Positions 1 to 55,767 of a stretch of 55,767 nucleotides of DNA are shown piece by piece (the stretch's first letter is position 1; every line of letters starts with the position of its first letter). The stretch spans positions 1 through 55,767 of the forward strand of contig JALUZF010000204.1 of assembly GCA_027012135.1 (NCBI GenBank), written 5' to 3'. The DNA comes from Gammaproteobacteria bacterium (GTDB taxonomy: Bacteria > Pseudomonadota > Gammaproteobacteria > GRL18). The position numbers and the translations under genes were made by a program. The notes beneath the pieces were generated by a model that saw nothing but the letters and a program-made list of their open reading frames with translations, was not told the origin of the DNA and ran no database searches.

Positions 1-270
1 CCTACCATACATATGCTTATATGTATATATATGCAGCATTACTTTTGATAATTAATCTTCTGACCACAGGAAATATGATTTTTTTAATTTATAGGTGGAG
101 ATTAAATTAACTTTAATATCAACAGGTTGAAATGTGGCTCACGCTATATTTATTACTTGCCCTATCTTATACAAATAATAACCAAAGATATCTTTTAAAG
201 TTTTCCTTAAAGATGACAGGTCAATATATTACTTAATATGAATATTATAAATTAGAGTCAGATGACGGCA

Positions 271-1344
271 TCAACCTGTCAGACATTCCTTGTCAAATGC
301 ATATTTACCTTCCAGCCAGGCTATTATTTCTTTAGCATATGGACTGTCGTATCGACTGTATTGCTGAATGAGCTGTTTACTCTGCATTGTATCTATGTTA
401 TCCAGACCTTCATTCTGGAAACACTCAACATCTCTGGATATTTGCCGGGCAAGTTCTTCTTCACACAGCATTGTTAATCCTTCCTGCAGTGCTTTTTCAG
501 GATCATAGTGATTACCCTGGGAGTAACTTAGAGGAAGAGAATACAGGGGAATACGAGAAAGCCAGGGTTGATTCATAGGATTGACAGCATGACCTGCAGT
601 CAGCTGAGCCAGAGAGTCCGGGCGGTTTTCGAAAGCTTTGATAAATAGAAATCTGGAAATATCAGCACCATCATTGACAGGATAGTTATCCCACAAAAAG
701 GGCTTGCGGCCTAACACCTGAATAACTTTTTCCATATGCGCTTCCGGATAGGCCGTTGAGCAAATTTCTGGACCTGTCCAGAAAATATCAACCTGCTCTG
801 GTAACTCTCTACCCAGATCCTGAAAATAATTATCCGGCATCACACCAAATAGTTCTTCCAGTCGGGGATCAAAAGAATAATAGGTGGGGCACATAATGAC
901 TTTCCTGGCTGAGGTCTGAGCCAGCACATCCTTCAGTATAGTCGCTTGTGTCTGAGCCAGATCGGGCTGATTGCCCCGCATATCATCAAACAGCACACAC
1001 AGGATATCAACGCCCAGATCGTTTAAGCGTTCTACTTTATCCTGTAGCTGCTTTTGTGCAAAATTGTCATAGTTTTTATAAACTTCAAAAGGACTTAACC
1101 CCACACCAAAATCCAGTCCAAGTTTTTGGTAGTGATTAACCAGGGCCTGAAGTTGATCCGCCATTTCAGTAGGCCAGTCCTGACGCCAGGATCGGCGTAA
1201 ATAGGCATCGGCTTTTGGGGCATAGATATAAAAATGATAGCCGTTGGCCTGCAAAAACCCGGCGTAGTCATGACGTTCCTGCATTGACCAGGTGCGACCA
1301 AAAAAACCTTCAATAATACCTAAATAAGGTGTTGTATCTTGCAT
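271..1344 (-). CDS. GH84-type beta-N-acetylglucosaminidase-like protein
   Basis: The 357-residue protein resembles the catalytic domain of GH84 enzymes (bacterial NagJ and O-GlcNAcase type), which hydrolyse terminal beta-linked GlcNAc. Near the N-terminus it has the GH84-like run IIEGFFGRTWSM, then YIYAPKADAYLRRSW. Strand 4 carries LFDDMRG with Asp120-Asp121, matching the catalytic Asp pair of the family. There is no signal peptide and no extra binding domain, so it is a cytoplasmic minimal catalytic domain. The ATG at 1344 has an AAAGAGAT run upstream. It stands alone on its strand. Because SenB-type enzymes make a seleno-GlcNAc sugar, a role in cleaving such a conjugate is possible, but this is inference. 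A role in GlcNAc scavenging is the plain alternative. Confidence 0.8.
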   Translation of the reverse strand: MQDTTPYLGIIEGFFGRTWSMQERHDYAGFLQANGYHFYIYAPKADAYLRRSWRQDWPTEMADQLQALVNHYQKLGLDFGVGLSPFEVYKNYDNFAQKQLQDKVERLNDLGVDILCVLFDDMRGNQPDLAQTQATILKDVLAQTSARKVIMCPTYYSFDPRLEELFGVMPDNYFQDLGRELPEQVDIFWTGPEICSTAYPEAHMEKVIQVLGRKPFLWDNYPVNDGADISRFLFIKAFENRPDSLAQLTAGHAVNPMNQPWLSRIPLYSLPLSYSQGNHYDPEKALQEGLTMLCEEELARQISRDVECFQNEGLDNIDTMQSKQLIQQYSRYDSPYAKEIIAWLEGKYAFDKECLTG

Positions 1345-1676
1345 TAATTATATCTCTTTACGATCCGGAGATAATAAGACAGATAAACTGAAAATTAACA
1401 CAGATCGTTTTAAGTGCTGTTAAGGAAATAGATAGCTAAATAATAAACACGACAGGAGTCCGTCCGACAACAACCCTCAGTAGAGGCAATAATTTTCCTA
1501 ACAGAAATATGAGACGGTATCTGGCGCTGTTGACTGTAAGCCTTTTGAGCTAGACTTCAATTTAGGGGTAATTATGAAAAGCTATTTTAGCTACCTATAT
1601 CCAATGATGTTTCAGTCCATAATATTATCGAATGTCTAAATGAAGAACAGACCCGAGCCGTTCACCCTGAAGATGA
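1345..1676. other. intergenic stretch, no gene seen
   Basis: This is AT-rich sequence upstream of the glycosidase and downstream of the alanine-rich small gene. No convincing ORF, RNA or strong hairpin was seen. Confidence 0.4.
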
Positions 1677-1925
1677 TCAAGGTGTTCCTGCTTCGGAAAT
1701 TCTTCCACATGATGTTCCACAGTCGCTACGGGATGCGGCAGCGCCTGCTTTTGTAGAAGCCGTCTTAGTTCCTGCTTTTGTAGAAGCGGCCTTAGCTGCT
1801 GCTTTTGTAGAAGTCGATTTTGCTGCAGTGCTGTATTTTGCAATGCAGGCTTTTGCAGCAGCGCCCGCTTTTGTAGCACAAGCAGCTGCACCTTTTGCTA
1901 TTGCATATTGACTAACAGGATCCAT
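1677..1925 (-). CDS. Ala/Lys/Thr-rich repeat protein, unknown function
   Basis: This is a small protein of about 82 residues, almost entirely Ala, Lys, Thr and Ser. It carries three copies of a nine-residue repeat of the type ASTKAGxxA and scattered Cys residues (ACATKAG, KACIAK, DCGTSC). The start at 1925 is preferred because GAGGG lies about nine bases upstream; an in-frame TTG at 1931 is less likely. The composition recalls histone-H1-like or KAAA-repeat basic proteins, but I do not recognise a family. The neighbouring gene at 2591 also begins with an Ala/Lys/Cys-rich segment, which may link the two. It is small and low in complexity, so the possibility that it is not translated remains. 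Confidence 0.45.
   Translation of the reverse strand: MDPVSQYAIAKGAAACATKAGAAAKACIAKYSTAAKSTSTKAAAKAASTKAGTKTASTKAGAAASRSDCGTSCGRISEAGTP
1733..1813 (-). repeat. 27-bp in-frame tandem repeat
   Basis: GCTTTTGTAGAAG occurs at 1747, 1774 and 1801, exactly 27 bp apart, inside the Ala/Lys-rich gene. It encodes the nine-residue protein repeat, a sign of recent slippage or expansion. Confidence 0.8.
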
Positions 1926-2590
1926 AATCAAGCCCTCATAATATATTAAAAAAATAAAACGTTATTTCGATCCCTCTATGCTCTGATTATTATTATTTTA
2001 TACCAGGAAAAATTTAAGAAAAGGCGACAACTTACCTGACACCTGGCATGTTTCATTTTCTTAACCATCCATTGACGCAAGTCTCTTAATTTTGGATTAA
2101 CAAAATCAATCATGAATCAGAAAGGTTTTATAGAAAGAAGGATACTCGTCGATGCTGTAAAACAATACTTAGGTTAAAATATCCACTGTTTTTGATAATA
2201 GACAATTCATTAATACTTATCAACCTATAAATCGATAATTATGCCATTTTAATGCTCTGCCTGATTAGTATTCCTGGTTTTATCATAACAGGCTGGATAA
2301 TTTAACGTCACTCATCACTTTTTCTGGTTTATGGAATCTAAGATTGAGACGTTGTCCTATAAAAAAGCAAAATAAATTAAGGAGCCTCGAAACAGCGGCA
2401 AATTTACAGGCTATATCGGAGATGGAAAAACGGCTCAGTTCTGTTAATATGTGTACAGGGTTGATATACTTTAGAGCGATGTATTGATAATGCTCTACAT
2501 TAGTCCAGCCTTCTACAATTATGCATATTATTTTCATTTAGCGCATATTTTGTATAATATTTATTTTTACAATCTAAACAGGAAAACAAC
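1926..2590. other. 665-bp AT-rich intergenic region
   Basis: This region lies between divergently transcribed small genes at 1925 (minus) and 2591 (plus), so it should hold both promoters. A minus-strand ORF at 2283-2537 shows no family resemblance and no start signal I trust. No repeat or strong hairpin was recognised. Confidence 0.4.
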
Positions 2591-2857
2591 ATGGCTACCG
2601 AATCTCAAGCAGCTGCCCTGGCAAAACTTGCAGCGGATACTAAACAAGCCTGCGCAACTTCTGCAGACATATCCAAATCGGCATCAAGCTCTAATGCAAA
2701 AGGCTTTGGCTATCACACAAAACATATTTCCTATCATGCCAAAGCCGCAGTCGCCGCCCATGCTTTTTATTTTTCAATAGCCAGTGGTATTATCATAGGT
2801 GCTGTCGCCTATCACCTTGTGAACAAATACTGGCTGAACAAAAATAACACTGCTTGA
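2591..2857 (+). CDS. small single-pass membrane protein with NKYWLN tail
   Basis: The 88-residue protein has an Ala/Lys/Ser-rich soluble N-terminal half (residues 1-45), a His/Lys patch (YHTKHISYHAK), then one hydrophobic segment near residues 55-78 rich in small residues, ending VNKYWLNKNN. An AGGA lies about nine bases before the ATG. The tail (IIxGAxAYxxVNKYWLN) is shared with the 66-residue protein at 24619, so the two form a paralogous family in this window. Tiny hydrophobic proteins of this kind occur with organelle P-type ATPases, for example FezA of ferrosomes, but I cannot show homology. It faces the OvsM-like gene convergently. Confidence 0.7.
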   Translation: MATESQAAALAKLAADTKQACATSADISKSASSSNAKGFGYHTKHISYHAKAAVAAHAFYFSIASGIIIGAVAYHLVNKYWLNKNNTA

Positions 2858-2877
2858 ATTATAATTATCGGGATAAG

Positions 2878-2903
2878 AAGGCCGGCTTCTATATGCCTGC
2901 CTT
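2878..2903. terminator. possible bidirectional terminator hairpin
   Basis: The arms AAGGCCGGC and GCCTGCCTT (one mismatch) flank an eight-base loop, exactly between convergent genes ending at 2857 and 2913. The T-tract is weak. Confidence 0.45.
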
Positions 2904-2912
2904 CATAAGTGT

Positions 2913-3662
2913 TTATCTAATCCGCTTCCAGCTCGTCAATTCTGCAATTGTATGCTGGAATTTACGCCTGGTTTCGCGGATCACAAAGGGTACATCAATC
3001 GGTTTATTTATCATAATAAAGTGAGCATCCAGTATTTTTTTAATACCCTCTAATACAGTAATATTTTTACCATCGACACAATATCCACCTATCCAGTTTT
3101 CACGAGGCGTATATTCCTCTAACAAAGTATAGGGTGAACTCATCACCAGAATCCCCCCCATAGATAAGTAGTGATGAATCGAACTTAAAAATTGTTCTGG
3201 ATTTTGCAAACGATCCAACAGGTTACCTGCAAAAATCAAATCATAGCCCTGGTGCAGAGCCCCCAGATTACAGGCATCTTCCTGATAAAATGACACCTTG
3301 CTTTTTATCTCCTGTAGCTGATGATCGCTTAATTGAGCCGTACGTAAGGTGACCAGTTCACCTTCATCCGTGATGTTATAAGACAGGCTGTCCTTTTCTT
3401 TTAGCTGGTTCGCACACTCAATAAAGCGGGCTGACAGGTCAACGCCAATGACCTCATCAAATTCACGTGCCAGCTCAAAGGAGGTTCTCCCTACTGCACA
3501 ACCTAAATCCAGTGCTTTTCTTTTGTTGTCTTTTTCTATTAGCTGAAGACAAAGTTGAGCACACTTTTCAGGATAGTTTTTTACATCAAAATAGCTATTT
3601 CCATAATGGAATTCCATATATTGTGCGACCAGCTCATCGGTTTCATAGGGGTTTGTGCTCAT
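2913..3662 (-). CDS. ovsM: OvoA C-terminal-type imidazole N-methyltransferase (OvsM-like)
   Basis: This 249-residue SAM-dependent methyltransferase resembles the C-terminal domain of OvoA, which methylates the imidazole nitrogen of mercaptohistidine. The opening NPYETDELVAQYMEFHYG is characteristic of that family. The SAM motif is LDLGCAVGRTS at residues 51-61, followed by VIGVDLS. Here it is a separate gene about 50 bp after an EgtB/SenA-type synthase, not a fused OvoA. That split arrangement fits the ovoselenol pathway (OvsA plus OvsM), in which the selenium-bearing histidine is N-methylated. Ordinary ovothiol synthesis by a split OvoA is the alternative. The selenium genes nearby favour the selenium reading, but substrate choice cannot be read from sequence by eye. 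Confidence 0.72.
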   Translation of the reverse strand: MSTNPYETDELVAQYMEFHYGNSYFDVKNYPEKCAQLCLQLIEKDNKRKALDLGCAVGRTSFELAREFDEVIGVDLSARFIECANQLKEKDSLSYNITDEGELVTLRTAQLSDHQLQEIKSKVSFYQEDACNLGALHQGYDLIFAGNLLDRLQNPEQFLSSIHHYLSMGGILVMSSPYTLLEEYTPRENWIGGYCVDGKNITVLEGIKKILDAHFIMINKPIDVPFVIRETRRKFQHTIAELTSWKRIR

Positions 3663-3713
3663 AAAGAAATTATTCCTGTATGTTTTATTATCAATATATT
3701 CATAGATCTGTAA

Positions 3714-5048
3714 TTAAAGTGCGCAAGTACGAAAGCCAACAAATACATCCGTTCTGTCAGGTAGATAGGCCTGGCGGTAAGTACCGCGAATAAGAATGGA
3801 GGATGTCGCACAAGAGCCACCCTTGGTGGTTTTATGATAGCCAAACTGCAAAACCGACATAAATGGATACATGTCAATGGCAAATCCGTCATAGGGCAGA
3901 TACTGGCTGGATGTCCATTCCCATGCAGTTCCCAGCATTTGCCGGCAGCCAAAGTCACTCTCCCCTTCCGGAAAAGCAGAGACAGGTATACGCGCCATAT
4001 GAATACCATTCATATCAACCTTATCGGCATCCATACTGTTTCCCCATGGATATTTCTTAAACGGCTGCCCTTTTCGATTATTTAATGCCGCGACTTCCCA
4101 TTCATATTCTGTGGGCAATCTACGCCCGGCCCAGTTACAGAAGGCTTCGGCTTCCCAGAAGGAAATATGCATGACCGGGTAATCAGGAACCAGCGGTAAC
4201 CACTGGTTAAAATGACGCTCCAGCCAGTGACCATCCTGCTGTTTCCAATACAGGGGATGTTTGGGCAAGGTCATGTGTTTATCAGGTGGGATACTGGTAT
4301 TTAGCTCTGTTCTTAGCCATTTTTTACCACCCCAGCTCCAGAATTGTTCATTATCATAGCCGCCATCCTCAACAAAGGCCAGAAACTCCTGATTGGAAAC
4401 CAGTGTTTTTGAAATACTGAAGGCATCAATATCGATTTCAAAACGGGGTTTTTCATTGTCAAAGGCAAAATCATCCGTTGCAAAAGCCTCAGTGCCAGCA
4501 GGCATTCCAATGACATAGCGTCCCGCAGGAATATCAGCATCGCCCGGTGGCATCGCCTTATCAGCAGGAATGGAGGATGTTGTGGTGCCTGCACTCTCAA
4601 TTCTGGAATAAGCCACTGTTTGCCGTGCCCAGATCAGGGATTCAATATGCATATTCTGATGAAAAATAGCGTATTTATAAAGATACAGGTCATCCTGACT
4701 GAGTTCTCTGTTTTTGATTCTCGCGAAAATTCTCTGATAAATTTCTTCTATATAATCAAGAGTTTCTTTTCTTGAAGGTACTACGCCAGGCTTCCAGCGA
4801 TCTTCATGGTCAATATTGAAAGAGTCCCAGATATCATCCATGGCAGGGTTAAATGATTCCGCCTGATCCAGAGCCTTAAGAATAAATACTTCAAAGAAAA
4901 AAGCAGCATGACCCACTTCCCACAAGGGAGGATTTACTCCAGGGTGATAAGGAATGTTCAGTTCATCATCCGAAAGAGTATTAATTAATGCGACAATTTT
5001 TTGCTGAGTATTGTTTAACTCATGAATCAGCTCATCTTTATTATTCAT
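3714..5048 (-). CDS. ovsA: EgtB/SenA-type non-haem iron synthase (OvsA-like)
   Basis: The 444-residue enzyme has an N-terminal DinB-like helical domain and a C-terminal formylglycine-generating-enzyme fold, the EgtB/OvoA/SenA layout. The iron triad is visible: His47 in WEVGHAAFF and HxxxHxE at residues 130-136 (HQNMHIE). The C-terminal domain shows RRLPTEYEWEVAA and GTAWEWTSS. Such enzymes join sulfur or selenium to the histidine imidazole with O2. The partner OvsM-like gene downstream, a thioredoxin-like gene upstream and SenB/SelD nearby favour an ovoselenol-type C-Se synthase. SenA (with EgtD at 37.9 kb), EgtB and split OvoA are alternatives. I chose the ATG at 5048, with AAGAGA upstream, over in-frame ATGs at 5087 and 5153, which overlap the preceding gene. 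Confidence 0.72.
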   Translation of the reverse strand: MNNKDELIHELNNTQQKIVALINTLSDDELNIPYHPGVNPPLWEVGHAAFFFEVFILKALDQAESFNPAMDDIWDSFNIDHEDRWKPGVVPSRKETLDYIEEIYQRIFARIKNRELSQDDLYLYKYAIFHQNMHIESLIWARQTVAYSRIESAGTTTSSIPADKAMPPGDADIPAGRYVIGMPAGTEAFATDDFAFDNEKPRFEIDIDAFSISKTLVSNQEFLAFVEDGGYDNEQFWSWGGKKWLRTELNTSIPPDKHMTLPKHPLYWKQQDGHWLERHFNQWLPLVPDYPVMHISFWEAEAFCNWAGRRLPTEYEWEVAALNNRKGQPFKKYPWGNSMDADKVDMNGIHMARIPVSAFPEGESDFGCRQMLGTAWEWTSSQYLPYDGFAIDMYPFMSVLQFGYHKTTKGGSCATSSILIRGTYRQAYLPDRTDVFVGFRTCAL

Positions 5049-5070
5049 TTGGAAAATCTCTTGGGATGTT

Positions 5071-5337
5071 TTAGCAGCATTGGTCATCAGCAGGACAGCA
5101 GTCTGATTTAAACCAGGACAGGATACTCCTCTTGTCTGGAATACCTCCGACATGGACTATTTTTCCATCAACAATCACTCCAGGCGTAGACATGATTCCA
5201 TAAGACATGATCTCTGCCATATCCTCTATTTTTTCGAGGCTTATTTCTACACCATTTTCACTGGTGACATCTCCTATCAACTTCTGGGTTGTTTGACAAT
5301 TTTTACAACCTGAACCTAATACCTTTACTTCAATCAT
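5071..5337 (-). CDS. thioredoxin-like small redox protein (CxxC)
   Basis: The 88-residue protein has the fold and start of the redox-active disulfide protein 2 family: MIEVKVLGSGCKNCQ with a CKNC active site at about residues 11-14, and the cis-Pro region STPGVIVDGK. The tail CCPADDQCC adds four cysteines and could bind metal or selenium. I chose the ATG at 5337; a longer frame runs back into the permease gene. It lies eight bases after the ArsP-type permease gene, a pairing common in metalloid operons, and about 20 bases before the OvsA-like gene. A role as reductant of the synthase product or of a bound metalloid is inference. Confidence 0.85.
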   Translation of the reverse strand: MIEVKVLGSGCKNCQTTQKLIGDVTSENGVEISLEKIEDMAEIMSYGIMSTPGVIVDGKIVHVGGIPDKRSILSWFKSDCCPADDQCC

Positions 5338-5344
5338 AATGACC

Positions 5345-6298
5345 TCACAAAATGCTATTAAAAAACCAGCCAACAAGAATAATGGATAGGGTAACAATGG
5401 CTGTAAACAAGGCTAAAGCCTGCCATTTGATAACCTTTCTCAAAATAATCAGTTCTGGAACTGAAATGGCTGCAATACTCATCATAAATGCCAGTGTTGT
5501 GCCTATGGCGACACCTTTTAGTAACATGGCTTCTGCCAGCGGAATGACACCAACGGCATTTGAGTACAGCGGTACACCCATAATGACCGCCAGTGGAACT
5601 GCCAGAAAATTATTGGCATCTCCCAGATTTGATGCCCATTCCTGTGGAAAATATCCATGAAACAGCGCGCCTGCGCCAACACCAAGAAGCACCCACTTCC
5701 AGATTCGACCAACAATGGTTTTTACTTCCGTCAGGGCGTACCGATGTCTTGCTTTCAAGGAATTATCCTGTTCCAGAGTCTGAGCTTCTCCCATATGGAT
5801 TTTCCAGACATAATCTTCAACCCAGCGTTCGGGCTTAAATTTCTGGATAATGATGCCGCCGGCAAAAGCAACTACCATGCCTGAAAGGATATAGAGTACG
5901 GTTATTTTCCAGCCAACAATACCGAAAAGCATGACAACAGCAATCTCATTGATCATTGGACTGGCAATCAGAAAAGAAAATGTGACACCCAGTGGAATGC
6001 CCGCTTCAACAAAGCCAATAAACAGAGGGACTGATGAGCAGGAACAGAACGGTGTCACTGCGCCGAGCAGAATCGCCAGGCTACGCGCTACCCACTCTGC
6101 CCTTCCCTGCACATAGTTTCTGACCTTTTCTGCCGAAACAAATGAACGGAACAGCCCCATTAAATAAATCACCAGTACCAGCATAAAAAATATCTTGGTG
6201 ATATCCATGACAAAGAAATGAAGGCTTTGTGCAACTGGGGTACCAGCCTGCATACCAGACACTTCAAAAACGATAAAATCTGCAAGTTGTTCAAACAT
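5345..6298 (-). CDS. ArsP/DUF318-type membrane permease
   Basis: The 317-residue protein has about eight membrane segments and the family signature TPFCSCSSVPLFIGF, followed by LIASPMINEIAVVML; a second half-repeat includes GVPLYSNAVGVIPL. ArsP permeases export trivalent organoarsenicals, and other members have unknown cargo. It heads an operon with the CxxC protein and the OvsA/OvsM-like genes, so transport of a selenium or sulfur compound is as likely as arsenic. A 12-bp palindrome lies about 125 bp upstream (6422). No ArsR-type regulator gene is present here. Confidence 0.85.
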   Translation of the reverse strand: MFEQLADFIVFEVSGMQAGTPVAQSLHFFVMDITKIFFMLVLVIYLMGLFRSFVSAEKVRNYVQGRAEWVARSLAILLGAVTPFCSCSSVPLFIGFVEAGIPLGVTFSFLIASPMINEIAVVMLFGIVGWKITVLYILSGMVVAFAGGIIIQKFKPERWVEDYVWKIHMGEAQTLEQDNSLKARHRYALTEVKTIVGRIWKWVLLGVGAGALFHGYFPQEWASNLGDANNFLAVPLAVIMGVPLYSNAVGVIPLAEAMLLKGVAIGTTLAFMMSIAAISVPELIILRKVIKWQALALFTAIVTLSIILVGWFFNSIL

Positions 6299-6783
6299 AG
6301 GAAACGCCTATATTATCACTCTGGAACAAATTAACTGGATAAATTACAGCAAGTAAGCGTGTTGGTAAGAGCCTGAATGGTGGTGCAAGCCTGTTATTAA
6401 TTTGAGATCCTTTAAATACATACTATATATAGTTAATCAGATATTATAATTTAATAACAACACCTGTCAATAGTGTGTCAGGGTAATAGAAAATTATGCT
6501 CATTAACAAACATAAAGAGACTGACAACAAAAATGAGCATTTAACCACAAACAAATTTTAGAGATTACGTCCTGATTTATGTTAGTATCTATATTGTTAG
6601 GATATATTAATTAAAGCTTGTAACTATCTCAGCCTGAATCAGAGCACAGTAGAGTGATTGGCTGCAGCCGGAGAAGGACTGTTAGGACTGGCAAACAATT
6701 TGCGTATAAGGTTAAAATCCAGCTAAAACACATAGGCAAGCTTTAACCTAAACGACAGGATTTACTGAATACTGGTTTTGAAT
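6299..6783. promoter_or_regulatory. divergent intergenic region with a 12-bp palindrome
   Basis: These 485 bp separate the permease operon (minus) from a plus-strand gene. The perfect palindrome ACTATATATAGT at 6422-6433 could be an operator for the permease operon. I see no riboswitch consensus in the 6600-6780 stretch. Confidence 0.35.
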
Positions 6784-7191
6784 ATGGAATTCTTACACGA
6801 AATAAAATCATCACCTCCTATAGATGTGGTTAATTTAAAAAAATTAATTACCATAAAAAATCTACCGAAACTCTGCAGTTCCATCAACTCAGTTATTAAA
6901 AACAATATTAGTGAAGGGGTAATTTATTGCGTATGGGGTGAGTTTCGTATCCATCGAGAAGAACTAAAATACGGCATTCGTTTTTCAATGCCTGAATGTC
7001 CTAATGCATTAGCGTGGACAATCACTTCTGAGAAATCAGGTCAGGATATTGTCATTCACTGTACCATAAATAAAATGACACATGATGAAGATTTTATTCA
7101 ATCGCTAAAAGAGTTTGTCTCTGCATGGGAAACGGGTATAAGTCAACACCTTCCTGCTACACCCCGAGAGAATATCAATCAGGATGCGTAA
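6784..7191 (+). CDS. hypothetical protein, 135 residues
   Basis: This is a soluble protein of about 135 residues with no family I recognise. It has a beta-rich middle (YCVWGEFRIHREELKYGIRF, then IVIHCTI) and no signal peptide or membrane segment. The ATG at 6784 is chosen over an in-frame TTG six bases earlier. It sits alone on the plus strand between the two selenium-type operons and ends five bases before the convergent methyltransferase gene. Codon use looks like that of its neighbours, so it is probably real. Confidence 0.6.
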   Translation: MEFLHEIKSSPPIDVVNLKKLITIKNLPKLCSSINSVIKNNISEGVIYCVWGEFRIHREELKYGIRFSMPECPNALAWTITSEKSGQDIVIHCTINKMTHDEDFIQSLKEFVSAWETGISQHLPATPRENINQDA

Positions 7192-7195
7192 TACA

Positions 7196-8029
7196 CTAAA
7201 CATGACAGACAATAGCTTCCATTGACTCTCGAATAATACTTGTGCCATTAATATCTTCAGCATGGGACAAAAAAGCCTGGCGTATTTGTTCCTGTTGACT
7301 GGTATTTAACTTCGATAAATCATTAACAAGACAAAAAGACATTAAAAGCAGTGTATCCAGCGACATCTCCTGCATCATAGAAACATCAAAAAAAGCCTCA
7401 ATCCTATGAGCGCTAAAAGCAATGTTTTCAGCCTGTAATAGCGATTTGATGTGCTCACTGCACTGGAATTTCTGATTGGGCAATATATCCAGAAATTCAT
7501 CTTTTATTTCTGACACTCCCTGTTTATTATGCTGAATAATAAGCAACTTCCCATCAGCTGACAAATGTCGAAGCGCATTTTGAATAATTGGCAGAACGTC
7601 ATCAAAGGAATGTAAAAAATGAATCATTGTAATGAGATCGTAATGATCTCCCATCTCTGTTGATGGTTCAAATTTTTTATATTGCAGACTCACTCTTGAT
7701 CGGGTTTCTTCATCCAGAGCAGAAAGACTTTTACGAAAATAGGCAAGATCAGTCTCACTAAAATCCAGCCCGGTAAACGACCATTGTGATTTTTGCTGCT
7801 GAATAATTTTTAAAAGCGCAGTATCGAATAATCCTGTGCCACAACCAAGACTTAAAATTTCAGGCTTTTCTGCCATTAGCAGTTCAGAACTATTATCCGC
7901 AATCCAGTTTATGGCATCCTGTTTAAAAGAGGCGTGTTTAAGTCTTAATTTATAGCCGCATGAATAGATGAATTCGGACAAACTGTAGTCAGTGGCTATA
8001 TTGCTTGGAGTCTTTTTGTTATTAATCAT
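7196..8029 (-). CDS. class I SAM methyltransferase, histamine-N-methyltransferase-like
   Basis: The 277-residue protein has the SAM-binding motif EILSLGCGTGLFD at residues 57-69, an acidic second strand (FTGLDFSE) and the later run YDLITMIHFLHSFDDV, which resembles the WDFIHMIQMLYYV region of histamine N-methyltransferases. The order of later elements (a LLIIQ strand, then a substrate-lid region with FFDVS) also fits that group. It is the last gene of the operon that begins with the selenium-type ABC transporter. A substrate with an imidazole ring, or Se/S-methylation for detoxification, is inferred from context. The exact substrate is unknown. Confidence 0.65.
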   Translation of the reverse strand: MINNKKTPSNIATDYSLSEFIYSCGYKLRLKHASFKQDAINWIADNSSELLMAEKPEILSLGCGTGLFDTALLKIIQQQKSQWSFTGLDFSETDLAYFRKSLSALDEETRSRVSLQYKKFEPSTEMGDHYDLITMIHFLHSFDDVLPIIQNALRHLSADGKLLIIQHNKQGVSEIKDEFLDILPNQKFQCSEHIKSLLQAENIAFSAHRIEAFFDVSMMQEMSLDTLLLMSFCLVNDLSKLNTSQQEQIRQAFLSHAEDINGTSIIRESMEAIVCHV

Positions 8030-8039
8030 ATGGTATTGT

Positions 8040-8795
8040 CTAGCTCATCAGGTCGAAGATAATTTTAATCGCGAATACAAGAGATAAAATGCCGATAATA
8101 TACTTGATAACTTTATCAGGCATTATGGAATGTGCAGTTTTATTTCCCAGATAACCGCCGAGTAACGCCGCAGTAGTCACTGTGCCAAGAACAGGCCAGG
8201 AAATATGTCCGCCAGCAGCATAAGTAACAAAACCGGAAAATGAGGAAAAAGGGACAGCCAAAGCCGTAATCATGCTGATCTTTTTTGCCTGGCATCCCAT
8301 AAGCAGCATCAGTGCTGAAATAATTCCGCCACCGCCTACTGCCAGCAGTCCGGAAACCAGTCCTGCAACAGCTCCGATAAGCGATAGATAGACTAGCATC
8401 AGGTGCCGGTCGTGATCACTTTTTGCCTTGTTTTTTTCTGGTAAGAGTGTCGAGGTTCCTGCATAGATTAGGAAAATGGCAAACATCCACAAAACCACCT
8501 CTCTTTCAATAAAGGTGGACATATAAGCACCTACCGGGGCGAATACAAAGGAAGCAATTATAACCGGCAGACCCAGTTTCAGATCCAGACGGTTGGCCCG
8601 AAAATTATCAATAGTTACCGCACTCAAACTGAAGGTGTTGGCAAGTAAAGCCACTGATTTGGCACTATTGATGGGCATCCCCAGCCAGACAAAAACCGGC
8701 ATCTGAAAAATGGCTGCACCCTTGCCAGAGAGCGCAAAAAAATAATTTAGACCTATAGTGACAAAAAATACTGCGTATAACGACAGCTCATCCAT
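8040..8795 (-). CDS. TauE/SafE family membrane transporter
   Basis: This protein of about 251 residues has seven to eight membrane segments in two repeats. Typical TauE/SafE motifs are present: ALSGKGAAIFQMP, and the second half GLVSGLLAVGGGGIISALML. Members move sulfite, sulfoacetate or related anions. The ATG at 8795 overlaps the end of the PatB-like gene by eight bases; a second ATG at 8810 with GGAAAGGG upstream is also possible. Both give strong translational coupling. In this operon a selenite/sulfite or product-export role is plausible, not shown. Confidence 0.85.
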   Translation of the reverse strand: MDELSLYAVFFVTIGLNYFFALSGKGAAIFQMPVFVWLGMPINSAKSVALLANTFSLSAVTIDNFRANRLDLKLGLPVIIASFVFAPVGAYMSTFIEREVVLWMFAIFLIYAGTSTLLPEKNKAKSDHDRHLMLVYLSLIGAVAGLVSGLLAVGGGGIISALMLLMGCQAKKISMITALAVPFSSFSGFVTYAAGGHISWPVLGTVTTAALLGGYLGNKTAHSIMPDKVIKYIIGILSLVFAIKIIFDLMS

Positions 8796-9978
8796 TGCCC
8801 TGCAGCCCATTAATTGCCCTTTCCAGCCTTGATAATCCCTCTTTTAGCATGCTCCGAGGGCAGGCAATGGTCATTCGGGCAAAACCAGCGCCCTGTCGTC
8901 CAAACCAGTAACCGGGATTAATGGCTATATGTGCCTCCTGGGCAATAAATTTCTCCAGTGCCTTAGTTTCGATTCCCAGTTCCCTGAAATCCAGCCAGGC
9001 CAGAAAGGTTCCTTCCGTTTTGATCAGTTTTACTTCTGGAATATTTTCTCTCAGGTAGTTTTCAAGATAGTCCAGATTTGCCTGCAAATAGACCAGCAAC
9101 TCATCCAGCCATGCTCCACCCTTGCTATAGGCCGATTCCATAGCGATAGTGTTAAAAGCATTATTTTTGTGGAACAGATAGCGGCCGACAAACTCTTTAT
9201 ACTGTTTACGATACTGTTCATTGCCAATAACAACCATGGCATCTGTAACCGAGGCAATATTGAAGGTTTTTGCCGGTGACAGGCAACTAAAAGATTGTTG
9301 CGCTACTTCCTCTGAAAGGGAGGCAAAAGGAATATACTGATGACCTGGATAAACAATATCTGAGTGAATTTCATCGGCAATGATCAATACCTGATGCTTT
9401 TTGCATATATCGGCAAGCCGCTGTAATTCTTCCCTGGTCCAGACCCGTCCAACCGGATTATGAGGATTGCATAGAATCAGCATTCGGTTGCGTGGATTGG
9501 CGGCCTTTTCCTCCAGGTCGTCAAAATCCATTTGATAATGATTATCTACCAGCTTGAGGGGATTACGAATCACCTTTCTTCTGTTGTCCATAATCGTCAG
9601 ACGGAATTCAAAAAACACGGGAGGCTGAATAATAATACCATCGCCTTTTTCAGTGTGCAGGTTGATAAGAATACTTATAGCATTCAACACACTATTGCTG
9701 AAACAAAGGTCAGATGGCCTGATTGACCACTGATGCCGCTGGGCAAACCAGTGAATAACGGCATCAGTCAGGCTGTCAGGTCTGTATTCATAGCCGAATA
9801 TGCCGTTTTCAGCACGTTTGACCAGATGATCGCATACCACAGAAGGTGCTTTAAACTCCATATCGGCGACCCAGAAAGGCAACAGCTCATCATTACCGAA
9901 ATGTTCCAGCCAGTCTTCCCTGTTCCATTTTTCGGCGGCTGACAGGCTTCTGTCCTGAAGTTCGTTGAAATCTGTCAT
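8788..9978 (-). CDS. patB: PatB/MalY-type PLP C-S beta-lyase
   Basis: This 396-residue fold-type I PLP enzyme belongs to the PatB/MalY cystathionine beta-lyase family. Visible motifs are LPFWVADMEF near the N-terminus, NPHNPVG at 171-177, ADEIHSD at 201-207, and the PLP lysine Lys237 in SPAKTFN. Such enzymes release thiols from cysteine conjugates and also accept seleno-analogues. The gene lies between the ABC transporter and TauE/SafE genes, with an eight-base overlap to the latter. It could liberate selenide or a selenol, or act like EgtE, the lyase step of ergothioneine synthesis. A general methionine-metabolism role is the plain alternative. Confidence 0.88.
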   Translation of the reverse strand: MTDFNELQDRSLSAAEKWNREDWLEHFGNDELLPFWVADMEFKAPSVVCDHLVKRAENGIFGYEYRPDSLTDAVIHWFAQRHQWSIRPSDLCFSNSVLNAISILINLHTEKGDGIIIQPPVFFEFRLTIMDNRRKVIRNPLKLVDNHYQMDFDDLEEKAANPRNRMLILCNPHNPVGRVWTREELQRLADICKKHQVLIIADEIHSDIVYPGHQYIPFASLSEEVAQQSFSCLSPAKTFNIASVTDAMVVIGNEQYRKQYKEFVGRYLFHKNNAFNTIAMESAYSKGGAWLDELLVYLQANLDYLENYLRENIPEVKLIKTEGTFLAWLDFRELGIETKALEKFIAQEAHIAINPGYWFGRQGAGFARMTIACPRSMLKEGLSRLERAINGLQGNG

Positions 9979-10102
9979 ATGCTTATTACTCCAGAGTTAG
10001 ATAAAGTAATAGCAATATATACCTTTATCCATATATTGTCGATATTTGATGTTTCTGGAAGAACATTTTAATGATATTTTTATTGCGGTTAGCAATTGTT
10101 TA

Positions 10103-11614
10103 TTATTCCCTGGCGGTACAATAGTCATTACTGGCACGGCAATCAACATTGGTTGTTAACCTGAGTTTGGCCCGCAGATAGCGTGATAAAGCGTCTACCA
10201 GTACATTTAGCAATGCGGTAATAAAAATCAGAATCATCGCCTTGTCAAAGTGTAATTCCTGTATTGAGCTGTCAATATAAAAACCCAGTGTGGCAATACC
10301 CAGAATCCCCAGTATGGCTGATTCACGCATAATAATTTCCCAGCGATAGAACAGAAACGCCAGAAACTGCCCATATAAACGGGGCAACAGCTCATAAAAA
10401 TAGCGGTTCAGTCCTCTGCCGGCATCTGCTCTTAACTGAATTTCCAGACTATAGCGACCGATTAAATGACCAATAATGGCGCCGTTATGCAGAGCCAGAG
10501 CAACGATGGCGGGAAGCATGGAAGGCCCCCATAACTGAAGCAGAATATAAGCCAGAATATATTCAGGTGTGGTGCGCAGGATCACCAGTAATACATGCCC
10601 GAGAGTACGTCCGACAGGTTTAAAAAAATGGCTTGATATAAGCGGGAAAAACAACAGGGTAAGAATACCGGATGCTACCAGTGCTATCTGGGTTAGAACC
10701 ACGGTATTGGCAATACCTGGTAATGCCTGATTAACAAGCAAATCGCTTAGCCAGTGCCAGGATTCGGATAGACTATCACCACGCATTATGGGTGCGGGAA
10801 TAATATCTTCGGTAAAAAAGCGCTGTACATTATCAAAGGAAATGGTACTGTCATTGGCGACAATAAAAGGTGCTGCAATAATATAAACGGGCAGTAATGC
10901 GGGCCGGACCCAGTAGCGAATAGTTGCAATTAACAGGTAAAACAGTAACAGCAGCGCCCAGACCACGGAATAGTGCCCTTCCATAAAGGCGGAGCTGAGT
11001 GTATAGCCCAGCGTTGGCAGACCAACAAAACCCAGTATGGCACTGGATCGCAGACCACATTCCAGCCGATAGGAGGTATAGGTTTTAAAATGTTCCCACA
11101 GGTCGGGCAGGCGGGCATAGAAAAAGGTGGAAATCGTCGAGGCATTACGGCTAATTGCCTGCAGGGCGGATTTATCGCCCTCTTCCAGAATTTCGGCATA
11201 CACTTTGGCAAAGGTGGCGGCATAGGGTAAGCCGATAGCCAATAAGCCGGTCAAAGGGTGCAGGCCAAAAATTTGTAAAAAGATCAGTGCCCAGAACAGT
11301 TCATGGATGGCACGAATAAAGGCACAACTGATCTGTATCCAGCGCCAGTGGAAAATCTGTGCCAGCAGAAAACCGACAGCACTGCCGCCGGCAACCCCTA
11401 AAATAGCAAATGCCAGAGTTTGCAGAAAGGCTTGGATAATTTCTGAAAAGTTGGACCAGTCCGGTGTCAGCAGACCCAGAAAAAGTCTTTTTAATTCCTG
11501 CCAGGGTTCCAGGCTGATAATTTCAATATCGGAAAAGAACAGGCTGAAGCCTGCCAGAAGGACAAACAGCCAACTGACCTTCCATGCACGTGAATGTTTG
11601 TAGACGCTATCCAT
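10103..11614 (-). CDS. ABC transporter double permease (PhnE-like, selenium-type)
   Basis: This 503-residue integral membrane protein has about ten to twelve membrane segments. It contains two PhnE-like permease domains in tandem: residues about 60-260 with an ESYRLECGLRSSAILG-like coupling region, and 300-480 with YRWEIIMRESAILGILG. PhnE is normally one domain of about 270 residues, so this is a fusion that supplies both halves of the channel. It belongs with the ATPase and binding protein encoded upstream. The binding-protein type suggests selenate/selenite uptake, with phosphonate or phosphite as the alternative. A gap of about 130 bp separates it from the ATPase gene. Confidence 0.85.
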   Translation of the reverse strand: MDSVYKHSRAWKVSWLFVLLAGFSLFFSDIEIISLEPWQELKRLFLGLLTPDWSNFSEIIQAFLQTLAFAILGVAGGSAVGFLLAQIFHWRWIQISCAFIRAIHELFWALIFLQIFGLHPLTGLLAIGLPYAATFAKVYAEILEEGDKSALQAISRNASTISTFFYARLPDLWEHFKTYTSYRLECGLRSSAILGFVGLPTLGYTLSSAFMEGHYSVVWALLLLFYLLIATIRYWVRPALLPVYIIAAPFIVANDSTISFDNVQRFFTEDIIPAPIMRGDSLSESWHWLSDLLVNQALPGIANTVVLTQIALVASGILTLLFFPLISSHFFKPVGRTLGHVLLVILRTTPEYILAYILLQLWGPSMLPAIVALALHNGAIIGHLIGRYSLEIQLRADAGRGLNRYFYELLPRLYGQFLAFLFYRWEIIMRESAILGILGIATLGFYIDSSIQELHFDKAMILIFITALLNVLVDALSRYLRAKLRLTTNVDCRASNDYCTARE

Positions 11615-11748
11615 GAGAGCCCTCAGCTAATGTACTGTCCTCAACTATTGAATTTTTTGCGGCAATCAGCTGGCAAATATTGCTATATGAAAAGGGCCTG
11701 CAAAGGGAAAGGGATAGTGGTGACAAATTCATATCGGAATAGAGTCAG

Positions 11749-12393
11749 TCAATACAGACTCAGGAGATCTTGTTCGGTCAGTCTCTTAGCGGGGCTGTCA
11801 AGGACAATCCTGCCCTTTTCCAGACCGATAATACGATCGCAGAATGCCAGTGCCAGCTGGATATCATGCAGTGCAAGAACTACAGTTGAGAAGCCATTTA
11901 ACATTTGTTTCAGCACCACCCTGGACTGCTGTTCATCAACGGATGACACAGGTTCATCGGCCAATAAAAGATGTCCTTTCTGAAACAGGCTTCGTGCCAC
12001 GGCAACCCGCTGTTTCTGTCCTCCGGACAGGCGCCCGACAGGACGAAACAGGTAGTCTTCAAGCTGCAGACCCGAAAGAATGGCACGCACCATTTCAACC
12101 TGATCAGCTTTGGGGCGGATCAGGTTGACAAGATTATAGAAGGTTGAGTGTTGATCCAGACAACCCATATAAACATTGTGAAAGACAGAAAGGTGATTAA
12201 CCAGGCCGTAATCCTGTGGTACCAGGGCGGTATTCACAGGATAACGTTCATAAATAAGCTTGATTAACGTTGACTTGCCCGAGCCACTCTGCCCGACAAG
12301 TGCCAGCTTTTCACCCTCAGACACTTTTAAGTCAATATCATGAAGTGTTTTTACTCCCTGATAGCTGGCATTTTCAGACTGCAGTTGTATCAA
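11749..12393 (-). CDS. ABC transporter ATPase (PhnC-like)
   Basis: The 214-residue ATPase has Walker A GQSGSGKST at 34-42, a Q-loop region (VPQDYGLV), the signature LSGGQKQRVAVARSL, Walker B LLLADEPVS and a later switch His (ALHDIQLA). It is shorter than typical PhnC (about 250 residues) but complete in motifs. Its start overlaps the stop of the binding-protein gene by four bases, so they are translationally coupled. It should energise the double permease encoded next. Confidence 0.92.
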   Translation of the reverse strand: MIQLQSENASYQGVKTLHDIDLKVSEGEKLALVGQSGSGKSTLIKLIYERYPVNTALVPQDYGLVNHLSVFHNVYMGCLDQHSTFYNLVNLIRPKADQVEMVRAILSGLQLEDYLFRPVGRLSGGQKQRVAVARSLFQKGHLLLADEPVSSVDEQQSRVVLKQMLNGFSTVVLALHDIQLALAFCDRIIGLEKGRIVLDSPAKRLTEQDLLSLY

Positions 12394-13262
12394 TCAATTA
12401 ATCCTATGCTTTTGGCGGTATCCAGAATAGGCTGATAATCTGAATTTTTGGCTTCAATAAAACCGGAACGAGGGAAGCGTGCCAGCAGTTCAGGATCTTT
12501 CAGTTCCAGCAGAGCCTTTTTAACCTTATCGGTAAAGCCTTTGCCCCACACTTTGTCAACATCCCCACGAATAGTCCATTGATAATCAGGATAGGTAGGT
12601 GTTTTCCAGATAACAGAGACTTTACTAGTATCTATCTTGCCTTCCTTGAGTTCTTTTTCCCAGACCTGGTAGTTTACTGCACCGACTTCATAGGCTCCAC
12701 TCTGTACCAGAGCAATCGTTTTTGAATGATTACCACTAAAGCCAACCCGTTTGAAAATATCGCCTACCTTTTTATGCATATGTTTTTCGATATAATACTG
12801 GGGCATTAAGCGACCAGAGGTTGAACCTTTAGATCCAAAGGTAAATGTTTTACCCGCAATTCCTGTGGGAAACTTATCACTGGGTTTAAGCCCGGTACTG
12901 TGATTGGCAATAATGTAAGTACGAAATTTTGTATCTTCAATACCCTGTGCGATAGCCTGCGAGCCAGGAACCTTAAGCCGAGCCTGGACACCGGACAAAC
13001 CGCCAAACCAGGCGAGCTGAACCTGATTGTTACGAAAAGCAGTAATAACCGCTGCATAAGATTTTACCGGAACATATTTTACCGGAACACCCAGTTTCTG
13101 CTCCAGATATTTGGCTATATCATCAAAGCGCTGTTTGAGACGGGTTTCATCCTGATCAGGTATCGCAGAGAAAACCAGGGTTTTTGGGGTGGCAGATAAT
13201 GCTACATTTGAGAATAGAATAAGAGCTGAAAATAATAAGCTGAGAAATAGTTTAAGTTTCAT
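12390..13262 (-). CDS. periplasmic binding protein, PhnD-like, putative selenate/selenite type
   Basis: The 290-residue protein has a signal peptide (MKLKLFLSLLFSALILFSN, cleaved near ALSA). The mature part begins FSAIPDQDETRLKQRFDDIA and continues AFRNNQVQLAWFGGLSGVQA and IEDTKFRTYIIANHSTG. These runs match, from memory, the PhnD subfamily named putative selenate ABC transporter binding protein, which often lies beside selD. The selD/senC and senB genes are 0.5-4 kb away here, which supports selenium as cargo. It is the first gene of the operon; AAAGGA lies upstream of the ATG, after an unusual T/G-repeat leader. Confidence 0.85.
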   Translation of the reverse strand: MKLKLFLSLLFSALILFSNVALSATPKTLVFSAIPDQDETRLKQRFDDIAKYLEQKLGVPVKYVPVKSYAAVITAFRNNQVQLAWFGGLSGVQARLKVPGSQAIAQGIEDTKFRTYIIANHSTGLKPSDKFPTGIAGKTFTFGSKGSTSGRLMPQYYIEKHMHKKVGDIFKRVGFSGNHSKTIALVQSGAYEVGAVNYQVWEKELKEGKIDTSKVSVIWKTPTYPDYQWTIRGDVDKVWGKGFTDKVKKALLELKDPELLARFPRSGFIEAKNSDYQPILDTAKSIGLID

Positions 13263-13778
13263 AATAATCCTTTGGTTTTGGTTTTGTTTGTTTTTGGTTT
13301 TTTTTGTTTGTTTTTGGTTTTTTTTGTTCTGGAATGGGCATTCTAAGCAAGATTATTTTACAAATCTTTAACTTACATTAATATTAATAATAATATTAAA
13401 ATTAATAATATTATTAATTAAATCAAGTTGATACATGCTGTTTGTTCTAAACAAATCAATTGAATTGTAGTAGAAATAATCAGAGTGCTGGAGATACAGT
13501 GATTTACAGGTTATTCTGGCTTTATTCGTACCCCAGGGGCACTTCCTTCAGGGCGTAGCCACCCTACGGGTGAACTCAAACTATTCTGGAATAGCCTCTT
13601 GCAGATTCTGTGAAATGGACATTTTCAGCAGGTTCATCTAAGTTATTCTGGTTTATTATACCAGGCATTCCCTGGTTTTCAGCATTACCCATAATTACAG
13701 CTCAAAATTATATTTATTATATTAATGAAAACATATATTATACTTTAATTTAAAGCATTCTTTTTCAGGCAGTAAATA
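13263..13778. promoter_or_regulatory. divergent region between selenium transporter and senB
   Basis: These 516 bp hold the T/G tract, a 20-bp perfect A/T palindrome at 13400-13419, and three copies of TATTCTGG at 13512, 13582 and 13644. The middle copy lies in the palindrome CTATTCTGGAATAG (13581-13594). A small hairpin (ACCAGG and CCTGGT, 13660-13676) followed by TTTT precedes senB. The promoters of both sides must lie here; a shared regulator is possible. Confidence 0.45.
13286..13325. repeat. 20-bp T/G tandem duplication in the transporter leader
   Basis: Two perfect copies of a 20-bp unit (GTTTGTTTTTGG plus eight T) sit in a longer T/G-only tract at 13271-13329. On the minus strand this is an A/C-only leader ending just before the ribosome binding site of the binding-protein gene, so slippage there could tune expression. 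Confidence 0.85.
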
Positions 13779-14756
13779 ATGAAAATCATTATTATTACCC
13801 CGGCAAAACAAAAATCCCTGTCGGGCAATCGGGCAACAGCACAACGCTGGGCTTTTTTTTTACAGCAATCAGGGCATCAGGTTACTATCTCGGTACAGTG
13901 GGATGAAACACCCTGTGATCTGATGATCGCTCTGCACGCGTGGCGCAGTGCTGATACTATTAGTCGCTTTAAACAAAAATACCCGCAAAAACCATTGATT
14001 GTCGCCATGACCGGCACGGATCTCTATCGCTTTATTCATAGCCATCCAGAACCAACACTGGCATCAGTAAAAGCAGCGGATCAACTGGTTGTTTTGCATG
14101 ACAAGGCTTATCTGGCATTGCCGGAGGAGGTTCACCACAAGGTTCATGTTATTTATCAGTCTGCCATTCCCCTGCCTCCGGCCATGAAACAGAATAACAA
14201 ACGCAGTCAAAGACACTTTGATATTTGTGTGGTAGGTCATTTACGTGAGGAAAAGGATCCACTGCGAGCTGCTTATGCTGTGCGTGACCTGCCTGAGTCC
14301 AGTCGAATCCGGGTCAGGCATTACGGCAAGGCTCATAATGACGAATGGGCTGAAAAGGCACGGGAGGAAATGCGGATTAACCCACGTTACCACTGGTTTG
14401 GGGAGGTAAAACACTGGCAGATACGACAGGCCTATGCGCGTTGTCATTTAATGGTGCTGTCCTCTATTATGGAAGGCGGTGCCAATGTTATTTCAGAAGC
14501 AACAGTGGCAGGGTTGCCCGTCATTGCTTCAGATATTATAGGCTCTGTTGGTTTGCTGGGAGATGACTTTGCCGGCTATTACCCAGTACAGGATACCCAT
14601 ACCCTGCGTGAATTGCTGCTTAAAGCCGAAACTGACCCCGGTTTTATCCGCCTGCTCAGGCAGCAGGGTGATCAGCGAGCAAAGTTATTTCTTCCTGAAG
14701 CGGAAGCTCAACAGTGGCGTAAACTGTTGAGCTTTATGGGCTTACAACAGGATTAG
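13779..14756 (+). CDS. senB: SenB-type selenosugar synthase (glycosyltransferase)
   Basis: This 325-residue GT-B-like glycosyltransferase belongs to the group once called TIGR04348 and now known as SenB, which joins selenophosphate-derived selenium to UDP-GlcNAc to make a 1-seleno sugar. Visible features are an N-terminal ITPAKQKSLSGNRATAQRW, MTGTDLYRFI at about 77-86, VVGHLREEKDPLRAA at 151-165, and the donor-site run EGGANVISEA at 232-241. Length fits the family. It is convergent with the SelD-type gene and overlaps it by four bases. The product would feed the OvsA/SenA-type enzyme encoded at 3.7-5.0 kb. Confidence 0.85.
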   Translation: MKIIIITPAKQKSLSGNRATAQRWAFFLQQSGHQVTISVQWDETPCDLMIALHAWRSADTISRFKQKYPQKPLIVAMTGTDLYRFIHSHPEPTLASVKAADQLVVLHDKAYLALPEEVHHKVHVIYQSAIPLPPAMKQNNKRSQRHFDICVVGHLREEKDPLRAAYAVRDLPESSRIRVRHYGKAHNDEWAEKAREEMRINPRYHWFGEVKHWQIRQAYARCHLMVLSSIMEGGANVISEATVAGLPVIASDIIGSVGLLGDDFAGYYPVQDTHTLRELLLKAETDPGFIRLLRQQGDQRAKLFLPEAEAQQWRKLLSFMGLQQD

Positions 14757-17014
14757 CAGATACGGATCGGTGCCTGATCCTCAGACAGAGTTTTAACCTG
14801 GCCTATTACCTGCGTATCCCGGTATCCAATAGAACGTAACTTTTCGACACATTCATCCACTTTGTCCGCAGGTACGCCCGCCAGCAAACCTCCGGCTGTT
14901 TGCGGATCGAAGAGTAATGGAAAAGCCGGATGTTTTGACGCGGTCTCAATGTCCTGCACTGCACGCCGTAAGCGCAGATTCGCGGGTTGAAGTGATGACA
15001 GAATACCAGCCCTGACCGTGTCCATGGCACCATCAAGAAGCGGTATTGCATCCATGTATAGCTCTGCATCCACCTGTGATGCTTTAGTCATTTCTATCAG
15101 GTGACCAATAATACCAAAACCTGTCAGATCGGTGCAGGCCGTTGCAGCAAAGCTTTGCAGGCATCCCGCCGCCTGCTGGTTTGATAATAACATCGACTGT
15201 ATGGCGGCATCTACCCAGCGGCCTTTTGCCTTACCTCGCATCTCTGCCGCAAATAAAGTACCCGTACCAACGGCCTTGGTCAGTACAATAGCATCACCCG
15301 GCTGCAGGCCGCCTTTTCTCCACACCTTGTTGGGGTCAATAATACCATTTACGGTGAGACCAAATGCCAGCTCTGCGCCTTCGCTGGAGTGGCCGCCGGC
15401 GAGCACCGCCCCGGTGGGTTGCACGATGGACATGGCACCCGCCATAACATCATACAGGGTTTCTTCAACTACCCGCTCACGGCCGTAAGGTACGGTGGCA
15501 ATAGCCAGCACCGACTGGGCTTCAGCACCCATGGCGAATATATCGCCCAGTGCATGATTGGCAGCTATGGCACCAAAAGTATAGGTGTCTTCAATAAATG
15601 CCCGGAAGTAGTCAACGCTTTGCACCATAACCTTGCCTTCAGGAACCGCCAGCATGGCACAGTCATCCGGTGAGTCGCGGCCAATCAGTACATCGTCGCG
15701 TTGTTCATCAGGTAACTGCTGCATGACTCGGGACAATATGGTAGCGCCTACTTTTGCACCGCAGCCGCCGCAGCGCATGGCCAGTGTCGATAGTTCCCTG
15801 ATCGCTTCCGCGTCGGCAATTCCCGAGGCCAGTTGCGGGCTGCTGTCATCTTCCTTCATCTCCGGCAATTCATTGAATTTGGCCATGAAGCGTACATCAA
15901 TCCAGTTCTTATATCGCCATAGCCAGGCCGACTCATAAGACCAGCCACCACGCGATGCGATGGCATATTTATCCCCGGTGCTGATCAGGCCAAGAAAGTT
16001 TTTCTGGGCGCGATAGGGGCGTAAGCGGTGACCCGTTGCGGCAGCCCGGAGATTATCAGACAATACCGGCCCCTGACGCACCGCAAATACCCCCGATTTA
16101 GGCCTTGGATCGGGCAATGATGCGATATCACCTGCGGCAAATATACCTTCATGCGACAGGGACTGCAGATTGGCATCCACCTTGATAAAGCCCGCCTCAT
16201 CGACTGCCAGCCCTGCTTCAGCTGGCCAGCCTGGTGCAGAGGCGGTGGTCACCCAGATAACCGCCTCTGCAGCTATGAACTCTCCATCCTGCAGGATTAC
16301 CCGGTCTGATTTAACCTCGGTGACTTCGGTATGGGTCCTGATGGTAATGTTGCGTTCAGCAAAGATTCGTTCAAAGCGTTTGCGCACGCCTTGATTATGC
16401 GCAAACATGATACCGTCACTTCTTGCCAGCAGAGTATAGTGCAGACGCGCTGGATCCTGCCCGGTATCTTTTAACATTTGCTGCAATCGATGCTGGGTAG
16501 ACAGCGCCAGTTCGACGCCACCTGCTCCGCCGCCGACGACGACCACGCGAAAAGTTCCCGTAGTCGTTCGAATGCGTTCAATCAAACGTTCCCATTTCTG
16601 TAAAAAGATATCGATGGGTTTTGCCGCCAGTGCAAATTCGTCCACGCCAGGAACGTCAATGCTGCTGGGTCGGGAGCCGGTATTAATGGACAGCAGATCA
16701 TAGGATATAGGGGGTCGTCCGGGTGCATAAACTTTTTTATTTTTAATGTCCAGCTTATCCACTTCAGCATGATAAAGTCTTGCCCCGGCAAAGCGGGCCA
16801 ATGGCCCCAGATCGATATGGCAATCATCATAGTCATAATGACCTGCGATGTATCCGGGCAGCATGCCGGAATAAGGGGTATGGATGTCTCGTGTGATCAG
16901 GGTGATACGTAGTCCTGGAACAGGTTTCATACCCTGACGTTTCAATACGGTTACATGGGCGTGGCCCCCACCGACCAGAACCAGATCCTTAACAACGGGC
17001 GATTGATTGTGCAT
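14753..17014 (-). CDS. selD: selenophosphate synthetase with N-terminal flavoprotein domain (SelD/SenC-type)
   Basis: The 753-residue fusion has at residues 1-400 a pyridine-nucleotide-disulfide oxidoreductase-like domain, with LVGGGHAHVTVLKR, VVVGGGAGGVELALS and IFAAGDIASLPDP, the type often fused to SelD. From about 412 it is SelD: CGGCGAKVG holds the catalytic Cys and Lys, then GRDSPDDCAML, QSVDYFR and TDLTGFGIIGHL. It makes selenophosphate from selenide and ATP; the flavin domain may reduce selenium to selenide. Next to SenB it fits the SenC role. No selA, selB or tRNA-Sec gene is in the window. Base composition is more GC-rich than its neighbours. Confidence 0.92.
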   Translation of the reverse strand: MHNQSPVVKDLVLVGGGHAHVTVLKRQGMKPVPGLRITLITRDIHTPYSGMLPGYIAGHYDYDDCHIDLGPLARFAGARLYHAEVDKLDIKNKKVYAPGRPPISYDLLSINTGSRPSSIDVPGVDEFALAAKPIDIFLQKWERLIERIRTTTGTFRVVVVGGGAGGVELALSTQHRLQQMLKDTGQDPARLHYTLLARSDGIMFAHNQGVRKRFERIFAERNITIRTHTEVTEVKSDRVILQDGEFIAAEAVIWVTTASAPGWPAEAGLAVDEAGFIKVDANLQSLSHEGIFAAGDIASLPDPRPKSGVFAVRQGPVLSDNLRAAATGHRLRPYRAQKNFLGLISTGDKYAIASRGGWSYESAWLWRYKNWIDVRFMAKFNELPEMKEDDSSPQLASGIADAEAIRELSTLAMRCGGCGAKVGATILSRVMQQLPDEQRDDVLIGRDSPDDCAMLAVPEGKVMVQSVDYFRAFIEDTYTFGAIAANHALGDIFAMGAEAQSVLAIATVPYGRERVVEETLYDVMAGAMSIVQPTGAVLAGGHSSEGAELAFGLTVNGIIDPNKVWRKGGLQPGDAIVLTKAVGTGTLFAAEMRGKAKGRWVDAAIQSMLLSNQQAAGCLQSFAATACTDLTGFGIIGHLIEMTKASQVDAELYMDAIPLLDGAMDTVRAGILSSLQPANLRLRRAVQDIETASKHPAFPLLFDPQTAGGLLAGVPADKVDECVEKLRSIGYRDTQVIGQVKTLSEDQAPIRIC

Positions 17015-17278
17015 TATAATTTCCTGTATTGATTGAGCTGCGAGTGAAACAGGTAGACACTGAATAGTTCATCCGCTTCAAGCCACTGCTGTATCTGTTT
17101 TGTATGGTGTTTTGGACAATGAGATTATTACAAAAATGAAATGTATTAATGTATTGATGAGCTGTATAAATTGTCCACAACCATGCTTTTATCAAGATTC
17201 TCTGTGTCTGCAAGTTGTTCGTCACTGAGAAAACAGCGCTTATACTGGTTCCCAGCTTTAACTGGTAAGGATCAACTA

Positions 17279-17524
17279 TCAGGTAAAATATTCCCGTATG
17301 GCTGATTCAATTTTTCTATTGGGTACAGCAAAAGGTTTCCTGGTAATTGTAATTTCAACTTTATTTTGAGAAAAGACAACATATTTACCGTGTACCTTGC
17401 CGGAAAATTCCCCTTTATCCGCATCACCTCTGAATTGTCCACCTTTTTCAATAATAGCTTTTTCGACTTTCCTGAGGGTAGCAGAAAGGTCATTGATAAT
17501 AGATATCCTGAATGTATGTGCCAT
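17279..17524 (-). CDS. small conserved protein of unknown function, 81 residues
   Basis: This soluble alpha/beta protein has the pattern FRISIINDLSATLRKVEKAI, then GGQFRGDADKGEFSGK, HGKYVVFSQNKVEITITRKP and IESAIREYF. I recall similar 75-80 residue proteins in many bacteria with no assigned function; they look like a one-domain ligand-binding or scaffold fold. It ends after the MamK-like gene on the same strand, about 50 bases downstream, so it may be the last gene of that transcript. A link to polyhydroxyalkanoate granule proteins was considered but is not supported. Confidence 0.7.
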   Translation of the reverse strand: MAHTFRISIINDLSATLRKVEKAIIEKGGQFRGDADKGEFSGKVHGKYVVFSQNKVEITITRKPFAVPNRKIESAIREYFT

Positions 17525-17575
17525 ATAGCATGCTACCTTATTCTTTATTTTGCCTTTACACTGATTAATTTAGGT

Positions 17576-18589
17576 TTAAATCTTGTCCCAGTAATTTTCA
17601 GGCATTTCCTGACACATCTTCAGGCATCCATTGGCACCACAAAATTCAACATCCTGAATACAGCTTGCCTTGCCACCACCATAACTGTCCAGGCTTTTTT
17701 CTATTGCTTTATCAATACCCATCAGACGAGAGCCACCGCCGGCCACAATAATATTATGACGTAAAATTTCCTGAAAATCCGGATCAAAATCAGCGACCAG
17801 CGATTGCACTGCCTGACCAATGGCATCCGAAAGCTTCAGACAACTCTTGTGAAGTATTTCAGTAATATCATATGAACCAGGCTGCCCTTTTTTGGTCAGG
17901 CTAACAATAGCTGGGTCATTATTATCGGATACATAGCCATGCTTTTCTTTAATTCCCCTGATAATTTGGGGAGTTAACTGGACCTCAGGGTATTGTTCAT
18001 GGATCGCATCGGTAATCGCCTGATCCAGAAAATTACCTGCCTCGGTTAATGAACGCTGATCATCCTCACCGGGTATGGAACCCGACATGCGACATAAATC
18101 AGTGGTTCCTGCGCCAATGTCTACAATCAGGCATTCATCAAAACGGTCAATACCATATGCAACAGCAAAAGGTTCGCTTACAATTAATATTTTATCGATA
18201 AAGTCTTTGGTAATATTAATAATTGTTTTTTTATCCTGAACGCTTGCCAGGGCCGGCACACCAATAGTGGCATAGACTTTATCGTCCTTTTCCAGCTCGG
18301 GCAAGGTATTCTGGATCAGGTCTTTCAGGACTAACCTGGTCGCTTCTTTCGAAACCTCATCATCACGAATAACCCCTTCAGCCAGTGGCCAGACAAGATC
18401 CAGTGAAAGACGATTTTTTAAGGCTTCCTCACCCAACAGATGATTTTTATTCAAGCGCTTTTGTGAAATAACATCTTTGGGATAGCCCACACAGGTTTTT
18501 GTAGAAAGCCGTTTACCTGTTGAAGTAACAATAGAAGATTGACTGGTACCCAAGTCAATACCAATATGATAAATAGTTGAAGTTGTCAT
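17576..18589 (-). CDS. mamK: MamK-like actin filament protein
   Basis: The 337-residue actin-family ATPase has phosphate-1 motif GIDLGTSQSS (10-19), then the run VGYPKDVI, the run IVSEPFAVAYGID with Glu139, phosphate-2 VDIGAGTTDLC (156-166) and the adenosine motif AGGGSRLMG. These match the magnetosome filament protein MamK much better than MreB, ParM or Hsp70, down to VGYPKDVI, GVPAxAS and the near-C-terminal ENYW. MamK forms cytoplasmic filaments that position magnetosomes. The gene precedes a small coiled-coil membrane protein gene on the same strand and lies near a MamC-like gene and a P-type ATPase, suggesting it organises a membrane compartment. No MamJ is seen. Confidence 0.85.
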   Translation of the reverse strand: MTTSTIYHIGIDLGTSQSSIVTSTGKRLSTKTCVGYPKDVISQKRLNKNHLLGEEALKNRLSLDLVWPLAEGVIRDDEVSKEATRLVLKDLIQNTLPELEKDDKVYATIGVPALASVQDKKTIINITKDFIDKILIVSEPFAVAYGIDRFDECLIVDIGAGTTDLCRMSGSIPGEDDQRSLTEAGNFLDQAITDAIHEQYPEVQLTPQIIRGIKEKHGYVSDNNDPAIVSLTKKGQPGSYDITEILHKSCLKLSDAIGQAVQSLVADFDPDFQEILRHNIIVAGGGSRLMGIDKAIEKSLDSYGGGKASCIQDVEFCGANGCLKMCQEMPENYWDKI

Positions 18590-18684
18590 ATTTGTATCAA
18601 TACCACCTTAAAATATAATTAATCAAAAGCTCTTAGCCATCAAAAGCCCTTAGCCAAAAGTATGCTTATCCAGAAAACAAATAC

Positions 18685-19038
18685 CTAAGAAGTCGATTGC
18701 CGTAACTGGATATTATCTTCTATCAGGTATTCAAATAGCCCCATTTCCCCAGGGCTTTTACCACTTTCTGGACTAGTTTGTTGTGCAGCAAACGTGTTTA
18801 CTGTCTGCATAGACTCAGCAGATTCGGTTTTACTGTTTGCCGTTTGCAGATCAGCCATTTGCTTCTTCATCTGCCTGAGTTCGTCATGCAACAGATCTGT
18901 TTCAGTCTGTACACATAACTGCTTGTTACGCCAGACTCGCCAGATAATGATCCCACTAACCAGCAGTATAGAACTGGGCAACAATGACACACCCAGTAAT
19001 TTACCGGTGCTTATCTGAACAACACTGTTTTCAAGCAT
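18685..19038 (-). CDS. membrane-anchored coiled-coil protein upstream of mamK
   Basis: The 117-residue protein has one membrane segment (about residues 13-34), a coiled coil at about 40-65 (LHDELRQMKKQMADLQ), a Ser/Thr/Glu-rich linker and a conserved-looking C-terminal patch, GLFEYLIEDNIQLRQ. I recognise no family. It is the first gene of the mamK transcript, with a 95-bp gap. Its topology, an organelle or inner-membrane anchor with a cytoplasmic tail ending in a short motif, is what a filament tether would need. That is inference only. Confidence 0.65.
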   Translation of the reverse strand: MLENSVVQISTGKLLGVSLLPSSILLVSGIIIWRVWRNKQLCVQTETDLLHDELRQMKKQMADLQTANSKTESAESMQTVNTFAAQQTSPESGKSPGEMGLFEYLIEDNIQLRQSTS

Positions 19039-19412
19039 GTAAAGTAATCCTGACTGTTAAAACCGTATTCATAATCCCGGCTTCTCGCCTTAAAAGACGA
19101 GGCTTTTGGGAGTAGCGAGTAAATAAATCAGGGACTAGCCGATTGTAACGCCTTTGTTTCATTCCCAGATTGGGAATATAGTCTATATGATTAAAACCAA
19201 TTAGTCTATATACGATTAAAGTAATATATGGTATATAGTTATTGCTCAGTAGATACAGACCAGGGTATTGAAATAGAGATGTTCTGGCAGTATTAGAGTA
19301 TTTTTAAAATAACAAAGAACTCTCAAAAAACTTGCATATGTTAGTATAATATGGCTAATGTAATATATTATCATAAGTAACATGTTATCACTTAGTATAA
19401 AGGAATCTCAAA
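19039..19412. promoter_or_regulatory. divergent regulatory region with dyad and direct repeats
   Basis: These 374 bp lie between the mamK transcript (minus) and a P-type ATPase (plus). They hold a dyad ATTCCCA-gat-TGGGAAT at 19161-19177 and two direct copies of TAGTCTATAT followed by GATTAAA at 19179 and 19202, the second with two extra bases. A shared regulator of both sides is plausible. Confidence 0.45.
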
Positions 19413-21509
19413 ATGCTATTTGGCTTAACCACCGTTTTTGTAACATATGCTTTGGTAAGACTGCATGAGCATTATCAAAAAAACAATTCTCATTTACCCC
19501 CTGACAAAGTCGACAGCAAGACTGTGCCGGGGGAAGAACTTGAAGTAACACCGGAAAACCTGCTGCTTGATAAAACCGATGAAAATAACAGAAATAAACG
19601 CTATGTAATTTTGAGTGGAGTATCCACAGGGCTTGCAGCAGCCAGATTTGTTTATCCTCCTTTAACCGTAGCCAGTATCCTGGTCTTCACCTATACAGCA
19701 ATCCCCTATCTTAGACAGACAGAAAAATCACTGCTAAAGGATAAAAAAATTGACGGCTATGTACTTTACAGCATTGCAGACATGATGATGCTTGGCCTGG
19801 GTGCCTATGCCTCCGCATCTGTGGGTGTTGGTTTACTGCATTGCTCAAAATATATTCTGAGTAATGCCAAAGAAAGATCCAAAAGACAACTGATCGATGT
19901 ATTTAGTCAACAGCCCGACCAGGTATGGGTTGTAAAAAATGGTTCTGAAACAAGGGTTTCCATTGATCAGGTAAAGGTAAATGACATTCTGGCTGTTGAT
20001 GCGGGTGATATTATTCCTGTGGATGGAATTGTGACTGATGGCATCGCTGCAGTTGACCAGAAAGTATTAACAGGAGAAGCCCAGCCTGCTGACAAGACAG
20101 TAGGTGACAGAGTGTTTGCATCAACCATGGTATTGTCGGGTCGGGTCCATATTCGCATGGAAAAATCAGGGCGGGAAACCACCGTTGCCAAGATTGGTGA
20201 AATCATTAACCACTCCATTGATTTCCAGAGCAGCCAGGCACTGAAGGGGGAACAATGGGCAGATTCCTTTACCACCCCTGTGCTGGTACTGGCATTCCTG
20301 AGCTGGCCATTTTTAGGACCCGTTGCTACCGTGGGGATTCTTTACTGCCATATTGCCAACACCATCAGGGTAGTCGCGCCTCTGGGCACCCTCAACTATC
20401 TTAATATTGCGCTTGAAAATGGCTGTCTGGTTAAAGATGGACACGTTCTGGAAGAATTAACCCATATCGATGCAATTATTTTTGATAAGACAGGAACACT
20501 AACCCAGGAAATTCCCGAAGTTGGAAAAGTTATCCTTTGTGATGACTCTTATAACGAGGATGACATCCTGTTTTATGCCGCCGCTGCCGAACAAAAATCG
20601 GTACATCCCATTGCCAAGGCCATTCTTAAAAAGGCAGAAGACAGGAACATGGTATTGCCTGAAATAGAATACTCCAGCTACGATATTGGTTATGGCATTT
20701 CGGTTGATATTGACGGCAAAACCATCCAGATTGGCAGCAGCCGCTTTATGCAGATGAAAGACGTTGAAATACCAGAAAAAACGAACAAAAAGATAGATGA
20801 GGCGCTTGCCACTGGGCATTCGGTTATTATGCTGGCAATTAATTCAAGATTACAGGGCATTCTTGAAATACATACTATTGTTCGGCCAGAAGCAAAAAAA
20901 GCCGTTCAGCTTCTAAAACAAAATGGTATCCAGTGTATGGCAATTGTATCCGGCGATCATAAATTGCCAACCCGGGCACTGGCTGATGCTCTGGGAATGG
21001 ATAATTATTATTATAACACTCTGCCGGAGGAAAAGGCCGAGATAGTCGAAAGATTGCAGAAAGCGGGGAAAAAAGTCGCTTTTATCGGAGATGGTGTAAA
21101 TGATTCCATAGCCATGGAACAGGCGGATATTTCCATTTCTTTAAATGGCGCATCAACTATTGCAACCGACGTCGCCCAGGTTGTTCTCATGGATGGAGAC
21201 CTGAAACATATACCCGGTCTGATGGGACTTTCCAGGAAGCTTGATAAAAACCTGTCCAGAAGCCTTGTCCTGAATATTGTTCCTAATGCCATTGCACTCA
21301 ATGGGGTTCTGTTTTTTCACTTTGGTATGCTTACCACCATGTTGATAAGCCAGTCTCCCCTTGTGCTTGGCACTATAAATGCTCTCTTTCCCGTTGACAG
21401 TAAACCTGAACATGAATTATCCGATAGTGATGAGATGGAAATAGAGAAGGAGAAACTGCCTGATATGACAGATTCCATTGAACAAGCGCCAGTCAGTGCT
21501 GAGGTCTGA
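19413..21509 (+). CDS. P1B-type ATPase without HMA domain or CPx cysteines (copy 1)
   Basis: This 698-residue P-type ATPase has one N-terminal membrane segment, an acidic linker, then the ATPase core. TGE is at 220-222, DKTGTLT begins at Asp358, the HP motif is VHPIAKAI, and the hinge is GDGVND followed by SIAM instead of the usual APAL. The membrane motif that is CPC or SPC in metal pumps reads VAPLGTLNYL (321-330), with no cysteine. There is no HMA or His-rich metal-binding domain. The clade resembles the ferrosome ATPase FezB (P1B-6), whose cargo is iron; here the ion is unknown. AAGGA precedes the ATG. Paralogues lie at 32763, 40095 and 48084. Confidence 0.88.
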   Translation: MLFGLTTVFVTYALVRLHEHYQKNNSHLPPDKVDSKTVPGEELEVTPENLLLDKTDENNRNKRYVILSGVSTGLAAARFVYPPLTVASILVFTYTAIPYLRQTEKSLLKDKKIDGYVLYSIADMMMLGLGAYASASVGVGLLHCSKYILSNAKERSKRQLIDVFSQQPDQVWVVKNGSETRVSIDQVKVNDILAVDAGDIIPVDGIVTDGIAAVDQKVLTGEAQPADKTVGDRVFASTMVLSGRVHIRMEKSGRETTVAKIGEIINHSIDFQSSQALKGEQWADSFTTPVLVLAFLSWPFLGPVATVGILYCHIANTIRVVAPLGTLNYLNIALENGCLVKDGHVLEELTHIDAIIFDKTGTLTQEIPEVGKVILCDDSYNEDDILFYAAAAEQKSVHPIAKAILKKAEDRNMVLPEIEYSSYDIGYGISVDIDGKTIQIGSSRFMQMKDVEIPEKTNKKIDEALATGHSVIMLAINSRLQGILEIHTIVRPEAKKAVQLLKQNGIQCMAIVSGDHKLPTRALADALGMDNYYYNTLPEEKAEIVERLQKAGKKVAFIGDGVNDSIAMEQADISISLNGASTIATDVAQVVLMDGDLKHIPGLMGLSRKLDKNLSRSLVLNIVPNAIALNGVLFFHFGMLTTMLISQSPLVLGTINALFPVDSKPEHELSDSDEMEIEKEKLPDMTDSIEQAPVSAEV

Positions 21510-21623
21510 TCAATATAGACCTGGAGAACTGACTCACTTCAGCCGAACAATCTTAAAAGCTTACAATTATAGTATTCATTGAATGGCTGGTACTTTGAGG
21601 GATTAATTTAAGGACTGATTAAT

Positions 21624-21905
21624 TCAGGTTTCTTCATCATTTTTTTCATCATTATCGATATGAACAATCTCTATCCTGAATTCAGCAAACCAGGCCGCCA
21701 ATGAGCTGATAATAACCAGGACAGGAGCGAGAATAAATAATAGACTGCCTATGCCTACTCCTGCTGTCAATGGGATCTCCAGAATTTTTTTGCCACTGTT
21801 TTTTTTGATAATAAGCCGGCGTACATTACCTTTCTCTATGAGACTTTTGATAGTGTCAATGAGTTCATTCCCCTTAACTATTATATCACTGGTTTTTTTG
21901 GTCAT
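21624..21905 (-). CDS. DUF4342-family small membrane protein
   Basis: The 93-residue protein has a soluble N-terminal part with the family pattern IKSLIEKGNVRRLIIKKNSG and ILEIPLTAGVGIG, one to two membrane segments (residues 45-75) and an acidic tail. DUF4342 proteins have no assigned role. GAGGAAA lies before the ATG. It stands convergent to the first ATPase gene and upstream of nothing obvious on its strand; the MamC-like gene follows at 22235. Confidence 0.8.
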   Translation of the reverse strand: MTKKTSDIIVKGNELIDTIKSLIEKGNVRRLIIKKNSGKKILEIPLTAGVGIGSLLFILAPVLVIISSLAAWFAEFRIEIVHIDNDEKNDEET

Positions 21906-22234
21906 ATTCTGTTTTCCTCAGGGTTTATAATGCAATCAGCTATTAGCAAGTCTGCAAAACAGTTCACCAGCCCCTATGTTAACCACCGGGGTGAGGCATT
22001 GATTTGATCGGTAGCAGAGAGGAGCATTCAGGTGGGTGACATCAAATGTCTGAAATGGGATAGCTTGCCGCTCTGGAAGCCAGGCAAACGGAAGTTAAAA
22101 CAGCAGATATATCAATAAACTATATTATTATTGAATTTCATATCACTGACGCCAGATAACTTACAGGCTTGCAGGCTTATAACTTGTTCTGACATCAGTT
22201 AATTTTATCAAAATTCCATCGATAAATATTCTTT
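21906..22234. other. intergenic stretch, no gene seen
   Basis: These 329 bp lie between two minus-strand small genes. No convincing ORF or strong hairpin was seen. Confidence 0.4.
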
Positions 22235-22534
22235 TCAGGAATATTTCTCTTCCAGTTTTTCAACTCCGGCATCCCATGCATATTTAACACCAACGCCGAT
22301 AACCAGGGCAAGAATCAGACTGCTCCCAACAGTACCGGCAAGTGCAGCGGATACGCCGGTTGCAACTCCGGTACCTACAGCCTCTTTGCCAACCGCAATG
22401 CTTGCATCAGCCGCATCAATGTTTCCATTTCTGTATTTTTTAATATTTGCTGCCCCGGAAGTGATAATTCCCACGAGCCCGCCTATTACACCAGAATTAA
22501 CTGATGATCTGAAAAAATAATGTGCTACATTCAT
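22235..22534 (-). CDS. mamC: MamC/Mms13-like small membrane protein
   Basis: The 99-residue protein has two membrane segments separated by a short loop. It matches magnetosome MamC: GGLVGIITSGAANIKK, the loop DAADASIAVGKEAVGTGVAT and the C-terminal KYAWDAGVEKLEEK, against KYAWDRGVDLVEKE in the classical protein as I recall it. In MamC the lumenal loop binds iron or magnetite through acidic residues. By my alignment one acidic position is kept as Asp (ADAS) and the other is Ala, so mineral binding may be altered. GGGGG precedes the ATG. Its presence near mamK is a strong organelle hint. Confidence 0.85.
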   Translation of the reverse strand: MNVAHYFFRSSVNSGVIGGLVGIITSGAANIKKYRNGNIDAADASIAVGKEAVGTGVATGVSAALAGTVGSSLILALVIGVGVKYAWDAGVEKLEEKYS

Positions 22535-22884
22535 AAATAATGCCCCCTGTAATAATTTTAAATAAAAATATATACACTTAAACCTATAAGCATCCTGGAA
22601 AGTTAAGCTCTGTCAGTGATTAAGCGTTAATAAACAAAACGATAAACAAAACGCTTTATTAGCTATTATTTGTCGTTTGGCTTCTCTGCTAATTTACATT
22701 TCACCACTGATTTTGTCAACCGCCAGAAGCTGGCCCGTTGGTTTATATGCATCTGTTTATTGATGCATATAGGTATTGATATATATAGGCGCAAGAGATG
22801 TGCCGCTCATTTTTACAACTGTAAGTCATTGAAAAGAAAGTAATGGGTACTGTTAATCCTTGCGTTTCTCAATACGCTATAATA
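22535..22884. other. intergenic region with AT-rich hairpin
   Basis: These 350 bp contain a perfect 10-bp stem, TATATGCATC and GATGCATATA, at 22744-22771 with an eight-base loop, possibly a terminator for the C45-like gene or an operator upstream of the MamC-like gene. No gene was seen. Confidence 0.4.
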
Positions 22885-24336
22885 CTAGACTCGGCGATCG
22901 GCATTAATCCTGTCGAGCCTGATATTGGTCTCGCCTGTTTTCTCTCTCATTGATCTCCGTATTAGCCATAAGGCAATTGCCAGCAGGGTCAGGAGTCCTA
23001 AAATCCACCAGAAGTAATAATTTTTTTCTGGATTTCGGAATCTGCTCGGTAATAAATCCTGATAATAGATTTTATAAGCAGGTGGTATTTTAGTTGTATT
23101 AACAGGTGCGGTGTATAGGTACAAATGCCCGGTTCCGGGCAGGTAAATCATAGACTGTAAGGTATCGGAAGCCATTATTTCATAATACTGATTATGTGAA
23201 TCCAGCATTACCCCTGCTATATCCTGCACTCCTGCCCTGTTATTTTTAGTGAATATTGCCTGTGTGTGTAACCGTTCCCAGCGGTATGTGTCCCTGGCTC
23301 TTTCACAGCTACCTGAACGACTCTTCAATACATGACAGTCAACTACTGCTATCTGTGAGGGGCTATTCCATTGTTTATCTGGATGAGTCTCGCTTTGCCA
23401 GCTTCGTATTTGCGCTTTTCCCAGCGGGGAATATTCAAGTATCTGTATTTTCTTTTTATCAGCAACGAGTATATTACTGCTAATACCATAAGTGTTTTCT
23501 GCCAGTGTCCTGGTTGCCTTGCCTACAGAGGTCATGGTCTCCAGGGTTTTGCGCAGGGCAAAACCATAGGTCTGCATGGCTTTGCCTGTTTCCTGTCTTG
23601 CTGGATATGGGTTTTGATAGGACAAATCTGAAGCCGCATTAAAATGGGCAACGAACAGGCCACTGTCATTAAAACCGCTCATTACAGAAATAATACCAGC
23701 AAAACCAATATTAACGACAGCATGGTTGCTGTACTCATAAACCGTGATTACCTGTAAACCACGCAATTCGGGTGTGCTTTTCAGATCCAGATTACGTCCA
23801 ATAATCGTGCTTTTTTCTCTGGACACTGCGTTTAATACACCAAATCCTGTGCCGTTGGCAGGCAGGCCAATATCTGCCAACAGATTCAACACCCAATATT
23901 CATCCCATGATAGATAGCCGTCACCCAGTTTATTGTCATGAATAAGTGTCCAGCTGCTTGCAATCCCTTCCATTTCTTTCTGATAAGCAATATCTATATG
24001 GCTTTTAAGTTTGGGTAACCTGTCTCTGAGTATGTCATTAAAACCCATCTGCTTAAGGCTTGCCATTAAATAGCTGTCATACAGATATTCAATATCTGGA
24101 AATAACTGTTTACTTTGTCGACCAATTTCCACACCAATATCCAGAGGGGAAAGGTTTTCGGCATGAATATGGATAATGGGAACTTTATCCACAGGTAGTG
24201 GGGGTATTTCCTGGCATATGCCGCGGTTAGATAAACCCAAAAACAGGCAGAAGATTAATAGTCGTAATGAAGTGATAAACATATTATACAGAGTAACAGT
24301 AAAACTAAAATCAGCTAATGGCTTTACTTCTGTCAT
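22885..24336 (-). CDS. C45/phospholipase-B-like Ntn hydrolase, membrane anchored
   Basis: This protein of about 483 residues has an N-terminal signal segment (MFITSLRLLIFCLFLG, starting at residue 19), a large exported domain and a C-terminal membrane helix (WWILGLLTLLAIALWLI) followed by a basic tail. The domain resembles C45 acyltransferases/hydrolases: GTGFGVLNAVSREKS, then TIIGRNLDLKS, VNIGFAGIISVMSGFNDSG. In that family the nucleophile is a Cys in a GCT-like motif. Here the matching place reads NGTGF without Cys, so it may use Thr or be inactive. An ATG at 24282 would start right at the signal peptide. It is a single-gene unit. Confidence 0.65.
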   Translation of the reverse strand: MTEVKPLADFSFTVTLYNMFITSLRLLIFCLFLGLSNRGICQEIPPLPVDKVPIIHIHAENLSPLDIGVEIGRQSKQLFPDIEYLYDSYLMASLKQMGFNDILRDRLPKLKSHIDIAYQKEMEGIASSWTLIHDNKLGDGYLSWDEYWVLNLLADIGLPANGTGFGVLNAVSREKSTIIGRNLDLKSTPELRGLQVITVYEYSNHAVVNIGFAGIISVMSGFNDSGLFVAHFNAASDLSYQNPYPARQETGKAMQTYGFALRKTLETMTSVGKATRTLAENTYGISSNILVADKKKIQILEYSPLGKAQIRSWQSETHPDKQWNSPSQIAVVDCHVLKSRSGSCERARDTYRWERLHTQAIFTKNNRAGVQDIAGVMLDSHNQYYEIMASDTLQSMIYLPGTGHLYLYTAPVNTTKIPPAYKIYYQDLLPSRFRNPEKNYYFWWILGLLTLLAIALWLIRRSMREKTGETNIRLDRINADRRV

Positions 24337-24618
24337 TTAATACCTAACTTTATTGCCCTGATTGAAGAAACCATCTTGCCTACTGTGAGACAGGCCATAT
24401 CTGTTTTACTCCTGTTATTTACTACTAACTCCTAAACTCCTATAAGATTGCGTATTAAGAAGCTAATAATAATGCATAAACCACGTTCATTTTACCTGTA
24501 TTGCCAATCAGAATCAAAACATTACCGAAAACAGATATTAGCTTGACGCATATTCATTCCTGATGGTATGCTTTGAACTCCTAATATAACCTTAACACAA
24601 ACAAACAGGGAAAAATCC

Positions 24619-24819
24619 ATGATTTCACAAGTTCAGGGGATCCTTTCAAAATCAGGCTCGACTGTTAAGACTTTAGCCGGCTCTCACCCAATTGCTCTGG
24701 GAGTGATAATTGGTGTTGGTGCTTATTATGTAGTTAATAAATACTGGTTAAACTCAGATGAAGATGAAGAAATTAAAATGGCGGAAGAATCTGAGCCTGA
24801 AAAAGACGCTCCTGCTTAA
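24619..24819 (+). CDS. small single-pass membrane protein with NKYWLN motif
   Basis: The 66-residue protein has a short soluble start, one hydrophobic segment (residues 27-45, HPIALGVIIGVGAYYVV), then NKYWLNSDEDEE and an acidic tail. The GVIIGVGAYYVVNKYWLN core matches the tail of the 88-residue protein at 2591. Here an acidic extension replaces the basic N-terminal half. AGGGAAAAA precedes the ATG. It is a likely organelle membrane component because it lies between the MamC-like gene and the SPFH gene. No named family. Confidence 0.75.
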   Translation: MISQVQGILSKSGSTVKTLAGSHPIALGVIIGVGAYYVVNKYWLNSDEDEEIKMAEESEPEKDAPA

Positions 24820-25247
24820 ATTGATTTAAGTATTATCCTTAAGCATTGGGAAAAAACTTTCTGCCTTATTGTCCTGAAGCATATAAAACAGTAAGCGGCA
24901 TTTTTTAATACTTAAAACAGACTATTTTTCAGGATTCGTCCTGTTTGAACTTTATTGCAGTCGGTCTGTTAATTAACATTAAGCGTATATCCTGTTTTAG
25001 GTTGCTGAAATAGAACATAGGGATCATGACCGGGAAATATGGCAACATGTTTCTTTAATACTCCCTTTTCTTAATCAACTTCTATATAATGGTCACTTTA
25101 AAACTCAGGTTGCTGTGGCTCATTTATCGCCTCGCATTATAATCTGGGGCTTATTTATTTATAGGAAACAATAATCTGCTATCTATCAAAGCTTATGCAC
25201 TTCATACAAACCCAACTTGTTCTTTTTCCGCATTCTAAGTACTGACT
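24820..25247. other. intergenic stretch, no gene seen
   Basis: This is 428 bp of AT-rich sequence upstream of the SPFH gene. No ORF, clear promoter or hairpin stood out. Confidence 0.4.
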
Positions 25248-26243
25248 ATGAAAATATCCAATATCTTAAAAGGTTCGGAGTCTGTGCAATTTCGTTGGCC
25301 TCGGAAGAAAAGACATTACCTGATTTTTTTCCTGATAATTCTCCTGATATTAACTGTTTTGCTATGGAATCGTATCGTTATTACGGCCTATGCAGGTGAA
25401 GCTGGCGTGTTATTCCGTCGCTTTAGCGGTACTGAGATTGATAGAATATATAAAGAGGGTGTTCATATCATCAGTCCCCTGGATATTATGACAATCTATG
25501 AAACCCGAAATCAGATTGCTCTGCATGAATTTGATGTGTTATCGGTAAAAGGTTTGCGTATTCATCTGGCAATAGCCATTCGTTATCGTCCCCAGTATGA
25601 TATGTTAACTACACTACATCAGAAGATTGGCCCTGATTATCTTCAGCGTGTCGTCCTCCCACAAATCGAATCCGTCATGCGTAAGCAGCTGGGTAACTAT
25701 AATGCGGATCAGATTTATACCAATGAAAATGGCTTATTGAACACGGCTATTGTTCTGGCAATTAACGAGGTAGGGCGTAATTATGTTGTAGTCGATGATG
25801 TCATTATCCGCAGTCTCACCCTGCCCGACAATATTGTTAAAGCAATAGAAGACAAGCTGACTCAGCAGGAATATTACAGGTCTTATGAGTTTCGATTGAA
25901 AAGTGCAACACAGGAAGCCCTGCGTAAAATCAGCGAAGCAAGAGGCATCAATCAGGCACAGCGTATTATCAGTGAATCACTGACACCTGAAGTACTGGCA
26001 TATGAAGGTATTAAAGCCACTCAGGAGCTGGCAAAATCACAGAATGCCAAAATTGTTGTTATTGGTTCCGGAAAGAATGGCCTGCCGCTGATTCTCGGAG
26101 ATAATGCTTTTACTACTGCTGCTGGTTCAGCTATTCATAATAAGAACAAACAGATGATGCCTCCTGCTTCCAGTCCTTCTAACATCCCCTCATCGTTTTC
26201 ACAGGCACCCTCCCCTGAACTAAATCAGGCTCCTGTGCAGTGA
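25248..26243 (+). CDS. SPFH/prohibitin-family membrane protein
   Basis: The 331-residue protein has one N-terminal membrane segment (about 24-46) and then an SPFH/band-7 domain: AGEAGVLFRRFSGTEIDRIY, VLSVKGLRIHLAIAIRYRP, then the helical region EARGINQAQRIISESLTP. The C-terminus is Pro/Ser/Gln-rich. SPFH proteins form ring or cage assemblies on membranes and organise microdomains. The stop overlaps the start of the next gene (TGATG), so it is coupled to the substrate-binding lipoprotein. Confidence 0.88.
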   Translation: MKISNILKGSESVQFRWPRKKRHYLIFFLIILLILTVLLWNRIVITAYAGEAGVLFRRFSGTEIDRIYKEGVHIISPLDIMTIYETRNQIALHEFDVLSVKGLRIHLAIAIRYRPQYDMLTTLHQKIGPDYLQRVVLPQIESVMRKQLGNYNADQIYTNENGLLNTAIVLAINEVGRNYVVVDDVIIRSLTLPDNIVKAIEDKLTQQEYYRSYEFRLKSATQEALRKISEARGINQAQRIISESLTPEVLAYEGIKATQELAKSQNAKIVVIGSGKNGLPLILGDNAFTTAAGSAIHNKNKQMMPPASSPSNIPSSFSQAPSPELNQAPVQ

Positions 26244-27493
26244 TGATTCTAAGGAGCCTTCAGCTAAACTTCAATTTGACAGGCATCATTTGTAGAAATT
26301 TAATGTTACTACAAATGTCTGCTGCCAGATTGAAGTTACTGAAAAACTCTTTGCTATTAATTATCACCTGTTGTTTATTGAATGCCTGTAATGTTGACTA
26401 TGAAACGATGGCATCACAACGGGTTGAATATGCTCAGAAGAATCAGGGAGAAATAGTTATTGTGGCTCTTCAGGATTCAGCCAGGAGTCATTATATCAAT
26501 GGAGTTATGTTAGCTGTTGATGAAATTAACCAGCATAAGGGTTTATCAGGTCGACCTCTTAAATTACTTGTTGAACAGGATAGTCCTGATTTTGAGAGCG
26601 CAATACCAACTATTCAGCGTATTGTTTCTAACCCAAAAGTATCAGCCGTCATGGGTCATCAAAATACAGAGGTTGCTATAGCTGCTTCTGCCATTTATGA
26701 AAAAGCTCAGGTACTGTTTTTCTCTCCATTTGTTAGTGCACAGGAGCTGACCTCACATGGTTTTAACTATACTTTTCGTATGCTTGCAGATAATAAACAT
26801 CTGGTGAAGCAGATGAGCAGTTTAGGCAGGATTCTGGGCTTCAAAAAAGTTGCCGTACTCTATGCCCATGCAGATGAATATCGCGAATTAGCCCTGCTGT
26901 TTAAAGAGGCTATCCGTAATGATTTCAGTCTGGTATTTGATCATGCATTATTCAGTAAGTCACCTGACTTCCGCGCTATTTTATCAGACCTGAAACAAAA
27001 AGATGCTGATGTAATTTTTCTCTCTGGCGACTCAGCAACGGCAGCAAGGTTAATTAAACAGGCAAGGGAAATGGGCATAAATATCCCTGTCATGGGTTCA
27101 GGAAATCTTGATTCTGAAATATTTAAAACTTCCGCAGGTGCTGCGGGAAACAGGACCATTGTTCCAACACCTTATAATGTCCAGGCAAAGAACCCGATTA
27201 ATCAGGTTTTTGTTGCCAGTTACCGCAACAAATATAATCAGCTCCCTGATGCAAACGCAGCTCAGGGCTACGATTCAGTTATGCTTTTTGCTGACAAAGT
27301 AGTAAGAGCCGGGTCAACCCGGCCTGCCCTGCTGGCATCTATTGTGCATTTCTCGCCGCCCTGGACAGGTGTTTCAGGAATATATCGCTTTAATAAAGCA
27401 GGCAATATTTATGGAAAGCCGTATTTCTTTCGGGTATTAAAAAATGAAAACTGGCAGATGCTTTCTACCCCCAGTCCAGAAGAACAACACTAA
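26243..27493 (+). CDS. Leu/Ile/Val-type substrate-binding lipoprotein
   Basis: This type-I periplasmic binding fold protein of about 416 residues has a lipobox LLNAC near residue 50 and runs such as ILGFKKVAVLYAHADEY and DADVIFLSGDSATAARLIKQA. ABC amino-acid or urea binding proteins look like this, but no permease or ATPase genes follow, so it may act as a sensor or with a distant transporter. The TGATG overlap favours the start at 26243; an ATG at 26315 gives a tidier signal peptide (MSAARLKLLKNSLLLIITC). Confidence 0.8.
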   Translation: MILRSLQLNFNLTGIICRNLMLLQMSAARLKLLKNSLLLIITCCLLNACNVDYETMASQRVEYAQKNQGEIVIVALQDSARSHYINGVMLAVDEINQHKGLSGRPLKLLVEQDSPDFESAIPTIQRIVSNPKVSAVMGHQNTEVAIAASAIYEKAQVLFFSPFVSAQELTSHGFNYTFRMLADNKHLVKQMSSLGRILGFKKVAVLYAHADEYRELALLFKEAIRNDFSLVFDHALFSKSPDFRAILSDLKQKDADVIFLSGDSATAARLIKQAREMGINIPVMGSGNLDSEIFKTSAGAAGNRTIVPTPYNVQAKNPINQVFVASYRNKYNQLPDANAAQGYDSVMLFADKVVRAGSTRPALLASIVHFSPPWTGVSGIYRFNKAGNIYGKPYFFRVLKNENWQMLSTPSPEEQH

Positions 27494-27816
27494 AACATAC
27501 CTGGAATAATTACTGGAACGTAACTATTCAGTATAAATTAGTATGACATAGAGTAAATGGCTGCAGGTACTGTGTTTGCGGGGTTTTGAAAAGTTCTAAA
27601 CCGATACATGGACGTACTTGAGCGCCCCCGGAAATACAGTACCACCTGCAGCCATTAACGGTTCGATACACTGAATAGATACATGGGAACAATACTTATG
27701 TATAAGAACGCTTAACTGAAAACAACAAAGCATGTTCGAGTACCAAAGTTGTTTCATGCACATTTTAAACTTGTTATAATTTACCTACACTGCTAATGAA
27801 TGATTGGAGACTACTT
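27494..27816. other. intergenic region containing inverted-repeat copy A
   Basis: About 320 bp separate the binding-protein gene from the DUF697-like gene. Apart from the repeat described at 27557-27655, nothing else was recognised. Confidence 0.4.
27557..27655 (+). repeat. hairpin-forming intergenic repeat, copy A
   Basis: The ends ATGGCTGCAGGT (27557) and ACCTGCAGCCAT (27644) are perfect complements. The middle 44 bases (27583-27626) recur perfectly, inverted, at 32552-32595. Partial similarity continues on both flanks, so this is a member of a small mobile-like or REP-type repeat family. Confidence 0.85.
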
Positions 27817-28491
27817 ATGGATAACGACACAACTAAGCTATCCGAAACAATTGAAGAACTGGAAACTGATCTGCATACTGTAGCAACAGCGCTAAGACTG
27901 TCTGAGGCTCAGAACATTGTAGAAACTAATGTAATTATTTCCATGGCGTCTGGATTAATTCCTGTTCCTTTATTTGATATGATCAGTCTGACCAATATTC
28001 AGTTTCATATGATTCAGACCCTGGCAGAGCATTATGAAATTCCTGCTGACAATATTAACAAATCACTTATTACTTCTATTATCTCTGGCTCATTACCTGC
28101 TATTTCCATGCTTGGACTAGGTAGCATTATTAAAAGTGTACCCGGGATTGGATCTTTGGCAGGTAGTGGCAGTGTCTCCATTATTTCCGGTGCCATTAGC
28201 TATGCTCTGGGTCAGGTTTTTATCCGCCACTTTCAGCAAGGTGGAACACTGGAAGATTTTAACCCGGATTCAGCAAAAGAATATTTTAATGAACAGTACA
28301 AAGCGGGAAAACTAATAGCCCGTGAATTAATTCAGGAAATAAAACAACGAAAAGAAGAGATATTATCTGACTCCAAAACCCACCCGGAAACTGTAGATGA
28401 AGATATAACGAGCAAGGCTGAAAGCCCCTCGGAAACGGTCAATGAAGATCAATTATCCGACTCCAAAAAAACCAGCTCGGATGCAGCCTGA
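27817..28491 (+). CDS. stand-alone DUF697-like membrane protein (copy 1)
   Basis: This protein of about 224 residues has a helical N-terminus, then the DUF697-like core: MASGLIPVPLFDMISLTNIQ, a small-residue-rich membrane region (SGSLPAISMLGLGSIIKSV), and the run RHFQQGGTLEDFNPDSAKEY. The tail is acidic and Ser-rich. The ATG at 27817 is chosen because GGAGA lies eight bases before it. The core is shared with proteins at 36229, 37162 and the N-terminus of the ATPase at 43598. DUF697 proteins in other systems associate with membranes or GTPases; here I infer an organelle-membrane role. Confidence 0.75.
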   Translation: MDNDTTKLSETIEELETDLHTVATALRLSEAQNIVETNVIISMASGLIPVPLFDMISLTNIQFHMIQTLAEHYEIPADNINKSLITSIISGSLPAISMLGLGSIIKSVPGIGSLAGSGSVSIISGAISYALGQVFIRHFQQGGTLEDFNPDSAKEYFNEQYKAGKLIARELIQEIKQRKEEILSDSKTHPETVDEDITSKAESPSETVNEDQLSDSKKTSSDAA

Positions 28492-28646
28492 TTGAAAAAA
28501 GTTGTCACAAATAGTTATAGATAGCTGCAGTGGCCAGTGGAACGCTAGTGGATCATCATAGTGGCGAATGAAGGTATGGATCAAAAATAGCCTGTAATTT
28601 CTCATCAGGCTATCAGTATTCGTTGTTATAAGAATTGCGAATAAAA

Positions 28647-29417
28647 CTATTTATATTTTACAAACAGATCACCTGCAACCACCACTGTATAAGTAAAAAC
28701 AGGATCACCCTTTTGTTTTGGAACCACCTGCAAAAACCCATTCAGAGCAAATTGTTCTACCATCCCTTCCCCTTTGACAACTTCTCCATTCATACGAATA
28801 ACATCTCCTGTATGCAACACAGCAATGTCATCCTGTTGCAATTCAGTCTTGTCAATTTCTACTTCAGTCTCGTTACGTAACACCCATATTTTTTGAAAAC
28901 CTGGATCAAAAGCCCTGGCCATACCAATAGAGGCGATGTTTCCAGCCTGTAAAGCCCATTTACGCACACTAAAAGAAAAAGTAAGCAAGGAAGATAAAAG
29001 CAGATAACGTCCTGTCAGAATAGTTCCTGCCACACTGGCAAGCTCAAAAATAGTCAATGGGGATTTTTTCCGCCTTTCATTGGATCGATGAATCGTAATA
29101 AAAAAATAGTAGGTGCTATAACCCAGAAAAGGAATGCTTGCAAGGGTAAACGGTGAAAAGACAAGCGCACCAGAACCTGTAAGAGCCAATGCCATGAGTG
29201 AAGCCCGCTGACCGTGTACTACCTCAGCAGTATCATCTATAATGGTGACTTCCTTACTGATCTCGTTTGAAGATTCCTGGTCACTGGAAAGAACAGGTTT
29301 CGGGAAATAAGGTGAGAGTACAACAGAAGATGCCCGCTTTTTTTGCTTCTGTTCCCGCCATAGAGCACTCGCAACGCCACTCATGACCAGCGGTAAGAAT
29401 AATGCCATTTGTATCAT
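28647..29417 (-). CDS. truncated P-type ATPase-like protein (membrane part plus actuator domain)
   Basis: The 256-residue protein resembles the first third of the four paralogous ATPases: an N-terminal membrane segment, a linker, two to four membrane segments, then an actuator domain (KIWVLRNETEVEIDKTELQQ, LHTGDVIRMNGEVVKGEG). It stops at the end of that domain. The TGE loop is replaced by ALNGFLQ, so dephosphorylation chemistry is lost. I found no phosphorylation or nucleotide domain downstream, and AGAGG precedes the ATG. It could be a regulatory or structural partner of the full ATPases, or a decayed copy. An accessory role is favoured because the reading frame is intact. Confidence 0.6.
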   Translation of the reverse strand: MIQMALFLPLVMSGVASALWREQKQKKRASSVVLSPYFPKPVLSSDQESSNEISKEVTIIDDTAEVVHGQRASLMALALTGSGALVFSPFTLASIPFLGYSTYYFFITIHRSNERRKKSPLTIFELASVAGTILTGRYLLLSSLLTFSFSVRKWALQAGNIASIGMARAFDPGFQKIWVLRNETEVEIDKTELQQDDIAVLHTGDVIRMNGEVVKGEGMVEQFALNGFLQVVPKQKGDPVFTYTVVVAGDLFVKYK

Positions 29418-29541
29418 ATTAACCTCTATCTATCAGCGGAATGAAGGAATAAGATTGACGATAAAACCATAAAAAAGATAAAAAACTTTATTCGACAATT
29501 CGTATATAGTAGCATATATAGATAAAGTGTACCACGTCAAT

Positions 29542-29569
29542 ACGATGGATACAAAAGACGATGGATACA
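29542..29569. repeat. 12-bp direct repeat in divergent promoter region
   Basis: ACGATGGATACA occurs at 29542 and 29558, between divergent genes starting at 29417 (minus) and 29623 (plus). It may be a regulator site. Confidence 0.5.
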
Positions 29570-29622
29570 GATGAATACAAAAGTCAATAAAATAACCACT
29601 CAAAAACCAGGATAATATTATC

Positions 29623-30141
29623 ATGAGCAATATAAACAGTTGCATTGCCATTTTCAAGACCCATCATGAGGCTGAACAGGCCATCAAGGAGTTAGATCGT
29701 GCCGGTTTTGATATGCAAAAACTCTCCATTGTGGGTAAGGACTATGCGCGGGAAGAAAATGTCATCGGTTATTACAACGGCATTAACAGGGTAAAATTCT
29801 GGGGCAAACGGGGTGCCTTCTGGGGTGGTCTCTGGGGGTTGTTGTTTAATCCTGCTTTTATGTGCGTTCCTGGTACTGCTTCACTAAGCGCTGGCGGATT
29901 TCTGTTTATCACACTTGCCAGCGGTCTGAGTACGGCCATATTTACAGGCAGTCTTACCGCTCTTGGTGCAGCACTGTACAGTATTGGCGTTCCCAGAAAC
30001 AGCATTATTAATTATGAAACGGCTGTTAAAATGGAAAAATACCTGCTGATAGTGCATGGCACTCAGGATGAAACAGAACGCGCCAGCGATATTCTGAATA
30101 CAGGCAAAGAAGTTGAAGTTGCGGTCTATACAACTGAATAA
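29623..30141 (+). CDS. YflT/general-stress-like membrane protein
   Basis: The 172-residue protein opens with the pattern IAIFKTHHEAEQAIKELDRA and LSIVGKDY typical of the general-stress protein YflT/DUF1269-like group, has two membrane segments in the middle (about 65-125), and closes with a second ferredoxin-like half (KYLLIVHGTQDETERASDIL). It is likely an inner-membrane stress protein; the reaction is unknown. It is convergent with the molybdopterin enzyme gene. Confidence 0.75.
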   Translation: MSNINSCIAIFKTHHEAEQAIKELDRAGFDMQKLSIVGKDYAREENVIGYYNGINRVKFWGKRGAFWGGLWGLLFNPAFMCVPGTASLSAGGFLFITLASGLSTAIFTGSLTALGAALYSIGVPRNSIINYETAVKMEKYLLIVHGTQDETERASDILNTGKEVEVAVYTTE

Positions 30142-30173
30142 CATTCTATCTGCCAGGTCCGCGTATATACTAA

Positions 30174-32261
30174 CTACCGCACTGATGTAACCTGACACAA
30201 ACTGGACTTATACGCAGGAAAGCCACTGACAGGATCGAGTTGCTGGTCATCGGTTAACTCATTAATATTGGCATTACCCCAACCATGATAAGCATGTACC
30301 ACACCTGATAGCATGGTATCCGTCACTTCTGCCACCATTTCTACTGTGCCCCTGGGAGAGGATATGGCAACGGTTTGAGCATTTTTTATTCCCCGACTTT
30401 CGGCATCTTTAGGGTGTATCTGAATACGGGGGGTGGGGTCTAAACTACGTAACCGTTTAAACATACGTTGTTGAGAGTGGACATAAGCAATGGAACGGCC
30501 ACCGGTAGTTAAAACAAGGGGATATTTTTTGGCAATATCTGGTGTACTGACCGGGCTCTCAGCCGGTTCGCAATAAACAGGTAATCCGTCATAACCCGCG
30601 CTACGCAATTCATCGGAATCAAATTCAATTTTCCCACTGAAGGTTGGAAAACCTTTTTTTTCATATATTTTTTCAGTTTGACCATTTAGAGTCTCGTCCA
30701 TCACCACTGAGCCAAATAAATCAACACCTTCTGATTTGACCTGCAACTCTTTCCAGAGATCCGGGTTCAGGATTTCTGCCTGTTCCTGAATACTGGCATG
30801 CAGATCGCCATGCCAGAACTTTTCCGGCATACCTAAATAACAACCTAAATCCAGGATAATTTGGGCATCGGATCGGGCTTCACCTTCGGGTTCTGTAATG
30901 GGTTTTCGGTATTGCACCGTACCTCGATAGTGACAGCGGGTTGCGGTAATCAGAGCTTCTCGCTCAAGTGAAGTGGCGGCAGGAAAAACGATGTCCGCCA
31001 TTTGTGTTGCCGGATTATGAAAAAAATCCACACAGGCAAAAAAATCAAGTTTTTTTAACGCTTCGCTTAAATCCCTGGTGTTGGGCCACATAATGGGGTT
31101 AATACCTAATGCAAACATAGCTCGAATTTGGGTTGATTCCTGCCCTTCAATTGCACGCTTAAGCAGCATGGGCTGTGCTTCAGGAACATGTTTAAGCCAG
31201 ACTGGAAATTTATCATGACCGATTCGGGGGGGTAATTGGTCGATGGTCTCTTTATAAAGGTCAATGGATTTAGGCCTGGCATTACTAAAGAAAAAGCGAT
31301 TTCCTCCGGGAATATCAATATTACCCGTAGCAGCGGCCAGTAATATCATCGCTCGGTGATTTTGAAAGCCATTAGTATGATGAGTGGTAGAACAGGCTGA
31401 CATGACTAGCTGCGCCGGCCCTGAAGTGCCATACCATTTAGCCGCCTGGTAAATATCTTCGGCAGGTACCTGGCAAATTTGGGCAACACGCTGTGGCGTA
31501 AATGATTTAATATATTCTTTAAAAGCTTCGACACCATGACACCAACGTTCAAGAAAATCATGATCAACCCAGTTATTTTCAAACAGCAGATGATGAATGC
31601 CTAATGCCAGAGCACCATCTGTACCTGGTCGAATGGGCAGATATAAATCGGCCCGTTCAGCCGTTTCAGTGCGTCTGGGGTCAACAACAATCATTTTAAG
31701 CCCTTCTCCAGGCTCAATAATGGGGTGTTTATCAAAAGGTACAACAGAATGAACAGGATTGGTTGACCAGATCAATCGACAGCGGGTTTCTGGAGAGGCC
31801 ATTAAGCTGGCATGTTTAAAGTGATAACCGTAAGTTACTTCCTCACAAACCTGGGCTGAAGTAAAGCAGCATCCTGATTCCGTCATATAGTTGGGTGAAC
31901 CAAAAAGATGGGTGAGCCGTTGCAGATAGGAGCGCGCTTCTTTGGTATAACCACTAAAAAAAGCCACGCTTTCTGCACCATATTTCTGCTTGATCTCATT
32001 CAATGCGTCTGCGGTTACTGTTAACGCCTTATCCCAGGAAATACGTTGGTAACGTGTGCCATTAGCCGTTTTAACTTTTTGTAATGGATACAGCAAACGT
32101 TCAGGATGATTTTGCATTTCCAGTTGTATTTTACTACGCGGACAATCAGGCCCTGATAATTTTCTGACCTGATTATTGCTGTCATACCGTACATCAAAGG
32201 TACAGTTCAGCTCACATTGATAACAGGTGGTTTTAGAAGGTTTAGAACCTGTTAATAACAT
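30174..32261 (-). CDS. molybdopterin oxidoreductase with 4Fe-4S site
   Basis: This cytoplasmic member of the DMSO-reductase superfamily has about 695 residues. Four Cys for a 4Fe-4S cluster lie at 13, 16, 20 and 40 (CYQCELNC and GPDC). Pterin-binding runs include FFSGYTKEARSY and the C-terminal YHGWGNANINELTDDQQ and GFPAYKSSLCQV. The region of the metal ligand reads TESGCCFTSAQV, suggesting Cys. There is no twin-arginine signal and no electron-transfer partner genes nearby. The substrate is unknown. The start at 32261 has AAAAGGAAG upstream and is preferred over 32279. Confidence 0.88.
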   Translation of the reverse strand: MLLTGSKPSKTTCYQCELNCTFDVRYDSNNQVRKLSGPDCPRSKIQLEMQNHPERLLYPLQKVKTANGTRYQRISWDKALTVTADALNEIKQKYGAESVAFFSGYTKEARSYLQRLTHLFGSPNYMTESGCCFTSAQVCEEVTYGYHFKHASLMASPETRCRLIWSTNPVHSVVPFDKHPIIEPGEGLKMIVVDPRRTETAERADLYLPIRPGTDGALALGIHHLLFENNWVDHDFLERWCHGVEAFKEYIKSFTPQRVAQICQVPAEDIYQAAKWYGTSGPAQLVMSACSTTHHTNGFQNHRAMILLAAATGNIDIPGGNRFFFSNARPKSIDLYKETIDQLPPRIGHDKFPVWLKHVPEAQPMLLKRAIEGQESTQIRAMFALGINPIMWPNTRDLSEALKKLDFFACVDFFHNPATQMADIVFPAATSLEREALITATRCHYRGTVQYRKPITEPEGEARSDAQIILDLGCYLGMPEKFWHGDLHASIQEQAEILNPDLWKELQVKSEGVDLFGSVVMDETLNGQTEKIYEKKGFPTFSGKIEFDSDELRSAGYDGLPVYCEPAESPVSTPDIAKKYPLVLTTGGRSIAYVHSQQRMFKRLRSLDPTPRIQIHPKDAESRGIKNAQTVAISSPRGTVEMVAEVTDTMLSGVVHAYHGWGNANINELTDDQQLDPVSGFPAYKSSLCQVTSVR

Positions 32262-32312
32262 AATGCTTCCTTTTAACATGCTATTTATTTTGCTTGAAAT
32301 AGTGTAACTTAT

Positions 32313-32497
32313 ATGGTTCGCCCCACGTATGCAAGTGATACCACGGTACTCATGGAGGATAAAGTTGCAGTCTTATATCCGGCCTCCAGGTGGAGAATAC
32401 AAATGCTCCGGGCCCTAATGGAAATACTCTGTTGTTATGTGTAAAAACACAATTTTGGCACATTTTTATGATGCCGTTAGAGAGTGGGGCGAACCAT
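32313..32497. repeat. 185-bp element bounded by 14-bp inverted repeats
   Basis: ATGGTTCGCCCCAC at 32313-32326 and its exact complement GTGGGGCGAACCAT at 32484-32497 enclose non-coding sequence. Size and ends fit a MITE-like element, with no transposase. Confidence 0.55.
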
Positions 32498-32551
32498 TCC
32501 ATTTATTCAGTATACCTGACCATGACTGTCTGCAGGCACTGAATTTCCAGG

Positions 32552-32595
32552 GGCGCTCAAGTACGTCCATGTATCGGTTTAGAACTTTTCAAAAC
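32552..32595 (-). repeat. intergenic repeat, copy B (inverted)
   Basis: This is a perfect 44-bp inverted copy of 27583-27626. Flanking similarity extends to about 32700, with an insertion of roughly 60 bp relative to copy A. Confidence 0.85.
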
Positions 32596-32762
32596 TTGTT
32601 TTGTAAAAAGTTCTTATCCAGGTGATTGTGAAAACATCCATGTTTTCAAAACCCTGTAAATTCAGTACCTACAGCCATTTACTCTACGTTGTTTTAATTT
32701 ATACTGAGTAGTTACGAAATAGTTTAATTAATAATGTTGTCAGTCGGAACTTTTTTCTAAAG

Positions 32763-34823
32763 CTATTTTTCTGCCAACCTGTTTTTATCTCCTTTATTAC
32801 AATGCCCGCGAACAGGACGCATTGCTACCGCAATACCTGCGAGCAAACCAATCTGAGGAAAAATAAAAGACTGTATCAAGCCAAGATTAAAAAACAAAAT
32901 AGATCCAACAACCGATACCACACTGGGGGTAACTACAGTAGCGACAACTTTTTTCATATGGCCATTAAATTGTTGACCCATGCCAAACAGGTAAGGCAGC
33001 TGGTTAAGTGTTTTGCCCATTAAAACAATTTGCGCTGCATCTGTGGCAACAGTAGACGCACCACGGATAGATACGGAAACATCAGCTTCCTGTAAGGCAA
33101 TAGAATCATTAATACCATCACCGACATAGCAAACGGATTTGCCTTCTGCCTGAAGCTGTTTAATGAGTTTTGCTTTTTGTTCTGGCAGAACTTCAGCAAA
33201 ATAGTGGTTAATACCCAGCTCATCAGCCAGTTGACGAGTGGGGGCATCATGATCACCAGAAATAATATAGGTAGACTCGATACCGCATTCATGCATTAAC
33301 TCATGGATTAATTCTTTAGTCCCGGGACGGATAGCCGCCGCCAGCTCAATGCTGCCTACAGCACTATCATCGATGGCAACCGCAATCATAGGAACCCCCT
33401 GCTCCTGACAGTATGTTTGGGCGGTACGGATATCATCAGGAATATGGATATCTTCCTGCTCAAGAAAACGCACACTGCCGACCCGTACAATATGTCCTTC
33501 AATACCAACGGTAAGACCATAACCCAGCTTGTAGGCAGATTCTTCTATGTTGGGTAATTCCAGTTGTTGTTCTATTGCCTGCTGAATAATGGCCTGGGCA
33601 ATGGGATGACTTTGTTTACTTTCTGCGGCAGCGGCATAACGCAGCACTTCCTGTTCGGAGTACTCACCACACAGGTGAATTTTCTCTACCCGAGGTTGAG
33701 CTTCCGTTAAAGTACCGGTCTTGTCAAAAACAACCGTATCCACTTTTTCCAGCAACTCAAAGGTATGCCCGTCCTTAACCAGAATACCATTATGGGACGC
33801 CATATCCAGATAGTTCATCACACCAATCGCAGAAGCAATAGAGGCCCGATATTTAAAGTGAGAGTTCAACACTCCCAGTGCACCAATCGGGCCAATAAAA
33901 GGCAGGGATACTGCACTAATTGCAAAAGTAGGCAGCACACTCCTGTCACTGATTTCTCTGGACCAGAGCTGTACATCGGTTTTGGTACTGATAGTATTAT
34001 TAAGAATAGTGGCAATTTGTGCTGCTGTAGTTTGCTGGCCCGTCTCACGCGCATGAATGTATATTTTTCCAGCCAACACCAATGTCAGGGCAAATACCTC
34101 ATCACCGGCCGATTTTTCTACAGGTTGAAATTCACCAGTTAGAATATGCTGATCAACTGAAGCGGAGCCTTCCACAATCTCGCCGTCAACAGGAATGGTG
34201 CTCCCTGCACCCACCATCACTGTATCACCCGTTTTTAACTCTTCAAAAGGTATTTCCCGCTCAATACTATCATGCACCACCCATACGGTACTGGGTTGCT
34301 GCTTAAAGACATCAATAATATTTTTCTTTGAGTTATCCGTGATTTTAGAGAGTAATTTACGATTCAGACTGAACATAAAAACTGAGAAACTGGCAAAAAC
34401 AAGGTAGCCGTTAAGCAGCAATAATACTTTCATCGTTGCTGAGAGAAAATCAACCGTTAGTTTTTTTTCCTTAAACAGTCCTTTAAAAGCCTGCATAATC
34501 GCAAAATGGGTGATATACAAAATGCCCGGCAAACTCAGTAAGCCAATGGGAAAATAAAACAGCTTGCCGATAATTGCCAGGCTCAAAGAAGCCATAGAAA
34601 CCACCATATTACGATCGGTTAGTTTCTGTTGCGGATTTTTTTTATCCAGGTTGCCCGCAGAAAACTCTTTGAGATGCTGATGACGTGCAGAACCTGTAAA
34701 GGGTATAACACGTTCCTTTTTAGGCTTTCTGGCACGTGCCTTACGGAGTGTTTTTTGGTTCTTTTTTACATACCGATAGAGATAGGTACCAAAACCAGTG
34801 GCACTAATTATTTCAAGAATCAT
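32763..34823 (-). CDS. P1B-type ATPase without HMA domain (copy 2)
   Basis: The 686-residue paralogue of the ATPase at 19413 differs in two ways. The N-terminus carries a strongly basic Lys/Arg stretch (residues 20-38, KKNQKTLRKARARKPKKE). The membrane metal-site motif reads ASAIGVMNYL (330-339), so even the normally invariant proline is Ala. TGE (229-231), DKTGTLT (Asp367), SHPIAQAI and GDGINDSIAL are intact, so it should still hydrolyse ATP. GGAG precedes the ATG. Transport may be altered or uncoupled; an N-terminal Arg-rich motif is, as I recall, also seen in ferrosome FezB. Confidence 0.88.
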   Translation of the reverse strand: MILEIISATGFGTYLYRYVKKNQKTLRKARARKPKKERVIPFTGSARHQHLKEFSAGNLDKKNPQQKLTDRNMVVSMASLSLAIIGKLFYFPIGLLSLPGILYITHFAIMQAFKGLFKEKKLTVDFLSATMKVLLLLNGYLVFASFSVFMFSLNRKLLSKITDNSKKNIIDVFKQQPSTVWVVHDSIEREIPFEELKTGDTVMVGAGSTIPVDGEIVEGSASVDQHILTGEFQPVEKSAGDEVFALTLVLAGKIYIHARETGQQTTAAQIATILNNTISTKTDVQLWSREISDRSVLPTFAISAVSLPFIGPIGALGVLNSHFKYRASIASAIGVMNYLDMASHNGILVKDGHTFELLEKVDTVVFDKTGTLTEAQPRVEKIHLCGEYSEQEVLRYAAAAESKQSHPIAQAIIQQAIEQQLELPNIEESAYKLGYGLTVGIEGHIVRVGSVRFLEQEDIHIPDDIRTAQTYCQEQGVPMIAVAIDDSAVGSIELAAAIRPGTKELIHELMHECGIESTYIISGDHDAPTRQLADELGINHYFAEVLPEQKAKLIKQLQAEGKSVCYVGDGINDSIALQEADVSVSIRGASTVATDAAQIVLMGKTLNQLPYLFGMGQQFNGHMKKVVATVVTPSVVSVVGSILFFNLGLIQSFIFPQIGLLAGIAVAMRPVRGHCNKGDKNRLAEK

Positions 34824-34911
34824 GCCCGGCTCCGTTATCGCAACTTTTCATACGTTTTACCCATTTATTTTCTATCATATATATTTACTTACCAGTTCAT
34901 AGGACCGGAAT

Positions 34912-36003
34912 TTACACCAGTACTTTATTAAGATTATTATCACTTTCTTCCAGTTGCTGATACCTATCCATCAAATAGTGTTCAGCCACTGCGCGCATCT
35001 GTGGGGTCACCTGTTTCTGTTTTTCCTGGCTGTCAGAAACAAAGCGTACCTTGCCTGCATCATCCTTGGAATAGGTATCAAACTGCGCCTGCATTAAGGA
35101 CAAATCAGCCTCTGTCGCTGCATAACCAAACCCGGTACGCAATATCTGATCAATATTCTGCTTGTTCATCTGTCGATAATTTAAATAATGAGTATTTTTC
35201 ATTTTAGTCAGACTTAAATGCAGGTATTGTTTATAGAAACTGGTGAAATAATGCAGTGCATCCATGTCACTCAGTGCCTGTCTGGACTGTCCGGTAATAA
35301 AAGCCGCAGCACCCGAGTCATTTAGCCTGGGCAGGCCTGTTGTGGGCTTATTCAAAATTGATGCCATGACCTTCACGGGATCACGATACATGAACAGGGA
35401 AGGGGTGTCTGGAAATGCCTGCTGGATAATTTCCACAAAGGCTATAAGCCAGCTTCTAAAGCGAACATAGTATGTTTTCTGACCGGGAATTCTGGGTCTG
35501 CCCAGTAATTGTATCAAATTACGGATTAGACGCAGGTTTTCTGCTGTCGGGGCAACCGCTTCCTGCCAGTCATTGGTCAGATACTGCCAGAGGTTTTCAT
35601 GCAGCGGTGTGGGTTCCTTGATAATCATCTGGGTTGCAGGCTGATCCAGCACTTTAGCCATCAGAGTAGAACCGCATTTGGACATATGAAAAACAAAGCC
35701 TGCCGGATCCTGAAGATTGTCCAGACTAAGCTCCTCACTGGCCAGTAGTTGAATATCTGTCGTAAAACAGTTACCGAGTCCCTGTTTTTCAATCAGGTTC
35801 TGGGTAGCATAACGAAACTTCCACTCTCGATATGGATAGTCTCCCACATCCAGCCAGATAACTCTATACTCTTTCGTAATGGCAACGGGAATGAATCCGA
35901 CATTTTGCCTGATTATTTCAATAGCCTGCTCACACTGGAGGTATTTTTTATTAGCGACATGGAAGAGTTCAGGAACGGACTGTTCAAGGGATTCTACTTT
36001 CAT
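34912..36003 (-). CDS. sulfotransferase-family protein
   Basis: The 363-residue protein has the PAPS 5'-phosphosulfate loop HMSKCGSTLMAKVL (106-119) and the 3'-phosphate run FMYRDPVKVMASIL. The first 90 residues are a separate unrecognised domain. There is no signal peptide. Acceptor unknown. It lies between an ATPase gene and a DUF697-like gene on the same strand; the ribosome site (AAAAGATAAAA) is weak. A link to sulfated lipids of an organelle membrane is speculation. Confidence 0.82.
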   Translation of the reverse strand: MKVESLEQSVPELFHVANKKYLQCEQAIEIIRQNVGFIPVAITKEYRVIWLDVGDYPYREWKFRYATQNLIEKQGLGNCFTTDIQLLASEELSLDNLQDPAGFVFHMSKCGSTLMAKVLDQPATQMIIKEPTPLHENLWQYLTNDWQEAVAPTAENLRLIRNLIQLLGRPRIPGQKTYYVRFRSWLIAFVEIIQQAFPDTPSLFMYRDPVKVMASILNKPTTGLPRLNDSGAAAFITGQSRQALSDMDALHYFTSFYKQYLHLSLTKMKNTHYLNYRQMNKQNIDQILRTGFGYAATEADLSLMQAQFDTYSKDDAGKVRFVSDSQEKQKQVTPQMRAVAEHYLMDRYQQLEESDNNLNKVLV

Positions 36004-36031
36004 TTTTATCTTTTGTTGAGGTTAACAGGAT

Positions 36032-36119
36032 TTCCGGTTAACAACCGGAATAACTTTTATTGGGGAAGGTGGGCGGAGATACGAAACCCGGTACTTACAG
36101 CCAAGTTTTACCGGGTTTC
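36032..36119. terminator. two hairpins between DUF697-like and sulfotransferase genes
   Basis: Stem TTCCGGTT/AACCGGAA (36032-36050, three-base loop) and stem GAAACCCGGTA/TACCGGGTTTC (36083-36119, 15-base loop). They may end the upstream minus-strand transcript, but T-tracts are poor. Confidence 0.5.
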
Positions 36120-36228
36120 CACATATCCTCTCCAGCATTGATCTTGTTCAGAATTTTCCAAAGGCAGAAGTAATAACTGCCTTCAAATTGTAGTAGAAAA
36201 GATAACTATAGCTTAATCATGAACTTAA

Positions 36229-36783
36229 TCATGCTTTGGCTGGAATCTCATCTTCTGCAATAGTCTCACTTTCTGCAAGCTTCTCACTTTCTGCAAGTTT
36301 CTCACCTTCTTTAAATAACTTTGCATAATGCCCCTTTACCTGCTCAGGATCAAAGTTCAGGAAGGTGCCGCCTGATTCAAAATGCTGAATAAACAGGTGG
36401 CCTATTGCGTAGGTTAATGCAAAGCCCATTAAAGGTGTAGTCACAATACTGATTACAGGTGCTGCCACAGGGATAGCCGTACTAAGTCCCCAGATCAGTC
36501 TGCCTGAAATAGAGAGGGCTCCACAACTTCCCAAAAAACTGCTAATAGCCGCTTTTCCGGCATCTTTACTGAATTTAACATCGTAGACAGAAGATAACCT
36601 TTTTAGCATGGTCAGATTGTTAGCCAGAATCAGACTCATAGCTAATGGTGGCATGGGTATTGCCCCCAGAGGAGCACTCAGTAAACTATGGTTTCTGACA
36701 AGTCTGTTTACTCGTGATATTCGATACCTGTGTTTCACATTCTCCAGGGTACCATCTATTGTTGTTTGTTCTGTAGCTGTCAT
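36229..36783 (-). CDS. stand-alone DUF697-like membrane protein (copy 2)
   Basis: The 184-residue protein has the shared core PLGAIPMPPLAMSLILANNL, an Ala/Gly-rich membrane region, and the run HLFIQHFESGGTFLNFDPEQV. The C-terminus repeats KLAESEKLAESE. CAGGAG lies before the ATG. It differs from the other copies by lacking the Asp after PVP (here PMPPLAM). It is likely on the same membrane as its paralogues. Confidence 0.75.
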   Translation of the reverse strand: MTATEQTTIDGTLENVKHRYRISRVNRLVRNHSLLSAPLGAIPMPPLAMSLILANNLTMLKRLSSVYDVKFSKDAGKAAISSFLGSCGALSISGRLIWGLSTAIPVAAPVISIVTTPLMGFALTYAIGHLFIQHFESGGTFLNFDPEQVKGHYAKLFKEGEKLAESEKLAESETIAEDEIPAKA

Positions 36784-37161
36784 ACTATACTCCTGTTAGT
36801 GTTCGTTGCTATCATGGATTTTCCACGGCTGCTCTCATGTGTCTGCTCATATCTGTCACCACAGAGGAAATTTTTTCATACTTTAGACATCATTGTCAAA
36901 TATACAAGCAAACGAATATACAAACAAATGAATCTATAGTCTCAGGCCTGTTTGCACCATAGTTATTTAAACCATAGTTATTCGAACCTGTAATATTGAG
37001 TAACCAGCCTGGTTTTTATCATAGCAACAGAAAAAAATAAGTAAAGCTATTTATATTACCACAACCGTATATTAACACAAAAACAAATAAAACCGGGGTA
37101 ATCCTGAATAAAAAGCGGGTTAAAGATGCATCACTATCTTAATCTCTGACAGACATGCATC
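36784..37161. other. intergenic region with 12-bp direct repeat
   Basis: ACCATAGTTATT occurs at 36956 and 36971, 15 bp apart, in 378 bp upstream of the DUF697-like copy 2. No gene was seen. Confidence 0.4.
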
Positions 37162-37650
37162 TTATGATTTTTTTCCTTTTTTCTGTGACTTTTGTGTCTT
37201 CAATGACAGAGTTATTCCTTTTTTTAGTTCTGCCTCAAAGATTTCCTGTTCCTCGTCAGGGTCAAAATCCTCCAGGGTTCCACCTGCTTCAAAGTGGCGC
37301 TTAAAGGTTGTTCCAACCGCATAGGTCGAAGCGCTGCCTATTGCAGCCATACCAATACTGCCAAATAAGACATTGATTCCGGGAATTATTTTTATTGCCA
37401 TGGGGAAAGCTGCTCGTGAGGCAATACCTCCTGCTAATGTTCTTAACAGATCTTTTGCCAGGCTGCGTGAAAATGGTATGTCATAGATCTTCGCAAGATG
37501 AAATAACATCTTGCGTTGAATAGCCATAATACCCAGGGCATCTACTACAGGAAAAGGGATATAACCGAACAAACTGGAACCAAAAGCATATTTATTGATG
37601 AGTTTGTTTGCCTGTCCTGATAGAATCTTTTTTGATGGCTTTTTCTTCAT
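37162..37650 (-). CDS. stand-alone DUF697-like membrane protein (copy 3)
   Basis: The 162-residue protein has a basic N-terminus (MKKKPSKKILSG), then FGYIPFPVVDALGIMAIQRK, a membrane region, and RHFEAGGTLEDFDPDEEQE, closest in this run to copy 1 and to the ATPase fusion. The C-terminus is basic (KSQKKGKKS). The ribosome site is weak. It is the first gene upstream of copy 2 on the same strand, about 380 bp away. Confidence 0.75.
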   Translation of the reverse strand: MKKKPSKKILSGQANKLINKYAFGSSLFGYIPFPVVDALGIMAIQRKMLFHLAKIYDIPFSRSLAKDLLRTLAGGIASRAAFPMAIKIIPGINVLFGSIGMAAIGSASTYAVGTTFKRHFEAGGTLEDFDPDEEQEIFEAELKKGITLSLKTQKSQKKGKKS

Positions 37651-37893
37651 TGATTGGTCACGTTATCACTGCTCTGTCAATATTTTTTCTTTTGTGTTCC
37701 ATCAATTCAATTTATAGATGGAAACTATTCAGGTTAAATCTTATCCAAAAGTGAAAAATATTTGAAGGATAGAATGACATTTGAAATAATAGGCTATATT
37801 GCTTACGCAAACACTGATAATAAGTCAGCTAATTTACTCGAGAGTGACTCAAGAGTTGCTCCGAAAATGCGCCTGCAACTATTTTAATCATCA

Positions 37894-38922
37894 ATGAACG
37901 AGAACCTGCCTTTGCCCTTCAATTCAATAATGGCTAACACAAAATTCCCTCTGAATAAAAATAAACTCTGGTTTCATAACCTGCATTCAACTACCAGCGA
38001 TTTTGCCAGCGATGTGTTGCAGGGCCTGAATAAACGACCCGCCGCCATCCCACCAAAGTATTTTTACGATGCCAGAGGCTCACAACTATTTGATGCCATT
38101 ACTAAACTGCCCGAGTATTATCAAACCCGTACCGAGATAGCAATTTTACAGGATAATGCCGATGAGATTGCTCACCATGTGGGCACAGCTAACCTGTTGA
38201 TTGAACCCGGAGGTGGCAGTTGCACCAAAGTGCATATACTTCTGGAAGGACTGAGACCAGTAGCTTATGTGCCAATGGATATCTCCAGTCAGCACCTGCA
38301 GCTGGCAACGGAAAAACTGGCCACTGCCTTTCCCTGGCTGGAAATCCATGCCACCTGTACAGATTTTACACACAGCATGGTACTGCCGCCAACCGCTCTG
38401 GAGAATACAGAGGGTACGAAGGTGGCTTTTTTTCCTGGTTCGAGCATTGGTAACTTTGATCCCGGAAGCGCAGTGGAATTCCTGACCTCAATTGCACAAC
38501 TGGTGAAACCGGAGGGCTACCTGTTGATAGGAGTTGATCTGAAAAAGGACAGGAGCATCCTGCACGCCGCCTATAACGATACTGCCGGCATTACAGCACA
38601 GTTTAATCTCAATCTACTACAGCGAATTAACCACGAACTGGATGCCGACTTTGAGCTTTCGCACTGGCGGCATAAAGCGATTTATAATGAGCAGGCCGGA
38701 CGTATCGAGATGCACCTGGTCAGTTTACGAAAGCAACGGGTTCACATTGGACAAAAGCATTTTGATTTCGCTGCCGGTGAGACAATCCACAGCGAGAATT
38801 CCTATAAATACAGCACTCAGGAGTTTATAAAACTTGCACAACAGGCAGGCTTTCAGTCCATTGCACTTTGGGTCGATGCAGACAATTTATTTAGTGTCCA
38901 TTTGTTTTGCGTTCAGGAATAA
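37894..38922 (+). CDS. egtD: EgtD-type histidine N-alpha-trimethyltransferase
   Basis: The 342-residue SAM-dependent enzyme is of the EgtD family, which makes hercynine, the precursor of ergothioneine and selenoneine. Visible are PPKYFYDARGSQLFDAI and LPEYYQTRTEIAIL at the N-terminus, the SAM motif LIEPGGGSCTKVHILL and FFPGSSIGNFDPGSAVEFL. It is isolated from the EgtB/OvsA-like gene by over 30 kb. It could feed that enzyme to make ergothioneine or selenoneine beside the N-methyl product. The ATG at 37894 has no clear ribosome site; one at 37930 is possible. The stop overlaps the next convergent gene by ten bases. Confidence 0.88.
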   Translation: MNENLPLPFNSIMANTKFPLNKNKLWFHNLHSTTSDFASDVLQGLNKRPAAIPPKYFYDARGSQLFDAITKLPEYYQTRTEIAILQDNADEIAHHVGTANLLIEPGGGSCTKVHILLEGLRPVAYVPMDISSQHLQLATEKLATAFPWLEIHATCTDFTHSMVLPPTALENTEGTKVAFFPGSSIGNFDPGSAVEFLTSIAQLVKPEGYLLIGVDLKKDRSILHAAYNDTAGITAQFNLNLLQRINHELDADFELSHWRHKAIYNEQAGRIEMHLVSLRKQRVHIGQKHFDFAAGETIHSENSYKYSTQEFIKLAQQAGFQSIALWVDADNLFSVHLFCVQE

Positions 38923-39818
38923 CTTTCCTGGGTCAACCTGGGTATTCTGGAAAATCGTCCACGCTGGTAGCTGGCATCAACGGCCCGGTCCTTATAATGA
39001 TTAATAAAACGCTTGGCAAAAATAGCAGTTACAGCCCCCGTCAGAAAACCGATTGGAACGGCTGCCAGATGCACACCAGGGATAGGAAGCACTGTGGCAA
39101 AACGTATTGCCTTGACTCCGGTAAAGACACCCAGCTGAGCTGATGTCCAGGATGCACTGCCTTCAAAAATGCCGGTGGAGGCAATATCAGTAAACACGGT
39201 TTTGTTCTTCAGCGAAGCACCTCGCGTAAAGTGCCCCAGTGCCGTGAAGCCTGCAGCACTGACGGCATCAATAGTAATAAATAACGGCCCCAGCAAAATG
39301 GTCTTCTGGGACATGGTAACTTCCCTTGAAGCCTTTTCAGCGGTACGTATGCAGTCATAGTAAAAACCGGAAAAGTCCATGGTTGGGCGGCCATAATTGG
39401 CATACAGGCCTTGCCCGGTAGTGGAAAATAAAGCGGCGGCCTTGCCTGACATAGTGTCGGGAAGTATGTGCCATTCCAGTTGCGCACCGGCTTCATCAGC
39501 ATACTCCCAGGCTTCATCCCTTGACAATACCTTCTGTTCCCCATCAGGGAGTGTCAAATGAATCTCATCAGGCAGATCCTGTTTGGTCAGGTAAGCGTTA
39601 TCGGTAGTATCATTAATATTATTGAATGCCTGAAACTCAGGTGGTAAAGCACTCAGGTGAATACCAATGGTTCTGGCAGCAAACCTTTTGCGAATAACCT
39701 TATTTGCAGGCAGTCCGATAGCCGACTCACCGGCCAGCTGACTGTCGGAAACCACTTTATCACTGAATTGCTGGTTGCCTTCTGTGCTAGCGTCATACTC
39801 ATTACTAACATTCGTCAT
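38913..39818 (-). CDS. uncharacterised 301-residue membrane-associated protein
   Basis: I recognise no family. The N-terminal 150 residues are soluble and Asp/Glu-rich; the middle and C-terminal part has two to three membrane segments (about 165-190, 225-260) with LPIPGVHLAAVPIGFLTGAV. This IP-rich membrane run recalls the DUF697-like proteins around it. GGGAT lies upstream of the ATG. It is convergent with egtD. It may be another organelle-membrane protein. Confidence 0.65.
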   Translation of the reverse strand: MTNVSNEYDASTEGNQQFSDKVVSDSQLAGESAIGLPANKVIRKRFAARTIGIHLSALPPEFQAFNNINDTTDNAYLTKQDLPDEIHLTLPDGEQKVLSRDEAWEYADEAGAQLEWHILPDTMSGKAAALFSTTGQGLYANYGRPTMDFSGFYYDCIRTAEKASREVTMSQKTILLGPLFITIDAVSAAGFTALGHFTRGASLKNKTVFTDIASTGIFEGSASWTSAQLGVFTGVKAIRFATVLPIPGVHLAAVPIGFLTGAVTAIFAKRFINHYKDRAVDASYQRGRFSRIPRLTQESYS

Positions 39819-39908
39819 AATTATCCCATCCCATCAAAAACAAAAAATTGTATTAACTTTCATTAACTTGCTGCAGAAGTGTTTTCTGCACAACAATCCC
39901 TCACAACG

Positions 39909-39934
39909 CAGATTTAGCAGATTTAGCAGATTTA
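39909..39934. repeat. 9-bp tandem repeat
   Basis: CAGATTTAG repeats almost three times in the 276-bp gap between the 301-residue protein gene and an ATPase gene. Confidence 0.7.
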
Positions 39935-40094
39935 TTAGTTCACTACTCTGCGTAAATTGCATAATCTGAACCCCGATAAAGTATCAGCCTGTAGATAAAC
40001 AATAACACATCAGCCATCAGGGGTACATTCTTCATTTCATATATAGATTATTCCAGGTTTATACCCTGCCAGCTCAAATCCCTCACGATCCCGA

Positions 40095-42173
40095 TTATGA
40101 AACCTGATCAGAATCAATTTTCCTGGGGGATTGCTTCAGAGCGACTGTTTTTTTAAAACCTTTTTTCAGACCTTTTTTTATCTCTTTGCTTATATCTTTA
40201 TATTCAAGAATGGGTGACATGGCATTGAGCAGGGCCAGTACAAAACTGGAATAAACAATCACAAAAGAACCGCCCAGACTTAAGCCCATAAACAGCGCAC
40301 CACCTAAACTAATAACGGTGGGTACAGTAATAAGCACCAGACTACGCCATAAATTGTTTTTCAGCTTGTGTGCTGTATCAAATAAATCACATAAATGGGT
40401 TAAGCTACCTTCCATTAAAATGGCCTGCGCCGTATCCGTAGCAATAGACGTGGCACCACTTAAAGACACAGAAACATTAGCCGTGTTCATTGCGATGGCA
40501 TCATTGATGCCATCGCCGACAAAACAGACTCTTTTACCCTCTTGTTGTAATTGTCTGACGATCTCGGCTTTTTGCTGAGGCAGCACTTCATAAAAATAAC
40601 TGTCTATTCCCAGGGACTCGGCCAATTTCTGGGTAGGGATTTTATGATCACCTGAGACAATTGATATATGTTTAATGCCACGTTGGCGTAAGCCGTTTAA
40701 AACGTCCTTAACTTCTGGACGAAGGGTAGACACAAGTTGAATCGCACCAGCAATATCCGTATTGATAGCAACCAAAACCAGCGAGTTTCCTTCCAGATGA
40801 GCTTGCTCTATGGCGGATTGTATTAACGGAGGAATGACAATATTCTCCAGTTCCATAAAACGGGCACTGCCGACTCGAATTAACTGATTATCAATAGTGA
40901 CTGAAATGCCATAACCCATGGTAAAACTGGAATCCTCAATAGAGGGTAACACCAGGCCGGATTCTTTGGCTTTTTCAAGGATGGCCTGAGCCAGGGGATG
41001 AGTGAGTTTTTGTTCAGCCGTAGCCGCATAGCTTAAAACATCCTCGCTGCTATATCGATCATGACTACTGATAATTTTGCCTACCTCAAGCTGATCGTGA
41101 GTTAAGGTCCCGGTTTTATCAAACAGTACCGTATCAACCCGGCCTAATTCTTCAATAACACGTCCGTCTTTGATGAGTATCCCTTTGTTAAAGGCAGCAT
41201 GAAGATAATTCAGGGTTCCAATGGGGGAAACAATTCTCAGGCGGTTGCCAAAGGTACTATGCGAAACAATAGTAGCGGTTGCAAGTCCGCGGGTTGGAAT
41301 AGCCAAGATGGTTAGTGCAAAAACAGGCTTGGCAATCATATTCGCCCATTTTTCCCCTTTTAATTGAATAGATGAGGTATAAGCCGAGGTATTATTTAGA
41401 ATTTCAGTGATTTTTGAAATATTGGTATCACTACCGGCCTGGGTGACTTGCACATGGATCTGACCACTGATAATGAGCGTTGAAGAAAAAACCTGATCAC
41501 CGCTTTCTTTTTCCTCCGCTTGCGATTCGCCCGTCAGGGCATGCTGGTCTATCATTGCGAAACCTTCGCTAATAGTACCATCAACCGGAATGATCTCCCC
41601 GGCTCTGACAACCACAATATCACCAACCATGACCTGATCAAGGGGTACTTCGATTTCAATACCGTCTTTTAAAACCCATATTTTATCAGGTAACTTTTTG
41701 ACCAGATCACTTATCATGGGTTTGGACATGGCCTGGTTCATGGCCAGCATTTTTGCGCCAGAATGATAGAAAAAGACGCCCAGTGCGATATATAGCTCCT
41801 GATTGGTCAGAAAAGCCAGGATAATATAAAGACTATAAAGCACATCATGGCCTATGGTACGCCGTTCCAGTAGTTGTCTTTGACCGCGTTTCAAAATGGG
41901 AATACAGGTATAAAGAATCGTTCCAAGGCTTGCAATATAGAATAACGGGAAAACCCCTGTCAAAAGTGAAAGACCTAAAGAAACCGTGCTCACCTTAAAA
42001 AAATGGTTACACAATTGTTCCGATTCATCAATATTAGTCATCTGGGCCAGTGACTTGTGGGATTTTTCGGCCAGTTCCAGTGGCTTGTTTGAAGCAGGCT
42101 GTTGGTTGATATATTTGTCATAAATTTTCACGCCAATGAAAGCAGCCACAAGAATACCTATTCTAAATAACAT
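40095..42173 (-). CDS. P1B-type ATPase without HMA domain or CPx cysteines (copy 3)
   Basis: The 692-residue ATPase has N-terminal MLFRIGILVAAFIGV, a Lys/Gln-rich linker, TGES at 214-217, metal-site run RIVSPIGTLNYL (SP at 316-317, no Cys), DKTGTLT at Asp352, THPLAQAI, GDGINDAIAM. The C-terminus is very basic (KKGLKKGFKKTVALK). GGAGG precedes the ATG. Closest paralogue is copy 4 at 48084, apparently a recent duplication with colinear motifs. The ion is unknown. Confidence 0.88.
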   Translation of the reverse strand: MLFRIGILVAAFIGVKIYDKYINQQPASNKPLELAEKSHKSLAQMTNIDESEQLCNHFFKVSTVSLGLSLLTGVFPLFYIASLGTILYTCIPILKRGQRQLLERRTIGHDVLYSLYIILAFLTNQELYIALGVFFYHSGAKMLAMNQAMSKPMISDLVKKLPDKIWVLKDGIEIEVPLDQVMVGDIVVVRAGEIIPVDGTISEGFAMIDQHALTGESQAEEKESGDQVFSSTLIISGQIHVQVTQAGSDTNISKITEILNNTSAYTSSIQLKGEKWANMIAKPVFALTILAIPTRGLATATIVSHSTFGNRLRIVSPIGTLNYLHAAFNKGILIKDGRVIEELGRVDTVLFDKTGTLTHDQLEVGKIISSHDRYSSEDVLSYAATAEQKLTHPLAQAILEKAKESGLVLPSIEDSSFTMGYGISVTIDNQLIRVGSARFMELENIVIPPLIQSAIEQAHLEGNSLVLVAINTDIAGAIQLVSTLRPEVKDVLNGLRQRGIKHISIVSGDHKIPTQKLAESLGIDSYFYEVLPQQKAEIVRQLQQEGKRVCFVGDGINDAIAMNTANVSVSLSGATSIATDTAQAILMEGSLTHLCDLFDTAHKLKNNLWRSLVLITVPTVISLGGALFMGLSLGGSFVIVYSSFVLALLNAMSPILEYKDISKEIKKGLKKGFKKTVALKQSPRKIDSDQVS

Positions 42174-42323
42174 AACAAGATGCCTCCATTAAGCGGTTTA
42201 AAAAACCATTAGTCTGCCCGGGAACAAGGGGAATAACTCAAATTCTGGCAGTTGTATCTGTTCAGGTCAGATTTTAAGTATAATTATAAACCATAAAAAA
42301 TAATGAGTTAAGACTCGATACAG

Positions 42324-43229
42324 CTATTTTTTGGGCGCACCTTCCTCAGAATTCAACCTGCAATTTTCTTCATTCTGTGTTTCAATCTGTATGGTTGCAT
42401 GCTCAATATTAAAATCATCATGGAGCTTCTGTTGAATTTGAAACAGGAGATTTTTCTGCGGCTTATGGTCATTATCCAGTATTAAATGCACCGTTAGTGC
42501 AACTTCTGTAGTGCTTATGGGCCAGACATGCAGATCATGTATCTGGACTACAGGTTCAAGCCCGCTTAAATAGCTTGTTATTGCTGGCATATCAATGCCT
42601 TCAGGAACAGCATCCAGCGCCAGGTTGAGTGAATCTCTGAGCAAGGACCAGCTCCCCAGAAAAATAATAACAACAATAATTAAGCTGGTAACAGGGTCAA
42701 CCAGCAGCCAGCCTGTCTGCATAATAAGGATCCCCGCTATAACCACACCCAGGGAAACACCTGCATCTGCGGCCATGTGAAGGAATGCCCCTTTGATATT
42801 CAGGTCATCTTTCTGTCCTGATATGAATAATAGTGCGGTGATAGTGTTAATCACTACGCCAATAGCGGCGACAACAATAATGGTTATTCCCTGAACCGGC
42901 TGTGGCTCAGATAACCTGCCAATGGCTTCCCATGTAATAGCACCAAGCGAAAAAAGCAGTAATAGTGCACTGCCCAGGGATGCTAATACCGTTCCTTTAC
43001 GAAAACCATAGGTTCTTTGCTCTGTTGCTTTTTTTGAGGCCAGCCAGATAGCTCCCCACGCAAGCAACAAACCTAATACATCGCTTAAATTGTGTCCCGC
43101 ATCGGCTATCAGGGACATCGATCCAGAAATAACACCATAGGCAGCTTCGATAATAACGAATGCGATGTTAAGCAAAATACCAAAGGTAAATGCCCGGTTA
43201 TAATTTTTTATCTGATGATTGCCTGACAT
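42324..43229 (-). CDS. CDF zinc/cation exporter (CzcD/ZitB type)
   Basis: The 301-residue protein has six membrane segments. Metal-site motifs are SLIADAGHNLSDVLG (HxxxD) and HMAADAGVSLGVV (HxxxD), plus a His-poor cytoplasmic domain DLHVWPISTTEVALTVH. This is the zinc/cadmium exporter pattern; it is not MamB or MamM. It is divergent from the CPC-type ATPase fusion gene. Confidence 0.9.
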   Translation of the reverse strand: MSGNHQIKNYNRAFTFGILLNIAFVIIEAAYGVISGSMSLIADAGHNLSDVLGLLLAWGAIWLASKKATEQRTYGFRKGTVLASLGSALLLLFSLGAITWEAIGRLSEPQPVQGITIIVVAAIGVVINTITALLFISGQKDDLNIKGAFLHMAADAGVSLGVVIAGILIMQTGWLLVDPVTSLIIVVIIFLGSWSLLRDSLNLALDAVPEGIDMPAITSYLSGLEPVVQIHDLHVWPISTTEVALTVHLILDNDHKPQKNLLFQIQQKLHDDFNIEHATIQIETQNEENCRLNSEEGAPKK

Positions 43230-43597
43230 CCTGTAATCCTGTTACGATGAGTTTTCAAACTGCTAATCATTAATTTTAGTTTTTAGTGGTTTGATGTCAT
43301 CACAGCCACTCAATAAACATGGTCAAAAAATAAGCATGGATTTCTCTGTAGTTTATAGATAAAGACTGGCAGTGTAAATAAAACTAGCTTATTATATATG
43401 AAATGGTGTATATTAGATATCTATAGACTCCGTAATCACCACGTTTATAGTCTGACAAAGACCCAGAAGCTATATCCAATATAATGATAATAGTATTTTA
43501 TCGGAAACTTAAGCATACTCCATGACAGTATGCGAACCAGTTCATATCTCAGGACAGTTCACAATAAATAATTAAAGTTAAGGGGGATTAGATTCAC
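43230..43597. promoter_or_regulatory. divergent regulatory region with dyad
   Basis: This lies between the CDF gene and the CPC ATPase fusion. It has a dyad GCATACT-ccatgac-AGTATGC at 43513-43533 and palindrome TAGATATCTA at 43414-43423. The dyad lies 65 bp before the ATPase start, a candidate metal-regulator operator. Confidence 0.5.
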
Positions 43598-46372
43598 ATG
43601 CCGGCAACTAAAAATAACCATGATCCTGTAAATTCAGTACATGTCAGCAAAGCGCAAAAGGCTGGAATTATACTAAATGAATATACCGTTGCGTCAATGA
43701 CAATCGGTTTAATACCCGTACCTGTAGCTGATTTTGCAGCTTTAAGCGGGCTTCAGTTCAAGATGATCCATAGTTTTTCCAGGCTTTATGATCAAGATTT
43801 TTCGGAAAATCATAGCAGGACATTCATTACCTCTTTGCTGGGTGGGGCTCTTCCGTACACATTCCTGCGCATGGCAAGCATGGTTAAACTGGTTCCCGGT
43901 GTAGGCACCATGGTCGGTACGACCAGTATGGTTACTATGGGCGGAGCCTCGACCTATGCTCTGGGAAAAATACTCACAGAACATTTTGAAAGTGGAAAAA
44001 GTCTGGAAGAACTTTCTCCTAAAGCAGTAAAAGGCACCTTTTCCAAAGAGCTGAAAGCGGCCCGGAAAGTTATTTCAAAACTGCAGAAAAACAAAGAGCA
44101 TCATGGCGAACACAAACATGAATACTCTCATTATAATATGCTCGATAATGAGCATGGTCACGATCATCATTCTCATAATCACGATGATCATGCCCATGAT
44201 CACGACCACCATTCCCATGATCACGATCATCATTGCGGTGATACCTGTGGTCATGATCATAGCCATGATCATGACCATGTGCACGGTGCTTCATGCGGGG
44301 ACGATAGCTGCGGCCATGAACATGCACATGATGACATAACACTAGAAAAATACAAACACAAAATTATTCTGGGCGGGACAACCTTGCTTGGCCTGGGCGC
44401 ACAACGATTATTTTTCCCTGCACTGGTTACCGGCAACCTGCCTGTCTTTATCATCGCAGGTACAGTAACAATCATAACCGGTTCAACCTATATAGGCGGG
44501 TTATGGCGCTCCATTAACAAACGTAAAATCAATTCAGATACCCTGGTGGGCAGCGCAACGCTTGCCAGTCTGGCAATGGGCAATGGGCTCACTGCACTGG
44601 CCGTTCTGCTCCTGCTTAATATCGGTGAACGTTTTGAAGCCGTAACATTGCGAAAAACCCAGAAAGCCATCAAGGATTTACTGGAAATAGATGCCAATGA
44701 AGAAGTCTGGCTGGTCAGCACAACAGATGATGGCCGGTTTGTAGAAACCCAGGAACGTCTGTCCAGCATAAAACCAGGCGATAAACTGGCGGTTTATGCA
44801 GGTCAGCGGATTCCAGTGGATGGAACGGTTGTCGAAGGTGATGCCCGTGTCAATCAGGCGCCTGTAACAGGCGAAGAACTGCCAGTAGAACTGACTACCG
44901 GTGATAATGTTTTTGCCGGTTCCATTTTAATAGTGGGCAAACTGATCATTTCAGTTGCCAAGATCGGGCAGGATACCGTGGTGGGACGTATTATTGAACG
45001 TGTCCATAAGGCCGAGGAACTACGTCCTCACATCCAGACGGTAGGAGAAAAATTTTCCCGACGTTTCGTGCCATTCTCTTTTGCACTTTCAGGCGGAGTA
45101 CTGTTACTGACACTTGACCCCACTCGCGCCCTGACCATGTTGCTGATTGCCTGCCCCTGTGCAATTGGTCTGTCCACCCCCACTTCAGTAAGTGCTTCTG
45201 TGGGTAATAGTGCCAAACGCGGGATACTGATCCGTGGCGGCACCTTTCTTGAATCAGCCGCCCAGGCCGATGTCATGGTTTTTGATAAGACTGGCACCTT
45301 AACCAGCGGCGTACCCCATGTGATCAGGGTAATTTCATATGATGAAAAATACACCGCGAATGATCTTGTTGCCATGGCGGCATCAGCCGAAATTCATTCC
45401 AACCACCCTCTGGGCGGTGCAATCCTGGCTCATGCAAAAGATAATAATATTGAGTACGAACAGCCGGAATTCTATCAAAATATAGATGGCGGCGGAATGC
45501 AGGCTACCCTGAAAGATGCCTCTATTGTCTATGTTGGCAACCAGAAATTAATGGAAAAATTTGGTATACAGATCAGCCCAAAGGCTAAAGAGCAACACCA
45601 GAAATACAGTCTTGAAGGTGAAACAATGCTGTATATTGCCGACCATGATCAGTGCATCGGTTTGATTGGAATACGCAATACCGTGCGTCCCCATGTACAG
45701 GAAACTCTTGAACAAATACGCCAGCTAGGCATTCAGAAAACCATAATGCTCACAGGTGACCAGGCTTCTTCTGCAAGACAGGTGGTCAGAGCTGCAGGTA
45801 TTGATGAATGGCATGCCGAGCTGATGCCTGAAGAAAAGTACCATATCATACGTGAGCTTCAGGCACTGGGCTGTAAGGTCATTATGGTTGGAGACGGTAT
45901 TAATGATGCACCAGCACTGGCCATTGCCGATGTGGGTATTGCACTGGGTACAGGATGTTCTGATGTGGCCATTGAGTCGGCAGATATTGCCTTATCCAGT
46001 GACGACTTCCGGAAACTGAGTGAAATGTTGCAAATTAGTCATAAAACCATAAAAATCATTCGTCAGAATTATGGTATGGCTCTGGTCATTAATGCCGGTG
46101 GACTGGTAGCGGCTGCCTTTGGACTGATCAACCCGTTTATCGCTGTGGTTTTACACAATGCTTCAACAGCAGGTGTATTACTTAATTCATCACGCCTGAT
46201 CACTTATGAACCTGATGAAGTTGCTACCGACAAAGATAAAAATTCCGGTCCCCAGACAAACATTGAACGGGTTAAAAACAAGATTTCCTTAATGAATTTT
46301 ATCCGTGCCAGGGATGAGTCCAAAACACTGGATGAAAAACCCGCCATTAAGGCCACGCAGGAGTGCTGTTAA
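43598..46372 (+). CDS. CPC-type P1B ATPase fused to DUF697-like domain with His-rich linker
   Basis: The 924-residue fusion has a DUF697-like domain at residues 1-160 (IGLIPVPVADFAALSGLQF, HFESGKSLEELSPKAVK). A His/Asp-rich metal-binding stretch follows at about 167-246, with several Cys-containing GDTCGHDH-type runs. The P1B core has TGEE near 423, IACPCAIGLSTPTS near 516-529, Asp563 in DKTGTLT, NHPLGGAI and GDGINDAPALA. Unlike the four copies it has a normal CPC site, so Zn, Cd or Cu is likely; its CDF and ZIP neighbours favour zinc. There is no HMA domain. GGGGG precedes the ATG; the C-terminus is ECC. Confidence 0.9.
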   Translation: MPATKNNHDPVNSVHVSKAQKAGIILNEYTVASMTIGLIPVPVADFAALSGLQFKMIHSFSRLYDQDFSENHSRTFITSLLGGALPYTFLRMASMVKLVPGVGTMVGTTSMVTMGGASTYALGKILTEHFESGKSLEELSPKAVKGTFSKELKAARKVISKLQKNKEHHGEHKHEYSHYNMLDNEHGHDHHSHNHDDHAHDHDHHSHDHDHHCGDTCGHDHSHDHDHVHGASCGDDSCGHEHAHDDITLEKYKHKIILGGTTLLGLGAQRLFFPALVTGNLPVFIIAGTVTIITGSTYIGGLWRSINKRKINSDTLVGSATLASLAMGNGLTALAVLLLLNIGERFEAVTLRKTQKAIKDLLEIDANEEVWLVSTTDDGRFVETQERLSSIKPGDKLAVYAGQRIPVDGTVVEGDARVNQAPVTGEELPVELTTGDNVFAGSILIVGKLIISVAKIGQDTVVGRIIERVHKAEELRPHIQTVGEKFSRRFVPFSFALSGGVLLLTLDPTRALTMLLIACPCAIGLSTPTSVSASVGNSAKRGILIRGGTFLESAAQADVMVFDKTGTLTSGVPHVIRVISYDEKYTANDLVAMAASAEIHSNHPLGGAILAHAKDNNIEYEQPEFYQNIDGGGMQATLKDASIVYVGNQKLMEKFGIQISPKAKEQHQKYSLEGETMLYIADHDQCIGLIGIRNTVRPHVQETLEQIRQLGIQKTIMLTGDQASSARQVVRAAGIDEWHAELMPEEKYHIIRELQALGCKVIMVGDGINDAPALAIADVGIALGTGCSDVAIESADIALSSDDFRKLSEMLQISHKTIKIIRQNYGMALVINAGGLVAAAFGLINPFIAVVLHNASTAGVLLNSSRLITYEPDEVATDKDKNSGPQTNIERVKNKISLMNFIRARDESKTLDEKPAIKATQECC

Positions 46373-46494
46373 GTCTCAGGCTGACCAATTAAAATACACT
46401 AACCGGAAAATCTATTTATTACAGAAGGTACTTTTCAAATTTTTTCTTTATTGGAAAACCAGCCACATAATTCCAACAAAAAGGGACTAAACTT

Positions 46495-47529
46495 ATGTCA
46501 ACCTGGCTGTTATTACTCATATATAGCACACTGATTCTACTGGCTTCCCTGATGGGAGGCCTGATTCCTTTGAAACTTCGCATAACACACCAGCGTATGC
46601 AATTATTGATCAGCATGGTAGCTGGCGTAATGCTCGGTGTCGGGCTTCTGCACATGCTACCGCATGCTTTGACTGAGGCGCCGGGTCAAACCAGGGTAAT
46701 CCTTATGCTGGTACTGGCAGGGATACTGACCATATTTTTCATCGAGCGATACCTTTGTTTCCATCATCACGATGCGCCCAATATTGCCCCGGTAAAAGGA
46801 CAGGCAGAACAAAGTGTCGAAAATCATCATCATGATCATGGCCAAGAGCGTTGTCACATCGGAGCGCAGGATGATGTCGAGGACATCTCCCACGAAGCCC
46901 ACCATCTGAACTGGGTAGGCGCGGCAACCGGACTCACATTGCACACCCTCATAGCAGGTATCGCACTTGCCGCCAGCGTGGAGGCAGGTAGCCAGGGTGA
47001 TAACATCGTCGCCCTGGCCGGTTTGGGCACATTTCTTGTCATTTTTCTACACAAGCCCTTCGATGCAATGACAATCACTACTTTAATGGCCCTGGGTGCA
47101 TGGAAAAGGTCCACGATCCATCTTGTCAATGTGCTGTTTGCTCTGGTGATCCCTCTGGGTGTGTTCCTGTTCTACTTCGGTCTTTCCCAGATTGATGAGG
47201 AAATTAACCTGATCGCCTATGCCCTGGCATTTTCAGCGGGTGTATTCCTAAGCATATCGCTGAGTGATCTCTTACCGGAGCTGCAATTTCACGCCCATGA
47301 TCGAACCTCACTCTCCGCCGCACTGATTTTCGGCCTGTCAATATCTGCTGTCGTTAGTTTCTTTGAGTCCGACGAGCACGACCATCAGGCTTATAGTCAC
47401 AATGTGGCCGTCATACAATACCAGCTGGAGAAAAGCCATAACCATGCAGCAGAAGAGCTGCCCCATGCAGCGGATATGGACAAACAGGAAGTCCACAAAC
47501 ATAAGGAACATAACGCCCTGCCGCACTGA
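46495..47529 (+). CDS. ZIP-family zinc transporter
   Basis: The 344-residue protein has eight membrane segments and His-rich loops: FHHHDAPN and ENHHHDHGQERCH between helices 3 and 4, and HDHQAYSHN near the C-terminus. ZIP helix-4 run LTLHTLIAGIALAAS and helix-5 FLHKPFDAM are visible. It moves zinc or a like cation into the cytoplasm. Ribosome site AAAGGGAC. It follows the CPC ATPase on the same strand (122 bp). Confidence 0.88.
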   Translation: MSTWLLLLIYSTLILLASLMGGLIPLKLRITHQRMQLLISMVAGVMLGVGLLHMLPHALTEAPGQTRVILMLVLAGILTIFFIERYLCFHHHDAPNIAPVKGQAEQSVENHHHDHGQERCHIGAQDDVEDISHEAHHLNWVGAATGLTLHTLIAGIALAASVEAGSQGDNIVALAGLGTFLVIFLHKPFDAMTITTLMALGAWKRSTIHLVNVLFALVIPLGVFLFYFGLSQIDEEINLIAYALAFSAGVFLSISLSDLLPELQFHAHDRTSLSAALIFGLSISAVVSFFESDEHDHQAYSHNVAVIQYQLEKSHNHAAEELPHAADMDKQEVHKHKEHNALPH

Positions 47530-47571
47530 CCAGACCAGGCATTGTCTGAATTCGGATGATGCGATAGCTTA

Positions 47572-48057
47572 TTATTTTTTGTTGCTCATACCAGTCAACT
47601 CAAGAAGATTCTCTATTGCATCAATATTTTCAGGAACCGGATCTTTTTTATGGTTAAGCCATACAGCCTGTATCCCGTTATCTAAAGCCCCCAGAACATC
47701 TTTTTCTAATCCATCACCGATCATGACTACCTCAGAACGACTCGCCTCCAGATCCCTCAGGATATGCTCATAAAACTCCCGCTCCGGCTTTTTCAGCCCC
47801 AGGGTTCGGTAGCAATAGATATTTTCAATGTACTGACTGATTCCTGCCCGGCGTAGCGCCTTGCGGATCTGTTCTTCATCAGAGCTGATGGAATTGGTTG
47901 CCAGATGGCAATGACTGTGCCGGTTTAAAATAGCCAGGAGTTTCTTTGCGCCCGGCACCTCATTAACCGTTTCCCATTCACACATGGGGACTGGATCCTC
48001 TGGCTGATCAAGCATGAGTGTATCTCCCCAGTCAAATAAATAATGTTTGTATTTCAT
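47572..48057 (-). CDS. HAD-family hydrolase (phosphatase-like)
   Basis: The 161-residue HAD protein has motif I YLFDWGDTLM, motif III run LGLKKPEREFYEHIL and motif IV MIGDGLEKDVLGALDNG. It is probably a small-molecule phosphatase; substrate unknown. The start at 48057 is chosen; a longer frame overlaps the ATPase gene. It lies 26 bases after that gene on the same strand, so it is likely co-transcribed. Confidence 0.85.
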   Translation of the reverse strand: MKYKHYLFDWGDTLMLDQPEDPVPMCEWETVNEVPGAKKLLAILNRHSHCHLATNSISSDEEQIRKALRRAGISQYIENIYCYRTLGLKKPEREFYEHILRDLEASRSEVVMIGDGLEKDVLGALDNGIQAVWLNHKKDPVPENIDAIENLLELTGMSNKK

Positions 48058-48083
48058 TTGCTTTGCCAGTTTTTTTAAGTAAT

Positions 48084-50099
48084 TTAGACTGATGCGGCCT
48101 TTTTTCCAGTTTTTTTCCTGAATTTCTGCTCCAGAGTCGGCAGCATGGAATTCCCCAGAGCCACCGCAAATCCCGAATAATTGATTATAAAAGAGCCGGT
48201 CAGTCTTAGTCCCATAAATAATGCTCCACCCAGGCTGAGGGCGGATGGAATGATAAGTATTGACATGGTGCGCCATAAATTTTTCCTGAGCTTGCGTGAA
48301 ATATCAAATAAATCACACAAATGAGTCAGACTACCATCCATTAGAATTGCCTGAGCGGTATCCGTGGCAATTGCGGTGGCGCCACTTAAAGAGACAGAAA
48401 CATTGGCCGCTTTCATTGCAATAGCATCATTGACACCATCACCAATAAAACAGACCTTTCTGCCCTGCTGTTGTAGTTGTTCAACAATTTTGCCCTTTTC
48501 CTCGGGCAGCACTTCCGCAAAATAACTGTCCATACCCAGTGATTCCGCCAGCTTTCGGGTCGGATAGTCGTGATCACCGGAAACAATCGACATATGCTTA
48601 ATTCCGCGTTTACGCAAACCGCTGAGAACGGATTTGACTTCAGGCCGCAGAGTAGCTTCGATTTCAATGGCCCCAATAACCGCTTTTTCGACAGCAAGCA
48701 GAACCAGTGAGTGTCCTTCAAGCTGGGCGCTTTGCTGAGCCGTTTTAATGATCTCGGGAATTGCCAAATTTTCCATTTTCATAAAACGGGCACTGCCGAC
48801 CCGGATAAGCCGCTTATCAATTCTGACACTGATACCAAAGCCCATTTTAAATTCAGAATCCTCTATGGAAGGTAATTCAAGCTCAAGCTCCTGCGCTTTT
48901 TTAATAATGGCTCTGGCAATGGGATGGCTTAGTTTTTGCTCTGCAGTCGCGGCATAAGTCAGAATATCGCTTAAGCTATAAGTATCCTCAGCAACGATAA
49001 TCCTGCCGACATCAGGTTCTTCCTTTGTCAGGGTTCCGGTTTTATCAAATAGTACCGTATCAACATTATTTAATTCCTCTATAGCCCGCCCATCCTTAAT
49101 CAACAGGCCATACTGATAAGCGGAATGAAGATAATTCAATGTTCCAATAGGCGCCGCAACCCGCAGCCGATTGCCAAAGGTGCTGTGAACCACCGCAGTC
49201 GCCGCGTAAGGGCCGAGCACTGGCCAGGTGACTATGGTCAGCCCAAAAATGGGCAGGGCGATATTATTAGCCCATTTCTCACCTTTGGATTGAATCGATG
49301 AAGTATAGGCAGCGGTATTGTCCAGAATTTCAGCTATTTTTGCGATGGCCGTGTCGTCACCTGCCCTGGAGACCCTGACCTTGATCTGCCCGCTCACCAG
49401 GAGGGTGGAAGAGAAGACTTCCGCATGGGTTTCTTTTTCTACCGGTTGCGATTCTCCGGTTAATGTATGCTGATCAATCAGAGCGATGCCGTCAGTGATC
49501 ACACCATCGATGGCAATCACTTCACCAGCCCGAAACAGCACGATATCCCCCACTTTAAGGTCGTTCACTGATGACTCGATTTCAACACCGTCTTTTAAAA
49601 CCCACACCCTGTCAGGCTGCTGTTTGAGCATGCCGCTGAGAAGCGGTCTGGACATAGCCTGGTTCATGGCCAGTACTTTGGAACCGCCATGGTATAAAAG
49701 TACACCCAGCACCAGAAACAGTTCCTGATGGGTCAGAAAACACAGAATAATGTATAAGGAAAATAATACATCATGTCCAATCGTGCGTCTTTTAAGTAAT
49801 TGCCTTTCACCCAGCTTCATAATGGGTATGCAGGTGTAAATAATGCTTGCATAGGTCAAAACATAAAATACCGGGGATAAAGGAATTAAAACAAGCAGAC
49901 CTAAAGAAACCAGGCTGGCATGAAATAACCGATCATACTCTTTTTCCGGAGCATCTATGTTAGATTTTGTGGTAAGAACTTTTCTGGATACTGGATGTTG
50001 AAGATTTTTTTTAGATGTTATTGTCTGTTTGTTTTTGAAATGCTCAAACAGCCTTACTCCGACATATGCTGTAAATAAAATACCAAGTCTAATAAACAT
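48084..50099 (-). CDS. P1B-type ATPase without HMA domain or CPx cysteines (copy 4)
   Basis: The ATPase has about 671 residues with MFIRLGILFTAYVGV, TGES at 214-217, metal-site run RVAAPIGTLNYL, DKTGTLT at about Asp352, SHPIARAI and GDGVNDAIAM. It is colinear with copy 3 from the first residue to the C-terminus but lacks its long basic tail. The ATG at 50099 has GGAGA nine bases before it and matches the paralogue; the ATG at 50108 lies too close to that site. The ion is unknown. Confidence 0.88.
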   Translation of the reverse strand: MFIRLGILFTAYVGVRLFEHFKNKQTITSKKNLQHPVSRKVLTTKSNIDAPEKEYDRLFHASLVSLGLLVLIPLSPVFYVLTYASIIYTCIPIMKLGERQLLKRRTIGHDVLFSLYIILCFLTHQELFLVLGVLLYHGGSKVLAMNQAMSRPLLSGMLKQQPDRVWVLKDGVEIESSVNDLKVGDIVLFRAGEVIAIDGVITDGIALIDQHTLTGESQPVEKETHAEVFSSTLLVSGQIKVRVSRAGDDTAIAKIAEILDNTAAYTSSIQSKGEKWANNIALPIFGLTIVTWPVLGPYAATAVVHSTFGNRLRVAAPIGTLNYLHSAYQYGLLIKDGRAIEELNNVDTVLFDKTGTLTKEEPDVGRIIVAEDTYSLSDILTYAATAEQKLSHPIARAIIKKAQELELELPSIEDSEFKMGFGISVRIDKRLIRVGSARFMKMENLAIPEIIKTAQQSAQLEGHSLVLLAVEKAVIGAIEIEATLRPEVKSVLSGLRKRGIKHMSIVSGDHDYPTRKLAESLGMDSYFAEVLPEEKGKIVEQLQQQGRKVCFIGDGVNDAIAMKAANVSVSLSGATAIATDTAQAILMDGSLTHLCDLFDISRKLRKNLWRTMSILIIPSALSLGGALFMGLRLTGSFIINYSGFAVALGNSMLPTLEQKFRKKTGKKAASV

Positions 50100-50142
50100 T
50101 AATAGCATTCTCCGTATGGTTTACTTATGGGATGGTTCGGCT

Positions 50143-53007
50143 TTAACTTATAATCCGAAGCCCTGCGGGTAATGATTCACCAAATACCTGCTGCTGATCC
50201 TTCGCATCCAGCTCAGCAACCTGTTCAACCATATTTATCCAGCTCCTGGCACACTTCGAGTTACTCAGCTTGTCAATGACCGCCTGGCGCATCGGTTCAT
50301 CAAGATCACGCTCCCGATCACCGCTTTGCCGTGCTATCATACTGGCGGCCAATGCAGCATTTCTGTTATTATTCCAGTCCTGCTCTAATAAAAACTCAAT
50401 CCACTGGCCTGCCACATCCTTAGGCACCACTTTATGTGCACTGCCATGAAAAGGTACCCGGCTGCCGATTCTTCCCAGCGCCCACCACGAAGCATCAGGT
50501 TCTTTCGCTTTCTGCAGTCGTTTTAACAACCAGCCGCCCACTTCGATTTTGCTCTCCACAGGTAAATGCTCCAGTACAGCGACCAGTCGAACCATATCTT
50601 TATAAGATCTCGTTTTTAACTCCTTGACTACTTTCTGGTTTTTTGTGGTAACCGGATTAATATACCTGGCCACATCCCTGTAGATTTGCTTCTGTGCCTC
50701 TTCTGTTAGTCCACCGGCAACCCGCCGCCATAAGGTCCACCACTCTGCCCAGGATTGCGACTCATTTGCAAACTGAACACCCTGCTGATAATTATTCCAC
50801 AGGGTATTCACCTGCCATTCATCCAGGGCATGTCCAAAGCCTGGTCTGAGGCAATAGCCTGTTAAATTATTCCATAATCGCTCATGTCTGTTAGAGCGGC
50901 GTCTTCGTTTAGCACCTTTAAGCAGCTCTTTCTCCAAAGCACGTAACACGGGTATATCCCAATCAGTTCTTTTCCCTAATAATTTCTCCAGTGAAGAACG
51001 AAGGTTTTTCACTGCGTTTTTATCAACGGTTTTATTACTTTGCCCGAATACCTCCGAGATTTTCTCTACCGCCTGCGCAAAGTTTCCGGGCAGTTCCGGG
51101 TCAGAAGATTCCGCATGGCCATCACTACTGAGCGGTGACCGCAGCTGAAATTCCAGATCCCACGACTGTTTATCCTTTGCCACACATTGCATTTGCAATG
51201 TACCTACCGCTGTCATATTGGCCTCTACTTCCACGGTTATTTCTTGTTTATTGTTCCCGGCTTTATCAAACGCGGTCACTAACGGAGGCAGGGTCACAAA
51301 GTTGTCACTGTCGACGTCTATCAGCTGGCCTGGGGTATAGGCGTTATCAGATACTGTCGATATTAAATGAAAGGCAACAGGCTGACCCAGGGTTAAAGAA
51401 AACTGCTTATCTATTAATGCAATAGTTTCACCCTCAGAGGTGCCTTTTGGCAAAACACAGACGGCCTGTTTAGTGCTATTGTCTTTACTCTCCTTACTTT
51501 CCACTATTAAAAAATAACTTCGGGCAGAGCCGCCTTCAATTTTTGTCTGCCAGCCATGTCGGGCTAATCCATAGGCTGTGGCACCGTAGGCAACCGCCTG
51601 ATCAGGCTGCTCATTATCAAGCACCGATAATGGTTTCTGTGACCATTGTGCAAACAGTTCAAGCACCCTGTCTATAATCAATGGACTATTAAAAACACCT
51701 CCGTTAAACAATATCGCATCAGGAAACACCGGCTCTTTTAGTTCACTATCTGCATCCAGCCCCAATGCTGTACGACAGGCCGGTTGATGGCGGGCAAGAA
51801 AAGCAGCAATGTGCTTGCTGACAGCCGGATCCGAAGCATAATTCAAACCAAACTCAATCACACCGCTACGCCCCTGTTGCGGCATATCATCAAATGCGGT
51901 CAGCGGAAAGAAACCGTCAATGACCATATTGTGAACAGCAGACCTGAGCACCTGGGTTTTACGGGCGCCGCCAATTAATTTAGAGCCGCTGCCTAATACC
52001 GTAATAGTCGCTGAATCGGGTGCATCCGCTGATAACAGCAATTCCTTTGCCTTGCGGCTTTGCTGAATAAGCTGGGAAAGTGCTGATGCAGTTAATTTTT
52101 CCCCACCCTTTATTATCTGCTGTTCAGCTTGATGGGCTATTGCCAAATCAACATTATCGCCGCCCAGCATCAAATGATCGCCTACTGCCACACGTTTCAG
52201 ATCAATAGCTTTGCCGTCAACTGCAACACTAATCAGGCTGAGATCGGTCGTACCGCCGCCTAAATCACACACCAGTATCAAGCGCTTGTCAGCCAGCTTT
52301 TTTGCTGCAACAGCTTCATGCCGATACAGCCAGTCGTACACCACGGCCTGCGGCTCTTCCAGTAACAGCGGGTTTGACAGACCGGCCAGCCTGGCGGCTT
52401 CGAGGGTAAGCGATCGCGCTGCTTCATCAAAAGAAGCAGGAATGGTAATGACTATTTCCTGCTGTTCCAGTGGCTTATCCGGAAAACGCTGATCCCAGGC
52501 ACAGCGTATATGCGCAAGATAACTGGCACTGGCTACAACAGGTGATACTTTGGCAACCCCCTCTGCCGCAGACCACGGCAAAATCGCTGCCTGCCTGTCA
52601 ACCGATGGATGGGAAAGCCAGCTTTTGGCACTCACAACACCCCTTCCTGCCACTTTACTATTCAGTTCCCTGGCCCATTCTCCGACAATGGCCTCTTCTA
52701 TATCGCCCTCAAGCGGCTGCGCATTTCTGTTATGCTGCCAGGGTAATGCCGAATCTTCGGTTTTAATTTCACCGGCTGTCGGATGATAACGAAAAGAAGG
52801 CAAATAAGGACGGCGTGCTATTTCTCCCGATGCTATTAATTGTTCAATTTCAAACAGTTTTATTTCTGGCTGGTACGCCGGCTGCCCGGAAGGCTTTGAA
52901 TGTTGCTTTGACGGTATCGATGTTAAATCACAGTATGTCACAACACAGTGCGTGGTACCTAAATCAATACCGACAATATAACTGGAGCTGCCTGGTTGCT
53001 TATTCAT
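50143..53007 (-). CDS. Hsp70-like protein with DUF3731-type C-terminus
   Basis: The 954-residue protein has an N-terminal actin/Hsp70 ATPase (YIVGIDLGTTHCVVTYC, LVCDLGGGTTDLSLI, FNGGVF) but no DnaK-type substrate tail of the usual kind. A long C-terminal half with a helical region (RRRRSNRHERLWNNL) belongs to the DUF3731-type group. It is the third gene after DUF2760 and a shorter Hsp70. Substrate unknown. Confidence 0.88.
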   Translation of the reverse strand: MNKQPGSSSYIVGIDLGTTHCVVTYCDLTSIPSKQHSKPSGQPAYQPEIKLFEIEQLIASGEIARRPYLPSFRYHPTAGEIKTEDSALPWQHNRNAQPLEGDIEEAIVGEWARELNSKVAGRGVVSAKSWLSHPSVDRQAAILPWSAAEGVAKVSPVVASASYLAHIRCAWDQRFPDKPLEQQEIVITIPASFDEAARSLTLEAARLAGLSNPLLLEEPQAVVYDWLYRHEAVAAKKLADKRLILVCDLGGGTTDLSLISVAVDGKAIDLKRVAVGDHLMLGGDNVDLAIAHQAEQQIIKGGEKLTASALSQLIQQSRKAKELLLSADAPDSATITVLGSGSKLIGGARKTQVLRSAVHNMVIDGFFPLTAFDDMPQQGRSGVIEFGLNYASDPAVSKHIAAFLARHQPACRTALGLDADSELKEPVFPDAILFNGGVFNSPLIIDRVLELFAQWSQKPLSVLDNEQPDQAVAYGATAYGLARHGWQTKIEGGSARSYFLIVESKESKDNSTKQAVCVLPKGTSEGETIALIDKQFSLTLGQPVAFHLISTVSDNAYTPGQLIDVDSDNFVTLPPLVTAFDKAGNNKQEITVEVEANMTAVGTLQMQCVAKDKQSWDLEFQLRSPLSSDGHAESSDPELPGNFAQAVEKISEVFGQSNKTVDKNAVKNLRSSLEKLLGKRTDWDIPVLRALEKELLKGAKRRRRSNRHERLWNNLTGYCLRPGFGHALDEWQVNTLWNNYQQGVQFANESQSWAEWWTLWRRVAGGLTEEAQKQIYRDVARYINPVTTKNQKVVKELKTRSYKDMVRLVAVLEHLPVESKIEVGGWLLKRLQKAKEPDASWWALGRIGSRVPFHGSAHKVVPKDVAGQWIEFLLEQDWNNNRNAALAASMIARQSGDRERDLDEPMRQAVIDKLSNSKCARSWINMVEQVAELDAKDQQQVFGESLPAGLRIIS

Positions 53008-53063
53008 TATTATCCATTTATTTTCTGTTCATCATTTGCGGTCAACCTCTCTTTATTCTAATA

Positions 53064-54899
53064 TCAGCTGTCTCTGACATCCAGCTCGACATGCCATCGT
53101 TCATCGCCGTTCACCGGCATCGCTTCGAGCCTGAGCGTACCAACTTCAGTGACTGTCACTGCCAGATGAACAGGTACAACTTCACCTCTGGTTCGGCCTT
53201 CAATCGGCAATGTTGCCTGTATTTCAGATAACTCTTCTAATTCACCATCACCCCAGTCTTCCAGCATTTCTCCAGACTGATCTTCCCGTCGAGTAGCAGA
53301 CCCATAGAATCGAAAACGGACCGGCTCACCAACAATTAACCCGAACTCCTGGTTCTCGATCATAACATCCGTCCCCTCCTCCATGCCAAATGGGGCAACA
53401 CACAGGGCCTGCATAGGAGGCTCCATGCCCGGTACAGCCGGCATTGAACTCTCTACGCCAATGTAATAAGCATTGGCAAGCCCGCCTCGAATTCGAACCC
53501 CATTACCCTGCCTGACATAGCCATAATAAGCCGCTCCCTTCGCTACCGATAAATCCAGATCAGCCCCTTCTAATAATCGGGCCGCTTCGGTGCCATCACG
53601 GCTTAGCCAGCCGTTAATAATGTTAAGTAGTTTTGTTGCTAAAACGGGGGCTTTAAGCACACCGCCATTAAATAAAACAGCGCTTGGTTTAATAAAAGAG
53701 CCACTCGCTGTATCAAACCCGTCAATAGCTTCCAGAGCACCTGCCTGCTTACTTAGAAATGCGGCCAGGTGGCGAGTAATAGCTGCATCCTGTGCATAGG
53801 GCAACCCGAGTTTAGTTAATGCCGCTCGGGGATTGTGTACAGGATGTTCATCCACAGACACCTGCGGAAAAAAACCATCGACTAATGTTTGCTCAACGTC
53901 CTGTCTCGTTAATTCAGCTCTTAGCATACCGCCCATTAACCTGGAGCCTCTACTGGGTACGACCAGCGGAACAGAATCCACACTGGGATCAGCAAGCAGG
54001 GTCTCTTTAGCATCTCTGCAGCCATGTGTTAAAGCCATGACCTGCCAGGCCTGTAAATTTTTACCCTGCTCCGCTAACCTGGCCTTAATTCTATAGGCCA
54101 GCGCTAAATCCATATTATCTCCACCCAGCAAAATATGGTCGCCTACAGCAATACGATTTAAAGTGAGGTTCCCTTCATTTTCTGTTACGGCAATCAACGA
54201 CAAATCCGTTGTGCCACCACCGATATCCACCACCAGGATGATATCACCCGGCATTAACTGCTCACGCCAGGTATTACCAGCCTGATTGATCCAGCTATAA
54301 ACTGCCGCCTGAGGTTCTTCCAGTAGTGTCAAATGCTGAAATCCTACGGCACGTGCAGCTTCAGCAGTCAGTTCCCTTGCAGCCGGATCAAATGAAGCGG
54401 GAATAGTGATTGTCACCTGTTGATTTTCTATTAAATTATCACTGTTTGCGTAATTCCAGGAGGATTTAAGGTGTTCCAGATAAGCAATGGTGGCCTCGAC
54501 AGGTGATATTTTTTCCACTTCTTCCGGACTTTCCAGAGGCAGGAATGCTGAACGGCGGTCCACGCCAGCATGACACAACCAGCTCTTTGCGCTGGATATA
54601 AGTCGTATCGGTGTTTTACTCCCCATATTCCTCGCCAGCTCTCCCACCAGATGACTGGGTGATCTGTTCCAGGGTAAGGCCAGATCACCTGAAGCAACTT
54701 CTGACTCATGAAACTGATAGATAAATGACGGTAGTTGTAGCCGCTCATCTATGCTGCCCGGGGCCGTTAACTGGGGAATCAATAACACTTCCTGTTTTAT
54801 GATATCACTCTTCGCTGTCTCATCAGCCCGCTGCAAATCCAGATAGGACAGAACACTATGGGTTGTGCCCAGGTCGATCCCTATACTGTACCGGCTCAT
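53064..54899 (-). CDS. Hsp70-like protein, 611 residues
   Basis: The N-terminal ATPase has YSIGIDLGTTHSVLSYL, LVVDIGGGTTDLSLIAV and LFNGGVLKAPVLA; a short beta-rich domain follows. Its start overlaps the end of the DUF2760 gene by four bases (ATGA-type). It pairs with the 954-residue Hsp70 downstream, a combination I recall as common in gammaproteobacteria. Confidence 0.88.
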   Translation of the reverse strand: MSRYSIGIDLGTTHSVLSYLDLQRADETAKSDIIKQEVLLIPQLTAPGSIDERLQLPSFIYQFHESEVASGDLALPWNRSPSHLVGELARNMGSKTPIRLISSAKSWLCHAGVDRRSAFLPLESPEEVEKISPVEATIAYLEHLKSSWNYANSDNLIENQQVTITIPASFDPAARELTAEAARAVGFQHLTLLEEPQAAVYSWINQAGNTWREQLMPGDIILVVDIGGGTTDLSLIAVTENEGNLTLNRIAVGDHILLGGDNMDLALAYRIKARLAEQGKNLQAWQVMALTHGCRDAKETLLADPSVDSVPLVVPSRGSRLMGGMLRAELTRQDVEQTLVDGFFPQVSVDEHPVHNPRAALTKLGLPYAQDAAITRHLAAFLSKQAGALEAIDGFDTASGSFIKPSAVLFNGGVLKAPVLATKLLNIINGWLSRDGTEAARLLEGADLDLSVAKGAAYYGYVRQGNGVRIRGGLANAYYIGVESSMPAVPGMEPPMQALCVAPFGMEEGTDVMIENQEFGLIVGEPVRFRFYGSATRREDQSGEMLEDWGDGELEELSEIQATLPIEGRTRGEVVPVHLAVTVTEVGTLRLEAMPVNGDERWHVELDVRDS

Positions 54900-55489
54900 A
54901 ACTCTACTTCAGCGGCTGCGATGATAGTGGCATCATGCCCAGCGGACAATTTAGGCAGAGTGACGGCTTTCGCCCGCCAGCCACGATGGATAAGCGTTCC
55001 GGTAAACGGCGGCGAACCAACCACATTACCTGTTAATCTAACTTCTGAGGCATTAAAACCCTCTACCAGAGTAACACGACTCTCTTCATCTTCTGTTCGA
55101 ATCGGGCTCAGGGTAAAGCATTCATTGATCGCTTTTTTGCAACCCTCATGGACTATACGGGCAGCCGCACCCACTTCCTCGTCGGAGTAGCTGCCAATTT
55201 CCTCCTGTACAAAATCAATTAATCGGGCTTCCTGCTGTAGTAAAGCCAGAAACTGCAGGGCTGATTCTGGCGATGACTCCTTAACAGCAGGAACCTCTGC
55301 AGAATCAATGTTTTTATCTTCAGTATCAGTGACTCCAGTCGACGGTGTATCATCCTTTTTTGCATCAACTGAAATACGTTTAGAGGGTTTCAGTATAAAT
55401 GCAAAAAACAGGACTACGGCAATAGCGGCTAACACAATGTGAGTCAGATCAAATGTGGCTGGTAATTGTGGCGTTAAATCAAAATTCAT
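54896..55489 (-). CDS. DUF2760-family protein
   Basis: The 197-residue protein has one N-terminal membrane segment (about 17-37), an acidic linker and the DUF2760 domain with LIDFVQEEIGSYSDEEVGAAAR and GTLIHRGWRA. It is the first gene of the DUF2760-Hsp70-Hsp70 operon; AAGAGA lies upstream. It may anchor the Hsp70 pair to the membrane. Confidence 0.88.
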   Translation of the reverse strand: MNFDLTPQLPATFDLTHIVLAAIAVVLFFAFILKPSKRISVDAKKDDTPSTGVTDTEDKNIDSAEVPAVKESSPESALQFLALLQQEARLIDFVQEEIGSYSDEEVGAAARIVHEGCKKAINECFTLSPIRTEDEESRVTLVEGFNASEVRLTGNVVGSPPFTGTLIHRGWRAKAVTLPKLSAGHDATIIAAAEVEL

Positions 55490-55767
55490 GGCTAAGTCTC
55501 TTACTAATAAAAAACAGGTGTCATATTTCAGGGGCAGAACAGCAGGGCTAATTAATTCTAGCTCAGTACTGATTATACAGTCTTCTTATAACCTTTGATC
55601 TGGATATTTTCAATTAAAACGACTTAAAAAATAAAATCAATGGCGTATAACTTTTTCTGTAATTATTAAGTGTCATGAAAACCATCATGGAAACCAGAGC
55701 AGGAGGATTTGTGCCTGTTAAGTGCTACCCTGCCGGATAAGGTTTCGTTAGATTATGGAGTTGAACC

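Follow-up and report, generated by a model that had tools for sequence, protein, structure and literature searches.

The MamK2 locus

The window analyzed here is the whole stretch of 55,767 nucleotides of contig JALUZF010000204.1, from a gammaproteobacterial genome assembly (GCA_027012135.1). At positions 17576..18589 it carries, on the minus strand, a gene for a MamK-family actin of 337 aa, which was identified by open reading frame, profile and tree and is designated MamK2. The original prediction had placed a MamK-like filament gene in exactly this interval; the open reading frame is real but runs on the minus strand, and a plus-strand reading, with 13 stops, was ruled out. Both sequence runs cited in that prediction, VGYPKDVI and SEPFAVAYG, are present in the translation. 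The nucleotide-binding motifs are intact (phosphate-1 GIDLGTS, phosphate-2 VDIGAGTTD and adenosine VAGGGSR), and comparison among relatives gave dN/dS values of 0.02–0.11, indicating purifying selection. Matches to promoters and terminators were no more frequent than expected by chance.

MamK2 is flanked by six ATPase-type genes and by DUF697 proteins, in agreement with the P-type ATPases and membrane proteins originally described around it. Four of the six encode full-length P1B-like ATPases that lack the CPC motif (hereafter CPC-less ATPases). They lie at 19413..21509 (plus strand, divergent from the anchor gene described below, 698 aa, TM4 HIANTIRVVAPLGTLNY), 32763..34823 (minus, 686 aa, TM4 HFKYRASIASAIGVMNY), 40095..42173 (minus, 692 aa, TM4 TFGNRLRIVSPIGTLNY) and 48084..50108 (minus, 674 aa, 62% identical to the copy at 40095). 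A half P-type ATPase at 28647..29417 (minus) comprises only the membrane portion and some of the A domain, with no DKTGT. Encoded between and beside these genes are an SPFH/Band 7 membrane protein (25248..26243, plus), a type 1 periplasmic-binding-fold protein (PerBP; 26240..27493, plus), DUF697 membrane proteins at 27796..28491 (plus), 36229..36783 (minus) and 37162..37650 (minus), and a YflT-domain membrane protein (29623..30141, plus). A gene for EgtD, the L-histidine N-alpha-methyltransferase, is found at 37894..38922 (plus). The sixth ATPase-type gene (43598..46372, plus, 924 aa) encodes DUF697 and a His-rich stretch fused to a CPC-type metal ATPase; together with a CDF transporter (42324–43229) and a ZIP transporter (46495–47529), it likely forms a zinc module.

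On its other side, MamK2 borders a selenium locus (10103–17014) that is kept beside it in relatives. This locus comprises a SenB selenosugar synthase (13779–14756; TIGR04348, 427 bits), a SelD/oxidoreductase fusion (14753–17014) and a putative selenate ABC transporter (12390–13262 with 11749–12393 and 10103–11614). Two large Hsp70-like proteins encoded in tandem (50143–54899) adjoin the ATPase at 48084 and are likewise kept in relatives.

MamK2 forms a clade apart from magnetosome MamK

The profile search proposed in the original prediction ranked the MamK family first: MamK2 matched the NCBIfam MamK profile (NF040964) over 330/335 positions with an E-value of 1.5e-117, ahead of BeeR (210 bits) and MreB (75 bits). 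Its score of 392.4 bits is a near miss of the curated cut-off of 400 bits. The closest solved structure is Magnetospirillum magneticum MamK (5ljw, E 3e-76), with which GIDLGTS, SEPF, VDIGAGTTD and AGGGSR align; these segments are invariant or nearly so across the MamK2 clade. An AlphaFold model reached a pLDDT of 40, from an alignment of eight near-identical sequences that was too shallow. Judged by its sequence, MamK2 is an actin of the MamK family with intact nucleotide-binding motifs.

Two trees, one of 64 rows and one of 45 rows from which the longest branches had been removed, gave results that agree. MamK2 formed its own clade with support of 100/100 and members in five families (the window, its family, G055, G138, G261, G474, G512 and G566); a partial copy in G535, 63% identical, was left out. 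Magnetosome MamK formed a separate clade (95/99 and 88/90 in the two trees). Joining MamK2 with the MamK of G017, a grouping picked after the first tree, was rejected (p-AU 0.0065). Membership in the MamK clade, as the original prediction implied, does not hold: on these alignments MamK2 stands beside magnetosome MamK as a sister and does not fall within it. The two are alike in belonging to one family over the profile, in matching structures 5ljw and 5jyg and in sharing the same nucleotide motifs, whereas MamK2 scores just under the cut-off, forms its own clade, has its own anchor gene and is missing the C-terminal extension of many MamK proteins. BeeR (NF053558; PDB 8r2n), the next closest actin family, is clearly outside the MamK/MamK2 group. 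The order of branching among MamK, MamK2 and a third clade, "MamK3", was weakly resolved. MamK3 (L033–L038) comprises six gammaproteobacterial genomes (97/97 and 97/100) and has no recognised mam neighbours. A search for plasmid-borne relatives of MamK2 returned MreB-type proteins only, at less than 30% identity.

A small predicted membrane protein accompanies MamK2

Directly upstream of MamK2 and on the same strand, with a 95-bp gap after its stop, lies a gene for a protein of 117 aa (18685..19038, minus), which we term the anchor. The window copy has a predicted N-terminal transmembrane helix, a coiled-coil/variable linker and a conserved C-terminal tail ending in LIEDNIQLR (LFEYLIEDNIQLRQSTS). 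Wherever sequence upstream of MamK2 was available, the anchor gene adjoined it. In nine diverse homologues, 16–79% identical to the anchor of the window, the N-terminal hydrophobic helix, an invariant Trp after it and the tail [DE]N-x-x-LR (QN in G261) recur, and the linker varies in length and sequence. Purifying selection acts on the anchor gene, and its tail is kept where the linker diverges. When all open reading frames at the compared loci were scanned, a C-terminal N-x-x-LR occurred in the anchors and otherwise only in spurious-looking or unrelated frames. A Pfam search of the anchor gave no match, and its predicted model, of low confidence, shows a long helix joined through a disordered linker to a C-terminal helix. 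The small neighbour of MamK at true MamK loci is a different membrane protein, without the tail. Neither the anchor gene nor the co-occurrence of MamK2 with the ATPases had been mentioned in the original prediction.

Adaptors linking the MamK filament to the membrane have been described, namely MamJ, MamY and McaA–McaB (PMC13170167, PMC9512821). By analogy, the anchor may serve as such a filament–membrane linker. Unlike these adaptors, it is small, with a single predicted N-terminal transmembrane helix and its own tail motif.

CPC-less ATPases and their neighbours

The four full-length CPC-less ATPases in the window retain the DKTGT and TGE catalytic motifs, and the ATPases match the P1B superfamily model TIGR01525 with 397–399 bits. 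However, all four have other residues (I/F-A/K/G-N/Y) in place of the TM4 CPC. The variants read HIANTIRVVAP, HFKYRASIASA, TFGNRLRIVSP and TFGNRLRVAAP, compared with ACPCAIGLSTP in the metal-type ATPase of the window. The other listed copies of the family also lack CPC and have a similar TM4, in most cases followed by AP-x-x-x-LN. The half ATPase is conserved in length (274–280 aa) and sequence in four relatives and therefore is probably not a recent truncation.

Gene order around MamK2 was compared among genomes. In G535, which is Zetaproteobacteria-like, ATPase, anchor and MamK2 are consecutive on one strand with gaps of 66 and 172 bp. In G566, also Zetaproteobacteria-like, one strand carries Band7, DUF697, an OmpA-fused PerBP, a TM protein, a C39-ABC exporter, the anchor and MamK2; the Band7 and DUF697 proteins of this run are 51% and 41% identical to those at 25248 and 27796 in the window, and the window PerBP has relatives in both G566 and G535. 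Band7, binding protein and DUF697 genes occur together in the window (25248–28491) and near an ATPase in G535. In G261, MamK2 is followed by genes for DUF697, a phosphopantetheinyl transferase and a degenerate ATPase. ATPase or Band7/DUF697 genes adjoin MamK2 in three separate lineages: the window's family (f1), G261 and f207, a family that we infer to be Zetaproteobacteria (Mariprofundaceae).

Read by eye, the neighbours of the ATPases are often biosynthetic: EgtD, NRPS, O-methyltransferase, Rieske oxygenase, carbamoyltransferase and sulfotransferases, as well as TauD with an enolase-superfamily enzyme and an SAH-hydrolase-like protein with tandem methyltransferases. One adjacent pair, a saccharopine-dehydrogenase-like protein and a PLP-decarboxylase, was read as carboxynorspermidine synthesis. 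EgtD-like genes adjoin CPC-less ATPases also in G055, G138 and G261, and NRPS genes were found close to MamK2 in G138 and close to ATPases in G055.

Two outlying ATPases were also seen. G018, a genome without MamK2, encodes a copy of the CPC-less family with DKTST in place of DKTGT (L142, 9919–11886), adjoining ABC-type genes, PerBP and Band7. On an Azospirillum brasilense plasmid, siderophore and iron ABC transporter genes border a six-gene run (L109, 7719–11758) with two HMA2 proteins, YtxH and an atypical P-type ATPase, a distant homologue with the TM4 DYSCALKLATP. This run is possibly ferrosome-like.

MamK2 and the CPC-less ATPases occur in the same genomes

Among 24 genomes of the order, the six with MamK2 are exactly those with 5–9 ATPases at no less than 38% identity. 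In the other 18, we found the single DKTST copy of G018 and one weak match each (30–31% identity) in G001 and G004. Scores against the ATPase family profile are bimodal, at least 650 bits or at most 390 bits. One 144-kb contig, in G007, holds MamK2 together with eight CPC-less ATPases. Outside the window's family, the MamK2 genomes carry ten (G055), five (G138), three (G535), three (G566) and two (G261) copies, and none in G474 and G512, both of which have mam genes. A CPC-less ATPase was present in 1/33 comparison genomes (G350, one copy).

We extended the comparison to 369 evenly sampled members of the class. The ATPase family was found in nine of these, comprising 5/5 genomes with MamK2 and 4/364 of the others (Fisher p 2.3e-9, with related genomes counted as independent). 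The profile was built partly from MamK2-bearing genomes, none of them G055 or G138. In both of these MamK2 lies apart from the ATPases and, since none of the ten ATPases of G055 is on the MamK2 contig, linkage alone fails to explain the co-occurrence. The link is not obligatory: G474 and G512 have MamK2 but no CPC-less ATPases, and the reverse holds for four sampled genomes.

Host genomes and magnetosome genes

Close relatives carrying MamK2 are gammaproteobacterial MAGs, one of which, a symbiont from the lucinid clam Taylorina solomonensis, also has the cluster and is a sulfur oxidiser of the order Thiohalomonadales, GTDB family SZUA-152 (PMC9938160). From kinship among the searched genomes, it follows that the window genome belongs to the same family. 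We set aside a contaminated draft as the source of MamK2, because the gene recurs in relatives from two genera of the family, and in four of these relatives the whole cluster is present. The same non-mam context of MamK2 is found in five relatives of the window's family.

Within the window, no mam genes other than MamK2 were recognised, and neither MamM nor MamQ had a match over the cut-off in the whole genome, which is estimated to be 100% complete. The best match to MamM scored 200 bits (an ordinary CDF; cut-off 350) and the best match to MamQ 79 bits (LemA-type; cut-off 250). The setting free of mamB, mamE and mamQ noted in the original prediction is thus borne out for the window and, for MamQ, genome-wide. 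MamM exceeded the cut-off in one of the 24 genomes of the order, G017. This genome of the window's family (L019, contig C68) has true mamE, mamK, mamM and mamO and is a probable magnetotactic member of the family. Three further genomes, G138, G474 and G512, contain both MamK and MamK2, all with MamM over the cut-off; in G512, MamK2 shares a contig with the mam cluster, about 7 kb from mamK.

Proposed role of MamK2 and alternative explanations

Since MamK2 has its own anchor, is encoded by a genome that lacks MamM and MamQ and is accompanied by many unusual pump-like proteins, it probably organises a membrane structure other than the magnetosome. We propose that MamK2 and the anchor are made together and that the anchor, as a small inner-membrane protein, extends its [DE]N-x-x-LR tail on a flexible, partly coiled-coil linker, where the tail most likely would bind the MamK2 filament or a factor on it. 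Such a pair would give rise to membrane-attached filaments, and these would position or gather a membrane domain, probably a compartment inside the cell, that holds the CPC-less ATPases with SPFH and DUF697 proteins. Filament formation, anchor–filament binding and the compartment are what we infer, and the pumps would move organic solutes rather than soft metals. We give about even chances to a membrane-anchored MamK2 filament organising a pump-bearing membrane domain or compartment. The filament-based positioning of another compartment suggested in the original prediction gains from the anchor gene and from the genome-level link to the ATPases, while the filaments and the compartment stay hypothetical; no compartment-forming protein was identified. 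A more specific version, in which organic metabolites such as ergothioneine-type betaines, polyamines, or sulfated or peptide products are pumped by the ATPases into organelle vesicles that the anchor-tethered actin positions, is speculative and we hold it to be doubtful. If it were true, magnetosome MamK and the MamK2 system would both stem, as separate branches, from one older actin that positioned organelles.

The main rival to an organised pump domain is a general membrane or cell-polarity cytoskeleton, comparable to MreB, with the ATPases merely common in the same sulfur- or iron-oxidising bacteria or co-travelling on islands. It would account for the retention of MamK2 and anchor in G474 and G512, for the location of MamK2 beside the housekeeping genes PheS/PheT and RNase HII in G474, and for a constant anchor–MamK2 unit in an otherwise varying neighbourhood. 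However, the window genome (G000) also encodes one MreB-like protein of its own (contig C70), the co-occurrence with the ATPases is very strong across several families, and ATPase or Band7/DUF697 genes adjoin MamK2 in f1, G261 and f207, so that we consider a general cytoskeleton possible though unlikely. An alternative in which the ATPases load iron or some other metal into a membrane vesicle, a ferrosome-like store positioned by MamK2, draws on their P1B superfamily membership, on the CDF, ZIP and CPC-type ATPase genes in the same region and on the iron-related surroundings and HMA2 proteins of the distant Azospirillum homologue. What makes a metal compartment less likely is the loss of the metal motif from all four full-length window copies and the other listed ones; in addition, up to ten paralogues per genome with differing TM4 fit poorly with a single metal, and many ATPase neighbours are biosynthetic enzymes. 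We regard it as improbable. Compared by description, the ferrosome (FezB P1B-6 ATPase; Grant 2022, Pi 2023) is similarly an organelle with a P1B-type ATPase, but the ferrosome reports found include no actin, whereas the ATPases of MamK2 genomes are multiplied, lack the metal motif and often lie by biosynthetic genes.

Very improbable, in our estimate, is a role in secretion, with the C39/ABC exporter, OmpA-type binding protein and Band7 proteins of G566 forming an apparatus that exports a natural product from a patch arranged by the filament. The gene run in G566, the ABC-type, PerBP and Band7 genes beside the degenerate ATPase of G018 and the NRPS genes of G138 and G055 are consistent with it, yet no such exporter lies beside MamK2 in f1, G055, G138, G474 or G512. 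Least credible of all is that the gene is a true magnetosome MamK, either with a mam cluster that the draft assembly failed to capture or left over from a cluster since lost. The mam genes of G017 in the same family and the proximity of MamK2 to mamK in G512 would fit; the completeness of a genome without MamM or MamQ, the tree and AU test, the three genomes holding both proteins and the shared non-mam context in five family relatives argue against it, and we take this explanation to be largely refuted.

To our knowledge, MamK is known almost only from magnetosomes. MamK2 belongs to a sister clade that has its own anchor, co-occurs with a multiplied pump family and is found for the most part in bacteria that lack magnetosome genes. 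If the proposed organised pump domain is borne out, a MamK-type actin would organise bacterial membranes other than magnetosomes. The anchor and MamK2 offer a concrete anchor–filament pair open to test, and the locus draws attention to P-type ATPases, uncharacterised as a group, that have lost the metal site and often lie beside biosynthetic genes. In the open-licence literature, we found no paper on the MamK2 clade, on CPC-less ATPases or on DUF697 with a P-type ATPase, and fungal or unrelated matches only for P-type ATPases with natural-product clusters; the papers found there on MamK, MamK-like and Mad28 all concern magnetotactic bacteria. Mad28, described from deep-branching phyla, is a second actin-like protein that some magnetotactic bacteria have beside MamK (PMC12713370, PMC10653835) and resembles in this respect the pairing of MamK with MamK2 in G138, G474 and G512, a likeness drawn by description, with no Mad28 sequence in the tree. 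The MamK-like protein of M. magneticum AMB-1, a magnetotactic host, acts on magnetosome alignment (PMC2818848); likened by description only, it is, as MamK2 is, a second MamK-type actin encoded outside the magnetosome island.
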